Part shown: one piece after another, positions 1 to 64,000 of the stretch
Position numbering within the stretch: position 1 is the first letter of the stretch
How the letters are laid out: each line of letters opens with the position of its first letter
IMG/VR virus record: IMGVR_UViG_3300027749_003047
Coordinates: 1-64,000 of that record
DNA length: 64,000 nucleotides
Strand: one strand, 5' to 3'
DNA from: a virus
Notes under the pieces: model-generated
Told to the model about the DNA's origin: nothing
The model's input: only the letters and a program-made list of their open reading frames with translations
Database searches by the model: none
Translations under genes and position numbers: made by a program

Positions 1-882
1 CCATTCTTTGTAAGTAATGACTTGTTCTTCTGCAATAACAATATTGCGGGCACGTTGATATAACTGTTCACCCGTCCAAGATGGATTAGCCGCACGTAGC
101 TGATCAACATGCCAGTTGTGTTCTCTAATGAATAATGTTTGTATAGACGTTAAATCCGGATTTTCAGTTCCACGGGGATCTCCAAACAAAAATGATCCAT
201 TAACAATGGGACCATATTGTCCGTTGCTAGATGTTAACAATTTGCCAGTAGTGGCGATTGAACCGCCTTCTCGCAATAATACTGGGTTAGTAAATCCACT
301 AACTGGTGTAACACCGGGAGGGTATGCAATACCATAAACTACACTACCATCGATCCATCCAGTTACATCGTTGATTGGTAGTGCAACAATGCCATTGATC
401 CCAGTACCTGCGGCAACCTGCGCACGAGATACAGGAATATGACTACCTGGTGTTAGGTTAGTATCTCCAGCAGGTACTATAACATCGATATTAGCACCGC
501 CAGTTCTTTCACTAGCTAGTTCATGAGTTATGAATTGACCCCATGCATACATGAATCCACTATAGCCAGTTGGATCAACAGTTTCACCTTCATTTACTTG
601 ATCCCATACTACTAAATTACTAACTGTGCGAGCATTGGCTAGATCAGTACGCATAGCATGTAAGCCATCTGTATAGCTGTTTACTGCATTTCGAGCAAAT
701 GGTGCTCCTGCACTATTGCGTAACGGTGCTGTAGGATGGTGCCCAGTTCCGTCGTAGCTTGGCGGCGGCACGCCGTTAAATCCTGCCGCAGGTATTAACG
801 GTAATGGTAAGTTAACCGATACTTGCTCAGGAAATGTTCCAAAACTATAACCTGTTGGTTGTGTCCAGATATTTAAAGGCAT
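1..882 (-). CDS. Animal-type haem peroxidase (3' end outside window)
   Basis: An open frame starts at ATG 882-880 and runs off the left edge, giving 294 visible N-terminal residues. It matches the animal haem peroxidase family (myeloperoxidase/peroxidasin type), which oxidises halides or organic substrates with H2O2. Visible motifs are YTDG and LANARTVSN (about 69-89), WGQFITHEL (114-122, distal His120), FGDPRGTENP (233-242, catalytic-type Arg237 and haem-contact-type Glu240), IREHN (252-256), and the helix ending AEEQVITY. The Asp that esterifies haem in mammalian enzymes is Thr119 here. The proximal His would lie beyond the edge. There is no signal peptide; the first 30 residues (W, PTGY, G, PEQ, LPLP) resemble leaders of phage virion proteins, which is my inference. 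It ends the fibre operon, 11 nt after the preceding stop. Confidence 0.88.
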   Translation of the reverse strand, partial: MPLNIWTQPTGYSFGTFPEQVSVNLPLPLIPAAGFNGVPPPSYDGTGHHPTAPLRNSAGAPFARNAVNSYTDGLHAMRTDLANARTVSNLVVWDQVNEGETVDPTGYSGFMYAWGQFITHELASERTGGANIDVIVPAGDTNLTPGSHIPVSRAQVAAGTGINGIVALPINDVTGWIDGSVVYGIAYPPGVTPVSGFTNPVLLREGGSIATTGKLLTSSNGQYGPIVNGSFLFGDPRGTENPDLTSIQTLFIREHNWHVDQLRAANPSWTGEQLYQRARNIVIAEEQVITYKEW

Positions 883-892
883 AATATTTTTA

Positions 893-922
893 GTTAACCC
901 AAGGCCGCAGCCATTGCCACAG
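893..922. repeat. 30-nt direct repeat, copy 1
   Basis: This 30-nt segment recurs at 1669-1698 with one mismatch. It covers the last codons and stop of the fibre gene ending at 894; both copies encode the same C-terminal end, VAMAAALG followed by stop. It is a likely site for recombination between fibre-tip genes. Confidence 0.85.
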
Positions 923-1643
923 ACAGTGCTCTTAGTGAACTAACAGCTGGGCTGGTAGTTGATAATATGGTGCCACTGGCTGGCAATGTTACTGAACTGT
1001 TTCCTATGAGATTTAAATTCAAATTGTAGCCGCCTGAAGTAACCAAATTCCCACTCAGTGTCACTTGATGGTCTTGTCCATCTTGAATTAGTGTAGTACC
1101 GGCAATAGTTCCAAAGTTTATGTGATTATTATTGGTTATAAAATTTGCCCCGAAATCCCAAGAGTATCCTTTGGCATTTGTTTCAAATCCAGTGGGTGCG
1201 GCGATAGTACCCATGTCTACTGTGAGATTGTTTGTGTTTAACAGTAATGATAGTAAATTTTCGCTTATACGTTGATCATATCCATACACTGTGGTTTGTG
1301 CATCGCCACCGGTGATTTTGTAATTGTTTAAATTCAAATTTGCACTCAGCGACGGTGTAGTATCGCTAGATAATATAGTCTTGGCTTCTAGGTTTACAGT
1401 TGTGGCTGTACCGGTCAAGACCACAGTATTTCCTGTGCTGGTTAGTGTTTTTAACTCTGCATTATTGTTAAGTATGTCTTTGAAAATACCAGTGCCAGTG
1501 CCCAGATTAGTAACACCGGTTATTCCTACACTTTGACTGATAGCAAGAAAATTAGCATTTACCTTGGTAAAAGCACTGCGCAAATCATCGCCTGTGCCGT
1601 CGTTTGCGTATGATCCGATATTAATTTGTAATGGTGCTGTCAT
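894..1643 (-). CDS. Virion fibre protein with NDGTGD N-terminal motif
   Basis: A 249-residue protein, probably a fibre or tail-decoration protein. I place the start at ATG 1643 rather than at the longer in-frame TTG-type extension, because MTAPLQINIGSYANDGTGD then aligns with the starts of its two paralogues at 1924 and 15174, and an AGAGAG element lies just upstream. The N-terminal block (ANDGTGD...LRSAFTKVNANF, about 13-36) is the shared attachment-type motif. The rest is low-complexity, Thr/Asn/Gly-rich beta sequence. It ends in [11 protein letters not shown], nearly identical to the end of the next upstream gene. A GGTAAATA box at 1661-1668 is a weak late-promoter candidate. Exact virion position is unknown. 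Confidence 0.75.
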   Translation of the reverse strand: MTAPLQINIGSYANDGTGDDLRSAFTKVNANFLAISQSVGITGVTNLGTGTGIFKDILNNNAELKTLTSTGNTVVLTGTATTVNLEAKTILSSDTTPSLSANLNLNNYKITGGDAQTTVYGYDQRISENLLSLLLNTNNLTVDMGTIAAPTGFETNAKGYSWDFGANFITNNNHINFGTIAGTTLIQDGQDHQVTLSGNLVTSGGYNLNLNLIGNSSVTLPASGTILSTTSPAVSSLRALSVAMAAALG

Positions 1644-1668
1644 AGTAGACTCTCTTTTAGTATTTACC

Positions 1669-15174
<13,506 letters not shown>

Positions 15175-15177
15175 TTA

Positions 15178-15501
15178 TTAAACTCCAAAGCTAGAACCGC
15201 AACCGCATGTTGTTTGTGCGTTGGGATTCTTTATGCTGAATGAACTGCCCTGTAAATCTTCTTTATAATCTATCTCTGCACCTGTAAGATACTGCATACT
15301 CATTGCATCTACAAGTACTCGAAATTCGTCTAAGGGAATTGTAAAATCATCTTCATTTGCTATTTCATCGAATGTGAAGCCATAGCTGAATCCGCTACAC
15401 CCGCCGCCCTGTACAAATGTACGCAGTGCTAGGTTAGGATTGCCCTCTTCGTAGATCAAATCTTTAATTTTAGTCTTGGCCGAAGCAGAAATAGTGATCA
15501 T
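15178..15501 (-). CDS. A-type Fe-S cluster carrier (IscA/ErpA/HesB family)
   Basis: A 107-residue protein of the HesB/IscA family, which carries Fe-S clusters to apoproteins. The three cluster cysteines are present: Cys35 in GGGCSGFSY, and Cys99 and Cys101 in the C-terminal TCGCGSSF. I chose ATG 15501 over the upstream ATG at 15528 because AAGGGA lies at SD distance and the protein then begins, as in the family, at MITISASAK. Its stop lies 3 nt before the giant fibre gene's ATG, so the two are probably co-transcribed. Family members occur in other T4-like aquatic phages. Here it may supply Fe-S enzymes such as the radical SAM proteins at 31-51 kb, or a virion protein; both are inference. Confidence 0.93.
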
Positions 15502-15559
15502 GTTGTCCCTTGTTGTAATATTTAGCATAGAATTTTATAACCTTAATGTAAATACATTA

Positions 15560-15847
15560 ATGTATATCAGAACAGAACAGCGACAAAACCACTATGTAAG
15601 AACCAGTAATCGGGGATTTACTCACACCTATGTGCGAGAAAAGCAAGTACTTGTGTTCAGATGCGACTGTTGTCAGGAAGTGTTTACACGAGATAGGGGA
15701 TCAATGGATCCCAAGCGACTAAGCAACAATGTATACCATGTGTGTGGTGATTGTGACGCTAAAAAGTTTGCCCAGCTCAAGGGCGTGGAAGCTAGAAAAG
15801 TATGGTCAATGCCGGCCAGCAGTCTTAAGACACTCGACCAACTCTAG
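15560..15847 (+). CDS. Small zinc-finger-like phage protein
   Basis: A 95-residue protein read from ATG 15560, where MYIRTEQRQ begins; an upstream extension would overlap the IscA leader. The core is a Cys-rich segment, FRCDCCQEVF then, after MDPKRLSNN, HVCGDCDAKKFAQ, giving a CxxC...CxxC pattern likely to bind zinc. It ends with a WSMPASSLKTL tail. The arrangement matches a short uncharacterised family I recognise from T4-like aquatic phages. No clear SD precedes the start. It is transcribed divergently from iscA and its 3' end overlaps the SOD gene by 23 nt. Function unknown; a nucleic-acid-binding or adaptor role is a guess. Confidence 0.7.
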   Translation: MYIRTEQRQNHYVRTSNRGFTHTYVREKQVLVFRCDCCQEVFTRDRGSMDPKRLSNNVYHVCGDCDAKKFAQLKGVEARKVWSMPASSLKTLDQL

Positions 15848-16385
15848 AGCCAATCACATTCCAGTTGATTATTTTGTAGATGTTTCGCAAGTAGGCTTTT
15901 TTGTCAGCTTGATAATCCAAAGCCCAAGCATGTTCCCACCAGTCAATCAGCAGTATGATATCCATTCGAATCTCATGATTCTTGATAGTTTTGATTGACC
16001 CATCACGAGCCAGGTATACCCAACCAGACCCCTGTATACCCATAGCTGACTTTTGCACTTTGTCTCGGAAATTTTCAAAAGTCTTAAAGTGTTTGTTGAT
16101 AAAATTCAAAGCTATGTGATCGGGATGATTGTTACCTGTGGGTTTATGAAACTGTTTGAAATAAATGTCATGTAAAAAAGCACCTGCTTCGTTGAAGTCG
16201 GGATCTCCTTCACCTTTGTTGTAGCGATCTACATATCCTTTGTACAGTGTTCCATAATGATAGTTTATAGTATCTTCACTTTTGACTGGCTCTAAATCAT
16301 CCTTGGCGTATGGCAAGGGAGATTGCTCCAATGTTTTGGGAGAGTAGCCCTCATTTAAACTAACGTACCTAATAAAGTTATACAT
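15825..16385 (-). CDS. Fe/Mn superoxide dismutase family protein
   Basis: 186 residues of the Fe/Mn SOD fold, which dismutates superoxide to O2 and H2O2. The N-terminal domain shows PLPYAKDDLEP (about 23-33) and NYHYG with metal ligand His43. The second ligand is His72 in AGAFLHDIYF. The C-terminal domain has GSGWVYLARDG (119-129) and IDWWEHAWALDYQ, giving Asp148 and His152. Gateway Tyr51 is kept, but the His usually four residues after the first ligand is Leu47. The position of the active-site Gln seems to be taken by His137 in KNHE, a pattern I associate with some archaeal SODs. About 20 extra N-terminal residues precede the fold. No signal peptide, so it is cytosolic or packaged. Confidence 0.9.
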   Translation of the reverse strand: MYNFIRYVSLNEGYSPKTLEQSPLPYAKDDLEPVKSEDTINYHYGTLYKGYVDRYNKGEGDPDFNEAGAFLHDIYFKQFHKPTGNNHPDHIALNFINKHFKTFENFRDKVQKSAMGIQGSGWVYLARDGSIKTIKNHEIRMDIILLIDWWEHAWALDYQADKKAYLRNIYKIINWNVIGSRVGRVS

Positions 16386-16397
16386 AATGATATTTAT

Positions 16398-16405
16398 TAT
16401 AAATA
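16398..16405 (+). promoter_or_regulatory. T4-type late promoter TATAAATA
   Basis: Exact match to the T4 late-promoter box, ending 20 nt before the ATG at 16426, with SD AGGAG between. The surrounding 15 nt (16391-16405) read TATTTATTATAAATA, a near-palindrome that also gives AATAAATA on the other strand just before the SOD gene. Confidence 0.85.
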
Positions 16406-16425
16406 TTGGACTAGGAGATTTAACT

Positions 16426-16641
16426 ATGTTACATCACATTAAAAAACTATTTGGTATTAAGCCTAAAGCAGTAGAAGCAGAAGTTCCTTATAAAGTGGAA
16501 ACTCCTGCACCTACAGCAGTTGCTGAACAAGCTACACAAGCAGTTGTAGAATCTATGGCACCAGCTAAGAAAAAGCCAGCGGCTAAGAAAGCACCAGCTG
16601 TTAAAAAGCCACGTGCTCCACGTAAGCCTAAAGCAGTTTAA
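16426..16641 (+). CDS. Small basic Lys/Ala/Pro-rich protein
   Basis: A 71-residue protein starting at ATG 16426, behind AGGAG and an exact late promoter. The N-terminus MLHHIKKLFGIKPK is a short amphipathic stretch. The middle is acidic and Ala/Pro-rich, and the last 25 residues are KKKPAAKK/KKPRAPRKPK repeats like histone H1 or bacterial DNA-compacting tails. Late expression and a strongly basic disordered tail fit a DNA-binding, packaging-associated or capsid-internal protein (inference). Its 3' end overlaps the convergent uvsE gene by 14 nt. Confidence 0.75.
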   Translation: MLHHIKKLFGIKPKAVEAEVPYKVETPAPTAVAEQATQAVVESMAPAKKKPAAKKAPAVKKPRAPRKPKAV

Positions 16642-17653
16642 GTAGTTTAGCTTGCTCGTATAGAGCAAAGCTAGCCAAGTTCTTACCCTTAGATTCGCAC
16701 ATAATATCGTGTGTTTCTAAAAAGCTCAAGGCCCATTCACTAACTTTTGTATTCCAATAAAAGTCAGAGTGGGCTCTGAGCTTTTGCTTTTTGTAACCGT
16801 CTAAAAGAAGCTGTTTATGGTCTGGTGGAACCATTGGATCGTGTCCAACAAGATAGTCTTCTCTTGATATGGAGTAATGCATAGTAGGACGAAGGCCGCG
16901 CCAGCTGTCAACAACCCGTGTAACTCGGATATCGCTAGGATCTAAGTAACTTCCTTCTCGAATCCAAAAATGATGAACGTCAAGAACAATAGGTATAATA
17001 TCGCTAATAGTGAGACAATCATCTAGCCCCCATGAGTTTTCTTCGTTTTCGATTGTAATACAGTTTCGAGCTTCGGGTGTTAGTTTTCCGTAGGCTCGTC
17101 TGATACCTTCGGGACCTTGTTTACCTGATATGTGTACATTGATTTTAAAGTCTTGAAACGACTTTCCATAGCCCATCCAGCGGGCCATGTCTGTGTGATA
17201 TTCGAACTCTGCGATTGAGCGTTCGACAATGCCTGGGTTATCGCTTGCCAGGACAGTAAACTGCCCAGGATGCATAGACAACCGAACATTGCTATTGCGA
17301 GCAAGATCGCCCACTCTTTTAAACGCGGTTTCGGCGTATGAAACCACGTCAGGTTTACGCCAATAATCAGCAAAGTCAGCGTGAGTATAAACAGGGAGAA
17401 TGTCACTGCTAATCCTAACCATCCTAAGATGAGGGTCAAGTGTGCTGACACGTTCTACCAACTTTCGAGTTGCCTCGATATTGCCTACCATTAGGTCCCA
17501 TAACTTTTGTTCCGCTTGATCTCTCGATTGTCTATTTAACCAAGAAACTGTAGTCGAACCAGTGTTGTATTTTTTTGCATCGTCTTTTGGACTGATACCG
17601 TCCACTTGATCTGGACGATCGATCCACTTGCAGGCAAAGCCGAGACGTTTCAT
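16628..17653 (-). CDS. uvsE: UV damage endonuclease (UvsE/UVDE)
   Basis: 341 residues of the UVDE TIM-barrel family, which nicks DNA 5' of pyrimidine dimers, 6-4 photoproducts and abasic sites using a multi-metal centre. Recognisable blocks are MKRLGFACKW at the N-terminus, RMVRISSDILPVYTH, VRLSMHPGQFTVL with the metal-binding His, INVHISGKQG, ITIENEENSWGLDD (catalytic acidic cluster), VLDVHHFWI and the C-terminal HSDFYWNTK. Length is typical for the family. Its ATG overlaps the upstream gene's TAA (TAATG), so it is the third gene of the queD operon read from the sigma70 promoter at 18426-18453, which suggests early expression and a role in keeping the phage genome intact in sunlit water. Confidence 0.93.
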   Translation of the reverse strand: MKRLGFACKWIDRPDQVDGISPKDDAKKYNTGSTTVSWLNRQSRDQAEQKLWDLMVGNIEATRKLVERVSTLDPHLRMVRISSDILPVYTHADFADYWRKPDVVSYAETAFKRVGDLARNSNVRLSMHPGQFTVLASDNPGIVERSIAEFEYHTDMARWMGYGKSFQDFKINVHISGKQGPEGIRRAYGKLTPEARNCITIENEENSWGLDDCLTISDIIPIVLDVHHFWIREGSYLDPSDIRVTRVVDSWRGLRPTMHYSISREDYLVGHDPMVPPDHKQLLLDGYKKQKLRAHSDFYWNTKVSEWALSFLETHDIMCESKGKNLASFALYEQAKLLKLL

Positions 17654-17898
17654 TAGTGTAGCCAGTAGTTTATAATACCTATAGTATACATGAAACAGAC
17701 GACAAATTCAACTGTTATGAGCGACCATTTGCGCCAGATAATACCTACTATTAACCAAAGTACATTGGTTAATAGACTGATATATAGATAAGTTGGATAG
17801 TAGTTAAGAGAGGTCAACGCCACTGAACATAAAAATGATACAGTAGCGAGCCACTCAATATAAAAATCAACCTTCGTAGGTAGCCGAATTTGCGCCAT
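17653..17898 (-). CDS. Small multi-pass membrane protein
   Basis: 81 residues with about three hydrophobic helices (roughly 13-30, 34-52 and 58-79), separated by short polar turns such as WRKWSL. No enzymatic motif is visible. The pattern is loosely like half of a PnuC or PQ-loop transporter, but too short to assign. It overlaps queD by 32 nt and uvsE by 1 nt and so belongs to the same operon. Confidence 0.6.
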   Translation of the reverse strand: MAQIRLPTKVDFYIEWLATVSFLCSVALTSLNYYPTYLYISLLTNVLWLIVGIIWRKWSLITVEFVVCFMYTIGIINYWLH

Positions 17899-18352
17899 GT
17901 TCGAACACCTCGACCGATTTGATTCTTACTGTTGGATTAATTGGATAACGCATATCACCACTTGCCAAAAGTTCAGCCATTTTATCGTAGGCTATTTTAG
18001 CAAACATTTCACAGCCTACTCCGGGCACAATGCGTAGATCACATATTCCGCTGTCTTCAAAACCGCCCTTAATTGCATTTAGTTTTTGGAATGTTTCTAA
18101 GTGAGGATCATCTTCTGCGATTACTAACGTGTGATCAAACATATAGTCTGCCCACGCTTTAAATTCTTTAAGCCCACCAAAGTCCATACACCAGTTTTTG
18201 TCATCTAGTGTATCGCATTCAAAGATTAGCTTGATGCCGATTGAGTAACCATGTAGTGTCGAGCAGTGGCTGTGTGTGGCACGCCATTGTCTAAAACAGC
18301 ATGATAAGCCGCGGTCGTTTCCGTAAGTTTTTGTTGAGTAAAATTTTGCCAT
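17867..18352 (-). CDS. queD: QueD-like 6-carboxytetrahydropterin synthase
   Basis: 161 residues of the PTPS/QueD fold, which converts dihydroneopterin triphosphate to 6-carboxytetrahydropterin on the route to preQ0, queuosine and 7-deazaguanine DNA bases. Signatures: RATHSHCSTLHGYSIG (catalytic Cys and zinc His), CMDFGGLKEF, DYMFDHTLVI, and the C-terminal VEVFEHGANSATY. The usual LHGH zinc motif reads LHGY, so one canonical zinc His is replaced by Tyr; I recall the same form in other phage QueD proteins. SD AAGGAG lies 7 nt upstream of ATG 18352. It is the first gene after the promoter at 18426-18453. No other preQ0 genes are in the window. Confidence 0.9.
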   Translation of the reverse strand: MAKFYSTKTYGNDRGLSCCFRQWRATHSHCSTLHGYSIGIKLIFECDTLDDKNWCMDFGGLKEFKAWADYMFDHTLVIAEDDPHLETFQKLNAIKGGFEDSGICDLRIVPGVGCEMFAKIAYDKMAELLASGDMRYPINPTVRIKSVEVFEHGANSATYEG

Positions 18353-18425
18353 TGTAATCTCCTTGATTAAGCAATGGCATGCAGAGTTTATATTGCGGGA
18401 TGAATGCCTAAGTCCGCATATAGTA

Positions 18426-18453
18426 ATTATACAGATTTAACTGTAAAGGTCAA
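18426..18453 (-). promoter_or_regulatory. Sigma70 promoter of the queD-uvsE operon
   Basis: On the minus strand TTGACC (18453-18448), a 16-nt spacer and TATAAT (18431-18426). The spacer holds a 5-bp inverted repeat, TACAG/CTGTA. Transcription should start near 18419, giving a leader of about 67 nt before queD with a weak 5-bp hairpin (18394-18418). Confidence 0.8.
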
Positions 18454-18455
18454 CT

Positions 18456-19907
18456 CTATTGGCTAGCAATCAATCCAAACGGCGCCCATGCTCCTGGGGT
18501 TCCACTGGCTGTACAAATCCAACCCGCATATCCGCCTGGCTGCGGTCCTATGTTCCAGCAAATGTCGCCCTGTGTAAATGTACCACTACTTGGAACACCT
18601 ATACCATTGGTAAACTTTTTGCCGCCGATACTGACATCACCGTTGACGCTGAACTGTACACCCGGTTCTGGATTGTTTACATTCACGCTCAACGGTCCAA
18701 ATATCTTGACCGGAGCAGTTTGTACATCTCTATTGCCTATGATAGTTTGATTGCCATAGGCTGTGATCACTGGTTGTCCTTCATATGAGAAGCCACCGGA
18801 TCCATACACTGTGTTATCCACTGTTAGAGATCCAGCTGTGATTGATTTTACCACTGCAGGACCGCTCACGTGCAGATCACTCAGTATGCCTAATTTGGTC
18901 AAATTGCTGATAGTGATAGATGATCCCAGGGTGCCGGCGCTAAGGGCCACTTCACCGTTGATATGATACGAGCGATCTTTGTCAAGATCAAAGTTTTCTG
19001 TAGTCCAAAGTCTGCGAGGATGATCCATCATGACCAACTGATGTGATAAAGCACCACTGGTCCATACTAGACCTGTACCAAACATACTGGATTCTTGCGT
19101 GGATACGAATTCTACGCTTTTTGGTATGCCTGTGCTGCCAGCTGATTCGATACGATCAGCATAGATAGTACCGTAAACACGTAGCACAGCACCGTTGCTT
19201 TGAGCGTTGCCTATCTGCACTTCGCCCATATTCTTGACTGTGATACGTGGAATATTGTCTGTAACAATAGCAAGATCGTGACTGCTGTGTGTACCAATGG
19301 CACCTAGACTGATCTGCGGACTGCCTATAGTGAGTTCCACGTTGTTGTCTAAAATACTGAGCGAACTGTTGGGCTCGGGTGTGCCTATACCAATTCTATT
19401 ACTGTCGCTGTCAATGTAAACAAAGTCTGCAAATGTGCTACTGCCGGACACTGCAAGTGAATTTAGAGTGCCTATACTGGTCAGGCTACTGTTGGTAATA
19501 GTGGCACCCAAACTGTTACTGGTAAGCACAGCAATGTTGTCAATACGGTAACTGGATTCTGCTGTGATGTCAAAACTAGCGTTGGCCCAAATTCTGCTAC
19601 CCGAACGATACACCAGTTGTGTTTGTCCAGTACCCCAGCTCCAGGTAAAACCTTTGCCGTTTAGTTCAGCTTCTGAGTTGTAAATCCAATTGCCTACAGA
19701 TGCTAGACTGCCGTTTTCTGTGATTAAATTCTTAACATTGAACGTGTCGGCCGTGATGGTTCCAGCAACAACTAGATTGTTGTCGATCTGTACAGAGTTG
19801 ATTACTTCAAGACTTCCAGAATGGATTATGCTCCCTGATGTGTATTTCAGGGCTACTTTGTCCATTATGACGGTGCCGTCTTCTGTTACATTTAATAGTT
19901 GGGCCAT
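18456..19907 (-). CDS. Tail-fibre protein with C-terminal W-SGTPG-W motif
   Basis: 483 residues of beta-rich, Ser/Gly/Thr/Asn-rich sequence. It includes segments common in phage fibres (RIGIGTPEPNSSLSILDNN, VFSVNGDVSIGGKK-type repeats) and a C-terminal tip, GDICWNIGPQPGGYAGW then TASGTPGAWAPFGLI, a motif frequent at fibre ends. A duplicated pattern (GKGFTWSWGTGQTQLVYRSG and GTGLVWTSGALSHQLVMM) suggests two related shaft domains around residues 85-110 and 275-300. The start ATG 19907 follows GAGA, with a GATAAATA late-like box 19 nt further up. It is divergent from the next fibre gene, so both are probably late. Confidence 0.8.
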   Translation of the reverse strand: MAQLLNVTEDGTVIMDKVALKYTSGSIIHSGSLEVINSVQIDNNLVVAGTITADTFNVKNLITENGSLASVGNWIYNSEAELNGKGFTWSWGTGQTQLVYRSGSRIWANASFDITAESSYRIDNIAVLTSNSLGATITNSSLTSIGTLNSLAVSGSSTFADFVYIDSDSNRIGIGTPEPNSSLSILDNNVELTIGSPQISLGAIGTHSSHDLAIVTDNIPRITVKNMGEVQIGNAQSNGAVLRVYGTIYADRIESAGSTGIPKSVEFVSTQESSMFGTGLVWTSGALSHQLVMMDHPRRLWTTENFDLDKDRSYHINGEVALSAGTLGSSITISNLTKLGILSDLHVSGPAVVKSITAGSLTVDNTVYGSGGFSYEGQPVITAYGNQTIIGNRDVQTAPVKIFGPLSVNVNNPEPGVQFSVNGDVSIGGKKFTNGIGVPSSGTFTQGDICWNIGPQPGGYAGWICTASGTPGAWAPFGLIASQ

Positions 19908-19925
19908 ATAGGGTTCTCTTTCAAG

Positions 19926-19933
19926 TATTTATC
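19926..19933 (-). promoter_or_regulatory. Late-like promoter GATAAATA
   Basis: One mismatch to TATAAATA, located 19 nt upstream of the fibre ATG at 19907, the same spacing as the exact late boxes elsewhere in the window. Confidence 0.6.
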
Positions 19934-19948
19934 TTAAGCCCAAATTAC

Positions 19949-19956
19949 ACTAAATA
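19949..19956 (+). promoter_or_regulatory. Possible late promoter ACTAAATA
   Basis: Two mismatches to TATAAATA but at the expected distance, 20 nt before ATG 19977, with AGAGGA as SD. The fibre gene it would serve is otherwise without a promoter. Confidence 0.4.
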
Positions 19957-19976
19957 TCATATAAAGAGGACTTTTT

Positions 19977-22220
19977 ATGTCAGTAGCCATTGCAGATGCT
20001 TTCCGTTATGTCGCAACCAGCGGCACAAACGCAGGGGAAGTTGACGGAACATTAACAGCACCCGGCGTGGGCGGTACACTTACCATAGTGGGCGGGTTCG
20101 GTATTACGCTTACTTCAGATACTGCAAACCGTAAAATCACCATTACAAACACTGGTAACGGTACAGGCGCACTAACAACGATTACAGCACAGAACTCAGC
20201 TGGTACTTATTACCCTGTGTTCACCACAGCACCTGGAACATTTAATCCTGCTACAGGCACCTATACTAGTAGTACACTCTACTATGAAAGCACAACTACT
20301 CCGTTGAGTTATAATCCGGGAACTGGTACACTTAATGTAAACAACTTGGTGCTAGGTGCAGCCGGTACATTTTCTCTAGATGGAATAACATCAACCGGTG
20401 TTACCGGAACAGGTAACGTAGTATTTGGAACAAGTCCTTCGCTAGTAACTCCTACATTAGGTGTTGCAACTGCTACCAGTTTGAACGGACTAACAATTAC
20501 ATCTAGTACAGGTACATTTACACTGACCAATCTTAAAACATTTGCAGTGCAAAACACAATTACCTTAGCTGGCACTGATTCAACAACAATAACATTGCCC
20601 GGCACAACTGGTACAGTGCCGTTAAACAACCAAACATTTTTCATAGGTTCAACCAGTGTGGCTATCAATCGTGCCAGTGCAAGTTTGGCATTGACTGGTA
20701 TTACCAGTATTGATGGCTATGCCGCGGGCATAACTGGCGGAGCAGTCGGCTATATTCCATATCAGTCAGCCGCAAATACCACATTGTTTGTTACTGGCAA
20801 CACATCAACAACACCGCAGTTCTTAACATCAACTGGTACTGGTTCTGTTGCTCAAGCGCCTACATTGACCAGTTCAACTGGTACAGGTAATGTGGTACTG
20901 GCAACAAGTCCATCATTGACCACTCCCACACTAGGAGTAGCTACTGCTACCAGTGTCAACAAGATGGCAATTACTGCACCAGCTACCGGTTCAACACTGG
21001 CAGTGGCAGATGGTAAAACATTTTCAGTTAGTAACACTATTACGCTAGCCGGTACTGATTCAACAACAATTACATTACCAAGCACAACTGGTACTGTGCC
21101 TTTGAATAATCAAACAATGTTCATAGGTACAACCAGTGTGGCTATCAATAGAGCTACGGCCAATCTGGCTTTGACCGGTATCAGTTCAGTAGCGTTTCCC
21201 GGCAGTACCAGCGGTACGGTAACAGTACAAGCAACAGCTACAGCAGGTACTCCAACTTTATCCTTACCAATCACAACAGGCACACTAATTGGCACTGGTG
21301 ATACAGGCACAGTATCAAACACCATGTTGGCCAATAGCTCAGTGACATTTGGTAGCACTGCGGTTTCGTTAGGTGGATCATCAACTACCTTAGCTGGACT
21401 AACAAGTATAGATGGTACTACAGGATTGACTAGCGCATTTGCTACTCCGAATGGCACTGTAGCATTATTAGGAGCCGCAACTACTCTTAACTTAGCAAAT
21501 GCGGCAACAACTGTTGCTGAATTTGGCGCGGCAACAACATACAGTTTGGCAAATACAGCAACAGGTGCTCAAACTGTAAACATGTTTACAGCATCAACTG
21601 GTGCAAGTACATATAATTTTGCCACAGGTGCAACACTTTCAGCGACCACCAAAGCCATAAACATTGGTACTGGAGGTGTAAGCGGATCAACTACAAACAT
21701 TACTATTGGTTCAAGTACAGGCGGTGGTGCTACTACTATCAACAACTATACACCTAACTTGTCCTATGTAACCGCTAACTTGTCCGCTGTGGCATTTACT
21801 TCAACAACTTGGGTCAGTTTAGGTAGTATAGTAATACCAAGCTCGGGTATATGGCGTGTGTGGGCTAATTTACGTATTAGGGCAAGCGGTGCCGCAGAAT
21901 TCATTAAATGCGGACTATTCAGTAGCGGTACATCAGGAACTGGGGAACTTTTGAACAGTGGTGTGGCTCAAGAAAGAATGTTAGTTGAACGTATTGCGCA
22001 GACTAGTGGACAAAGTTTTTTCAATTTATTATGTGCGCCAGAATGGATAGTAAACATGCCTACTGGACAAACTTATCCTTATACAATTTATATACAAGTA
22101 CAATCTAGCGCCGCAGATGCACAGGGGCTAAACAATACTGATGCTAACGGTATTCCAACATTTAATGCTGTTAGGATTGCCCCAACTGCTACATCGGGGA
22201 CAACCGTTAACATCAATTAA
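19977..22220 (+). CDS. Tail-fibre protein with internal duplication
   Basis: 747 residues starting MSVAIADAFRYVATSGT, preceded by AGAGGA. The body is Thr/Gly/Ser/Ala-rich beta sequence without enzyme motifs. A unit of about 100 residues occurs twice, at 144-244 and 302-402, each with GTGNVV, SPSL, TPTLGVATATS, NTITLAGTDSTTITLP, TGTVPLNNQ and SVAINRA. The last 150 residues are less repetitive and look like a folded tip (WRVWANLRIRASGAAEF, QSFFNLLCAPEWIVNMP), likely the receptor-contacting or trimerising end. Its stop overlaps the convergent gene's stop (TTAA). Late expression is likely. Confidence 0.8.
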   Translation: MSVAIADAFRYVATSGTNAGEVDGTLTAPGVGGTLTIVGGFGITLTSDTANRKITITNTGNGTGALTTITAQNSAGTYYPVFTTAPGTFNPATGTYTSSTLYYESTTTPLSYNPGTGTLNVNNLVLGAAGTFSLDGITSTGVTGTGNVVFGTSPSLVTPTLGVATATSLNGLTITSSTGTFTLTNLKTFAVQNTITLAGTDSTTITLPGTTGTVPLNNQTFFIGSTSVAINRASASLALTGITSIDGYAAGITGGAVGYIPYQSAANTTLFVTGNTSTTPQFLTSTGTGSVAQAPTLTSSTGTGNVVLATSPSLTTPTLGVATATSVNKMAITAPATGSTLAVADGKTFSVSNTITLAGTDSTTITLPSTTGTVPLNNQTMFIGTTSVAINRATANLALTGISSVAFPGSTSGTVTVQATATAGTPTLSLPITTGTLIGTGDTGTVSNTMLANSSVTFGSTAVSLGGSSTTLAGLTSIDGTTGLTSAFATPNGTVALLGAATTLNLANAATTVAEFGAATTYSLANTATGAQTVNMFTASTGASTYNFATGATLSATTKAINIGTGGVSGSTTNITIGSSTGGGATTINNYTPNLSYVTANLSAVAFTSTTWVSLGSIVIPSSGIWRVWANLRIRASGAAEFIKCGLFSSGTSGTGELLNSGVAQERMLVERIAQTSGQSFFNLLCAPEWIVNMPTGQTYPYTIYIQVQSSAADAQGLNNTDANGIPTFNAVRIAPTATSGTTVNIN
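20406..20714 (+). repeat. Fibre repeat unit 1 (coding duplication)
   Basis: First copy of a unit of about 103 codons in the 747-residue fibre protein. The second copy begins at 20880, 474 nt downstream. Confidence 0.85.
20880..21188 (+). repeat. Fibre repeat unit 2 (coding duplication)
   Basis: Second copy of the unit at 20406-20714. Long identical peptide blocks such as NTITLAGTDSTTITLP show the duplication is recent or kept homogeneous. Confidence 0.85.
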
Positions 22221-23416
22221 GCTACTTTAACTAGGATAGTTTCTTCGTTAATGCGTCCATTCATCTTAGTGTCTGTAGCATTAATGTCTTCTAAGAACTT
22301 GCGTAGTTGTACCTTACCAGCGGCTTTGAACTCTTTTAGCTTGTCTTCGGGCTTGCGTAGTGTTTTGCAAACGCTAGTATTTTCGTTGAAGCCTGTAATA
22401 GTAGTACCCTTGACTCCAAGTTCCATGTACTCGTTAGCCACGTACTTGCCTAACTTACGAGTCTTGGTATTGTAGATCCAAAGTTCCTTAGCACCAATGA
22501 TGTCTACAGGATTGATAGACACTAGCTTCATGGGCTCGTCACTCTTCTTATACTTCAACTTGGCCACAACCTTTTCTTTAGGTTGTGCTTTCTTAGCACG
22601 TGGCGCACGATTAACTTTAGCTTCTTGCGCTAGCATGTCACACGCACTCATGATCTCTTGATAAAACGCAATCAAATTACGAATCTGCTTCTTAGTACGA
22701 TGACTGTAGCCTTCGATCAACTGCTCATCTTTGCTACCGCTTGCAAGTTCTTCAAGTTCTGCTAAATCTCGAGCATAAAACGTTTTGATGATTCTAGCAT
22801 GTGCGGCTTTGACTTCTTTGCCTTTGAGCAAGTTCAGCATCTTGAATGCTTTTGGATCAAATGTGTCTGGGTCAGTTTGGAAGCCTTCAATTGCGTCTTC
22901 AATTTCTTCTGTCATCTTCATGGCAGTTTCACGCACACGCTCTTGGATAGTGGGTTGAATCACTACAGGTTTGCTTGCTTCCAGCAATTTTGTTTCTTCT
23001 GGATCAACGTCATGCTTGCCTGCCGCAATAACTTTGACAATCTCTGATCGCAACCAAGCGGCAGTGTCACGACCTTGATTGAAGTCTGCACGATTAGCTG
23101 TCATTCCGCGATTCAAACAGCAAGCCACAGCACCCATTGTGGTACCAATACGCGAATCTTTGACTTTCTTAAACGCTGTAATGTCTGCTTTAGTACAGCC
23201 AACTGATTCCATCCAACGAATCACAGCGGGCTTGTAAGTTTTGATATCGCTTTCTAAGCGGTAGTAGTCCATTGCCTTCTTAAAGAAGCGGTGGAATGTA
23301 TCTGCGTCCCAAGACTCACAACCTTCCCAAACTGGGCTGTGATCTTTTACAGCTCGTGTACGATGTGCAATTACCTGCTTTTTTGTAACACGGGGTTTTG
23401 TAGCGACTTTAGCCAA
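22217..23416 (-). CDS. Conserved T4-like phage protein, unknown function (TTG start)
   Basis: 399 residues, hydrophilic, with a Lys-rich middle (RAPRAKKAQPKEK near 275-290) and mostly helical prediction by eye. No catalytic motif is recognised. The frame begins with TTG at 23416: the nearby ATG at 23421 is in another frame, while AGGAG stands 6 nt before the TTG. The gene is alone behind a perfect sigma70 promoter, so it is probably strongly and early expressed. The basic central linker suggests contact with nucleic acid, which is inference only. Confidence 0.7.
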   Translation of the reverse strand: MAKVATKPRVTKKQVIAHRTRAVKDHSPVWEGCESWDADTFHRFFKKAMDYYRLESDIKTYKPAVIRWMESVGCTKADITAFKKVKDSRIGTTMGAVACCLNRGMTANRADFNQGRDTAAWLRSEIVKVIAAGKHDVDPEETKLLEASKPVVIQPTIQERVRETAMKMTEEIEDAIEGFQTDPDTFDPKAFKMLNLLKGKEVKAAHARIIKTFYARDLAELEELASGSKDEQLIEGYSHRTKKQIRNLIAFYQEIMSACDMLAQEAKVNRAPRAKKAQPKEKVVAKLKYKKSDEPMKLVSINPVDIIGAKELWIYNTKTRKLGKYVANEYMELGVKGTTITGFNENTSVCKTLRKPEDKLKEFKAAGKVQLRKFLEDINATDTKMNGRINEETILVKVA

Positions 23417-23448
23417 TTCATGCTCCTAACTAGTTAAACAATACTTAT

Positions 23449-23477
23449 ATTATAGCACCAAATTGATGCTATGTCAA
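23449..23477 (-). promoter_or_regulatory. Perfect sigma70 consensus promoter
   Basis: TTGACA (23477-23472), exactly 17 nt, then TATAAT (23454-23449) on the minus strand. The TGA stop of the upstream TPP-enzyme gene lies inside the -35 hexamer. Confidence 0.92.
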
Positions 23478-24013
23478 GCAATATATAACTGTGGGTATTC
23501 TGCCACAATGTGGATTCCGCCCGTTTTGTAAGCATTTTTATAAGTGTCCAAAATGCTATCTGCAGATTTTAGATCGTAAAATCGAGTATTTGGACACATG
23601 CTGGTAAACTCTGCAATGAAATTGGCTTTGTGCTGTGGACCCGGATCCAACGGCTCGTCTGCACCTTTGGCCACTCGAATGATTATATTGGCTTGTTTGC
23701 CAGTCATTTCCTCGTACTTGTCCACATGATTGATCAATTGATTAGCCGCGCAGATCAAAAAGTTCCAGCGAGGATAAAAGCTGATCACAGTTTGGCCCAT
23801 CATACTCATGCCCAAACTCATGCCCATTTGTGTTTCTTCCATTACTGGAACTTCGATCATCTTGTCTTTGGCTACGTTTACTAAAGTAGTACTCATCGGG
23901 TTACCCGGATACACAATCTGCTGTCCAATGAATACAGTATCGATTTGCTCACCCAAATAGGTCATAGCTTCAGTCAAAGCGTCTTTGTAAATTGATGTTT
24001 GTGGTTTGGTCAT
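23474..24013 (-). CDS. TPP-dependent enzyme, pyrimidine-binding half (E1-beta/transketolase-like)
   Basis: 179 residues from ATG 24013, which overlaps the upstream stop as ATGA. It corresponds to the pyrimidine (PYR) domain of thiamine-diphosphate enzymes such as pyruvate dehydrogenase E1-beta: YKDALTEAMTYLGEQ, an IEVPVMEETQMGMSLGMSMMG block with the Glu that activates the cofactor, and FYPRWNFLICAANQLINHVDKY. The C-terminal transketolase domain of full-length E1-beta is missing. The matching PP-domain protein is encoded at 28693-29322 in the same operon. Together they would form a split two-carbon-transfer or decarboxylating enzyme, probably acting in nucleotide-sugar synthesis. Confidence 0.82.
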   Translation of the reverse strand: MTKPQTSIYKDALTEAMTYLGEQIDTVFIGQQIVYPGNPMSTTLVNVAKDKMIEVPVMEETQMGMSLGMSMMGQTVISFYPRWNFLICAANQLINHVDKYEEMTGKQANIIIRVAKGADEPLDPGPQHKANFIAEFTSMCPNTRFYDLKSADSILDTYKNAYKTGGIHIVAEYPQLYIA

Positions 24014-24456
24014 GGCACTGATGGCTTGTTGTCTTGTGAAACATCTTTGTTCCAGCTGATTTCCCAACCCTGGAAGTCTGCAGCCAAACAATCAACTTTG
24101 TAGTCTTTGCGTCCGCCCACAACTTCTTGAATGATATTTTTGCTAGTGTTGCGGATTCCGTTCAAGCCGTGTGTCAATTCCAAATTGTTGCCGTCTTTGA
24201 TTCCTCTGCGGTAGTTTGATTCGTTGTGCCAAATATGCAAGTTCATTTGAGCCAACACCACAATGGCTCGAATAGTTTCTGCATCCACTTTGGCATCCGG
24301 ATGCTGGTCCATAATCAACTGTATGTCATGCACGATATCGGCGATCTCTTCACCGTACTCTTTTTTGTAATCTGTAATGAATACTTCTTTAAGCTGTACG
24401 ATGCTCAATCTATCGATCAGCTCGCTAAATGTCTGTAGGTATCTGCGTTCGGTCAT
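24010..24456 (-). CDS. Uncharacterised protein of the sugar cassette
   Basis: 148 residues. FSELIDRLSIVQLKEVFI near the N-terminus, a helical middle with MNLHIWHNESNYRRG (about 79-93), and a C-terminal IRNTSKNIIQEVVGG. I recall similar proteins next to sugar-nucleotide genes in phages and aquatic bacteria but know of no assigned activity. ATGA/overlap junctions on both sides place it in the operon, between an epimerase and the TPP-enzyme half. Confidence 0.65.
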   Translation of the reverse strand: MTERRYLQTFSELIDRLSIVQLKEVFITDYKKEYGEEIADIVHDIQLIMDQHPDAKVDAETIRAIVVLAQMNLHIWHNESNYRRGIKDGNNLELTHGLNGIRNTSKNIIQEVVGGRKDYKVDCLAADFQGWEISWNKDVSQDNKPSVP

Positions 24457-25391
24457 AGGTTTGTAAAGTTCCGGTTGTTGTGGACTATTGTCATCTGATA
24501 TGCTGTAATTAGTTGTTCAATGCCGTAGTCTAAACTAAAAGTGGGATTCCATCCTAATGCTTCCAATTTGGCATTGCTCACTATGTAATTGCGCTGATCA
24601 AAGTCTTTGGCAAACTCGTCCTGCTTGATTGCCAGTTTAGGCACATACTTTTTAATGCACTCTGCAAGTTCCAGCTTGCTTAGGTTAGCAGTAGACAATC
24701 CTACATTATAAGCCTGCCCTCGACACTGGTCGTAGTTTTCAATTATAAACTGAAACGTTTGGGCAATGTCCTGTACATGAATGTAATTGCGTTTAAAGTG
24801 CGCTTCAAACAATACCAAGTATCCATCAGTAACTGCTTTATAAACAAAGTCATTTACCAGCAAGTCTTGACGCATACGTGGACTGACACCAAACACTGTG
24901 GCCAGTCTTAGTGCAACACCGTTGCCATGATACAGCACAGCATCTTCTGCATCGCATTTGGTTTCGGCATATAAACTCAAAGGTTTGAATGGACTATCTT
25001 CGGTAATGATTTCGTCACTTGATCCGTATTGGCTGTTGGTGTTGGGAATGATCAGCTTTTGATCACTGGCCAGTACTTCCACTATGTATCTTATATGCTT
25101 GTAGTTTACATCTCTGGCCAGTTCGGGATTGGCTCGGCAAGCAGGCATTCCCACGATTGCGGCTAGGGGAATAATGATATCATGTTCTTTAACCAATGCC
25201 TGTAGTTGTCTAGTATCTCTAACATCACCTAAGACAAATTTAAAGCCCTGTCTGTTAAATAGATGCAACAAGGATAACTGTTTGTACAACAAGTTATCAA
25301 ATACAGTTACACTGTAGCCCTGTGTTAGTAAATGTTCAGCTAGTGTAGAGCCTAGGTAGCCAGCACCGCCTGTGATTAGTACTCGCTTCAT
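24453..25391 (-). CDS. NAD-dependent epimerase/dehydratase (extended SDR)
   Basis: 312 residues. N-terminal GGAGYLGSTLAEHLL (GxxGxxG Rossmann motif, residues 8-22), acidic residue VFDN after the second strand, PLAAIVG, PNTNSQYGSS for the catalytic Ser/Thr, and YAETKCDAE with the YxxxK pair. The downstream KRNYIHVQDIAQ and YNVG elements are typical of sugar-nucleotide epimerases and dehydratases. Likely substrate is an NDP-hexose, and the gene sits beside two more SDR genes and an RmlC homologue. Confidence 0.87.
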   Translation of the reverse strand: MKRVLITGGAGYLGSTLAEHLLTQGYSVTVFDNLLYKQLSLLHLFNRQGFKFVLGDVRDTRQLQALVKEHDIIIPLAAIVGMPACRANPELARDVNYKHIRYIVEVLASDQKLIIPNTNSQYGSSDEIITEDSPFKPLSLYAETKCDAEDAVLYHGNGVALRLATVFGVSPRMRQDLLVNDFVYKAVTDGYLVLFEAHFKRNYIHVQDIAQTFQFIIENYDQCRGQAYNVGLSTANLSKLELAECIKKYVPKLAIKQDEFAKDFDQRNYIVSNAKLEALGWNPTFSLDYGIEQLITAYQMTIVHNNRNFTNL

Positions 25392-26380
25392 GGCTTGCTA
25401 TTTGGATCAAATTGTTCTTTGTGCGCACGATACCATTCGATAGTATCCTTTAGTGCTTGTTTAATCTCACGCTTTGGTTTCCAGCCTAGCGCATTAATCT
25501 TTTCACTAGATACTAGACGAACTGGAATCATAGGTGCTCGATTGTTAACGTACTCAATTGGGTTAGTATTGCCGTCGGCTTCTTTCATCCACTCAAGTAA
25601 TTGGTTAACGCTGTAGCCTTGACCGTAGCACACATTGTAGATATCATAGGTGTCCACATGCTCTGCAACATACACAATGCCTCCGGCCATGTCGTCTGCG
25701 TGTAGCACATCACGTATTTCTGTACCATCACCCCAAACAGGAATTGGATTCAGCCTGTCCGCCACTTTGCGAATGTTTGCAGGTGTAACATGGCATTTCT
25801 CAAAGTCATACTTGTCATTGGGCCCAAATGCGTTGCTTGGACGAATAATGACGCACTGCATTGGATCATGTATTTGATTACTAAAGAAGTCGCACATCAT
25901 CTCGCCAAAGCGTTTCATAGCACCCACTGCTTTGTACACAGGTACTAGCGGCAAGTTCATAAAGTTGGCGTCTTCTACAGCATACACTGAACCAAGGTCG
26001 CCATTGACGTTTGCTGTGCTGATAAAGATAAATTTACGCACCTTGTTCTTCCAGCTTTGTTCCATTATGTTGTTATTCATCTCAACATTGGGAGTAACAT
26101 GTAATAACGGATTGAACTTAGTATCCAGTGCATTACTAGTGTTAGCCGCGCAGTGTATTACCACATCAATGTCTTGCGACACAAATTTAGCAAAGTCTGC
26201 ATCACGCAGATCACCCTTAACTAGTTCGATAGTTTCCGATCCGTTAAAGTCATTCCGTAAGCCTCTCTGTAGTGTGCTAGCACGTAGATTAGTGAACCCT
26301 TGTTGATACAGCACTCGAAGCACATTGGAGCCAATGAATCCGCTTGCCCCTGTTACCAAAATCTTATCTGTAGTTTTCAT
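25388..26380 (-). CDS. NAD-dependent epimerase/dehydratase with altered YxxxK motif
   Basis: 330 residues of the extended SDR family: VTGASGFIGSNVLR at the N-terminus, VIHCAANTSN, FISTANVNG, and RDVLHADDMAGG. Aligned on the conserved K-x-x-G-E, the catalytic region reads AVGAMKRFGE, so the position of the usual Tyr is Val; a Tyr lies three residues earlier in VPVYKAV. Either the Tyr is displaced by a small insertion or catalysis differs. Overlaps neighbours by 4 nt on each side. Confidence 0.83.
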   Translation of the reverse strand: MKTTDKILVTGASGFIGSNVLRVLYQQGFTNLRASTLQRGLRNDFNGSETIELVKGDLRDADFAKFVSQDIDVVIHCAANTSNALDTKFNPLLHVTPNVEMNNNIMEQSWKNKVRKFIFISTANVNGDLGSVYAVEDANFMNLPLVPVYKAVGAMKRFGEMMCDFFSNQIHDPMQCVIIRPSNAFGPNDKYDFEKCHVTPANIRKVADRLNPIPVWGDGTEIRDVLHADDMAGGIVYVAEHVDTYDIYNVCYGQGYSVNQLLEWMKEADGNTNPIEYVNNRAPMIPVRLVSSEKINALGWKPKREIKQALKDTIEWYRAHKEQFDPNSKP

Positions 26381-27360
26381 TGGCCTAACCTTTGTTTGTA
26401 TGCTAGGATGGTCTGCTTGATACCATCACGCAAGGTTGTTTGCGGAAGTATACCGTATTTCTTTTGACGATCTGGACTTAGACAACGAACAGGATCTCCA
26501 TTCATTTTTGTTTCGTCCCAGACAATGTTCTTAGTTTCACCTGATATTTCTTTATAGCAGTCAACTATAGTCTCAATGGTTTCTTTGATAGTGATGGCTT
26601 CTGCACAACCAAAGTTGATAATATCTTTTACTTCTTTCTTGACCACATCAACACTAGCCTGTGCAACATCATCGCCGAACACAAAGTCACGCCTTGCACT
26701 GCCGTTACCCCAACACACTATATCTTTGCCCTCAACGTTGTACAACTTCCAGACGTTGCTACTGATCACAGTAGCGTCTTGTGCAAAGTTGTCATTGAGT
26801 CCGTAGATGTTGCTGGGACGTATCACAGTCCAGTTGTCCCATCCATACTGTACTTGTAGGCTTTCTAATGTAGCTTCACCCATACGTTTGGTCCACCCCG
26901 GATACCAATCATTCTTACTGGGCACAGTGACCCATACATCTTCTTCACGCATGATCTCTGTAGGTTGGTAAACACCTACACTTGAAAGATAAACAAACCA
27001 ACCGACCTTGGCATCAAATGCGGCCTTGATCATGTTGGTATTGAACATCAACATAGGAAACAAGTAGTCTGCAGGTTGTTTGCTACTACGTGCTGGCGAT
27101 CCTTTTATTCCTGCAATATGCAGTACAATATCAATCGGTTGTTCTTCAAACAGTGACTCGCAGTTGTCCAAATATGTTAGGTCTTTCATTACCAGTATTA
27201 GATTAGAGTATTGTTCTCTTAAGGAAATCAATCCTTCTCCTATATTAATGTCCACTGCATAAACTGCATGAGCACCTTCTTCTAAGCACTTGCGAACCGC
27301 AGGTAATCCCACTAGTCCGTTGGCACCTGTAACGACTATATTTTTATTTTTAAATTCCAT
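26377..27360 (-). CDS. NAD-dependent epimerase/dehydratase
   Basis: 327 residues, the third extended SDR of the cassette. VTGANGLVGLPAVRKCL, VDINIGEG, VLHIAGIKG, VYLSSVGVYQPTE and YPGWTKRMGE, where Tyr and Lys are spaced by one extra residue relative to the classical YxxxK. The RRDFVFGDDVAQASVDVV and IINFGCAEAITIKE segments are those of NDP-sugar dehydratases and epimerases. The ATG is followed closely by MEFKNKNIVVTGAN. Three SDRs in a row suggest a multi-step conversion of one activated sugar. Confidence 0.85.
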   Translation of the reverse strand: MEFKNKNIVVTGANGLVGLPAVRKCLEEGAHAVYAVDINIGEGLISLREQYSNLILVMKDLTYLDNCESLFEEQPIDIVLHIAGIKGSPARSSKQPADYLFPMLMFNTNMIKAAFDAKVGWFVYLSSVGVYQPTEIMREEDVWVTVPSKNDWYPGWTKRMGEATLESLQVQYGWDNWTVIRPSNIYGLNDNFAQDATVISSNVWKLYNVEGKDIVCWGNGSARRDFVFGDDVAQASVDVVKKEVKDIINFGCAEAITIKETIETIVDCYKEISGETKNIVWDETKMNGDPVRCLSPDRQKKYGILPQTTLRDGIKQTILAYKQRLGQ

Positions 27361-28708
27361 GTTGAAGGTCTCTTATTAAATTTTGGTAAGGTTGTGCATT
27401 GATAAATGTAGTCAGATGGTTTCGATTATGGATCAATATATCTTTTACACTAAAATACAATTCGTGAATTTGTTCAAGTGTTAAATCATTTAATTTTTTT
27501 AATTCGTGTTCTATCAGCGCCATGCGCAATTCGGGATCTTGTTCAAGATCGTATTCCTCGTTAATATAAGGATGAAATGTTCTAAACCCTAATTCATGCA
27601 GGTCTTTCAAAGAATTATAATTACCTACATATAAAAACGGTTGAAAGTTTGCTATAGGCCTATATGTCTTTTCCGACATAAAGGGACTATCACCATCGTG
27701 AAATCTTGTTTCAGATACAATATGAATATAAGTGTTGAGATAAAGTTCTTTTTTGTTGTTGTGTGTTGAAAAGTTAGTTTTTTCAGACTGACTCAAAAGA
27801 TGCGTGTCAACTTCCCAAGGCAGTATCTTTACAATTTGTCTAGCCATTTCTGACAGGTCTACATCTTTGTAATAGGTACTCCACGCCCTGGAACTGTCCA
27901 GCACCTGTCGCTCAGTTATCTGTTCAAGGAAACTGAACACATTATGATCTAGCAGATTGTATTTCAATGCTAGGTATGCCAGTGATATTCTGTGTGCGCG
28001 ATTACTTAATTGTCTATTGAAGCACATGAATTTGTGAGGGCGTATTTTATCAGGATTCAACTCATGCTGTTTGACAAAATCGTTCATGTAGCCAAGTCGA
28101 CCTGGTCGAGGCCTTGATGTTATTCTTTCAGCATCTTCTCTAGGAAATAACAAAGGTCCACCAACTACTCTTATACTACAACCAGACACAGCGAATTCGT
28201 TTCCCGCAACTACTATTACATTCTTGCCGTTAATACCTATTGATTGCAATAATGAATCAAACTTCAGTAGGTCTTCTTCGTTGGAGACAGGATCATGAAT
28301 GTAATTTATAACCAGTTTTACTTTGCCAGATCGCAGATGGTTTAACACTTTGGGGGAGATGGTATCGCTGATATTGTAAGTACAACTATTTCCTCCTATG
28401 TTAAATGAGTGATCTTGAAATAGTGAATTTAGTGAAGTGCGTATTTCAATCGGGTAGATGTAGATATCAGCATCGTCCACAATTTGATCCGGATCAACCA
28501 TAGCATGATTTTTAAAATATTTAAAAAAGTTGTTATGCCACCTGAATGGGAACATGTCACTATTCATTAGACTAGTAGCTGTACTTTCTACAGAATCGAT
28601 ACTTGGTATAGAACTTTTGATATGATTGGCCAGTATGGGATGAAGTCCGTTGGACAGCGGTACAGATTGATACCAATTGTCATAAACTATTTTTAGAATA
28701 CTATCCAT
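27350..28708 (-). CDS. Putative glycosyltransferase (phage sugar-cassette family), copy 1
   Basis: 452 residues. The C-terminal third has SETRFHDGDSPFMSEKTY, IANFQPFLYVGNYNSL and LHELGFRTFHPYINEEYD, matching block for block the protein at 29873-31282. The SEKTY...QPFLYVG arrangement resembles the donor-binding end of fucosyltransferase-like enzymes, so a glycosyltransferase role is plausible but not proven. FMCFNRQLSNRAHRI in the middle is another conserved-looking block. It overlaps the adjoining PP-domain gene and SDR gene. Likely target: a host surface glycan or a phage virion or DNA component. Confidence 0.6.
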   Translation of the reverse strand: MDSILKIVYDNWYQSVPLSNGLHPILANHIKSSIPSIDSVESTATSLMNSDMFPFRWHNNFFKYFKNHAMVDPDQIVDDADIYIYPIEIRTSLNSLFQDHSFNIGGNSCTYNISDTISPKVLNHLRSGKVKLVINYIHDPVSNEEDLLKFDSLLQSIGINGKNVIVVAGNEFAVSGCSIRVVGGPLLFPREDAERITSRPRPGRLGYMNDFVKQHELNPDKIRPHKFMCFNRQLSNRAHRISLAYLALKYNLLDHNVFSFLEQITERQVLDSSRAWSTYYKDVDLSEMARQIVKILPWEVDTHLLSQSEKTNFSTHNNKKELYLNTYIHIVSETRFHDGDSPFMSEKTYRPIANFQPFLYVGNYNSLKDLHELGFRTFHPYINEEYDLEQDPELRMALIEHELKKLNDLTLEQIHELYFSVKDILIHNRNHLTTFINAQPYQNLIRDLQHGI

Positions 28709-29322
28709 TTGCCTGTGCCGTAATGCGGATACTTAGATTTGTAATGGTAGTGTACTACATCATGGGGTACGCTACGTTTACCATTCCATGTGGTATCTGT
28801 TGGAGTATATGTTGATACTGCATTGTCTTCCACTACAAAGTATAATGGTAAATCAAAGTTTCTAGCATACTTGTGTATCTCGTAGAATATACCGCTTTCA
28901 AAACTCATGTCACCAATAAAGCACCATACTTTATCTGTAGAACCTGCACGTTTGATTTGCTGAGCAACACCCAGTGCAACGGGCAGTGTTCCGCCAACTA
29001 TGGCACTGCTGTAAAATTTTTCATCAACATTGCAAATACTAATTGACTTTCCTTTGAGAATTTCTGCAGTTATCCATTGAGGATCTAGGCCTTTAAGCAG
29101 TGCATGATAATGACTGCGCCAGGTACTGAACACCCAATCAGTTGTATTAACACGTTTAAATATTTCGATCAAACTGTGTTCATTGCCGTTTGACAAGTGT
29201 ATAGGTCCTCGAACTCGAGCACCTTCCCATAGAGCTATGATCGAATCTTCAAACTTGATCAAACTATCTGGTGTATGATCGATATCTCGCACGACGGGAT
29301 ACTGGTCTAAATTAGTTATCAT
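28693..29322 (-). CDS. TPP-dependent enzyme, pyrophosphate-binding half (E1-alpha-like)
   Basis: 209 residues of the PP domain of thiamine-diphosphate enzymes (E1-alpha type). STWRSHYHALLKGLD, SAIVGGTLPVALGVAQ, then the cofactor motif FIGDMSFESGIFYEIHKYA ending at VEDNAVS, which replaces the usual GDG by GDM but keeps the spacing to the second Asn-containing segment. SNGNEHSLIEIFKR at 44-57 supports E1 folding. No E1-beta domain is fused; the partner PYR domain is 4.7 kb downstream at 23474-24013. ATGA overlap with the RmlC gene. A two-carbon ketol transfer onto a sugar nucleotide is a reasonable but unproven role. Confidence 0.82.
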   Translation of the reverse strand: MITNLDQYPVVRDIDHTPDSLIKFEDSIIALWEGARVRGPIHLSNGNEHSLIEIFKRVNTTDWVFSTWRSHYHALLKGLDPQWITAEILKGKSISICNVDEKFYSSAIVGGTLPVALGVAQQIKRAGSTDKVWCFIGDMSFESGIFYEIHKYARNFDLPLYFVVEDNAVSTYTPTDTTWNGKRSVPHDVVHYHYKSKYPHYGTGKWIVF

Positions 29323-29864
29323 TTGTCACGCCCTTGTATTATAGGATCTTTAGTAGGCCATTCTATATTGTAAGCCGGGTCATTCCATTTTATTACACCC
29401 TGATTATTTTCATTAACATAGTCGCCTTGATAAAATAGGCTGTAGTGAAAAATGCAATCTGTCAGTGCATAGTGCCCGTTAGCAAATCCCGGGGGTACCA
29501 GTACTTGGTCTCTGGTCTTTTCACTTATGATGTAAGATTCCCATTTGCCAAATGTATCGCTGTCTTGTCTTACATCAAGCACTACTAGATAGATATCGCC
29601 GACTAGAGCTTGAACCAGCTTCCAAGTTTTGTCATCATAGTGTAGTCCACGCAGTACACCTTGATATGATTTTGAAAATCTAGTATGAACTTGCACATCG
29701 TTTGGTAATATTTGGTTAACAGGGTGCGCAGTAGAATGATAGGTAGTAAATATCTCTCCCCTGTACTCTCTATAAACAGCAGGCGAGTACACAGGGACTT
29801 CTTTACCAAAGGTATTTAGATATGCTGTGTCTACTGTTTGCCAGTTACTGTCTTTGTAATTCAT
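29319..29864 (-). CDS. rfbC: dTDP-4-dehydrorhamnose 3,5-epimerase-like protein (RmlC family)
   Basis: 181-residue cupin of the RmlC family. YREYRGEIFTT, HTRFSKSYQGVLRGLHYD with the catalytic His, WKLVQALVGDIYLVVLDVR, TFGKWESYIISEKTR, VLVPPGFANGHYAL and IKWNDPAYNIEWP are all in family order and length. It epimerises C3 and/or C5 of a 4-keto NDP-sugar. No separate RmlA, RmlB or RmlD-like trio is complete here, so it may act on a host-derived keto-sugar or with the neighbouring SDRs. Confidence 0.92.
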   Translation of the reverse strand: MNYKDSNWQTVDTAYLNTFGKEVPVYSPAVYREYRGEIFTTYHSTAHPVNQILPNDVQVHTRFSKSYQGVLRGLHYDDKTWKLVQALVGDIYLVVLDVRQDSDTFGKWESYIISEKTRDQVLVPPGFANGHYALTDCIFHYSLFYQGDYVNENNQGVIKWNDPAYNIEWPTKDPIIQGRDK

Positions 29865-29872
29865 GGAAATAT

Positions 29873-31282
29873 TTATTCGTTGGTTCGTTGGTGCAGATAT
29901 TTTATTAATTCAATACTGCTAGGATCGTTCTTGTGTAGTGTCAACAACAGATTATGATTGTGTTCTAATATAGACTCCATCTGCCAATACCAATCATGCA
30001 GTTGGTCTTGAGTCATAGCACATAGTCTGGCAATTTCTTTATAGATCATATGTACACGACGACCTTCGTCAGATTCAATATCGTAGCTTTCGTCTATAAA
30101 CGGACTAAAGGTTTTGAATCCCAAACTTCTTAACAAAGCTAATGCGCCTGGATATGCTACAAATAAAAACGGTTGGAAATTTGCAATTGGCTTAAACACT
30201 TTTTCAGTAAGTGACTTGTGCTCTCCGTGTACAAAAGTTTCTGTGCAGATATAGAAATAACTGTCAGCATGTGGCTTGGCATCTTTGTCAGTCCATGCGC
30301 TTACTAGCTCATGACGATTGTCTCTTTCACTTTGTAGGACATGCGGCGTTGAATTGCATAGCTCTTTTACTGTGTCAGTGTTTATGTCAAACTGATAAAG
30401 ATTCCTATAATAATCTAGCATACGATCATTAACTTGTAGTTTAGTCAAGCAAGACCAATCTCCCTGACTTAATAATCCATCTGTGGCCATCTTATACAGC
30501 AGAGCCAGTCTATGATTTCGAGAGTTTCTAATTTTAAATAAGAAATGATTTGGTCTTTTAAAATATCTGCTGTTTCTAAATTGCTCAACGCTCAGACGGA
30601 AGCTAGGGTTCTCAAAGTAAAACATAGATGCTTCGCTCATTACATAGCACCAGTTGTGTACTTCTAGTCTACGTTCGTCGGGTCTAAACCATGATTCGTA
30701 TACTTCTCGACCATTGAACGTGTTAAACGCTAGGATAACTTGTTCCTTAGGTATTCCGCTGTATCTAAGAACTTCATGTAAATTTATATAAGTTTCTTTT
30801 TCTATAAAGTTCTCTTGTCCATAATCTATGAATATGATAGCTCTTCTTGATTGTGCATCTTGTAAGGCTTCTTCACTCATGTGTTTCCAAAAGTATTCGC
30901 CATTTAGTTTGTTGCCTGGCCTTAAATTAACTCCTACAAATTCATGCAGATGCGGCCCTAGTTTTATAGGGTAGATATATCGATTGACCTGATGCTTGCC
31001 AAGGTACAAAGAGTTTTCAATTATTTGTACCTTATTAGAGTATACTCCCCTATCAAGATGCGAGCCGTTGTGTCTAATACTGTTTGGCCAATCACCGAAT
31101 TTTTTATTAAAGACAGATCGTGTTACATCACTGGCACCTGGATCTGTAAAACAATTTTCTCTGTCTTTGTTTGAATATTGACTGTTAAAGTAATTTAAGA
31201 TAGCGTATTCTGGCATCAATGCATTTGGCAAGATGTAGTTAGGAAATACGTAGTCGTAGAAAAAATGCAATTGATATTTCAT
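29873..31282 (-). CDS. Putative glycosyltransferase (phage sugar-cassette family), copy 2
   Basis: 469 residues, paralogous to 27350-28708 over the C-terminal half: ICTETFVHGEHKSLTEKV, IANFQPFLFVAYPGAL, SLGFKTFSPFIDESYDIE, followed by a helical tail. The N-terminus starts with MKYQLHFFYDYVFPNYILP, rich in aromatics. Glycosyltransferase assignment rests on the context and the EK...QPFLFV block, so it is moderate only. ATGA overlap with the radical SAM gene upstream. Confidence 0.6.
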   Translation of the reverse strand: MKYQLHFFYDYVFPNYILPNALMPEYAILNYFNSQYSNKDRENCFTDPGASDVTRSVFNKKFGDWPNSIRHNGSHLDRGVYSNKVQIIENSLYLGKHQVNRYIYPIKLGPHLHEFVGVNLRPGNKLNGEYFWKHMSEEALQDAQSRRAIIFIDYGQENFIEKETYINLHEVLRYSGIPKEQVILAFNTFNGREVYESWFRPDERRLEVHNWCYVMSEASMFYFENPSFRLSVEQFRNSRYFKRPNHFLFKIRNSRNHRLALLYKMATDGLLSQGDWSCLTKLQVNDRMLDYYRNLYQFDINTDTVKELCNSTPHVLQSERDNRHELVSAWTDKDAKPHADSYFYICTETFVHGEHKSLTEKVFKPIANFQPFLFVAYPGALALLRSLGFKTFSPFIDESYDIESDEGRRVHMIYKEIARLCAMTQDQLHDWYWQMESILEHNHNLLLTLHKNDPSSIELIKYLHQRTNE

Positions 31283-32640
31283 AGCTGTTGACAGTAATTG
31301 TAAAATTTTACCATCTCGGGAAATGTAGCCGAGAAGTTTGTGCCACGTCTGCGATCATGCTCGTCAACAAACGCTACAAAGTCTTTTTGATTCTTTACAG
31401 TATCTGGTTCATCGTGTGATTGAAATATTTCGTATATTCGTTTCATACGTTCGACTTCAAGACGATCAAATCCTTGGTATGTTTCTGTTGCAGTGCCTTC
31501 TGCATAAGACTGCACAAAGTCCACATGCTCTTTGATTGTTGTGGCAAAGTCCTTTGTTAGAATAAAGATTGACTGATGTGGAGGCCACCGCAGATACGGT
31601 ATGTCTAATAGTACAGCAGTTTGCTTATATTCTGGTTTGTAATATTGTGTTTTGAGTCTCAATACATCTTGCAAGAATTTGGTATAGCTGGGAACGCTTA
31701 GGGCATTGTAGGTGCTCATGATTGTAAACCCTACACTTGGTACTTCTTTTAGCACACGTTCAATATTATCGATCCATTGAGCATAGTCCATACCATTGCG
31801 TATATACTCTGCCTGAGCGCCATATGCCTCTGCACTAGTAAAGATTTTGAATCTTTTTACTTTGCCTTCCAACAGTTTAATCTTTTCAATAAACTTATCT
31901 AGTATGTCACTCGGTGGACACATGTTGGCATTAATACTAAAGTCCAAGTTTGGATTGGGATTAGCAATTATGTAATCTAGAATCTTAAATGTATTTTTGT
32001 TCAGTAAAGGTTCACCGCCAGTGATACGAAAATGCTCTAGCTCACGATAAGCAGTAGGCCACCATTCCCAAAATGCATCAACATAGGGATTGTCGTCCTT
32101 GTGTGGTATGGGCATCTGATCTGTTTGTTTCAGCCACTCCAGGTTGTTGAACTTGCCCGATGTGGGATATGGTCCAAACTTTTCAATTTCTTCCATCCAA
32201 CGTGAGCTGACATTGGGCGCACAATAACTGCATTTAAAATTACACACATTACCAAAGCTAACTTCTACGTAGCTGGGTACAACATCATGGTCCCAGGGTT
32301 TACTGGCTATGTCTTGAATATGAGGTGCCGCCCACTTGTCGGCACTTTTAAAAATTCTATCACTTAGTGAGTTACTGTTGTCTTCAACACGCCAGCAGTA
32401 GTCACACTCTGCCGGACGTTCGCCACTCAGCATCATCTTACGTTGTAGTTTTTTAAACTTGGTATTGTGTAACGCTGATGGATTGGCTGACAGTTCTTCT
32501 AACGGTATCTTGTGAGGTGCCGGATGATGGCAACTATGGTTATGCCCAGTTTGGAGATGAAGCGTTACCTGCTTCCACTTAGCGGCACAAAATGATGGAC
32601 TGACACTATTAAGTTCATCTCTAAACTTGTTTATGTCCAT
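31279..32640 (-). CDS. Radical SAM protein with twitch-like domain
   Basis: 453 residues. The [4Fe-4S] motif is CNFKCSYC in SFGNVCNFKCSYCAPN (about residues 131-146), followed by the GGEP motif in FRITGGEPLLN. Further cysteines lie N-terminal (FCAAKW, SCHH, ECDYCW), as in twitch/SPASM-like enzymes of viral and marine genomes, and could bind an auxiliary cluster. Substrate unknown; a peptide or sugar substrate is possible. It sits between a T4-like hypothetical and the glycosyltransferase-like genes, overlapping both. Confidence 0.85.
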   Translation of the reverse strand: MDINKFRDELNSVSPSFCAAKWKQVTLHLQTGHNHSCHHPAPHKIPLEELSANPSALHNTKFKKLQRKMMLSGERPAECDYCWRVEDNSNSLSDRIFKSADKWAAPHIQDIASKPWDHDVVPSYVEVSFGNVCNFKCSYCAPNVSSRWMEEIEKFGPYPTSGKFNNLEWLKQTDQMPIPHKDDNPYVDAFWEWWPTAYRELEHFRITGGEPLLNKNTFKILDYIIANPNPNLDFSINANMCPPSDILDKFIEKIKLLEGKVKRFKIFTSAEAYGAQAEYIRNGMDYAQWIDNIERVLKEVPSVGFTIMSTYNALSVPSYTKFLQDVLRLKTQYYKPEYKQTAVLLDIPYLRWPPHQSIFILTKDFATTIKEHVDFVQSYAEGTATETYQGFDRLEVERMKRIYEIFQSHDEPDTVKNQKDFVAFVDEHDRRRGTNFSATFPEMVKFYNYCQQL

Positions 32641-33467
32641 AGACTCTGACGGATTTTGATAAGGCGAATCATCATAGCTTCGTCTTCTGCTTCATAAGCC
32701 TTTTCAATCTTTTGAAGTAGCTTGTGAGCCTTGTCGCTGGCTTTTTTAAGTGTAGGATCTTTCTCACCGCTGAAACTCAGTCGGCCACCGTTGGCCAAAC
32801 GACTGGCTTCGCATGCCGCAGTCCAGCCACTTGCTTCGTATGGGTCAGGACGATTGCGATATGTAACAGTCCACCAAGTGTAAAGCTCGATGATTTCTTT
32901 AGCGGATTTGGCTTGATAGGTGGGCTCGCCGAATCCTTTGTCCCCAGGAGTAGCACCCATGTCTTCACCAACGACAAGCTCGCTAGCCCATTTGAGATAT
33001 TCCATACCTGCTTCGGCATTGCGCCATGTACGCAAACGTAGCCAGCCACTGCGCCACCAAGGCACATCAAATTTGGTTTTGGCTTCATCACTCCACATGC
33101 AGTGATGCCATGCTTGTTCTATTTCAACAAAGTCCACAAGCTCATTGAACATACAAGGAAGAAAGCGATTGCCAACATCACTCCAGTTACCCGGTTGTAT
33201 GTCTCGAGGATGTGCGGTAAGAGCATGGCTGTAACTAACCCAGCGATTGTTAATATAATAGCGTATGTCATTTAGTCGATCCGGAATATAATAAACAAAT
33301 TTTTGAAGGTGATCTAATCCTTCTTCGGCAATCCACCAACGAACAGGATGTGCTGACTTGGCTTTTTCAGTCCACTCATCCCAGCCTTCACTGGTTTGGG
33401 CTCCTGGTTTTGGTGTGCCACGTAACCAGTCTGCAAATTTCGAACATGTCCAATAGTGTGATCTCAT
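32631..33467 (-). CDS. Conserved T4-like phage protein, unknown function
   Basis: 278 residues, Trp- and Tyr-rich: MRSHYWTCSKFADWLRGTPK, RWWIAEEGLDHLQKFVYY, YINNRWVSYSHALTAHPRD, and FLPCMFNELVDFVEIEQAW. I recognise the family as a frequent hypothetical protein of T4-like aquatic phages. No motif reveals an activity. Mostly helical with a Lys/Glu-rich C-terminus. Overlaps the gene on each side by 4-10 nt. Confidence 0.75.
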   Translation of the reverse strand: MRSHYWTCSKFADWLRGTPKPGAQTSEGWDEWTEKAKSAHPVRWWIAEEGLDHLQKFVYYIPDRLNDIRYYINNRWVSYSHALTAHPRDIQPGNWSDVGNRFLPCMFNELVDFVEIEQAWHHCMWSDEAKTKFDVPWWRSGWLRLRTWRNAEAGMEYLKWASELVVGEDMGATPGDKGFGEPTYQAKSAKEIIELYTWWTVTYRNRPDPYEASGWTAACEASRLANGGRLSFSGEKDPTLKKASDKAHKLLQKIEKAYEAEDEAMMIRLIKIRQSLWT

Positions 33468-33721
33468 ATAATTTCCTTGTGTAATGCTGGTGTTGATAGT
33501 GTGTCATTTTCATTACATGCTACAGGTTTACCACTTACACCTAAAAAAGTAGTACCCCAGGTCTTACCTGCATGTTCAAACTCTACATACACCTGTCCAT
33601 AAGCACAGAATCTGCGTGTATGAACATCTTCCTCAATACTTAGCAGGTTGCGGAATGGCCACAAGGCCATAATGAGTATCGTTAATATAACAAACAGTAC
33701 AGTGTTCTTAAATCTTTTCAC
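33464..33721 (-). CDS. Small membrane-anchored periplasmic protein
   Basis: 85 residues. One N-terminal hydrophobic helix (about 8-28, after MKRFKN) acts as signal anchor, followed by a short domain with YVEFEHAGKTWGTTFLG and two cysteines (39 and 69) that could form a disulfide in the periplasm. Function unknown. Overlaps the ligase gene by 14 nt and the next gene by 4 nt. Confidence 0.6.
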   Translation of the reverse strand: MKRFKNTVLFVILTILIMALWPFRNLLSIEEDVHTRRFCAYGQVYVEFEHAGKTWGTTFLGVSGKPVACNENDTLSTPALHKEII

Positions 33722-35033
33722 CCGCTTCGAATCCTCTAAATTTTAAGAATCTAGGAAATCTCAACGAATAAGTACCGTCTTGATTTTGCGTTACAGCGTC
33801 TGCCCTTACTTCAACAACAGTTCCGACAACATGATCGCGGCCACTCCAATAACTATCGCGGTCGCTGTCGCTGAAACCACTGCCCACGTTAACTTTAATA
33901 CTTTTTCCATCATCTTCTCCTTCGCAAACTAATGCACCTAATTTACCTACGTTACGACCTGTACCTTCTTCTGTGGCAACCACAGTAAGACTAACTTCAA
34001 TGAATGGCTTGAGCTTCAACCATGCAACACTGCGTTTACACTCATATCCAGCGGCAGGATCCTTAAGCATGATGCCTTCGTATCCGCCTGCAATCGCTTT
34101 TGCATTGATCTCTTTGTAGCGAACTTGTCCTGCTTCAGTGTCCAAATCAACAAGCTCATTGGCCACATAAGTCACATTGGGCATCATGTCTTGATTTTGT
34201 TCAACCCAAAATTTGACCATGCTACTTCGAGTAGTTTGATCCTTGTTGTAAATGCCTTTTTCAAAATCTTCCAATGGCACCACATCAAACAGGTTAAGCA
34301 CAGCATCACCCGCTTCTACATTGTCCTTGCGATGTACTTGCTTCATCAAGTCTTGGAAACTGCTGGACATAATTTCTCCATCCAGTACAATGTCCATACT
34401 CTTGCTGGCGCCTTTGAGTTGAATCACGTTTGAAATCTGTTGTGCTATGTGAGGAAAGTTAGCAAGTTCTTTACCATTGCGACTGAACATATCCACCCGA
34501 CCGTCACTACGTACAATAGTAATAACTCTAACTCCGTCGAGTTTAACTTCAATAAGTTTTTTGCCCGATACCTTCGACTCATGATTAGCACTATCATGAG
34601 CAAGCTGACAACCGAATACAGGAATAGCATAGTCAGCATACTTCTTCTCCACTACTTTGTTAATTGTTTTTTCGCTTACACCACAGCGCAAGTCTTTGAT
34701 TAAAATCCTACGATACCAACCATTCCATTCTGCTTTGGTTGCTGACTTCATCATGGCGGCAATCATATCACGTGCTGTATTACCAGTAACTTGACGTGTA
34801 ACAAAACCAGTAAGAGCGAGAGTAAAACTGTCCCAAGGTAAGCCAGCACCATCCGCATCTGTTTTCTCAGGTATCTGTTTGAGTCCAAAAGTGATCATTG
34901 GATCTAGCGCAAGACGACAACCTTCAAAGAATTCTTTATTGCCTTCTTCAGCTATGGCTAGGATTATGGCTTCTTTGTTTAAACGGCTTGGATGGGTTTC
35001 TAGGGCCCAAATGTGACTGGCACAAACGCTCAT
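33708..35033 (-). CDS. ATP-dependent DNA ligase (T4 gp30-like)
   Basis: 441 residues. N-terminal helical domain, then nucleotidyltransferase motif I IEVKLDGVRV with the adenylated Lys164, VDMFSRNGKEL (motif III region), IVLDGEIMSS (motif III/IIIa), YEGIMLKDP (motif IV) and VAWLKLKPF (motif V). A C-terminal OB domain follows (VVATEEGTGRNVGKLGALVC, VGTVVEVRADAV). The order and length fit T4 gp30-type ligases that seal nicks in replicating phage DNA. It is the first gene after the perfect sigma70 promoter at 35067-35095, so it should be an early gene. Confidence 0.95.
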   Translation of the reverse strand: MSVCASHIWALETHPSRLNKEAIILAIAEEGNKEFFEGCRLALDPMITFGLKQIPEKTDADGAGLPWDSFTLALTGFVTRQVTGNTARDMIAAMMKSATKAEWNGWYRRILIKDLRCGVSEKTINKVVEKKYADYAIPVFGCQLAHDSANHESKVSGKKLIEVKLDGVRVITIVRSDGRVDMFSRNGKELANFPHIAQQISNVIQLKGASKSMDIVLDGEIMSSSFQDLMKQVHRKDNVEAGDAVLNLFDVVPLEDFEKGIYNKDQTTRSSMVKFWVEQNQDMMPNVTYVANELVDLDTEAGQVRYKEINAKAIAGGYEGIMLKDPAAGYECKRSVAWLKLKPFIEVSLTVVATEEGTGRNVGKLGALVCEGEDDGKSIKVNVGSGFSDSDRDSYWSGRDHVVGTVVEVRADAVTQNQDGTYSLRFPRFLKFRGFEAGEKI

Positions 35034-35066
35034 GTTTGACTCCTATAAGTTGCTGTATAAGTTTAT

Positions 35067-35095
35067 ATTATACAGCCTAACTGCTAGTATGTCAA
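35067..35095 (-). promoter_or_regulatory. Perfect sigma70 consensus promoter (ligase operon)
   Basis: TTGACA (35095-35090), 17 nt, TATAAT (35072-35067). The -35 lies inside the end of the upstream gene. It probably drives ligase and the long co-directional run of overlapping genes down to 23.5 kb. Confidence 0.92.
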
Positions 35096-35809
35096 GTGGT
35101 TTGTGGTCTTAAATGGCTTGCCGTAATAGGCATTTTCCAATTGGCGCAAGATCAAATTACGCATTCTGCGTATAATTGGATGATTGTGATTCCAATCAAA
35201 TGACTTCAAATAATCATTCCAAGTTGAATTTTTATGTCTACGGCATTGATTTGAATCTAGGTATCGTCCAATTGTTGTAGGATCGTATCCAAATCGATCA
35301 ATCAATTCACAGGCACAATTGAACGCATGTGCGCCCATTTCGTCTCTGTCACCATAGTACTCTTGCTTTTTACGATCAGTAGCATAATAGGCAGTGCTTT
35401 CGTATCCGGGAATGTTTTTAAAGTTACGGGCACGGAATTGGCGCTGATGTACAATTTCATGCAGTACTACATCAGCAAATCGGATAGCCATACGTTTAAA
35501 ACGATGATTGGTTAATCGTAACTTTCGATCGTTTGGATTGTAGTTGAAATTGACTTCAATCGCAGGCTTGCCTTTGTGATCCAAATCGCTGTAGTAAACT
35601 CCGCCCATGAATACAAATCCAGGTGTAGTAGGAGCATACAAACACTTTTTGAGTTTAACAGGCAGGTGCGCCTTAATGTGGCGAATAATGCGTTTTTGGA
35701 TTTGACTGGGAGATAGCTCTTTGCCCACTATTTCGCTGTTGAGCGAATAGAACATAGAGTACAGATTACTGCGGGTTAATTCCGACCAATCGAATGGTAG
35801 TTGGGCCAT
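35084..35809 (-). CDS. HExxH putative zinc metallopeptidase
   Basis: 241 residues. The zinc motif HEIVH (117-121) lies in VVLHEIVHQRQF. A downstream acidic/aromatic block DEMGAHAFNCACELIDRFG (about 157-175) may supply the third ligand. The N-terminal half is basic with KRIIRHIKAHLP. The same HExxH plus DExxA(H/Y)AF layout recurs in the 44325-44987 protein, so the two are distant paralogues. An exact late promoter precedes it at 35830-35837, which separates it from the ClpP operon and suggests a late task such as processing virion proteins (inference). Confidence 0.78.
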   Translation of the reverse strand: MAQLPFDWSELTRSNLYSMFYSLNSEIVGKELSPSQIQKRIIRHIKAHLPVKLKKCLYAPTTPGFVFMGGVYYSDLDHKGKPAIEVNFNYNPNDRKLRLTNHRFKRMAIRFADVVLHEIVHQRQFRARNFKNIPGYESTAYYATDRKKQEYYGDRDEMGAHAFNCACELIDRFGYDPTTIGRYLDSNQCRRHKNSTWNDYLKSFDWNHNHPIIRRMRNLILRQLENAYYGKPFKTTNHLTY

Positions 35810-35829
35810 AGTAAACTCCTAGACATAGC

Positions 35830-35837
35830 TATTTATA
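35830..35837 (-). promoter_or_regulatory. T4-type late promoter TATAAATA
   Basis: Exact TATAAATA on the minus strand, 20 nt before the ATG at 35809, the same spacing as at 16398 and 56114. Confidence 0.85.
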
Positions 35838-35868
35838 GTTTACTACAGCAACCAATTATATACGCACT

Positions 35869-36459
35869 TTATGGGCGTTTTGTTATGATCTCGTCAATTA
35901 ATCCAAAATCTAGTGCTTCTTGCGCACTCATAAAGTTATCACGTTCCATAGCAGAGTGGAACTGCTCAAACGTCTTGCCCTTGCTGTTATGGTCTACATA
36001 AATTTGGGTCAAGTTCTTTTTCATTTTAATGATTTCGTTTACTTGGATTTCCATGTCTGTAGCTTGTCCACCTGCACCACCGCTTGGCTGGTGAATCATG
36101 TGGCGAGCGTTTGGAAGCATTTTGCGTTTGCCAGGAGCCCCAGCAGTAGCGAGCAAGGAACCCATACTGCAAGCCTGACCCATAACGACGGTACAGACGT
36201 CTGGTTTAATAAATTGCATTGTGTCATAGATAGCCATGCCGGCAGTAACCACACCCCCAGGACTATTGATGAAAAAAGTAATGTCTTCATTTCCTTGACT
36301 TTCTAAAAATAGTAGCTGTGCTACCAGCAAACTTGCCGAATGTTCATTAACATCTGTGTCCAGCATAACAATACGGTCCTTGAGCAAGCGACTGTAAATA
36401 TCATAACTACGTTCTCCACGAGCTTCTTGCTCGATCACCATTGGTACTAGGTTTGGCAT
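35869..36459 (-). CDS. clpP: ClpP-type serine protease
   Basis: 196 residues, essentially a complete Clp[15 protein letters not shown] near the N-terminus, [19 protein letters not shown] oxyanion region, [10 protein letters not shown] with Ser98, HMIHQPSGG with His123, and [11 protein letters not shown] with Asp174 complete the triad. Bacterial ClpP forms a tetradecamer fed by ClpX or ClpA. No phage ATPase partner is in the window, so it may use host Clp ATPases. It is the last gene of the operon from the promoter at 39669-39697. Confidence 0.94.
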
Positions 36460-36461
36460 TT

Positions 36462-36989
36462 TTATCCTTTAAGATGCTTCATTACGTTTTCTGGGCTTGA
36501 TACGCCGTAGGGATCTGGATCAGTGTCGCTAGCTTCGGGTTCGATGAACATGTGCTGTACTTGCCCATTATCGATGATGGCCGCATAACGGCGACTGCGT
36601 TTTCCAAAACCAATTGCACTCATATCTATCAACATGCCCATACCTTCTGTAAACACTCCTGCTCCGTCTGGAATAGGATGTACATTTTGAATGTTCAAAC
36701 TACGAGCCCACTCGTTCATAACGAACGCATCATTAACACTGACACAATAGATATCATCAATACCTTGTGCTCTAAAGTCTTCATACTGCTCTTCAAAGCC
36801 GGGTAGTTGGTATGTTGAACAAGTTGGGGTAAATGCTCCCGGCAAGCTGAATACCACTACTCGCTTGTTGTCAAACAGCTCTGCTGTAGTCTTGAATACA
36901 AATTCTCCACCGATTGGGCAACCACCGCCCTCGGGTGCTAGATCGCCTTGGCGAAATGCAAATGTTACATTTGGTACTAGTTGTGTCAT
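36462..36989 (-). CDS. Peroxiredoxin (Prx5/AhpC-TSA type)
   Basis: 175 residues of the thioredoxin-fold peroxiredoxin family. The active site is [20 protein letters not shown] with peroxidatic Cys57, in the PxxxTxxC motif. Cys24 and Cys82 are further cysteines, but no classic C-terminal resolving Cys is obvious, so it could be a 1-Cys enzyme or use glutathione/glutaredoxin. It reduces H2O2 and organic peroxides in the cytosol. The start overlaps the upstream MazG-like stop (ATGA). With SOD and the haem peroxidase it forms a set of ROS-handling genes. Confidence 0.93.
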
Positions 36990-37363
36990 AATTGTTCCTT
37001 AATAAATTGTTTTAATTCTGGCGGAGTCCAGCCAATTGGCTTTAGAACCTTGCCGTCTTCACGCTTGCGCACCTTGCCTGTTTCGTGATCGATCTTGGCA
37101 AAGTTAGTGCGCATAACTTCTTTCCATGCACCCTCGGCATCGCTACCTGTACTATGAATGGCACCGATAGTGACTACTAGAATATCTATAAGTGCATCTA
37201 ACGTTTCTAACTGATTATTGTTGTTGACAGCTTCCCAAAGCTCTTTGTATTCTTCTTCAATGAGTCTGAGATACATTGCAAACTGATCTCGATTAAACTC
37301 ACCACCTGCGACTTGATCACAGGCTTTCATAAACTTTTCTTGATCTCTAAATGGATTGGTCAT
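36986..37363 (-). CDS. MazG-like nucleotide pyrophosphohydrolase
   Basis: 125 residues, all-helical. LIEEEYKELWEAVNNN and LDALIDILVVTIGAIHSTG give the ExxE...D/ExxD metal-binding pattern of MazG/NTP-PPases. DGKVLKPIGWTPPEL at the C-terminus is typical of the phage branch. It probably hydrolyses non-canonical or alarmone-like nucleotides. Overlaps both neighbours by 4 nt. Confidence 0.85.
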   Translation of the reverse strand: MTNPFRDQEKFMKACDQVAGGEFNRDQFAMYLRLIEEEYKELWEAVNNNNQLETLDALIDILVVTIGAIHSTGSDAEGAWKEVMRTNFAKIDHETGKVRKREDGKVLKPIGWTPPELKQFIKEQL

Positions 37364-37647
37364 TCTGCTGGCTCGTATGTTTGTTCAAAGATGTCTGGCT
37401 TGCAAGCATAGAACTCGCCCTGCACACCTTTGATAATCCAATCCCCTTCTGTGGCAATGTGTTTCACAGTCAAATGAACACCATCTTCCAATGTTCCAAT
37501 TTCTGCTTCTGCTAGTGCGCTAGGATGACGATCCTTGCTCACATTACCCAATGCTGTGCCACAAAAAGATTTGACAGCAATCATTCCCTGTTCATCATAG
37601 ATAAATCGAACTGCTTCGATCACTACGGGTTTTTTTCTAAATTTCAT
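37360..37647 (-). CDS. Conserved phage protein (KPVVIEAV / GDWIIKG family)
   Basis: 95 residues. Starts KFRKKPVVIEAVRF and ends EGDWIIKGVQGEFYACKPDIFEQTYE, the two hallmarks of a very common small phage protein of unknown function. Central ALAEAEIGTLEDGVHLT is variable. Overlaps neighbours by 4 nt. Confidence 0.82.
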   Translation of the reverse strand: MKFRKKPVVIEAVRFIYDEQGMIAVKSFCGTALGNVSKDRHPSALAEAEIGTLEDGVHLTVKHIATEGDWIIKGVQGEFYACKPDIFEQTYEPAE

Positions 37648-38096
37648 TCTGTTTCCTGGTGTAATTGGCTTTGATATAACTCCAGCTGATCTATAAGATT
37701 TTGAACACCTTGATAGTTCATAGTAAGTGTGGTATAACCCATTTTTAGAGATACACGGTTGTCAGAGGTATGCCCAATTTCGTAGTATGTAGTTGGATCC
37801 TTTTCTTTAGGAGCAGGCGGTTCAACTGGTGCTACGGCTCGAGGAGCAGGAAACGGTACTACATTTTTTGGCATTTTATTTTTCTTAAACAAATCAAACA
37901 TGGTATTTTCTTTCATATTGAGCCAGCGAGCCAGCGGATTACAAACCAACGGTAATGCAATTATACATAACCATGCTAACTGTGTCAATGGAAACAAATC
38001 TGTTTTGAGCACAAAGAGATCTAGCATGCCAATGATGAAGTAAACAGCACTCCACCAAAACAACCAATACCCGCCTGAGCGTTCAAACAACTTCAT
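37644..38096 (-). CDS. Membrane-anchored phage protein with C-terminal phage domain
   Basis: 150 residues. Two hydrophobic helices (about 9-30 and 36-55), then a Pro/Ala/Lys linker (VVPFPAPRAVAPVEPPAPK), then TYYEIGHTSDNRVSLKMGY and LTMNYQGVQNLIDQLE. The C-terminal block is a recognisable stand-alone protein in related phages, so this may be a fusion, or translation may also start internally near MFDLFKKNK (residue 66). Function unknown. Confidence 0.65.
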   Translation of the reverse strand: MKLFERSGGYWLFWWSAVYFIIGMLDLFVLKTDLFPLTQLAWLCIIALPLVCNPLARWLNMKENTMFDLFKKNKMPKNVVPFPAPRAVAPVEPPAPKEKDPTTYYEIGHTSDNRVSLKMGYTTLTMNYQGVQNLIDQLELYQSQLHQETE

Positions 38097-38097
38097 A

Positions 38098-38796
38098 TTA
38101 GTCTTTCTTGTCTCCGAACAACTGTAGCAAACTGAGGAAGATATTGATAAAATCCAAGTACAGAGTTAACGCACCTATCACTTCTGCGGCAGGGCTAGAA
38201 TCGGTACTGACCATTTCACGAATCTGCTGTGTGTCGTAAGCAGTTAGACCCATGAAGATTACGATAGCCAGGGCTGAGATAACCATCTGCATTACTGAGC
38301 TACCGATAAAGATATTGATAATGCTGGCAATGATAATAGCAATCAATCCCACAAACATAAACTTACCTAGACTGTCCAAATCTTTCTTGGTAAAGTATCC
38401 ATAGAAGCTCATAGTTCCAAACAACACACTGGCACCCATGAACGCACTAAAGATACTAGCCATAGTATAGACAGCAAAGATTACAGCAAAGCTCAATCCC
38501 ATAATGGCCGCAAAGCCTGCCAACAATAGTACAGCAGTTTCTTTTGGAGGATTAGCGTTGAGTGCAATGCTAATTCCAAATACAGCAACTAGTGGGGCAA
38601 AAATTACTACCCAATGCATTGCACCTGTAAAGAAAAACTTCACAAGTTCTGGATCAGTTCCTACGAAGAAACTGACCAGCATACTTACCAGTGTGGCAAG
38701 CCCCATGTAACCGTACACACGGCCCATAGCTTGATTGACTTCGCCTGCCGAACGATAACTAACGATTCCGTCAGCTGAATAATTTGTTCCAAACAT
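38098..38796 (-). CDS. Bax inhibitor-1/YccA-like (TMBIM) membrane protein
   Basis: 232 residues with seven hydrophobic helices and the family's C-terminal signature LTAYDTQQIREM, followed by ALTLYLDFINIFLSLLQLFG. Bacterial relatives (YccA) modulate the FtsH membrane protease, and others leak Ca2+. In a phage it could protect membrane proteins or CII-like regulators from FtsH, or delay membrane-stress responses; this is inference. Situated between a lipoprotein gene and the 150-residue membrane protein in the ClpP operon. Confidence 0.92.
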   Translation of the reverse strand: MFGTNYSADGIVSYRSAGEVNQAMGRVYGYMGLATLVSMLVSFFVGTDPELVKFFFTGAMHWVVIFAPLVAVFGISIALNANPPKETAVLLLAGFAAIMGLSFAVIFAVYTMASIFSAFMGASVLFGTMSFYGYFTKKDLDSLGKFMFVGLIAIIIASIINIFIGSSVMQMVISALAIVIFMGLTAYDTQQIREMVSTDSSPAAEVIGALTLYLDFINIFLSLLQLFGDKKD

Positions 38797-38807
38797 ATTT
38801 TTTCCTT

Positions 38808-39359
38808 TTAGTTAAGTTCTTTAAATGCTTCCGGAGCACGTTTAGTAGCAAAATCTTGTTGAGCCTGTGCCAGTTTGGCCTTCTTCAAAAGATTGGCATC
38901 ACCTGTGGGCAAAGCAACTAGAACGAACACACGAAAGCGTCCACCTTCTGCGATGCGCTTGATGTCACGTACTTCTACACCAGTAAGGTCAACTTCCTTG
39001 CAGTTTGTACGCAGAGCCATTTCGCTCATTTCAGTGCTGGCAACGGCCGAGTCTGTACGATAGATCTTGGTTTGTTGCGTTGCAGTACCACCTGCCAGCA
39101 TACAGATCTTGCCATAGGCATCTGCTTTGGCTTTGATGTCTGCCATGCTAAAGTCTCCACTTACCGCAGAGCCAGCTTCAAACACTGCACTGTTACTCAA
39201 TGGAACTTTGGTCATCCAATCCGGAGCCTTGTCGATAGCACGTTCAACATATCGTTCTTGGCGTTCACGTTCTTGATCAGCACGTTTTTGATACACATCA
39301 GTTGTACCACAAGCGGCTAAGACAGCAACAATGGGTAATAGTAATAGAGTCTTTTTCAT
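38808..39359 (-). CDS. LPP20-like lipoprotein
   Basis: 183 residues. Lipobox LAACG at residues 14-18 after MKKTLLLLPIVAV predicts an acylated periplasmic or outer-membrane lipoprotein. The mature part starts with a Gln/Arg/Glu-rich helix (KRADQERERQERYVER), then WMTKVPLSNSAVFEAGSA and VRDIKRIAEGGRFRVFVLVALP, resembling LPP20 domains. Three small secreted or membrane proteins are encoded in succession here, with ATGA joints. Could alter the cell surface (superinfection exclusion) or assist lysis. Confidence 0.8.
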   Translation of the reverse strand: MKKTLLLLPIVAVLAACGTTDVYQKRADQERERQERYVERAIDKAPDWMTKVPLSNSAVFEAGSAVSGDFSMADIKAKADAYGKICMLAGGTATQQTKIYRTDSAVASTEMSEMALRTNCKEVDLTGVEVRDIKRIAEGGRFRVFVLVALPTGDANLLKKAKLAQAQQDFATKRAPEAFKELN

Positions 39360-39505
39360 TTCATTTTTTCCTTAGTCCATTCGGCAGTTGACGAAATGTC
39401 TTTGCCAATACCTGAAACTGTGCTACAACCACTGAGTAGGAACAGCATCAAGAATGTCATAATGATAACTGTCCACATGATATTTTTGATTCTGTATTGG
39501 TTCAT
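39356..39505 (-). CDS. Entericidin-like small lipoprotein
   Basis: 49 residues, short enough to be missed by length cutoffs. MNQYRIKNIMW, then a hydrophobic segment ending LLSGCS (lipobox, Cys27), then TVSGIGKDISSTAEWTKEK. The C(S/N)T-x-x-G-x-G-x-DI pattern is that of entericidin A/B, small envelope lipoproteins linked in bacteria to toxin/antidote activity and bacteriolysis. Its start overlaps the upstream stop, and its stop overlaps the next ATG (both ATGA). Confidence 0.75.
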   Translation of the reverse strand: MNQYRIKNIMWTVIIMTFLMLFLLSGCSTVSGIGKDISSTAEWTKEKMK

Positions 39506-39630
39506 TTTGCCAACTCCACTGATTGTGTTTTAACTGTGTCTACGCCTTTGTCCAGCATGCGAGCAACACCGCCAAACCCAACTGTAAAGAAAATACCGCC
39601 TGCGATAAAAACCACAATGTACTTCAACAT
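39502..39630 (-). CDS. 42-residue single-pass membrane peptide
   Basis: MLKYIVVFIAGGIFFTVGFG forms one transmembrane helix, followed by VARMLDKGVDTVKTQSVELAK, an amphipathic tail. SD AAGG lies at good distance from ATG 39630, and it is the first gene behind a perfect sigma70 promoter. ATGA overlap with the entericidin-like gene suggests the two work together. Function unknown. Confidence 0.68.
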   Translation of the reverse strand: MLKYIVVFIAGGIFFTVGFGGVARMLDKGVDTVKTQSVELAK

Positions 39631-39668
39631 ATTAAACCTTTCTGTGTGTGTTTGTTGAACATGTTACT

Positions 39669-39697
39669 ATTATACAGCAGTTAGACTGGAATGTCAA
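39669..39697 (-). promoter_or_regulatory. Perfect sigma70 consensus promoter (lipoprotein-ClpP operon)
   Basis: TTGACA (39697-39692), 17 nt, TATAAT (39674-39669). The TGA stop of the preceding lipoprotein gene is embedded in the -35 box. Confidence 0.92.
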
Positions 39698-40098
39698 CCT
39701 CGATCTTTAATAACACAATCGATTTTGGCTTCACTCTTGAATTCACCACCCAATCCCAGCAATAGATTCTCTCTTGCCTTTTGTTTGGCATAGTAGCAGA
39801 TACTGGCCATTTGTTCAAGTCCCTTTTCGGTTTCGTCCAAATGATGCACAACACCATTGACTTCTATATCAAAATGCACAGTGCATGAGTTTTCCCAACC
39901 GTTGGCTACTTCTTCTTTGGTTAAGTTTGTGATGTTGCCAACTCGGTGTTGAGTAACCAAACGAGTGCTGGTATCTATAACGCAACCTTGCGGCTTGTCT
40001 ACCCGTGCTTCTTGAATGGGCTCTGCTGTAGCCACAGGAATGGGCGAGTTATTGCAACCCGCCAGCAAGATAACCAAAAGTGCAGGTAAAAGTTTCAT
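39694..40098 (-). CDS. Small lipoprotein, unknown
   Basis: 134 residues. MKLLPALLVILLAGCNN has a clear lipobox (LAGC, Cys15). The mature domain has three further cysteines (39, 72 and 101) and a CTVHFDIEVNGVVHHLDETE block, suggesting a small disulfide-bonded periplasmic domain. Function unknown. It is the last gene of the operon that begins at 44295. Confidence 0.7.
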   Translation of the reverse strand: MKLLPALLVILLAGCNNSPIPVATAEPIQEARVDKPQGCVIDTSTRLVTQHRVGNITNLTKEEVANGWENSCTVHFDIEVNGVVHHLDETEKGLEQMASICYYAKQKARENLLLGLGGEFKSEAKIDCVIKDRG

Positions 40099-40535
40099 TG
40101 GTATTTGTCATTAAGTTCTACATTAGTGAGGCCTGCCACTGTTTGGAATTTATCCCAAGCGGTCTTTGCGGCAGGATTGTTTGCCAATTCACTGCTGGGC
40201 AACACAGCTTCTAGCCAAATTTCTGGACGGCGTTTTGGGTGTGCGCCAAACTTACGGGGCTGATGCATCTTGCCAGACTCCCAAAGTTCAATGCTGACAC
40301 TACGGAATTGATCCTCGTCGTGGTAACCTGCCCATTCTGGATTGGATTGGCTAAAGAAGCCGCTACTGTAAGCATTGTCAGTACCGCCACCGTATCCAAT
40401 CCAAATGCCCGACCATTGTTCGTCATCGTGCGGATCAAAATCCGTACGAGTAATTAAGACTAGCACATCGTCGATGTCTACCTTGCCGTCTACAATATCT
40501 CGAACACAACGACTATAACTTAGTCCGATTTTCAT
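40095..40535 (-). CDS. Conserved T4-like phage protein (MKIGLSYSRCVRDIVDG family)
   Basis: 146 residues beginning MKIGLSYSRCVRDIVDGKVD, followed by VLVLITRTDFDP, a Gly/Trp/Tyr-rich middle and LEAVLPSSELANN. I recognise this as a widespread hypothetical of T4-like aquatic phages, with no known activity. Overlaps both neighbours by 4 nt. Confidence 0.75.
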   Translation of the reverse strand: MKIGLSYSRCVRDIVDGKVDIDDVLVLITRTDFDPHDDEQWSGIWIGYGGGTDNAYSSGFFSQSNPEWAGYHDEDQFRSVSIELWESGKMHQPRKFGAHPKRRPEIWLEAVLPSSELANNPAAKTAWDKFQTVAGLTNVELNDKYQ

Positions 40536-40933
40536 TTTGATGCCTCTGCAATTTCTTTATAACCTGCCCAACTTGGATGAACGTTGTCTGCTTGCATACG
40601 TTCAGTTTTAAGTACGGTATCGTGATATTCATTTGCGATTCGCCAAATAGCATCACGCTGTACTGGAAACTTGTTACTGGGCATAACCCAGTAAACTCGA
40701 TCAGCTTTGGTCAGCTGTCTAATAGTGCGTAACTCTTGTTCAGTTTTAATATACTGATGATCATTTGAGCCAAGCGATATGATCACATGGCTAGCAATCA
40801 GCGGAGTATTTTGGATATTCTTATCCAACCACTGCTTAGAATTGATTCCACCTTTAACATAGGCTACACATTCTTTGCGAATGTTGGCAACGCCAACTCC
40901 AATACTATCTCCTACAATTAAACAGTCAAACAT
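40532..40933 (-). CDS. SGNH-fold hydrolase
   Basis: 133 residues, close to a minimal SGNH domain. Block I VGDSIGVG (catalytic Ser10), block II Gly in GGINSK, block III SLGSND (Asn), and block V ADNVHPSWAGY (Asp and His). Such enzymes are esterases or acyl/acetyl hydrolases on polysaccharides and lipids. No signal peptide. Substrate unknown; removal of acetyl groups from cell-wall or capsule sugars is possible. Overlaps the upstream glycosylase gene by 8 nt. Confidence 0.85.
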   Translation of the reverse strand: MFDCLIVGDSIGVGVANIRKECVAYVKGGINSKQWLDKNIQNTPLIASHVIISLGSNDHQYIKTEQELRTIRQLTKADRVYWVMPSNKFPVQRDAIWRIANEYHDTVLKTERMQADNVHPSWAGYKEIAEASK

Positions 40934-41336
40934 TTACTTCCTCCCGTAGATAACGGACAAGCTCTTTGTCTTTGGGCTCGACCGCATAGTTGCGTTTAAA
41001 AAATATTTCATAACTGTCACTGCCGTACTTGCCAATGCCATACAACATTGTAGCATCTTCTCCGTCCCAAGTCAAGTAATCTCGACTCATTCCAATCAAT
41101 CTTTGATAACGCACATTCAGCATGCCCAAAGGAGCCAAAATCGTTTTGACAAAGTCCTCGTCAGCGTTGAGCAAGGCCTGCGGGGTAGGAAACCAATAAA
41201 GGAATTCTGGTAAGGTCATCTTGACTGGTTTGCGACCAGTTTGGTTAAGCATGATGACACCCACCATATGTTCCCAGGCATTGTTGATCTGTTGTTGCAC
41301 CATCAGATCGTCACGAAGAGGTTCAAAGAACTTCAT
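40926..41336 (-). CDS. MBD4-like HhH-GPD DNA glycosylase
   Basis: 136 residues of the HhH-GPD fold, closest by eye to the catalytic domain of MBD4: VGVIMLNQTGRK, LLNADEDFVKTILAPLGM, then the helix-hairpin-helix YGIGKYGSDSYEIF and VEPKDKELVRYL, where Asp123 is in the catalytic position. There is no Fe-S cysteine loop. MBD4 removes T or U opposite G in DNA, so here it could repair deaminated cytosine or act on modified bases. Its ATG overlaps the preceding stop (ATGA). Confidence 0.85.
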   Translation of the reverse strand: MKFFEPLRDDLMVQQQINNAWEHMVGVIMLNQTGRKPVKMTLPEFLYWFPTPQALLNADEDFVKTILAPLGMLNVRYQRLIGMSRDYLTWDGEDATMLYGIGKYGSDSYEIFFKRNYAVEPKDKELVRYLREEVNV

Positions 41337-41506
41337 TCTGATTTGGATGCGTTCTCTAATCCAGACACTCGAGCCTGCAACTGTACAATGCCTTCCTCTA
41401 ATTTCTCAATATGGGAAGCCACTTGTTCCATAAACTCGGCTGTGTTTTTGCCAGTGGTTCGTAGCATTTCTGCAACGGTTACTGTGTTTTTAAGTTCTTC
41501 AGTCAT
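41333..41506 (-). CDS. 57-residue coiled-coil protein
   Basis: MTEELKNTVTVAEMLRTTGK then a heptad-rich helix (FMEQVASHIEKLEEGIVQLQ, ARVSGLENAS). SD GGAG precedes ATG 41506 by 7-8 nt, and the stop overlaps the glycosylase ATG. SlyX-like in size and character, function unknown. Fits exactly between two well-supported genes. Confidence 0.7.
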   Translation of the reverse strand: MTEELKNTVTVAEMLRTTGKNTAEFMEQVASHIEKLEEGIVQLQARVSGLENASKSE

Positions 41507-42367
41507 TTAAATCTCCAATAAAATGTTAGGGTTCCAGCCAGTGTCTTCACTGTAGCCTGGACTTTCGTAACCACGTGGGTTACATACAACTCTTGTTTCA
41601 CCGATTTGATAATCAAACGGATGATGCGTGTGACCATGTGTCCACAATTTAATCTGTGGGTGATCTAAAATGAACTCACTCAAGTCGCTGTGATATCCAC
41701 CGTTCATCAAAGTTTCGTGAGCATACATTGGGTGTACACTTTGGAAACTGGGACTATGATGTCCCACCACAACGCACTTCTTGTCCTTGTGTTCTTGGAT
41801 AATGTGCTTGATGTAAGCCAAAGTTTTGTCGTGGCGGATAGCCACATCCAACGCACTCATAGTAGCATAACTTCTAAAGTCGTTGCGGATGATACGGAAG
41901 TCGTTCATCATACCTTCAATGGCATGCATGGTCAGCGGATCACGCCGGTTCATGTTGGTCCAAAGTGTTCCGCCTACAAACACAACATCATCGATGATCT
42001 TTGTATCTTGTTCCAACATATACACGTTGGGATGCTTGGCACATTCTTCACGCATATGATCAACGCTGGCGTAGAACTTGCCATTGTAAAATTCGTGATT
42101 GCCCATGATGTAGATCACATGAGGAAATTGAAAACTACAACGCTTGAAAAAATCACGGAATCGCTGTGCTCGTTGCTGACGCTTGCCCAAGCCAGTACCG
42201 TTGGCAATTGCCGCTTGATCACTAGTATTAGTTGACTCTGGATGATCGTGAAGATCCTGGGCGATCATAATATCGCCACCTAGGATCAACACATCATAGT
42301 CTTGATCATTTTGAATGTTAATGTCGTCAAACTCTAAATGGAGATCTGACACCAATTTAATTTTCAT
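41507..42367 (-). CDS. Calcineurin-like metallophosphoesterase
   Basis: 286 residues with all family motifs in order: KLVSDLHLEF (DxH), LILGGDIM (GD), YIMGNHEFYNG (GNHE), VVVGHHSPS (GHH) and WTHGHTHHPFDY (GHxH). Dinuclear metal phosphodiesterase or phosphatase. Possible substrates include cyclic nucleotides, nucleic-acid ends or phosphoproteins; nothing in the sequence decides among them. A viral enzyme cleaving a defence second messenger would be one option. Confidence 0.9.
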   Translation of the reverse strand: MKIKLVSDLHLEFDDINIQNDQDYDVLILGGDIMIAQDLHDHPESTNTSDQAAIANGTGLGKRQQRAQRFRDFFKRCSFQFPHVIYIMGNHEFYNGKFYASVDHMREECAKHPNVYMLEQDTKIIDDVVFVGGTLWTNMNRRDPLTMHAIEGMMNDFRIIRNDFRSYATMSALDVAIRHDKTLAYIKHIIQEHKDKKCVVVGHHSPSFQSVHPMYAHETLMNGGYHSDLSEFILDHPQIKLWTHGHTHHPFDYQIGETRVVCNPRGYESPGYSEDTGWNPNILLEI

Positions 42368-43000
42368 TTAGTCCTCTGTTGAATCGTCGTCTACTATCTT
42401 GTAGTCTACTATTTTATAGTCGGTTGGAAATTTTGGCAAGTCGTTTCTTGCTAACCAATTTTTGGCATCTTCTTTGGTAAGCTGTCCTGCCTCAACTTCT
42501 TCAATAGCATTGCGCAGTGCTTCTTCAATCAATTGATTGAAAGTAACGTCACGTTCATGTGCCAGTTTCATATATTGTAACAGATCTTCATCCGAAAAGT
42601 CAACCTGTACTTGCACACGGGTATCATAAGATTCCCCTGCCCGAATGGCTAGGGCTTTTTGGACAAAGTCGTCTAACACATCCAAATCAACGTAGTCAAC
42701 ACTATCCCATGCTTCGTTCAGATTGACACCGCGAGTCTCTGCTTCTTTGCGATGTTTTTCTTGGAACTTGGGATTGATCATTCTGTACGCACGGTCGTTG
42801 GTATAGTCGCACATAGTGACTTCATAAATCTTTTGGCTTTTGGTTGAGAATACAATACTGAAACTGTATCCACCTTTGCCATGAACGCCATTCCATGAAT
42901 CTAGTGTAAAGCTGTTTGGGCCATAGCAACCCCAACCATAATCACTACCTTCGGTAATCTTATAGTCGACTAGTTCCATCCATTCTTTAAGTGTAATCAT
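42368..43000 (-). CDS. Phage protein with C-terminal ribbon-helix-helix-like segment
   Basis: 210 residues. N-terminal domain ITLKEWMELVDYKITEGSDY and NSFTLDSWNGVHG is a conserved T4-like phage hypothetical. The C-terminal VQVDFSDEDLLQYMKLAHER then TFNQLIEEALRNAIEEV looks like an RHH DNA-binding unit, so a regulator is possible. It ends with a repeated DYKIVDYKIVDDD acidic tail. Confidence 0.65.
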   Translation of the reverse strand: MITLKEWMELVDYKITEGSDYGWGCYGPNSFTLDSWNGVHGKGGYSFSIVFSTKSQKIYEVTMCDYTNDRAYRMINPKFQEKHRKEAETRGVNLNEAWDSVDYVDLDVLDDFVQKALAIRAGESYDTRVQVQVDFSDEDLLQYMKLAHERDVTFNQLIEEALRNAIEEVEAGQLTKEDAKNWLARNDLPKFPTDYKIVDYKIVDDDSTED

Positions 43001-43602
43001 TGTTCAAATCCTTGTTTAATTAATTGGTCTTCTGTCAGTTCATCTTCCGGAGTGTCATAATCTACACCACCGTGCTCTTTGCACACTGTCTTGATCCATC
43101 CACCTGAAGTCTGTGTGCCAGGCTTGCCACACTCTTCACATGTTACACCTGACATAGATTCTGCCATGCTAACCAGCCCAGAGATATATTCATCACCACC
43201 TGTGTAGTAGAAGCGTAGCGTACCAAACTTCTCTTTAACCTGATCCAATGTTACTTGCGGAATCTCTGCAGGAATTTCACGCAGGGGATCTTCAATAAGT
43301 TCTTGCTTGCGTTTTTCTACGTAATCTCGATTTAGCATGTCTTTCATATCTTCATCGAACAGTGTAGAGTCACCAGCTTTGAGTTGTTCAGCCATCTGAT
43401 TAAATTTGATAGCGACTTCACGCTGTCTAATCTTCCAATCAATGTGATGCTGAATATTACCCATAAGTTGATTTAGGATTTGGAACCAGCCATCACCACA
43501 TTCAAACCCCCAACACATGCAAGTTTCTTTCATATCCCGGTTGCGGTTCACCATCATCTTTGGGTAAACCTTGCACAGGTACTCGTCGTTTTCTTGTTTC
43601 AT
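42997..43602 (-). CDS. Phage protein with C-terminal zinc ribbon-like motif
   Basis: 201 residues. KEKFGTLRFYYTGGDEYISG and then CEECGKPGTQTSGGW followed by TVCKEHGG give CxxC...CxxH, a likely zinc site. The N-terminal MCWGFECGDGWFQILNQLM adds conserved aromatic residues. The family occurs in phages and bacteria without a known role. Confidence 0.7.
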   Translation of the reverse strand: MKQENDEYLCKVYPKMMVNRNRDMKETCMCWGFECGDGWFQILNQLMGNIQHHIDWKIRQREVAIKFNQMAEQLKAGDSTLFDEDMKDMLNRDYVEKRKQELIEDPLREIPAEIPQVTLDQVKEKFGTLRFYYTGGDEYISGLVSMAESMSGVTCEECGKPGTQTSGGWIKTVCKEHGGVDYDTPEDELTEDQLIKQGFEQ

Positions 43603-43610
43603 ATCGTTCC

Positions 43611-43826
43611 TTAATCGTAATCAACACCGGGCATTTTCTTTTTGCCTTCCCAATGATCTCGTGTCACACACAGCCCTTTATGCTTTACACGCATTGGACT
43701 ATCCAATTGCACCAACTGTACTTTTACTGCTTCACAATCTTTTTTAGATCTAAACTCAATAGTGTTTTTGTCTATAAAGTCTCCGCCGGGGCTGTACATT
43801 GCAATGATCAGGATCCATTGATTCAT
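43611..43826 (-). CDS. Small conserved phage protein
   Basis: 71 residues: MNQWILIIAMYSPGGDFIDK, FRSKKDCEAVKVQLV and LCVTRDHWEG. Two cysteines. The layout (short beta start, KDCE helix, C-terminal Cys) is common in phage hypotheticals. ATG 43826 overlaps the previous stop. Confidence 0.6.
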   Translation of the reverse strand: MNQWILIIAMYSPGGDFIDKNTIEFRSKKDCEAVKVQLVQLDSPMRVKHKGLCVTRDHWEGKKKMPGVDYD

Positions 43827-44044
43827 ATGATACGTCCTAATCCCAAATAGATCAATGTTTCTAATTCTAGTTGATAGTCCTGCCCTAACCTGCGTTTTTC
43901 GTATATGGACTGTAGCACTTCCTTGCCGTCACCATAGTCCATAACACCAGACCCACGTGACTCTAATTCTTCAATCAAATCATCTGTATCAAACTCACTC
44001 AAGTCAACATCAACTTCTACTTCGGTGTAAATTGTTTTGTACAT
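43823..44044 (-). CDS. Small acidic phage protein
   Basis: 73 residues from ATG 44044, which overlaps the previous stop as TGATG; a longer frame upstream lies inside that gene and is not used. MYKTIYTEVEVDVDLSEFDT then DLIEELESRGSGVMDYG, ending in a helical segment. No function recognised. Confidence 0.55.
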   Translation of the reverse strand: MYKTIYTEVEVDVDLSEFDTDDLIEELESRGSGVMDYGDGKEVLQSIYEKRRLGQDYQLELETLIYLGLGRII

Positions 44045-44295
44045 CAGTTGATCTCCGGTACTTCTGCATAATGACTGATAATCAAATCCAATGCGGCAAT
44101 GGTTTGCACATTGAGTCCCACATCGTGTGGATGTAACCAATAACCGTCTGGGTTTGAATCACTTTTGGGATTCTTCTTCCACTGCTTTAATTCTTTCTTG
44201 AGATACGCACGGTAGTCTCTCAACGTTAAACTTGTAATACGATCAGCAGTTTCACCGTCAATAAATAGTTTGGGAATATGTTTCGCTTTACTCAT
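44044..44295 (-). CDS. Small hypothetical phage protein
   Basis: 83 residues, Lys-rich helical N-terminal half (LRDYRAYLKKELKQWKKNP) and a VQTIAALDLIISHYAEV end. First gene after the promoter at 44322-44350. No motif recognised. Confidence 0.55.
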   Translation of the reverse strand: MSKAKHIPKLFIDGETADRITSLTLRDYRAYLKKELKQWKKNPKSDSNPDGYWLHPHDVGLNVQTIAALDLIISHYAEVPEIN

Positions 44296-44321
44296 AGTGG
44301 TCGCCCTTTCATTGTACAGTT

Positions 44322-44350
44322 ATTTTACATGAAAACAAATCGCTTGTCAA
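44322..44350 (-). promoter_or_regulatory. Sigma70 promoter TTGACA-17-TAAAAT
   Basis: TTGACA (44350-44345), 17 nt, TAAAAT (44327-44322), heading the operon 44295 to 39694 and lying in the end of the upstream gene. Confidence 0.8.
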
Positions 44351-44987
44351 TAGTTTGTAGGTGCAAATAGACCTTTTTGGCTAACTTTTTAGTTAGAGTG
44401 CTGAGCCCAAAATGTCCGATGTAGGCTCTCAACTGCGGGCTAGAATATTGGGCGCCTGTACGCATTTTACTTAACACACTGATTTTGGATAAACGCCGTT
44501 TGGCACGTTCAGCATCCATAGTACGTAGCAGTTCAATGGCTATGCTAAACGCATACGCATCTAACTCATCATCGTCGGCAAGGTACAGTTCATATGGTGT
44601 ATCAAAATGCTCACCGTACTGATTATGATCTCTGCGCATACTTTGATACTGATGTCGGAACTCATGCACTGTGGCATCAAATATTTCAGTGAGGAAACTG
44701 GTTACTTGATGTGGGCCAAATAGTTCAGTACCTTGCAGATTGTGTTGTACCACAACTTCAATAGCAGTGTCCATATTGAAGTCGTTCTCACTGTCATAGT
44801 AAGCCACAACATACCATTTGTCTGGATCTAGAGTTTTATCTTTTTTACTTTTGATTGCAATATCAAAATTGTGCAATTTGAATGTGTTGCGGGTGCGACC
44901 TATAAGGTTTCTAAAATTGGTCTGTTCGGGACTATCTTCTCGAACTTTTTTACATACATTATACACACGTTCGAGAATGATGTTCAT
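44325..44987 (-). CDS. HExxH putative zinc metallopeptidase, second copy
   Basis: 220 residues. FDATVHEFRHQYQSM contains HEFRH (108-112), and DDELDAYAFSIAIELLRTM about 27 residues later matches the DEMGAHAF block of the 35084-35809 protein. N-terminal half is basic/helical. It is probably a distant paralogue of that protein but belongs to an early-type operon (with infA) rather than having its own late promoter. Confidence 0.72.
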   Translation of the reverse strand: MNIILERVYNVCKKVREDSPEQTNFRNLIGRTRNTFKLHNFDIAIKSKKDKTLDPDKWYVVAYYDSENDFNMDTAIEVVVQHNLQGTELFGPHQVTSFLTEIFDATVHEFRHQYQSMRRDHNQYGEHFDTPYELYLADDDELDAYAFSIAIELLRTMDAERAKRRLSKISVLSKMRTGAQYSSPQLRAYIGHFGLSTLTKKLAKKVYLHLQTIDKRFVFM

Positions 44988-44989
44988 AT

Positions 44990-45208
44990 TTACAACCTAT
45001 ACGTTACTCTGCCCTTGGTAAGATCATATGGACTAACTTCTAAACGAACGTTGTCACCCAGAATGATCCTAATTTTGTTTTGCTTCAATTTGCCACCCAT
45101 GTAACACAGCAACGGGTTGGGCATGTTCTCAACTTTAACTCTAAACATGTTGCCTGGCAATACTTCTTCTACTGAACCTGTCAATTCTATAATATCGTCT
45201 TTAGCCAT
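44990..45208 (-). CDS. infA: Translation initiation factor IF-1
   Basis: 72 residues, the same length as E. coli IF-1, starting MAKDDIIELTGSVEEVLPG and continuing MFRVKVEN, CYMGGKLKQNKIRIILGD and VSPYDLTKGRVTYRL: the complete OB fold with all the usual landmarks. ATG 45208 has AAAGG upstream, and the longer frame to 45241 lies inside the neighbouring gene. IF-1 sits in the ribosomal A site during initiation and helps IF-2 and IF-3. A phage copy could redirect initiation to phage mRNAs or replace a host factor. Lies between the HExxH gene and an AbrB-like gene. Confidence 0.95.
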   Translation of the reverse strand: MAKDDIIELTGSVEEVLPGNMFRVKVENMPNPLLCYMGGKLKQNKIRIILGDNVRLEVSPYDLTKGRVTYRL

Positions 45209-45371
45209 TTGTTGCCTTTGAAATGGTCCACGAGCCGTCACCTAGATCGTTCCATTCCAATGTGTCTCCTTCTTTCCATCCTTGCAAATCCAACATCTCC
45301 TGCGGCAGTGGGAGAACTAGATCTCCGCTACCGTCATCTGCTTCTTCAACTGTTATAGTCCAATGTGTCAT
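45201..45371 (-). CDS. AbrB/SpoVT-like small protein
   Basis: 56 residues from ATG 45371: MTHWTITVEEADDGSGDLVL then LPQEMLDLQGWKEGDTLEW and a DGSWTISK end. The PLPxEMLxxxGWKEGDTLEW core is a swapped-hairpin AbrB-type domain, known from DNA-binding antitoxins and regulators; a phage branch with this exact layout is common. A TTG 18 nt upstream is an alternative start. Overlaps infA by 8 nt. Confidence 0.75.
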   Translation of the reverse strand: MTHWTITVEEADDGSGDLVLPLPQEMLDLQGWKEGDTLEWNDLGDGSWTISKATNG

Positions 45372-45385
45372 AATTCTATTTAATC

Positions 45386-45943
45386 TCAATCTTCATCATC
45401 ACTCCAAGGAACTGGACGCCAACCCAATCGATTTAGATCCAGTTCAATTTCTTCAGTCACTACACCTTCTGGTACATAGTCTCGACCATCAGTGGTGTCT
45501 GGCACAGTACCGTCTAATCCGTTGCCCAATTCTGCATTACCAATGCCGCTACAGTACCAATCAATGTAGTCACCTTGTTCACGCATATCAGCAATTATAC
45601 CACCACTGTGACGCCAACTGCAACTCCAAGTTTCACCTTTTAGCTCTTGCCAAAACTCTCTGCTTTGCCAAGTCATGTTGCACATTGCGGCGTATAAGTT
45701 TTGAGCATAGTTGTCACTGGCTTTGACTTTATCGCATAGTTCTTTACTAGAGCGCAAATCGTATTCCATATTGTTTCGTTGCCAAACTGGATCGTGGATC
45801 TTGTTGGCATCATCAATTTTAACCTGTTCCCACATTTCGATGTATGCTTGATTAGGCTCTTCGCCCGCTTCTTCTGCCCGTTTGATGCTACGTTCCTTTT
45901 GAAAGGTATGTCGATCAGGGCTACTTGCTACTGGTTTATTCAT
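45386..45943 (-). CDS. Conserved phage protein, unknown function
   Basis: 185 residues, charged and Trp-rich: NLYAAMCNMTWQSREFW, ETWSCSWRHSGGIIADMREQ and DYIDWYCSGIG, ending with an acidic tail PWSDDED. The WxCSWRxSGGIxAxxR block is conserved-looking and recalls a family of T4-like phage hypotheticals. No activity known. Confidence 0.7.
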   Translation of the reverse strand: MNKPVASSPDRHTFQKERSIKRAEEAGEEPNQAYIEMWEQVKIDDANKIHDPVWQRNNMEYDLRSSKELCDKVKASDNYAQNLYAAMCNMTWQSREFWQELKGETWSCSWRHSGGIIADMREQGDYIDWYCSGIGNAELGNGLDGTVPDTTDGRDYVPEGVVTEEIELDLNRLGWRPVPWSDDED

Positions 45944-45944
45944 A

Positions 45945-46277
45945 TTAAAAGCCGTGCCAGCTTCCCTGGAAGCAGTGTCGCACTTCGTGTCCTAGATTGG
46001 TCAAAGTGGTGTTTAGTGGTGTAATTATAGTACAGACTCTTGTCTTGTTCACATCATAATGAAATTCACAACCCAAAACGTTGAAACCAAATCCGCTGTT
46101 ACCACGGCGCTTGCTTTCAAAATCACATGCCGCTGTCACATTGGCTTCTTGACGCCAAATGATCGTTGCCTGGTTAACTTGGTTGCGTGTGGCATCGAAC
46201 TCTTTGAATGGCTCATCACGATATTCTGCCTGAGCACTAGATGCCGCTAACAACAACATAAAAAGTACTTTCTTCAT
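45945..46277 (-). CDS. Secreted small HExxH protein
   Basis: 110 residues from ATG 46277 (GAGG 6 nt upstream; a GTG one codon earlier is too close to the SD). MKKVLFMLLLAASSAQA is a cleavable signal peptide. The C-terminus has LGHEVRHCFQGSWHGF, an HExxH motif with extra His and a Cys, and other cysteines at 51, 70 and 82 for periplasmic disulfides. The zinc motif is at the very end, so the third ligand may be the His of SWHG. A periplasmic protease or zinc-binding protein. First protein gene after the tRNA. Confidence 0.68.
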   Translation of the reverse strand: MKKVLFMLLLAASSAQAEYRDEPFKEFDATRNQVNQATIIWRQEANVTAACDFESKRRGNSGFGFNVLGCEFHYDVNKTRVCTIITPLNTTLTNLGHEVRHCFQGSWHGF

Positions 46278-46309
46278 CACTTGCCTCTTTCTTTGCCTAA
46301 GTTGTAAAA

Positions 46310-46405
46310 TGGTGTAGACGGTAGGATTCGAACCTACAAAGCCACCCTAAGGGCCAGGCCCAGTCCCAGCAAGCTGGAGGTATACCAAGTTCCACTCACG
46401 TCTAC
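46310..46405 (-). tRNA. tRNA with long variable arm (isotype uncertain)
   Basis: A 92-nt tRNA body plus encoded ACCA 3' end. Acceptor stem GTAGACG/CGTCTAC (7 bp), T arm GTAGG-TTCGAAT-CCTAC, D loop with TTGGTA, and a variable arm of about 22 nt (GCC...GGC with inner CCC-TTA-GGG), so class II (Leu, Ser or Tyr type). The anticodon arm is irregular: CCAG/CTGG closes CTTGCTGGGA, which with a C-A mismatch leaves an 8-nt loop. Reading TTGCTGG gives anticodon GCT (Ser); other registers give GGG. The D arm looks more like Leu. It has its own sigma70 promoter 6 nt upstream. Confidence 0.78.
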
Positions 46406-46411
46406 ATGTAT

Positions 46412-46440
46412 ATTATACTATCATTTGTAAATACTGTCAA
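46412..46440 (-). promoter_or_regulatory. Perfect sigma70 consensus promoter (tRNA operon)
   Basis: TTGACA (46440-46435), 17 nt, TATAAT (46417-46412). Drives the tRNA and probably the genes down to 44325. It abuts the plus-strand radical SAM start codon at 46440. Confidence 0.9.
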
Positions 46441-47396
46441 TGAACTTCGCAATCATTCCTTTCAAAGACATAACGCATTTTGGGCAACAAACAATGTTGG
46501 ATCGCCCATTATTTAACATAAGTTGGATCCTAGGTAGATTTTGTAATTACAAATGTAGCTATTGTTGGCCCTATGCCCGAAGCGACAATTTGGATTACCA
46601 AAGTTTAGAAGTCTATAAGACTACAGTCGACGAGATAAAACGTCAAGCTCGTTTGAACGGATTCACCCAATTTCACTGGAGCTTCTCAGGAGGTGAACCT
46701 ACTGCGTACAAACAGTTGCCCGAATTGATCAAACATATAGATGAATTAGAAAGTCCCTACCAAAGTATACATATGACTACCAATTTGAGTCCGGGACCCA
46801 GCTGGTGGAAAAACTGGTGTAGCATCACTGATTGTCTACAGCGCCGCAGTATTACAGCCAGCTTTCATGCAGAGTTCGCCAAGGAGCACGAGTTCGGTGA
46901 CAAGTGTTTACAGTTAATGAACGAGCGGGTTCATGTAACTGTTAATCAAGTTATGGTGCCAGAACTGTTCTTTGAAACACTAGAACGCTGTGAACGATTT
47001 CGAGCTCGTGGAATTAATGTAACACTTAAACCACAAAGCAATGACAGTGCCACCGCCATAGTGGAAGGCTACACAGCTGAGATGGTTGATATAATGCAAA
47101 ACGATTTTGAACAGCAGGAAGGTTATCAAATCCGTTTAATGGATGGTGATAAAAATTATTTTATAGATCAAGCAGAACGGTTTAATGCACTGGGGTTTAA
47201 TCAATTTGCCAATTGGACTTGTAATGCAGGTTATCAGAGTGTTATAATAAAAGGTACGGAAGTCAAACGTGCTTACAGTTGCCACGAAGCCGCACTGGGC
47301 ACGATAGAAAAATTTACTTTGTTTTCTGTGCCACAAAAATGCGTGACTACTAGATGTGTTAGTAGTGCGGACAGCAAGATACCAAAATGCAGATAG
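46440..47396 (+). CDS. Radical SAM protein with C-terminal Cys-rich region
   Basis: 318 residues. LGRFCNYKCSYCWPYAR carries CxxxCxxC (about 36-43), SFSGGEPTAYKQL the GGEP motif, and IHMTTNLSP the third conserved segment. The C-terminus has cysteines in NWTCNAGYQSVII, AYSCHEAALG, KCVTTRCVSS and PKCR, which suggests a SPASM/twitch auxiliary cluster; such enzymes often modify peptides or small metabolites. No SD is evident, and TTGTAAATACTGT ends 2 nt before the ATG, a pattern shared with the gene at 51424. The 3' end overlaps the methyltransferase gene by 10 nt. Confidence 0.88.
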   Translation: MNFAIIPFKDITHFGQQTMLDRPLFNISWILGRFCNYKCSYCWPYARSDNLDYQSLEVYKTTVDEIKRQARLNGFTQFHWSFSGGEPTAYKQLPELIKHIDELESPYQSIHMTTNLSPGPSWWKNWCSITDCLQRRSITASFHAEFAKEHEFGDKCLQLMNERVHVTVNQVMVPELFFETLERCERFRARGINVTLKPQSNDSATAIVEGYTAEMVDIMQNDFEQQEGYQIRLMDGDKNYFIDQAERFNALGFNQFANWTCNAGYQSVIIKGTEVKRAYSCHEAALGTIEKFTLFSVPQKCVTTRCVSSADSKIPKCR

Positions 47397-47980
47397 ATAC
47401 AAACCATTTACACCATTGGATGCAGGCCATCCGTCAAAGCCCGGACCCTATGCGTACTATGGATGCCTTTTGGTCGGGGCAATTAAAAAGCAAAGAATGG
47501 TTGATTGATTGTCTAGATGAGCATGTGCATTTTGCATCTAGCATAGACATCTTCGGCGGCTGGGTTGGTACACTTGCCAGCATGTTATTTCAGAGCAACA
47601 TTCCCATTACTACTATTCGCAGTATTGACATTGATCCAACCTGCGAACCTATTGCTACGCTAATGAACAAGGGTGAAGAAATTGAAGGTCGGTTCAAAGC
47701 GTATACGGCAGATATGTGCGATGTAATTTCTGTTGCAGATATTATTATTAATACTAGCTGTGAACACTTAACACAAGCACAATACGATAAATGGTTGGAT
47801 AGAATGCCTAACGGTAGTTTGATTATTATCCAAAGTAATGATTATAATATCCCCGAGCATGTGCGGTGGCATAAATCATTTGATGAATTTAAGGAAACTT
47901 GTGGATTACATTTTCTTTGGGGCGGCGAAATGAAATTACCCCTGTACACACGTTACATGATCATAGGAAGGAAGCCTTAA
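47387..47980 (+). CDS. Class I SAM-dependent methyltransferase-like protein
   Basis: 197 residues. SGQLKSKEWLIDCLDEH, then IDIFGGWVGTLASMLFQ (glycine-rich SAM loop), IRSIDIDPTCEPIA (acidic residue after strand 2), INTSCEHLTQ and LIIIQSNDYNI. I recognise this as a family common in T4-like aquatic phages, often annotated as methyltransferase; the substrate is not known. Overlaps the upstream radical SAM gene and precedes the AdoMet-decarboxylase-like gene without a gap, so three AdoMet-using folds are in one operon. Confidence 0.8.
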   Translation: MQIDTNHLHHWMQAIRQSPDPMRTMDAFWSGQLKSKEWLIDCLDEHVHFASSIDIFGGWVGTLASMLFQSNIPITTIRSIDIDPTCEPIATLMNKGEEIEGRFKAYTADMCDVISVADIIINTSCEHLTQAQYDKWLDRMPNGSLIIIQSNDYNIPEHVRWHKSFDEFKETCGLHFLWGGEMKLPLYTRYMIIGRKP

Positions 47981-48337
47981 GTGTTAGATCATTTGCACCT
48001 ATTAATACAAGGTACTGCTGAAACACAATTGTCTGAATTAGATGTTAAAAACATTCTACTAGATATTGTATCAACTATTGACATGGAAATACTAGGAGGG
48101 CCATATGTCTATAGATCAGAAGTTTTAGATAACGAAGGATACACAGCACTCATGGCTATAACTACTAGTCATATTGTCATGCACACTTGGGATACTGGTC
48201 TAATACAACTAGATGTTTATAGTTGTAAAAAATTTAATGTACCAGATGTTGTTAAAGTTTTGAATAAGTTTAATATTTTAAATATTAAAACTAAATTCCT
48301 TGATAGGTCAAATGGCTTTATAGATTTAGCAAATTAA
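47981..48337 (+). CDS. AdoMet decarboxylase (SpeD)-like pyruvoyl enzyme
   Basis: 118 residues, GTG start directly after the previous TAA, with GGAAGGAAG as SD. DHLHLLIQGT at the N-terminus, ALMAITTSHIVMHTW and LIQLDVYSCKKF match prokaryotic S-adenosylmethionine decarboxylase proenzymes. Ser63, His68 and Cys82 fall at the positions used for self-cleavage and catalysis in the T. maritima enzyme (Ser63, His68, Cys83). The usual Glu before the cleavage Ser is Thr62. It would give decarboxylated AdoMet for polyamines, but SpeD-fold proteins are also known to have become ornithine or arginine decarboxylases, so the substrate is open. Confidence 0.83.
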   Translation: MLDHLHLLIQGTAETQLSELDVKNILLDIVSTIDMEILGGPYVYRSEVLDNEGYTALMAITTSHIVMHTWDTGLIQLDVYSCKKFNVPDVVKVLNKFNILNIKTKFLDRSNGFIDLAN

Positions 48338-49478
48338 GTTTTGACTTATCGGGTGTGCGATTAAATTTATATCGACTAGGAGGGCTATCCGGTAAGGCTA
48401 GTCCTTTATTTTTAAACACATCTCTGCGTATAATCTGATGTAAGAAGTTTGTAATACCGTCGGGTACAAAGTTACACCAAGGTCCGCTACGCAATTCTTC
48501 CATATCAATATTGGTTTCATCGCACCAGCTGATTAATCGCACAATTTTATCTTCAATCTTAACCATAACATGATAGATATTATTGTCTGCTTCTATGATT
48601 CGTTCAAACTGTTTACTATGATCCTTGCACCATTGCTCCGCACGTTTGTATAAGTTGCTAACAAACGGTTGTTCGGTGCTGGCATTACGTCCTATTTCTG
48701 CACCATTACGTATGCGGAAATTTTTAGGAGTCCAAGGATTACTAGTAATCTCAGTTAGTATGTAATCAAGCTCACTGAAGTCTACCATAGTATAACTAAT
48801 GTAACCTATCTTGATATCTTCACGGTGCATGTTTTCAATAGCACTAACTTGTTTACGTCTTACAGTTTCGTGATCGATGTAACTTGGATGATTAAGCCCA
48901 ATGTTAACACCTGCAAGTCCAGCTTCAACACATTTATGAATAAAATCGCTGTCATTGAAACGTATGCCATTAGTCATTACACTAACATCCATTTCGGGAT
49001 CTAACTCACGGATAGCTGTTATCAATTCTGGAAAGTCTTTGCGTAAGGTACTTTCAGCACCGGCGAGGATGATTCTATGTACTCCATCCTCGCCTACCGG
49101 CATATCTCGTATTTGATCGAGCAATTCTTCTATAGAAGGGTCGCGGGCATCGTTTTCTGGTAAATGGTAACAATGTGGGCATTCTAAATTACAGCGGTCA
49201 CTACCTTCGATAAGTACTCCGCCATTAAAATTAAAATCTGGATTATCCTGGGTGTAATATAGATTAGCATAAAACTCATAGTCAGATTCGATCATATGAT
49301 GGCTAATACCATGTATGGGACATGACTTGGCTATAAACACCTGATTATCTTTATGGTAGCGCCATGCTGGTATATGTCTATGGCAATGATGGCATAGGCT
49401 TACTGTTGGATCTAAAACTGTACCATTTATACTTGCTAGTAATCGGTCTATGTTAGTTTGATTAAAGCCCATTAACAT
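48318..49478 (-). CDS. Radical SAM protein, COG1964/Tes-like architecture
   Basis: 386 residues. N-terminal treble-clef-like segment LCHHCHRHIPAW...KSCPIHG (about 28-56), then IEGSDRCNLECPHCYHLP with the radical SAM CxxxCxxC, IILAGAESTLRKDFPEL, VMTNGIRF and a C-terminal region with a further Cys cluster. N-terminal CxxC...CxxHG before the SAM motif is the layout of the COG1964 group that includes the tetraether lipid synthase Tes; the phage protein is shorter and its substrate unknown. Convergent 20-nt overlap with the SpeD-like gene; TAATG with the gene upstream. Confidence 0.82.
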   Translation of the reverse strand: MLMGFNQTNIDRLLASINGTVLDPTVSLCHHCHRHIPAWRYHKDNQVFIAKSCPIHGISHHMIESDYEFYANLYYTQDNPDFNFNGGVLIEGSDRCNLECPHCYHLPENDARDPSIEELLDQIRDMPVGEDGVHRIILAGAESTLRKDFPELITAIRELDPEMDVSVMTNGIRFNDSDFIHKCVEAGLAGVNIGLNHPSYIDHETVRRKQVSAIENMHREDIKIGYISYTMVDFSELDYILTEITSNPWTPKNFRIRNGAEIGRNASTEQPFVSNLYKRAEQWCKDHSKQFERIIEADNNIYHVMVKIEDKIVRLISWCDETNIDMEELRSGPWCNFVPDGITNFLHQIIRRDVFKNKGLALPDSPPSRYKFNRTPDKSKLNLLNL

Positions 49479-51394
49479 TACATAACTCTCCCACTAGCGG
49501 TAGTTGTAGGTATAGGTAAAATAGGAATGACTGAGATCTTATTGCCTTTATATGAATCTTCTATGTCGGTTTCAACATAAGGATTATTAATATTTGCAAT
49601 ATCAGTTTTAAGCAAATATTTTTGATACATTTGGTCATGCATGTGACTAACCATGTAACGCCTATTAACCGAATATGAGCATGATAAACGTTCCCATCTA
49701 TCAATATCTATATCTGATTCTAGAATGAATGGATATGATTTGCTTTCATCCAACATAAAAGCATACTGTAATTCTATGACACTTGGATCTATAGTATGAA
49801 ATAAGTTTCCAACGGTAACTCCGAGGTCTATAAAATGATTCTTGTTTTCAAATATATCGTCCATACCGTAACTTTCGGGCATAGTCAATGCAACTACGTT
49901 CTTCCATTTTTCACCTACAGGCATTTCACCGTAAGTGAAATAATTTACAAATATTTCTTCTACATCATTTAGTATAGGACCGCCTATAATGTCGTTCTTA
50001 ATTGCGTTGTATAATGCATCATAATATTGACGGTATGGAACATTATGCATTTCATACAAGTACCGTGAAGTAAGTTGTGTTATTCCTAAATAATGAAATT
50101 GACTCATCATCCAACTGTACGCTAATGAATCTGCAATATCTTGGCTGGTAGCAGTATTTGTGCTCGACACCATGGCAATATTTTCATGACTACTATCTTC
50201 GTCGTCCCATATGCGTTCTTCGGGACTACGATACATATCTTTAGGATATATCAACTTAATTCCGTATTTGTTTCTATACTCTTCACTGTCCATTTCACTA
50301 TTAGGAATAACAGTAGCAGGATAAGTTTTAACGCTGTCGTGTTGTCCTAATTCCATTAATCTCATTAGGCCATTAATATAAGTGTCCTTGGTTTCTAAAG
50401 GTAAACCTAAAACCATCTCTGTGTAGTATCTAATACCGTGTTTACGGCATAAGGCATAAGCACGTTCTAAATTGTTCATACCCATGTTAATTCTTTTCAC
50501 AGCATCTAGTGTGGGCTGGTGCATGCTTTGTATAGCCATTTCTAAACCGTAAGTCCATGCTTGAATAATCTTTTCCATTTCAAAACAATGCTCATTTAAA
50601 TTTTTAGCATGGTTAAAGGTTACACGTCTAATTTTGCTGTTGGGTGCTTCTATAGCTCTGCGGATCATCCACGCTACTTCGACATCACGTTCTTTCATTA
50701 TACCTGAGTTAGCATCGATCACAAACATCCAATGTATGTTATGTGTTATAGCCCATTTGATTTCTTCCTCAACCCTATGTAGGTTAAAGTTTTTTAGTTT
50801 GTTAAGATAGTCGGCTCCCCAGCCGCAAAACGTACAGTGATAAGGACATCCTCTGTTAGTTTCTAGCATCATAAACCAACTAATATCTGGATTGTCTGCA
50901 ATAATTTTATCAAAGAACCCTGTAGTGTAAGGGCTAGGATAATTTTCAATATCTGTTTGTCTCGGGTTATTCCAATATCTCGGAATAGTCTCGTTATTAA
51001 GATTCATCTTTAAAAGATTAGCCCATGCAACTTCTCCCTCGCCAAACATTGCAACATCGATAAAATCGTATTTGAGCCATTCTTCATTAACACTAGGACC
51101 ACCAAACACTATTAGACAGTTTGGAAAACGTTCTTTTAATTTCTTAGCTAAGGTTAGATTCCATTTATGATTCCATACGTAGCAACTAAATCCAATGATA
51201 CTAGGGTCGATGATCTTTTCAATTACATTTTTTTGTCTATCTCTCCGCCAAATAACATCTTGCAATTTATAGTTATTTTTCACATAATCAAATTGGTTTG
51301 CATAGGCCCAAATACATCCTACACTGAATGGTAGGTAGTGCTCATTAGAGGGTCCGGAAGTAATTTCAGTTTGTATAAGATAGACATTTTTCAT
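49478..51394 (-). CDS. B12-binding-domain radical SAM protein
   Basis: 638 residues. The N-terminal 150 residues form a Rossmann-like B12-binding-type domain (LPFSVGCIWAYA, IIGFSCYVWNH, LIVFGGPSVN, VAMFGEGEVAW). They are followed by ETNRGCPYHCTFCGWGADY with the [4Fe-4S] CxxxCxxC, then FVIDANSGI, GLEMAIQSMHQPTLDAVKR and ETVLGLP-type motifs of the BchE/RumMT family. These enzymes methylate carbon or phosphorus centres or rearrange rings. No DxHxxG is obvious, so cobalamin may be bound base-off or not at all. The C-terminal about 200 residues are unique. Confidence 0.87.
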   Translation of the reverse strand: MKNVYLIQTEITSGPSNEHYLPFSVGCIWAYANQFDYVKNNYKLQDVIWRRDRQKNVIEKIIDPSIIGFSCYVWNHKWNLTLAKKLKERFPNCLIVFGGPSVNEEWLKYDFIDVAMFGEGEVAWANLLKMNLNNETIPRYWNNPRQTDIENYPSPYTTGFFDKIIADNPDISWFMMLETNRGCPYHCTFCGWGADYLNKLKNFNLHRVEEEIKWAITHNIHWMFVIDANSGIMKERDVEVAWMIRRAIEAPNSKIRRVTFNHAKNLNEHCFEMEKIIQAWTYGLEMAIQSMHQPTLDAVKRINMGMNNLERAYALCRKHGIRYYTEMVLGLPLETKDTYINGLMRLMELGQHDSVKTYPATVIPNSEMDSEEYRNKYGIKLIYPKDMYRSPEERIWDDEDSSHENIAMVSSTNTATSQDIADSLAYSWMMSQFHYLGITQLTSRYLYEMHNVPYRQYYDALYNAIKNDIIGGPILNDVEEIFVNYFTYGEMPVGEKWKNVVALTMPESYGMDDIFENKNHFIDLGVTVGNLFHTIDPSVIELQYAFMLDESKSYPFILESDIDIDRWERLSCSYSVNRRYMVSHMHDQMYQKYLLKTDIANINNPYVETDIEDSYKGNKISVIPILPIPTTTASGRVM

Positions 51395-51423
51395 GACACC
51401 ATATTTACCTTGTTAAATACTGT

Positions 51424-52578
51424 ATGAAAAATTTAAAGCTCTTGTTCCCTTTTAACTACAACTACGATCATTCTAACGCAAGAAAGATTGATAATTATAC
51501 AAGATTTGGATTTGTAGAAAACGGCAAAGATTTAATAGATTTAAGTCTAGGATCCTGCGGCTGTTTTTTACTAGGATTTGATCGTAAAGACATTATACAC
51601 TATGTTGCTGATAAAATGTTAGACAATCCATTCGCTGGCGGCGAATACATGACCACTAATCAGGCAGTTATAGATCTAACAAATAAACTATATGATATCA
51701 CTGGTGGTTATAGAAGTATATTTGCCCTAAGTGGAAGTGACGCAGTCGAGGGTGCAATTAAATTAGCCAAAATATATCACGAAGCTAAAGGTAACCCTAG
51801 GCACACTATACTCGGTGTTAAAAATTCTTACCACGGAAGTACTTACCTAACATCCGGCATCGGCCAATTAGAGTATATGACCAAACATCCTGTTGAAAAT
51901 TGTATTGCTTTGAATCAAGAAGAATTAATAGACGCTGTTAAAACTAAAACAGCCTGTTGCCTAGTTATGGAAACATGCTCGTGGAATAAGGGTCTTAAAC
52001 AGTATACTAAAGATTTTTGGCGAGAACTTAGACAAACATGCAGAGATCACGATGTGATTTTTATTTTAGATGATATTGCCATGTGTGGTGGCAAGACAGG
52101 TAAGTTTGTTGGATTCGATACTGAGTTGGATCCTGATATTTTTACCATGGGCAAGGCATTGACTGGGGGATACTTTCCTTTAAGTGCTACGCTAGTAAGC
52201 GATCGTGTTAACGAAGTAGTAAAGCATGAGTTTTTGGGACACGGGTTCACCTATACATTTTCATTAAGTGGAATTTATTCAACTTTAAAATATTTAGAAA
52301 TATTAGAAACAGAAGATTTATTAAATCAATACACTGCAACTGTCGATACTGCGACCAGACTTTTTACTAGTATGGGGTTAACTTTTAGAAACTACGGATT
52401 AATGTTTGATATAGATATTAAGTCAACTCCTGAACAAACATTCTATGACAACGGTTTGCATATAGGAGTATGGAATAATGGGCAGGATAACCTTATGTTA
52501 GTACTGCCTTTGATTGCTGATACAGAATATTTTACAAAGTTACAGGAACGACTCGCCGCTTCTCTCCACGTCGACTAA
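51424..52578 (+). CDS. Class III PLP-dependent aminotransferase
   Basis: 384 residues of fold-type I class III aminotransferase. FALSGSDAVEGAIKLAK (phosphate-binding Ser/Gly), KNSYHGSTYL, FILDDIAMCGGKTGK with the Asp216-Asp217 pair, and FTMGKALTGGYFPLSATL with Schiff-base Lys244. The family takes omega-amino donors such as ornithine, diaminobutyrate, GABA or DAPA. TTGTTAAATACTGT sits immediately before the ATG, as at 46440, and no SD is seen. The 3' end overlaps the convergent amidinotransferase gene by 47 nt. Confidence 0.92.
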   Translation: MKNLKLLFPFNYNYDHSNARKIDNYTRFGFVENGKDLIDLSLGSCGCFLLGFDRKDIIHYVADKMLDNPFAGGEYMTTNQAVIDLTNKLYDITGGYRSIFALSGSDAVEGAIKLAKIYHEAKGNPRHTILGVKNSYHGSTYLTSGIGQLEYMTKHPVENCIALNQEELIDAVKTKTACCLVMETCSWNKGLKQYTKDFWRELRQTCRDHDVIFILDDIAMCGGKTGKFVGFDTELDPDIFTMGKALTGGYFPLSATLVSDRVNEVVKHEFLGHGFTYTFSLSGIYSTLKYLEILETEDLLNQYTATVDTATRLFTSMGLTFRNYGLMFDIDIKSTPEQTFYDNGLHIGVWNNGQDNLMLVLPLIADTEYFTKLQERLAASLHVD

Positions 52579-53536
52579 CATCTAGTGTTAGGCAATGTAT
52601 TCCGCCTTCCCAAAACATGCTATGACGCATGTTTACTACGTGGCATGTAATACCTTTTTGTTTTAAAAAATTAAACAGCTTAGGTTGTTCACTAGAGAAC
52701 AAGATATTCTTAGAATCTATTACCAGCACATTACTGTCAAACGCAACATCTTGCACATACCCCTTCCACTCGTTGAGCCATTTGTCTATCCACTCTTGAC
52801 TTAGTGTACCACTGGTAGTAGAAAAAGATTCTACAATTTTACTATAATCTAAAACTTCAATATATTCTTCAATTTCAATAAGTGTTTTAGATTGTAACAC
52901 TTCGGGAACCCAAGACTGGTTGATACAAATAACAGTATCATCGTCAATCATAAAAAACCCGTGATCAATGTGGCCCCACTTATTGTTTTCAATAATACGT
53001 GTACCGGGCAAGTTACGCTTCATCCATTCTAGTCCAAGTAGCGTTCCTGGACCTTGTTTGTTAGTTATTAATGCATCTCCACATTTAAACATGGTGGCAG
53101 TATGCCACAGTATTTTATCTTTGTTTAGATCGTGATAGATGTGCTTACCATCATTCCACCACTTGTCTGTAGAGTTTAAAGGTGCAAGCACAGGCGGCGG
53201 TTGACTGATCCAGTTATGACCTTGTTGAAATAGCTCTCTAAATATGCCTAAGTAGTTTAAACTATCATTGAATCTATCAGGCATTGATGTGTATGTTTGA
53301 TATATTGTTTCGCCATACACTAGGTATTGATCTCTTGGAACAATAGGAGCCATTGCAGAGTTATGCGCAACGTTAGGTCGATAGACTTTTATACCTAAAC
53401 TAGTTAAGTAATTTGCTAGAGTATTTAGATCTTCTTTAGTTTCTTTTAAGATCGTTTTTAATCCAGGATGGTCGCTATCGGTAAAACAGTCACCGACAAT
53501 AATTGACTCTAAAGGATCCCATTCAGTCCAGATCAT
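52532..53536 (-). CDS. Amidinotransferase (GATM/StrB1-like)
   Basis: 334 residues. EWDPLESIIVGDC at the N-terminus, APIVPRDQYLVYGE, WGHIDHGFFMI with the catalytic His, and MFWEGGIHCLTLDVSRRG with the nucleophilic Cys in the GGxHCxT motif. These are the landmarks of arginine:glycine/inosamine amidinotransferases, which move an amidino group from arginine to an amine; the superfamily also contains arginine deiminases. Cytosolic. With the aminotransferase opposite it would produce a guanidino compound from an amino acid. ATGA overlap with 53533-53949. Confidence 0.9.
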   Translation of the reverse strand: MIWTEWDPLESIIVGDCFTDSDHPGLKTILKETKEDLNTLANYLTSLGIKVYRPNVAHNSAMAPIVPRDQYLVYGETIYQTYTSMPDRFNDSLNYLGIFRELFQQGHNWISQPPPVLAPLNSTDKWWNDGKHIYHDLNKDKILWHTATMFKCGDALITNKQGPGTLLGLEWMKRNLPGTRIIENNKWGHIDHGFFMIDDDTVICINQSWVPEVLQSKTLIEIEEYIEVLDYSKIVESFSTTSGTLSQEWIDKWLNEWKGYVQDVAFDSNVLVIDSKNILFSSEQPKLFNFLKQKGITCHVVNMRHSMFWEGGIHCLTLDVSRRGEKRRVVPVTL

Positions 53537-53949
53537 GTGTTTAATATTTCTTTCAAATAGTCTTCTGCCCAGTAGGTATAATAGGCAGTATTAGATAATT
53601 TTTCTCGAGCCTTTGATAAATTATCACGCCATTGACATAGCATAAGATTATATACACCGTTGTTAGTAGGAATGCCGTTTATAAATGTTGCTTTATCTTT
53701 ATGATCGGGCAAAAACACCATCTCCGGAAATAAGTTATTGTATTCTACTGCTATATCGTTGAGCTCTTCTATAGAATAACTATCGGGTAGTTTATATACA
53801 ATAAGTTCAAAGTCCCAGGGTGGGGGATTTATATCACTACCGTCAGTTTCGATTAATTCATACTCTGCACTTTTAGCATAAGGACACACACTCATTCCAC
53901 CTAGTTCTTCCTTAGGTGTTGAAATTCTAGATATCCATTCATTTAACAT
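53533..53949 (-). CDS. Unknown protein with CPYAKSA motif
   Basis: 138 residues. LNEWISRISTPKEELGGMSV then CPYAKSAEYELIE; the L(G/N)xxxCPFA pattern is reminiscent of the DUF1415 type, otherwise no recognised domain. Single motif Cys in a CP context could be redox active. Ends with AYYTYWAEDYLKEIL. Overlaps both neighbours, so it is presumably part of the amidinotransferase/halogenase operon. Confidence 0.6.
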   Translation of the reverse strand: MLNEWISRISTPKEELGGMSVCPYAKSAEYELIETDGSDINPPPWDFELIVYKLPDSYSIEELNDIAVEYNNLFPEMVFLPDHKDKATFINGIPTNNGVYNLMLCQWRDNLSKAREKLSNTAYYTYWAEDYLKEILNT

Positions 53950-54547
53950 TTACAATTAGTCCTAAGCTCATGAGGTATCGATCTTTATCCGATCTGTTAG
54001 AACCTTCGTGCCATACATCATAATCGTTAATATGCAAAGTCCCCACCCCAACACCTGTTTCAGCTGTCCACGGATCGGAACGATTCTTGTCTGTGTAAAA
54101 CACAGTTGCTTGTTTAGGATCGTTGTCTTCTATAAAATAGACTAGTGATGTTAATATTTGTAGTCTAGTATCAATATGCGGTTCAATTATAAAACCAGGT
54201 TCGTCTTTGAGAAATTGTCCTCCCCAAAGCGTTGAATTAAACATTTTATTGTTCGACCAACCATCCCACATATTTTGTATTCCTGGAAATAGCTCATACA
54301 TAGTGTCTATGATCTTTCTTTTAACTTCGTCTGACGACAAGTAGTTTACAATTTCCTGTAAGATAATACTTTTAGGATAAGGAAGTGCCGACCTGCACAG
54401 GTGTGGATCACCAGCACGTTCTTCATAGTCAGCATGGTTAACCCATTCTTCTTTTTCAAATTCGGCTAACAACTGTGCGTAACTATACGGTGTCGTTAAC
54501 TTAATTTTACATAAGTTGTTACGGACTTTGATTATTTCGAAATCCAT
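53939..54547 (-). CDS. 2-oxoglutarate/Fe(II) oxygenase
   Basis: 202 residues from ATG 54547, with GGAG 5 nt upstream. The jelly-roll metal site is IEPHIDTRLQILTSLVYF (HxD) and YDVWHEGSNRSDKDRYLMSL (distal His and the Arg that binds 2-oxoglutarate). RSALPYPKSIILQEIV and NSTLWGGQFLKDEPG frame the core. Distinct from the tandem family at 58.5-62.2 kb. Directly follows the halogenase gene with a 16-nt overlap, suggesting they act on the same molecule. Confidence 0.85.
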   Translation of the reverse strand: MDFEIIKVRNNLCKIKLTTPYSYAQLLAEFEKEEWVNHADYEERAGDPHLCRSALPYPKSIILQEIVNYLSSDEVKRKIIDTMYELFPGIQNMWDGWSNNKMFNSTLWGGQFLKDEPGFIIEPHIDTRLQILTSLVYFIEDNDPKQATVFYTDKNRSDPWTAETGVGVGTLHINDYDVWHEGSNRSDKDRYLMSLGLIVNVK

Positions 54548-56100
54548 TGTTTCTCCCATTCAGTGTTTGGCATGTTATTAAAGATATTTTCTTTATGCCA
54601 TTGATAATTATTTTTGCATATTGAAGATACTAGCCGGTGCTTGTGTTCGCTGTATTCAAAATATTGTTTAGACAATTCTTTTTCTATAGCACTTGTTGAC
54701 TTCGTGTCAAAGGGTATTCCCCATGATACTGCTAATTGTGCCCACATATAGTCCGGAAACATTGTGTAGCCTTCAACAGCTGATTTCATTGTGTTTTTTT
54801 CTTCGTATATCTTTTTAACAACTAGTTCTCGATGTTTTAATTTTTTACCTAATTCTTGCATGTCAGTCCAAAATTTAGTATCTGATCTATTGCTCAATGT
54901 ATAGTGTACTAGAATAAAATCTGATATGTCGTCAATAGTATACGCCATTTTTTCATTGTAGGTACTGAAATCTAACGTACTTTCATCTAGTACATTATTC
55001 AGCCTACGTATGCTTGTAATAATAGTGTAGAGTGCATTGGCTTCTAACGGCTCAGTGAATCCGCAACTTAGTCCGATAGCCGCACAGTTACCATCTCCGA
55101 ATTTTTCTAATCTAGTTGGAGTCCATTTAATCAATCGAGGTGGTCTACGTTGCGGACCAATTTGTTTTATAAAGTGATCTAGTGCTTCTTCTTCAGTGGT
55201 GTGCTTACTGCTAAAGCAATAGCCATTACCCATACGATGATACACACCTATTTTAAATCGCCAGCCATAGGGTTCAGCAATGCTTTGAGTATAGTTAACC
55301 ATCTCAGTCTCTGGATCGACATACTCTGTTTGACAGACCCATGCACGGTCAATTGGTGTATTTTTTTCTACTAATTTCCACCCAAGCGCATTTGAAAGTA
55401 CTCGTGCAAAACCAGAACAGTCTATGTACAAGTCTGCGGTTAATTCTGTACCATCACCTAACAAAACTGATGTTATGCGATTACCTTCAATATTTACTTT
55501 AACAACATCGTTGACAACGTGTTTTACACCTGCAGGTATTGCTATTTTATCTTTAATGTAAGGGCCTGCTAATTCTGCATTGATATGGTGCGCATGGCTA
55601 AATGGCTGGTTCAACAAATCTTGACCATCTTTATAGGGCATTACATTTTGTTCCATGTAGTGAAACTGTGGATTAAAATATTTGTCAAATCTATTAAAAA
55701 TTTTAGATTGGCAAAGTTCGCTAACTGTGTCAATGCTCCTAGGGGCATCAACAACTCTAGTGAAATCTTCTTGCGTTTTGTTCACTGGTATATCTTTATA
55801 AAAGTTTTCGGTAGGTACTGTGTAGTTGAAACTGAAATATTGTTCATCACCGGTGCCCTGCCAATTGACAAATTTATTGGCATATTTGTGTACAGCACCT
55901 GTAACTTTCATCCAGTCAAATTCGTCAATTCCGATTTCTTTAAAAAAGTTACAAACGTGCGGAGTTACACTTTCCCCAACACCAATTTTAGGTATAGTTG
56001 CTGACTCTACAAGTGTAATATTTTCACCGCCCCGATATTTGGCCAAATATCCGGCAGTCATCCATCCTGCTGTTCCACCACCGATGATTAAAATTTTCAT
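54532..56100 (-). CDS. Flavin-dependent halogenase (tryptophan-halogenase family)
   Basis: 522 residues. FAD motif IIGGGTAGWMTAGYLA (5-20), VGESVTP, then GAVHKYANKFVNW with Lys72 aligned to the catalytic Lys of PrnA, the W-x-W-x-I-P region as GWRFKIG (279-285, two positions changed), and CGFTEPLEANALY (346-358) with the catalytic-type Glu353. The enzyme would generate HOX from FADH2, O2 and halide and form a Lys haloamine. It needs a flavin reductase; the nitroreductase at the right edge is one candidate. A cyanophage halogenase of this superfamily has been described, so phage carriage has precedent. Confidence 0.9.
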   Translation of the reverse strand: MKILIIGGGTAGWMTAGYLAKYRGGENITLVESATIPKIGVGESVTPHVCNFFKEIGIDEFDWMKVTGAVHKYANKFVNWQGTGDEQYFSFNYTVPTENFYKDIPVNKTQEDFTRVVDAPRSIDTVSELCQSKIFNRFDKYFNPQFHYMEQNVMPYKDGQDLLNQPFSHAHHINAELAGPYIKDKIAIPAGVKHVVNDVVKVNIEGNRITSVLLGDGTELTADLYIDCSGFARVLSNALGWKLVEKNTPIDRAWVCQTEYVDPETEMVNYTQSIAEPYGWRFKIGVYHRMGNGYCFSSKHTTEEEALDHFIKQIGPQRRPPRLIKWTPTRLEKFGDGNCAAIGLSCGFTEPLEANALYTIITSIRRLNNVLDESTLDFSTYNEKMAYTIDDISDFILVHYTLSNRSDTKFWTDMQELGKKLKHRELVVKKIYEEKNTMKSAVEGYTMFPDYMWAQLAVSWGIPFDTKSTSAIEKELSKQYFEYSEHKHRLVSSICKNNYQWHKENIFNNMPNTEWEKQWISK

Positions 56101-56113
56101 TATTAATTTCCAC

Positions 56114-56121
56114 TATAAATA
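56114..56121 (+). promoter_or_regulatory. T4-type late promoter TATAAATA
   Basis: Exact box 19 nt before ATG 56141 on the plus strand. Confidence 0.85.
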
Positions 56122-56140
56122 TGCTTACATTACTTATACT

Positions 56141-57112
56141 ATGAACAACGAGAAAATACTTGAAACAGACGGCTTCGATACTCCACTATTCATTCGTGGA
56201 ATAACCGGCGGCTTCAAAAAGAACCAACCTAGCCTTAAAATTGGTAGTTCAAGGGGAACACTTGATGCCCCTGAGAATTGCCAAAATGGGGATCAGCTCG
56301 GTGTGCTCAAATTTACTGCATACTCTAAAGGCGGTAACGATTCGTCATATGTTAATGCGGCATTTGTAAGTGCTATTGTAACACAAGATGTTGTTGATGG
56401 TCAAGACGTCGTAGACGCTAGTTTGATATTGGGAGCAACTAAGGGAATCTTTACAGAAGAGTATGTATCTATCGACTCTAGAGGAGTTTTATCTGCCAAA
56501 GGTATAAAGATTGTAAACAATAACAATGCTGTTGAAGATCGAGACAAATCGCAAGATTGGTGGATGTCGGGCGGATGTAGATTTGATTACCCAGTGCCTC
56601 TTACAATTGATACAAAATCAACAGGTATATTAATCACTCAGCAAGGTAATTTTAAACAGCCAGCATTGAGATTTGACAGCTATGATAATAATCCTTATAA
56701 AGCAGGTTGGACGGCGTTTAACAGATTTAGAGGAACCCCAGAAAATCCGTTACCATTGCAAGATGGCGATTTTATATATGCGTTTGATTGGTTAGGTAAA
56801 GCCGGTGACGATCCATGGGAATGGGGCATGGCTCAGACAGCTACAGTTGACGGTAATCCGACTGAGGAATTCCTACCAACTGCAATGAATTGGGTGACAC
56901 GTACTACCCCGGGTGCTATGCCAGAGGTAAGAGTTAAGATTTCCAATAGCGGAAAACTGTATGCTTACTATGGTGCTAAGATTTCATCGACTCTAGAATT
57001 AGAGTTAGAAGAAGTAGGCAAAGAAAATGTAAATTTTGACGATGTCAAATATATCAAAGTTACAATTAACGGACAAACTAGAGCTATACCTTCTTATTCA
57101 ATCTCAGGATGA
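56141..57112 (+). CDS. Late virion-type (fibre-like) protein
   Basis: 323 residues from ATG 56141, behind an exact late promoter; a longer frame upstream lies antisense to the halogenase gene and is not used. GFDTPLFIRGITGGFK, FKQPALRFDSYDNNPYKAGW, NRFRGTPENPLPLQDGDFIY and RVKISNSGKLYAYYGAKISS read like phage fibre or baseplate-decoration domains. No enzyme motif. Its presence inside the metabolic island shows that late expression is interleaved there. Convergent overlap of 19 nt with the next gene. Confidence 0.78.
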   Translation: MNNEKILETDGFDTPLFIRGITGGFKKNQPSLKIGSSRGTLDAPENCQNGDQLGVLKFTAYSKGGNDSSYVNAAFVSAIVTQDVVDGQDVVDASLILGATKGIFTEEYVSIDSRGVLSAKGIKIVNNNNAVEDRDKSQDWWMSGGCRFDYPVPLTIDTKSTGILITQQGNFKQPALRFDSYDNNPYKAGWTAFNRFRGTPENPLPLQDGDFIYAFDWLGKAGDDPWEWGMAQTATVDGNPTEEFLPTAMNWVTRTTPGAMPEVRVKISNSGKLYAYYGAKISSTLELELEEVGKENVNFDDVKYIKVTINGQTRAIPSYSISG

Positions 57113-57294
57113 ATTCCTACTTCTTGAATTAAAATAGTTTTGTCACCCCATTGCCAAGTAGTTGCATCGTAATGGGTAGGTGACCCTGTAGATTGTGCTT
57201 CAGAAAATACATATAGGCTAGTAACAAGCTCTATGTATTTTTTATTGTGTTTGTAGTGTGCTATTACAGAGTTACATTCTTTAAATTTAGACAT
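57094..57294 (-). CDS. Small hypothetical protein
   Basis: 66 residues: MSKFKECNSVIAHYKHNKKY then TSLYVFSEAQSTGS and TWQWGDKTILIQEVGIHPEIE. No domain recognised. It overlaps the upstream gene by 31 nt and the convergent late gene by 19 nt. Confidence 0.5.
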   Translation of the reverse strand: MSKFKECNSVIAHYKHNKKYIELVTSLYVFSEAQSTGSPTHYDATTWQWGDKTILIQEVGIHPEIE

Positions 57295-58049
57295 TGCGTC
57301 CTCGCATAACTTTTTAGATTTTCTATTTCTTTATAAATCAAATCAACAGTATCCGGATGTGAATCAGCTCTGCCTTGATATGCTGATATTATTCCTTTTG
57401 CTCTTCTAAACCCGTCAATGTTACTACTAATGATATCTGCTATATCTTCAACCGTTAGCTCTTTGTTGCTAGAAAAGAATACAGTATCTTTAAAATAAAA
57501 CATATTATCAAAGTAATGGCTAGTCATAGTCCGAGCCGGGCTAAAAAATGGTATATTGTGTTGTATACATTTCTTAGTTAATTCTATATAATTATCAATT
57601 ATAACAGTAATATAGTTACGGAATTCCTCTATAACATTACTGCTGTTATACATTATGTTCAATAACACATAGGGTGGTGGATATCCTAAGTCCCCAGTGG
57701 GGCTGGTAAATTTTGTATACAACAAATCATTCTCAACAGACATTATTTCTAAAATAGGAAGTTCTAGACCTAATGTTTTGTAATTTATTAACGATTGATA
57801 TTTTTCTTCAGTGTATGATTGTAAACAATGCATGTCCCCATTACTGCATAATCTATGTACATAACGATAGCTAATAGTTGTAATGTCTTCGTCTATTTCC
57901 CAAGTACAGAAATCAGGAGAATTTTTATATTTTTCTAGTACACTATCGGAATCTCTCGGTTGATGGTTTATAAAATTGTCAAACGTATTGGTCCAACTTT
58001 CAAATGTTGCACATTTATTTTCGAGTATAAGTTTTAAATTAGTAATCAT
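57264..58049 (-). CDS. Unknown protein of the oxygenase island
   Basis: 261 residues with no recognised domain. YPPPYVLLNIMYNS and KKCIQHNIPFFSPARTMTS are hydrophobic/aromatic blocks; the rest is acidic with a helical C-terminus. A+T-rich, like its neighbours. Its ATG overlaps the preceding stop (4 nt), so it belongs to the run that extends down from the oxygenase array. Confidence 0.6.
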   Translation of the reverse strand: MITNLKLILENKCATFESWTNTFDNFINHQPRDSDSVLEKYKNSPDFCTWEIDEDITTISYRYVHRLCSNGDMHCLQSYTEEKYQSLINYKTLGLELPILEIMSVENDLLYTKFTSPTGDLGYPPPYVLLNIMYNSSNVIEEFRNYITVIIDNYIELTKKCIQHNIPFFSPARTMTSHYFDNMFYFKDTVFFSSNKELTVEDIADIISSNIDGFRRAKGIISAYQGRADSHPDTVDLIYKEIENLKSYARTQCLNLKNVTL

Positions 58050-58555
58050 AATTTAAAATAACTCACTTCTAAAAAATGATATTCAGGTTCATTTAGCAAT
58101 TTCATTAAGAACTTTGCCCAGTTATCGTAACTAGGGTCATGTTCTCTTAGGCCTGCTCTAACGATAGTCATAGGTGGGAACTGATTTATTTTAAGTAATT
58201 CCCAGAACGTTGATTCTAAGTTTCTTTTATTTTGATAATACTCTTTATTCTCAGCAGGGTCAGATGCGCTGATTGCACTGATGTTGATAATCCGTTTGTA
58301 TTCACAGCCCTGCCATAAATTCCAAACATTCCGTAGTAGTGCATCTTGACCTATTTGACAACAATTGATAAACACATCGCATTGATCAATTGTGGAAATA
58401 ATATCTTTGTAGTTTTCATTGTTGTTTAAATCAAACCCAGTAGATCTTGATATGCCGACTATACTATGTCCAGCATCGGTAAACACTTTAGATAACGCAG
58501 AACCTACCTCTCCGGTATGCCCTGTTATAGCAACTTTTAAATTATTAACGATCAT
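58046..58555 (-). CDS. Short SDR-like NAD(P)-binding protein
   Basis: 169 residues. AITGHTGEVGSALSKVF gives the Rossmann GxxGxxG, IVGISRSTGFDLN the strand-2 region, and INISAISASDPAENKEYYQNK contains Ser and a Y..K pair. It is shorter than a full SDR (about 250), so it lacks much of the substrate domain. Oxidoreductase or epimerase-like, substrate unknown. Overlaps the neighbouring oxygenase-like gene by 11 nt. Confidence 0.75.
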   Translation of the reverse strand: MIVNNLKVAITGHTGEVGSALSKVFTDAGHSIVGISRSTGFDLNNNENYKDIISTIDQCDVFINCCQIGQDALLRNVWNLWQGCEYKRIINISAISASDPAENKEYYQNKRNLESTFWELLKINQFPPMTIVRAGLREHDPSYDNWAKFLMKLLNEPEYHFLEVSYFKL

Positions 58556-59099
58556 ATGGTATAGGTTTCTGGCTTATTTGCAAAACAATTCTGGGGGTCG
58601 AGCTTAAATTTATACTACCATGCAAATCGTTATCTTTGAAATATTTAAACATGTCACCGGCCTTGTAATCTTTTATAAAATTACCTTCATGAATAAAAAT
58701 GTGACCTTGTTGATAGTCTATAAGCGGCATCCATATTCTATTATTTTCTTGGTAGAATAATGCAGTATCTCTATGTATCGGCATATACTGCCCTGGCAGT
58801 TGTTTTATGATCCACCAGTCACCTGCAAATAGATGTTGAACTTCTTTGAAATCTAGTACAAACGGTATATTCTCTTCAGTGAACATCTCAGCCATGATGA
58901 GACTTTCCCCATACGGTCCAGTCACAAACAAATCTCGTTCATCTTGTGTAGATGTCAACAATTGATCAAAATCAATTTCTTCTTTAACCTCGTCTACTTT
59001 ATGATCTTTCCAAGGGCTGATAGGGATACCTTTTGTTGATAACAATAACTCTATCCATTCTGGATTGATTAAGTGTTTATAATTTCCGCAGTATTTCAT
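58545..59099 (-). CDS. 2OG-Fe(II) oxygenase-like protein, tandem paralogue 1
   Basis: 184 residues from ATG 59099, chosen to match its paralogues (MKYCGNYKHLINPEWIELLL); the longer frame overlaps the SGNH gene. Shared core: WWIIKQLPGQYMPIHRDT (HxD), RIWMPLIDYQQGHIFIHEGN, KDYKAGDMFKYF and LHGSINLSSTPRIVLQIS (distal His and Arg). The set of motifs fits a 2-oxoglutarate-dependent dioxygenase jelly roll. It carries an extra acidic insertion after residue 30. Farthest member of five, separated from the others by an SGNH hydrolase gene. Confidence 0.75.
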   Translation of the reverse strand: MKYCGNYKHLINPEWIELLLSTKGIPISPWKDHKVDEVKEEIDFDQLLTSTQDERDLFVTGPYGESLIMAEMFTEENIPFVLDFKEVQHLFAGDWWIIKQLPGQYMPIHRDTALFYQENNRIWMPLIDYQQGHIFIHEGNFIKDYKAGDMFKYFKDNDLHGSINLSSTPRIVLQISQKPIPYDR

Positions 59100-59868
59100 A
59101 TATGCTTTCCGCAAATCGTTGATGCACTTGCTCATTAGGGTGACCCCATGCCAAGTAATCATCTTTTCCTGCGAACGAATCCATATCATTACTTTGAAGA
59201 TATTGTATGCTATCTTTTATGTTTTTAAATAGTTCAACATTATATGATTGCACATTTAAATTTATATCGCACGACATAGCATTTACAATGGCAGCACCCA
59301 GAGATGCTAACGACCTTAACGATTTAAGATAATCCCAAACAATTCGATCATCAGTAAACCAGTTGAGTAACTCTTTATCTGCATTTTTGCTTATAACAAC
59401 ATCGATGTTGCCGACACTATCAACACCTATTAGCGATTCTTCAGACGCCCAATGTAATGATGGTAATTGAAACGACATAGGACCAGTGTCCTTAAAGAAT
59501 ATATTCCTATCAGGATTAGTGGCACCTACAAATATTACATCTCCGAGTTGGAAGAATTTTTCTAATTTCTTCTGTTCTACTTGCCATAGTATTTTATCCA
59601 TACTGTTGCCAGCTTCTGCAAAGTTGACATAGTCAATATTCAATAATGCGGCAAGTTTTGCCGGCCATGCTAATTTCAATTGATCAGATCGTATGGTTTT
59701 CAAAGTTTCTTGTGCAACAGGATCCTTTGATAGTTTTTGAAAAAATAATCGGGGATTGTGTGATGTACTTTTTCTATATTCGTCGAGGTCTCCAAGTTGA
59801 TGGTATAACAACTCTTCTCCGGCAGTGTAACTGCATCCAAACGCTACTATTCTTTTAATGTTGCTCAT
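59077..59868 (-). CDS. SGNH/GDSL-type hydrolase
   Basis: 263 residues. FGCSYTAGEELL carries the nucleophile Ser in block I, FAEAGNSMDK the block II Gly, VIFVGATNPDRN block III, and LAWGHPNEQVHQRFA near the C-terminus the catalytic His. The Asp of the usual DxxH lies elsewhere or is replaced. Family members hydrolyse esters on lipids, glycans or small molecules. Embedded between paralogues 1 and 2 of the oxygenase array; overlaps both neighbours, so it is co-translated with them. Confidence 0.72.
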   Translation of the reverse strand: MSNIKRIVAFGCSYTAGEELLYHQLGDLDEYRKSTSHNPRLFFQKLSKDPVAQETLKTIRSDQLKLAWPAKLAALLNIDYVNFAEAGNSMDKILWQVEQKKLEKFFQLGDVIFVGATNPDRNIFFKDTGPMSFQLPSLHWASEESLIGVDSVGNIDVVISKNADKELLNWFTDDRIVWDYLKSLRSLASLGAAIVNAMSCDINLNVQSYNVELFKNIKDSIQYLQSNDMDSFAGKDDYLAWGHPNEQVHQRFAESIYEILRKL

Positions 59869-60409
59869 CGTAGATAGTAATCTGAAATGATATTCTTGGT
59901 GTTAAGCCAATGTTAGCGGCGCCGTGTGTTCCGAATGGATTAGTAAAGATGTAAGTATCAGCAGCCTTATACGGTGCAATCATTTGATTTTCGTAAATTA
60001 AAATATGGCCGTCCTGCCAGTCAAGCCAACTCATCCAGTAACGTTTACAATTTTTTTCAAACTTAGTTACTCGGTCACTATGCACTGGTAGTAAGTTTCC
60101 TGGTTTGTATTTAAATAAATTCCAATAATATCCTTGCCCTTCTTTTAAATTTATAAAAGGGGGCAAGGGCACTTCAAACGGAAAATTATCTTCCTCAAAC
60201 AAATAGTAAAGTAGAGAATTGTGTTTGAATCCTACTTCTTCATACTTCTTTTGAAACTCACAAAACTCTGCGCGATCACCTCGCTCGATGGCTTCAAGTA
60301 TTCCGTTCTGTTCAAACTCCCATTTAGGCATTTCATAGCCATCATTATTTAGAACATATTCAACCCACTCTGGCTTCAACCATTCTTTGTAGTTTCCTAT
60401 AAATTCCAT
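59855..60409 (-). CDS. 2OG-Fe(II) oxygenase-like protein, tandem paralogue 2
   Basis: 184 residues. MEFIGNYKEWLKPEWVEYVL, NLFKYKPGNLLPVHSDRV (HxD), YWMSWLDWQDGHILIYEN, APYKAADTYIFTN and THGAANIGLTPRISFQITIY. Compared with the others, WKM/WIIK is LFKY and the metal motif is HSD. Ends 3 nt after paralogue 3. Confidence 0.75.
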   Translation of the reverse strand: MEFIGNYKEWLKPEWVEYVLNNDGYEMPKWEFEQNGILEAIERGDRAEFCEFQKKYEEVGFKHNSLLYYLFEEDNFPFEVPLPPFINLKEGQGYYWNLFKYKPGNLLPVHSDRVTKFEKNCKRYWMSWLDWQDGHILIYENQMIAPYKAADTYIFTNPFGTHGAANIGLTPRISFQITIYDEQH

Positions 60410-60411
60410 TT

Positions 60412-60930
60412 TTATTCCTCGTAAAGGGTTACTTGCAAAACTAATCTAGGAACTAGTCCTATGTTTGCCGCACCATGTAATGCTTGTGCAGACGAATACT
60501 TGTAAACGTCACCTGCTTTATAGTTAGTCACAACATCGTCCTCGTACATAAAAATATGTCCTTGTTCCCAATCTTGTAATGGAATCCAAAAACGATCTAC
60601 ATTTTTTTCTTGTTTAGTATGCGGGTCAATGTGCATGGGCATAAAATCCCCTGGCATCATTTTTGTAATCCACCAGTGCCTTGCTCTTCCGCAAGTATGA
60701 AACTCGGGTATTTCTGTAGTTAGATTAGATTGATTAAACATTTGGAAATACACAGCATCGGGACTGTACCCAGCATCAATAGCTTTCTGCCATTCTGCAT
60801 TGCCTTCTGCTCCGTCAGGTTTACCTCCCTCTTTAGGTCTTAAGATTCCAGTCTTACCTAACACTTCTTTTAATAAAGGTTCCACCCAACTTGTATCTAT
60901 CAAGTCTTTTAAATTTCCCACATACTCCAT
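60412..60930 (-). CDS. 2OG-Fe(II) oxygenase-like protein, tandem paralogue 3
   Basis: 172 residues from ATG 60930 (AAGGA 6 nt upstream; the ATG at 60936 is too close to it). MEYVGNLKDLIDTSWVEPLL, WWITKMMPGDFMPMHIDPHT (HxD), FWIPLQDWEQGHIFMYEDD, TNYKAGDVYKYSS and LHGAANIGLVPRLVLQVTLY. Most regular member of the array. Confidence 0.77.
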   Translation of the reverse strand: MEYVGNLKDLIDTSWVEPLLKEVLGKTGILRPKEGGKPDGAEGNAEWQKAIDAGYSPDAVYFQMFNQSNLTTEIPEFHTCGRARHWWITKMMPGDFMPMHIDPHTKQEKNVDRFWIPLQDWEQGHIFMYEDDVVTNYKAGDVYKYSSAQALHGAANIGLVPRLVLQVTLYEE

Positions 60931-60932
60931 GA

Positions 60933-61472
60933 TCATTCCTTGTAAGTTGTTACTTGCATAATTAACCTAATATCTGCTCCAATATTAATTGCGCTGTGTA
61001 ATGCTCGAGGGTCGTCATACAAAAACACATCACCTGCTTTATAGTTATGTACATAAAGGTCTTCGTACATAAAAATATGTCCTTCCTTCCAATCTAGCAT
61101 TGGAACCCAAAATCTTTTTGAGTTAGGATCTTGATGTTTTAGTATATCTCTGTGTACTGGAATAAATTCTCCAGTGTGCATTTTTATTACTTCCCAACAG
61201 AATGTTTCACTGGGCGCAATCCATGGTGGTTGATCAACTTCGAAGCTAAACAAACTGCTTTCAAGCAAATGAAAAAACACTCCATCAGTACCGTACACAT
61301 CATATATCTCACGTTCTGAAGGATCCATTGCTTCTCGCAATCCTGCTTGTTCTTCAAGCGTAAGTTTATTATCTTTAAAAAAATCGTGTGGGACTTTATA
61401 GCCATCTAATGCAAGGGCTTCCTCAACCCACTTAGGCTTAATCCAATCTTTATAATTAGCTAGAAGTTTCAT
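60933..61472 (-). CDS. 2OG-Fe(II) oxygenase-like protein, tandem paralogue 4
   Basis: 179 residues. MKLLANYKDWIKPKWVEEAL, CWEVIKMHTGEFIPVHRDIL (HxD), FWVPMLDWKEGHIFMYEDLY, HNYKAGDVFLYDDPRALHSA and NIGADIRLIMQVTTYK. Distal motif HSAINIGADIR departs slightly from HGAANIGLTPR. Overlaps paralogue 5 by 17 nt. Confidence 0.76.
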   Translation of the reverse strand: MKLLANYKDWIKPKWVEEALALDGYKVPHDFFKDNKLTLEEQAGLREAMDPSEREIYDVYGTDGVFFHLLESSLFSFEVDQPPWIAPSETFCWEVIKMHTGEFIPVHRDILKHQDPNSKRFWVPMLDWKEGHIFMYEDLYVHNYKAGDVFLYDDPRALHSAINIGADIRLIMQVTTYKE

Positions 61473-62163
61473 TTATATTTCTCGATGGTTTGTAGTCAGT
61501 TATTTGTAACACAACTCTCGGTGTATGACCTATGTTGCATGCTCCATGCCATTCGCCAGCATAGTCAAATTCATATACATCACCTTGTTTGTAGTCAGTT
61601 ATAACTTTATCACCTATGGTAAAAATATGCCCGGGCTGGTAATCGGTCCACGGCATCCAGTACTTGTGTATCTCTATTTCCGGCTTAGCTCTATCAACGT
61701 GGACTGGCATACGTTGTCCAGGATTCATTTTACTAAACCACCATGTTATGTGTTTGTCTTTATAATCTAAGAATGGTGGTGGATCTTTTAGTATATCAAA
61801 ACTAACATCAAATTTTTCTAGCAATCTAAAATACACACCCCATATGTCGTATCCTGAATTTCTATACATGTTATATTCATCATCGACTGGAAAGTCTGGA
61901 TCTAAATATGCAACGTGTGTTCTAGCATGTTTTACAACAGGATCAATTTCATCCATCTCTGACAGTTCTTTGACAAATTGCAAGTATTCTTCTTTAGTGT
62001 GTACTCGAGTTACATCTCCGCCTAGGTAGTCAAATAGTATTGGATTAAATCTTGCTTCATTTCTAAGACCGTGTTTAGGCATATCAAACCCCGGTTTGGA
62101 CATGACTTCCTCAATCCACTCGGGTTTGATCCAGTCTTTAAAATTTCCAATGTATTTTATCAT
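61456..62163 (-). CDS. 2OG-Fe(II) oxygenase-like protein, tandem paralogue 5
   Basis: 235 residues from ATG 62163 (the 5' extension starts with TTG inside the SGNH gene and does not align). MIKYIGNFKDWIKPEWIEEV, WWFSKMNPGQRMPVHVDRAK (HxD), YWMPWTDYQPGHIFTIGDK, TDYKQGDVYEFDYAGEWHGA and NIGHTPRVVLQITDYK. It has a long acidic insertion (about 40-105) before the core, which could change substrate binding. ATGA overlap with the SGNH gene. Confidence 0.77.
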   Translation of the reverse strand: MIKYIGNFKDWIKPEWIEEVMSKPGFDMPKHGLRNEARFNPILFDYLGGDVTRVHTKEEYLQFVKELSEMDEIDPVVKHARTHVAYLDPDFPVDDEYNMYRNSGYDIWGVYFRLLEKFDVSFDILKDPPPFLDYKDKHITWWFSKMNPGQRMPVHVDRAKPEIEIHKYWMPWTDYQPGHIFTIGDKVITDYKQGDVYEFDYAGEWHGACNIGHTPRVVLQITDYKPSRNINETSS

Positions 62164-62924
62164 GCTATCCAACGTTTACCAAAACTTTCATCTTCTATAT
62201 CATTACGTATTTGATTTTCATTTCCTAATTCAGAATATGTCTTGTACAGTTTTGTTTTTAATTTTTTAAAATCTGGAACAGAGTTGTTTACCAGCGCATC
62301 ATAATACATTTCTGCAAGTATGTAATGATTGACCTCGCTAAGGTGATTGTTCCTTGGATCACCTCCTACACGCAACATCCAGTCTATGCTTTCATCTCTT
62401 GATTTATCAAATTCGTCAAGGCTAGCATCTAATAAGAATCCTTGGCTTAATGTCCAGTCTTCCGGCACTTCTAACGGGCCAATATCCCATCCTCTAGATA
62501 ATACAGGCTTAGTAATTAAATGAGAGGTGTAGTGTGCCATCCCCCATATCCAGAGCTGTATTTGTTGTTGCAATATTTCTTCATCGTGAATATTTGTCAC
62601 ATGAAAGGCATACCCGTCTTTTTCTCTTTTGCTCAAGGAGTTCCAATAAGGACAATCTTTCCAAAACTCTGTCATTCCTGGTTTATTTTTATTAAGGAAC
62701 GCTCTAACTAGCGTCGACGTTTGAAAGATAACATAATCATCTTTTTTAAATTGATCTTTCATTAAAAATGATTGATACATTAACCATCCAATAGAGCTAC
62801 CACCTTCGGCTATGATTTTAACTTGTGCGTTTAATTTGTTGGAAAGAAGATTAGACCAAGCAACATGTTCGTCAGGGTCTCTACTAGTGCTAAAAGAATC
62901 TCCAAATATCCAAAGTGTTTTCAT
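62160..62924 (-). CDS. SGNH/GDSL-type hydrolase, second copy
   Basis: 254 residues. LWIFGDSFSTSRDPDEH (block I Ser), IIAEGGSSIGWLMY (block II), VIFQTSTLVRAFLN (block III, Asn replaced), and PRNNHLSEVNHYILAEMYY (catalytic His region). Resembles the first SGNH protein in position, next to an oxygenase paralogue, which suggests the two families act together. No signal peptide. Confidence 0.75.
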   Translation of the reverse strand: MKTLWIFGDSFSTSRDPDEHVAWSNLLSNKLNAQVKIIAEGGSSIGWLMYQSFLMKDQFKKDDYVIFQTSTLVRAFLNKNKPGMTEFWKDCPYWNSLSKREKDGYAFHVTNIHDEEILQQQIQLWIWGMAHYTSHLITKPVLSRGWDIGPLEVPEDWTLSQGFLLDASLDEFDKSRDESIDWMLRVGGDPRNNHLSEVNHYILAEMYYDALVNNSVPDFKKLKTKLYKTYSELGNENQIRNDIEDESFGKRWIA

Positions 62925-63505
62925 TTTATTTCTACGTCGGGTGTAAACCTTACAGCAAGTACTACCCTTGTGCTATCGCTATAGTTGTGTACTACGTGTG
63001 GGATATTTATTTGGACAATCGTTGGTCCTTTAATGAGTCTGGAATCTTTAAGATTTTTGGCACCAATCCATTTTGGCCTAATAACCTGCATTTCATCTGC
63101 TTTTAACGGTGAAGTTAAATCAGGGGGGTCTGTTCTTTCTTGATGTTCATAGTCACCATCATACCAGAGCATTTCAAAATTGTCGTAATTTTTAATTGGT
63201 ATGTTTAATGACCATTTTGACGAACCTAGTCGAGGAGGGTAAAAACCATCTATATGCTCTTTGAGAGTATTGTTAGCACATAGGCCGCCAAGCGCGGCAA
63301 ATTTTATTTTATGTTCTTTACCTGTGTAGTTACAGATATCTTCTAGTATGTTGTCTTCTAACCAGTCAAGTTCCTCATTACCTTGTTGAAAAATAATGAG
63401 CTCTTGACCGGTTATGTCGTCTGCAATGTATGACGAGTATCTTTGTTTTATCTTATCCCAGTTTTTTAAATTTAGAGAGTGATAAGACTTATTTGTACTC
63501 AACAA
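62921..63505 (-). CDS. Double-stranded beta-helix oxygenase-like protein (TTG start)
   Basis: 194 residues. NTLKEHIDGFYPPRLGSSKW (HxD), SLNIPIKNYDNFEMLWYDGD, and IPHVVHNYSDSTRVVLAVRF (distal His and Arg) give the 2OG-oxygenase facial triad, but the sequence is not a member of the tandem family. It starts with TTG at 63505: there is no ATG nearby and AGAGG stands 6 nt upstream. Overlaps the nitroreductase gene by 17 nt and the SGNH gene by 4 nt. Confidence 0.72.
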   Translation of the reverse strand: MLSTNKSYHSLNLKNWDKIKQRYSSYIADDITGQELIIFQQGNEELDWLEDNILEDICNYTGKEHKIKFAALGGLCANNTLKEHIDGFYPPRLGSSKWSLNIPIKNYDNFEMLWYDGDYEHQERTDPPDLTSPLKADEMQVIRPKWIGAKNLKDSRLIKGPTIVQINIPHVVHNYSDSTRVVLAVRFTPDVEIK

Positions 63506-64000
63506 CCGGAACCTCTTGCCTTGGGTTTGTTGGGAACACTATATCGTGGTCAGTTTGATGTAAGCGACGATTTACTTCGGGATCTTTAAATCCTACACCC
63601 ATAATAAGTAATGGTTCACCTTCTAAGTTTAATGCTTCTTTTAATTCAGAATGTTTAAAGCTAATACAGCATCCTGTTTTATATCCCAATAAACTAGAAA
63701 CTAAATTAAGGTATCCAGATGCGATTCCTAGTGCTGTTACTGTATCAAAGTCTTCTCCGCCATGTTCTACTGTTCTGCCATACGATGTATTAAAGATTCT
63801 TTTTTCTTTAAAATATTCTTCTGGGTTGAAATATTTTTCAAACACTACTACTAAATTAGCAAGTGTCTGTGGTTGGGTAGTATCTCCCATTTCGTAAAGA
63901 TGATCATCTTCTCTAGGATGTGGATCAACCATTTTGCCCTTCTCGGTATTTTTGTAAGGAGCACCGTGTGTACAAGCGTGAACTTTCTCAATAGTTTCAC
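63489..64000 (-). CDS. Nitroreductase family protein (5' end outside window)
   Basis: The frame is open to the right edge, so the N-terminus is missing; MVDPHPRE at 63932 is internal, preceded in frame by KVHACTHGAPYKNTEKGK. The visible 170 residues include HGGEDFDTVTALGIASGYLN, LLGYKTGCCISF and LEGEPLLIMGVGFKDPE, the C-terminal half of FMN-dependent nitroreductases. These reduce nitro groups, flavins or dehydrogenate azoline rings. It could supply reduced flavin to the halogenase, an idea only. Confidence 0.82.
   Translation of the reverse strand, partial: ETIEKVHACTHGAPYKNTEKGKMVDPHPREDDHLYEMGDTTQPQTLANLVVVFEKYFNPEEYFKEKRIFNTSYGRTVEHGGEDFDTVTALGIASGYLNLVSSLLGYKTGCCISFKHSELKEALNLEGEPLLIMGVGFKDPEVNRRLHQTDHDIVFPTNPRQEVPVVEYK

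Follow-up and report, generated by a model that had tools for sequence, protein, structure and literature searches.

A full animal-type haem peroxidase domain in a long fibre-like protein of large phages

What is an animal-type haem peroxidase doing among the tail genes of a large virus? The window, the 64,000-nucleotide stretch analyzed here (bases 1-64000 of a 133,387-bp IMG/VR record), begins with an open minus-strand frame of 294 codons that runs from an ATG at 882 to base 1. Its translation matches the Pfam family PF03098 (An_peroxidase) with E = 1.5e-45 and a score of 156, well above the cut-off of 25 bits, over profile positions 3-273 of 530. This agrees with the original prediction, which had recognized an animal-type haem peroxidase at 1-882. 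The frame contains the following features:

1..882 (-): 5' part of the fibre-peroxidase gene, 294 codons; the contig end cuts the gene at base 1, and the contig L013 continues it to aa 387
760..882 (-): N-terminal tag, aa 1-41 (MPLNIWTQPTGYSFGTFPEQVSVNLPLP...), first strands of He_PIG domain 1; the tag is common to peroxidase-free members of the family
1..759 (-): N-terminal half of the inserted haem peroxidase domain, aa 42-294, PF03098 positions 3-273
520..537 (-): distal motif GQF-I-T-H-E, with Gln116 at 535-537, Thr119 at 526-528, the catalytic His120 at 523-525 and Glu121, at the position of a calcium ligand, at 520-522
343..363 (-): calcium-loop motif T174-G-W-I-D178-G-S180
160..174 (-): R237-G-T-E240-N241, comprising the catalytic Arg, the second ester residue Glu and an Asn at the position of the myeloperoxidase (MPO) sulfonium Met

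Because base 1 of the window is also base 1 of its record, the gene is truncated by the end of the contig and not merely by the edge of the window; the remainder was looked for at the opposite end of the 133-kb contig and is absent there. A second IMG/VR contig, L013 (265,680 bp), shows 100% DNA identity to the window across 10,882 bp and prolongs the frame to aa 387, which extends the PF03098 coverage to profile positions 3-370. The added segment includes ALRFGHSIVSGAQDR, which carries the proximal His331, and no frameshift lies just outside the window. With His331 present and the frame open in L013, the domain is broken neither by loss of the proximal histidine nor by an early frameshift, the two defects that the original prediction had named as fatal to it.

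The remaining catalytic residues are likewise in place. The predicted distal His120, Arg237 and Glu240 are all found in the window frame, as is Gln116. The distal Gln and His (G-Q-x-x-x-H) are shared by the window and every aligned copy, and Arg237 and Glu240 form the Arg-x-x-Glu motif. When 12 phage copies were aligned with 39 bacterial ones, no sequence deviated at the His, Arg, Glu or proximal His, and 49 of the 51 kept the Asn partner of the proximal His. Among 13 aligned phage copies, the distal His, Arg, Gln and Glu and the proximal His-Asn pair are invariant, and every phage copy retains the His, Arg, Glu, proximal His and Asn wherever its sequence reaches those positions. The Asn corresponds to Asn410 in the related contig L006 and is also present in other relatives; for this exact phage the available sequence ends before it, at aa 387 in L013.

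Two residues that attach the haem, the ester Asp of mammalian enzymes and the sulfonium Met of MPO, are different. In the published signature, GQxxDHDx, the first Asp forms the haem ester and the second binds calcium (PMC4420034). As anticipated from the window, the ester Asp is replaced, with Thr119 at its position; Thr is found there in all 12 phage copies and Asp in all 39 bacterial relatives. The sulfonium Met is absent as well, with Asn241 at its position. Some branches of the superfamily also lack the ester Asp (PMC4420034), so Thr119 leaves membership in the peroxidase-cyclooxygenase superfamily intact. Relative to the family signature, Thr119 is a deviation that may lower or alter activity.

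To these comparisons we added structural modeling. An AF2 model of the peroxidase domain, based on an alignment of phage and bacterial relatives, reached a pLDDT of 89 and a pTM of 0.90 (the 13 phage rows alone gave a pLDDT of 32), and the peroxidase fold is confidently predicted. The best PDB match in Foldseek is 8s6c, the peroxidase of cyanobacterium TDX16 (TM 0.84/0.90), followed by Dictyostelium peroxidase A, MPO and lactoperoxidase (LPO).

Relatives were identified at 26 loci from viral contigs, and a profile-based scan returned essentially the same set. The window itself shows only the N-terminal tag of the He_PIG fibre family. In L006 and L008, at 90-94% identity to the window, the N-terminal tag, the He_PIG domains and a conserved C-terminal domain are all present. 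The L006 protein has 1,397 aa and, where the two overlap, 94% identity to the window; it matches PF03098 at aa 42-536 (profile 3-530 of 530, E = 3e-114), followed by He_PIG domains and the conserved C-terminal domain. The 17 complete ORFs measure 1,344-1,639 aa and combine a peroxidase insert of ~530 aa with He_PIG Ig-like domains and the conserved C-terminus. No other part of the protein is as conserved as the peroxidase, whose mean pairwise identity is 0.6-0.9 vs 0.2-0.7 elsewhere. The original prediction had described a stand-alone peroxidase; in the relatives it is instead an internal domain of a ~1,400-aa protein. An auxiliary metabolic gene, that is, a free cytoplasmic enzyme, was also considered and rejected, as every complete copy is fused into a fibre protein.

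The position of the insert can be defined by comparison with family members that do not carry it. In peroxidase-free members, the tag is joined directly to the VISGxLPPGL strand, mostly with a spacing of 34-39 aa from the start of the tag, and peroxidase carriers have 526-533 extra aa at this junction. The He_PIG match is unbroken in peroxidase-free relatives (aa 9-86 on profile 7-89; aa 18-88 on profile 14-96), whereas after the peroxidase insert it begins only at profile 28. The peroxidase is thus nested inside the first Ig-like (He_PIG) domain. The N-termini of L075, L076, L090, L093-L095 and L101 carry another small insert close to the tag ('GTTDFTKIGAPxNTVGTxFTA'), which indicates that the region accepts other inserts.

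The peroxidase is also variable in its occurrence. Scans with the C-terminal domain yielded 362 related stretches and then 339, and the best 80 of each were taken. In this sample, which is biased toward close relatives, the peroxidase is present in 18 of 117 distinct ORFs with a start and absent from 99. The contigs L006 and L036, of which only L006 has the peroxidase, agree at 92% in the opening 120 bp of the gene and at 97.25% in 4,727 bp of downstream sequence. Identities within the gene are discordant: L006 and L008 agree at 98% in the peroxidase and 58% in the C-terminus, L014 and L016 at 96% and 57%, and L017 and L019 show the reverse pattern (89% and 98%). This discordance indicates that the peroxidase module shuffles between backbones. 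An unusually large number of contigs start or end inside the peroxidase domain (L007, L009, L013, L030, L033, L034, L200 and the record of the window), which would fit an assembly confused by nearly identical copies from different phages. Among those of the 99 peroxidase-free ORFs that exceed 980 aa, the insertion slot holds only small extra domains, with the exception of the subtilase of Agrobacterium phage Atu_ph07. Comparable pairs of phage peroxidases have dN/dS values of 0.06-0.21 (median 0.16), and the domain is under purifying selection.

With respect to origin, a long stem with support of 100/100 separates the phage copies from the bacterial ones. Their clade is placed among sequences of lake cyanobacteria, mycobacteria and Alphaproteobacteria, with more than one possible donor group; MAGs of lake Synechococcus and lake Mycobacterium are among the closest bacterial relatives. 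On plasmids, the matches listed were ordinary bacterial peroxidases with at most 37% identity.

The surroundings of the gene point to the tail. Its predicted position beside tail genes is supported; in the window, these neighbours are:

894..1643 (-): upstream gene in the same run, with weak baseplate-wedge similarity at its N-terminus (phrog_958)
1670..1924 (-): T4 gp9/gp10 N-terminal domain (PF07880, above the cut-off); phrog_677, baseplate wedge/tail fibre connector
1924..15174 (-): giant ORF of 4,416 aa, a presumed fibre, upstream in the same run

The neighbouring genes of L006 similarly match tail-fibre and virion structural families. The statement that the peroxidase ends the operon could not be upheld: the end is not visible in the window, and in L006 a 194-aa ORF (L006:14191-14775) has a 4-base overlap with the end of the fibre-peroxidase gene. 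This ORF has no match in Pfam or PHROG and could encode a fibre partner or chaperone. In line with the original prediction, no signal peptide is apparent. The L006 contig also carries a T4-type gp23 with 68-73% identity to large phages of the Phosso, CBB, GAP32 and PA5oct kind. No T4-type gp23 was found on the record of the window or on the L013 contig, so the window is called T4-related on the basis of its gp9/10 domain and of L006.

The conserved C-terminal domain provides a link to virion proteins of cultured phages. It is homologous to AUZ95088.1 of Atu_ph07 (24% identity, E = 3e-15), which carries Peptidase_S8 and He_PIG domains, and to an annotated S8 peptidase of Sinorhizobium phage Phosso (XYS97278.1); a scan with the Atu_ph07 C-terminus matched only Atu_ph07 itself. 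By gene counting from gp288, gp292, gp293 and gp327, which are named in PMC6102473, AUZ95088.1 is gp329. In the Atu_ph07 cluster CDS 284-329, many virion proteins were detected by mass spectrometry (PMC6102473). The protein gp329 is the last CDS of this virion cluster, and its link to the peroxidase fibre is distant. Judged from these homologies, a virion location appears well supported for the backbone, and we infer that the peroxidase form would be located there too; the predicted virion association of the peroxidase protein is probably correct. Overall, we consider it rather probable that the frame at 1-882 is the beginning of a tail- or whisker-fibre gene from a large T4-related phage, and that its product has a complete peroxidase domain inserted in a loop of the first Ig-like domain, is displayed on the virion, is driven by H2O2 and acts on the host surface.

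How might such a protein function? The fibre protein would be loaded with haem in the host cytoplasm and assembled into the virion. After release, environmental or host-derived H2O2 would drive an ordinary peroxidase cycle (compound I/II). One-electron oxidation of phenolic or tyrosyl groups would be preferred over chloride, because a single ester residue (Glu240) remains and the sulfonium Met is absent; Br-, I- and SCN- might also be oxidized. The most likely benefit would be a local change to host surface polymers or proteins at adsorption, with the barrier loosened or the fibre locked on. A surface-acting tool in adsorption is our best guess because relatives bear a protease on the N-terminal side of the same backbone, and the subtilase of the two rhizobial jumbo phages would be another enzyme that attacks extracellular material. 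On the full proposal our opinion is evenly poised: a virion with a fibre-borne oxidoreductase would use ambient H2O2 to oxidize host surface material in adsorption, the peroxidase being a third chemical class of virion enzyme, next to hydrolases and lyases, and an exchangeable domain in an Ig loop.

Other origins and roles were weighed against this proposal. The closest non-phage relatives are bacterial and several contigs break within the domain, both of which might point to a bacterial gene, an assembly chimera or a host gene misjoined to a phage contig. Such an error is hardly credible here and is refuted for the family as a whole by the 18 distinct single-ORF fusions, which come from many metagenomes and share one insertion point, by the separate phage clade with its private Asp-to-Thr change, by the recovery of the same sequence in two assemblies (the window and L013), and by the T4-type gp23 on the L006 contig. 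Loss of the ester Asp from the whole phage clade could also mean that the domain is a structural relic, retained as a bulky spacer or carbohydrate-binding module after catalysis was lost. The higher conservation of the peroxidase than of the rest of the protein, its low dN/dS and the invariant distal and proximal residues of the 13 copies make this very improbable.

Two further possibilities keep the enzyme active and assign it a different task. Light-driven H2O2 occurs in lake habitats, and the lake Synechococcus and Mycobacterium MAGs among the nearest relatives, together with the intact catalytic residues, would suit a protective role in which the fibre peroxidase clears H2O2 from the vicinity of the particle or of the newly infected cell and spares virion or host the oxidative damage caused by photochemical H2O2 in surface water. 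We consider this unlikely, since the few enzyme copies that the fibres of one virion could carry would scavenge H2O2 poorly next to a soluble catalase, peroxidases require a reducing donor, and both the display on an Ig fibre and the replacement by a protease in relatives better match surface modification. The enzyme might instead be a source of HOBr, HOI, HOSCN or HOCl, with damage to the envelope of the host or to rival microbes as the result: its fold relatives MPO and LPO make such acids, a superfamily member from Rhodopirellula chlorinates and produces hypothiocyanite (PMC10204396), and the halide-binding Gln116 is conserved. Against this stand the Asn241 in place of the sulfonium Met and the change of one ester Asp to Thr in all phage copies; in MPO, the sulfonium link enables chloride oxidation, which depends on it (PMC5437232). 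A hypohalous-acid weapon is therefore quite improbable, and oxidation of the host surface remains our preferred function.

Several other genes on the record were recorded alongside the peroxidase. At 54532-56100 (-) the window encodes a flavin-dependent tryptophan halogenase (PF04820, E = 3e-93) whose closest matches in phages, at 29-34% identity, are halogenases of cyanophages; that one phage has both this enzyme and a peroxidase may be coincidence. A nucleotide-sugar epimerase run and several radical-SAM genes at 24453-32640 (-) and 46440-51394 suggest that the phage synthesizes or modifies sugars. Beyond the window, L003:11746-19493 (about 95,746-103,493 of the record) holds a bacterial-looking cluster of a CHASE2-adenylate/guanylate cyclase, a FecR-domain protein and a curlin-repeat protein, and L004:5132-7042 (about 109,132-111,042 of the record) encodes a phage DnaK/Hsp70 (PF00012, E = 1e-255).

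We searched for precedents in phage databases and in the literature. No phage in INPHARED and no family in PHROGs matches the peroxidase. BFVD gave no phage match; its strong matches are an Orpheovirus haem peroxidase, an alpha-dioxygenase of the giant virus Yasminevirus and one nameless entry. The open-access literature yielded nothing relevant on phages together with haem/heme peroxidase or peroxidase domain, and the word 'peroxidase' is absent from an overview of jumbo phages (PMC7824862) and from a review of virion-associated depolymerases, which lists hydrolases and lyases (PMC5380687). The virion enzymes described as opening a way through surface polysaccharides belong to these two classes. 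A full animal-type haem peroxidase in a long fibre-like protein of large phages, mostly known from environmental DNA, thus appears undescribed in phages. Neither the enzyme family nor the notion of an enzyme carried on a fibre is new; what is new, as far as these tools show, is the peroxidase-fibre combination, its nesting, the presence/absence polymorphism and the clade-wide Asp-to-Thr change. If our reading is true, some phages would attack or anchor to cells via oxidation, and infection would be linked to H2O2, light and the supply of haem. Pairs of nearly identical phages, one carrying the peroxidase and the other lacking it, offer a natural comparison, and the Asp-to-Thr change at the haem-linking position is a natural active-site change that is directly testable.

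Comparison with known systems places the phage enzyme most closely beside the bacterial short peroxicins and cyanobacterial peroxidases (8s6c; loci L113-L180), which share the full domain, the distal His, Arg and Glu, the proximal His-Asn pair and the calcium loop, with about 40-55% identity between loci L113-L180 and the phage copies. The bacterial relatives have the ester Asp (Thr in 0 of 39), whereas the phage copies have Thr (12 of 12) and are sited inside a viral fibre protein. MPO and LPO share the fold (TM about 0.8), the Gln-x-x-x-His and Arg-x-x-Glu motifs and the proximal His; in contrast to them, the phage peroxidase lacks the ester Asp and the sulfonium Met, is not secreted and is viral. 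The Orpheovirus haem peroxidase (A0A2I2L5A1) belongs to the same superfamily and also has a viral carrier, but it is a 596-aa protein of a giant virus of amoebae, for which no fibre architecture is reported in BFVD.

Peroxidasins contain Ig domains. Like the phage protein, they combine a peroxidase with Ig-like domains in a single extracellular, fibre-associated protein; theirs are I-set Ig domains in tandem, while the phage protein has He_PIG domains with the peroxidase nested inside the first of them, and kinship is implied for the peroxidase domain only. As peroxidases of the extracellular matrix (PMC3533774), peroxidasins may serve as the closest working analogy for an Ig-fibre peroxidase. 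Among phage proteins, the depolymerases of tail fibres and spikes are likewise enzyme modules of a tail protein, patchy and exchangeable; the known ones are hydrolases or lyases (PMC5380687), whereas the phage peroxidase is an oxidoreductase. Finally, gp329 of Atu_ph07 and XYS97278.1 of Phosso, both from rhizobial jumbo phages, share the homologous C-terminal domain and an enzyme on its N-terminal side, and gp329 has He_PIG repeats as in the peroxidase fibre. They differ in carrying a subtilase in place of the peroxidase and in the tag, which is not conserved; the Atu_ph07 subtilase does lie N-terminal of the Ig repeats, but given the divergent tag the two enzymes occupy the same slot only approximately.
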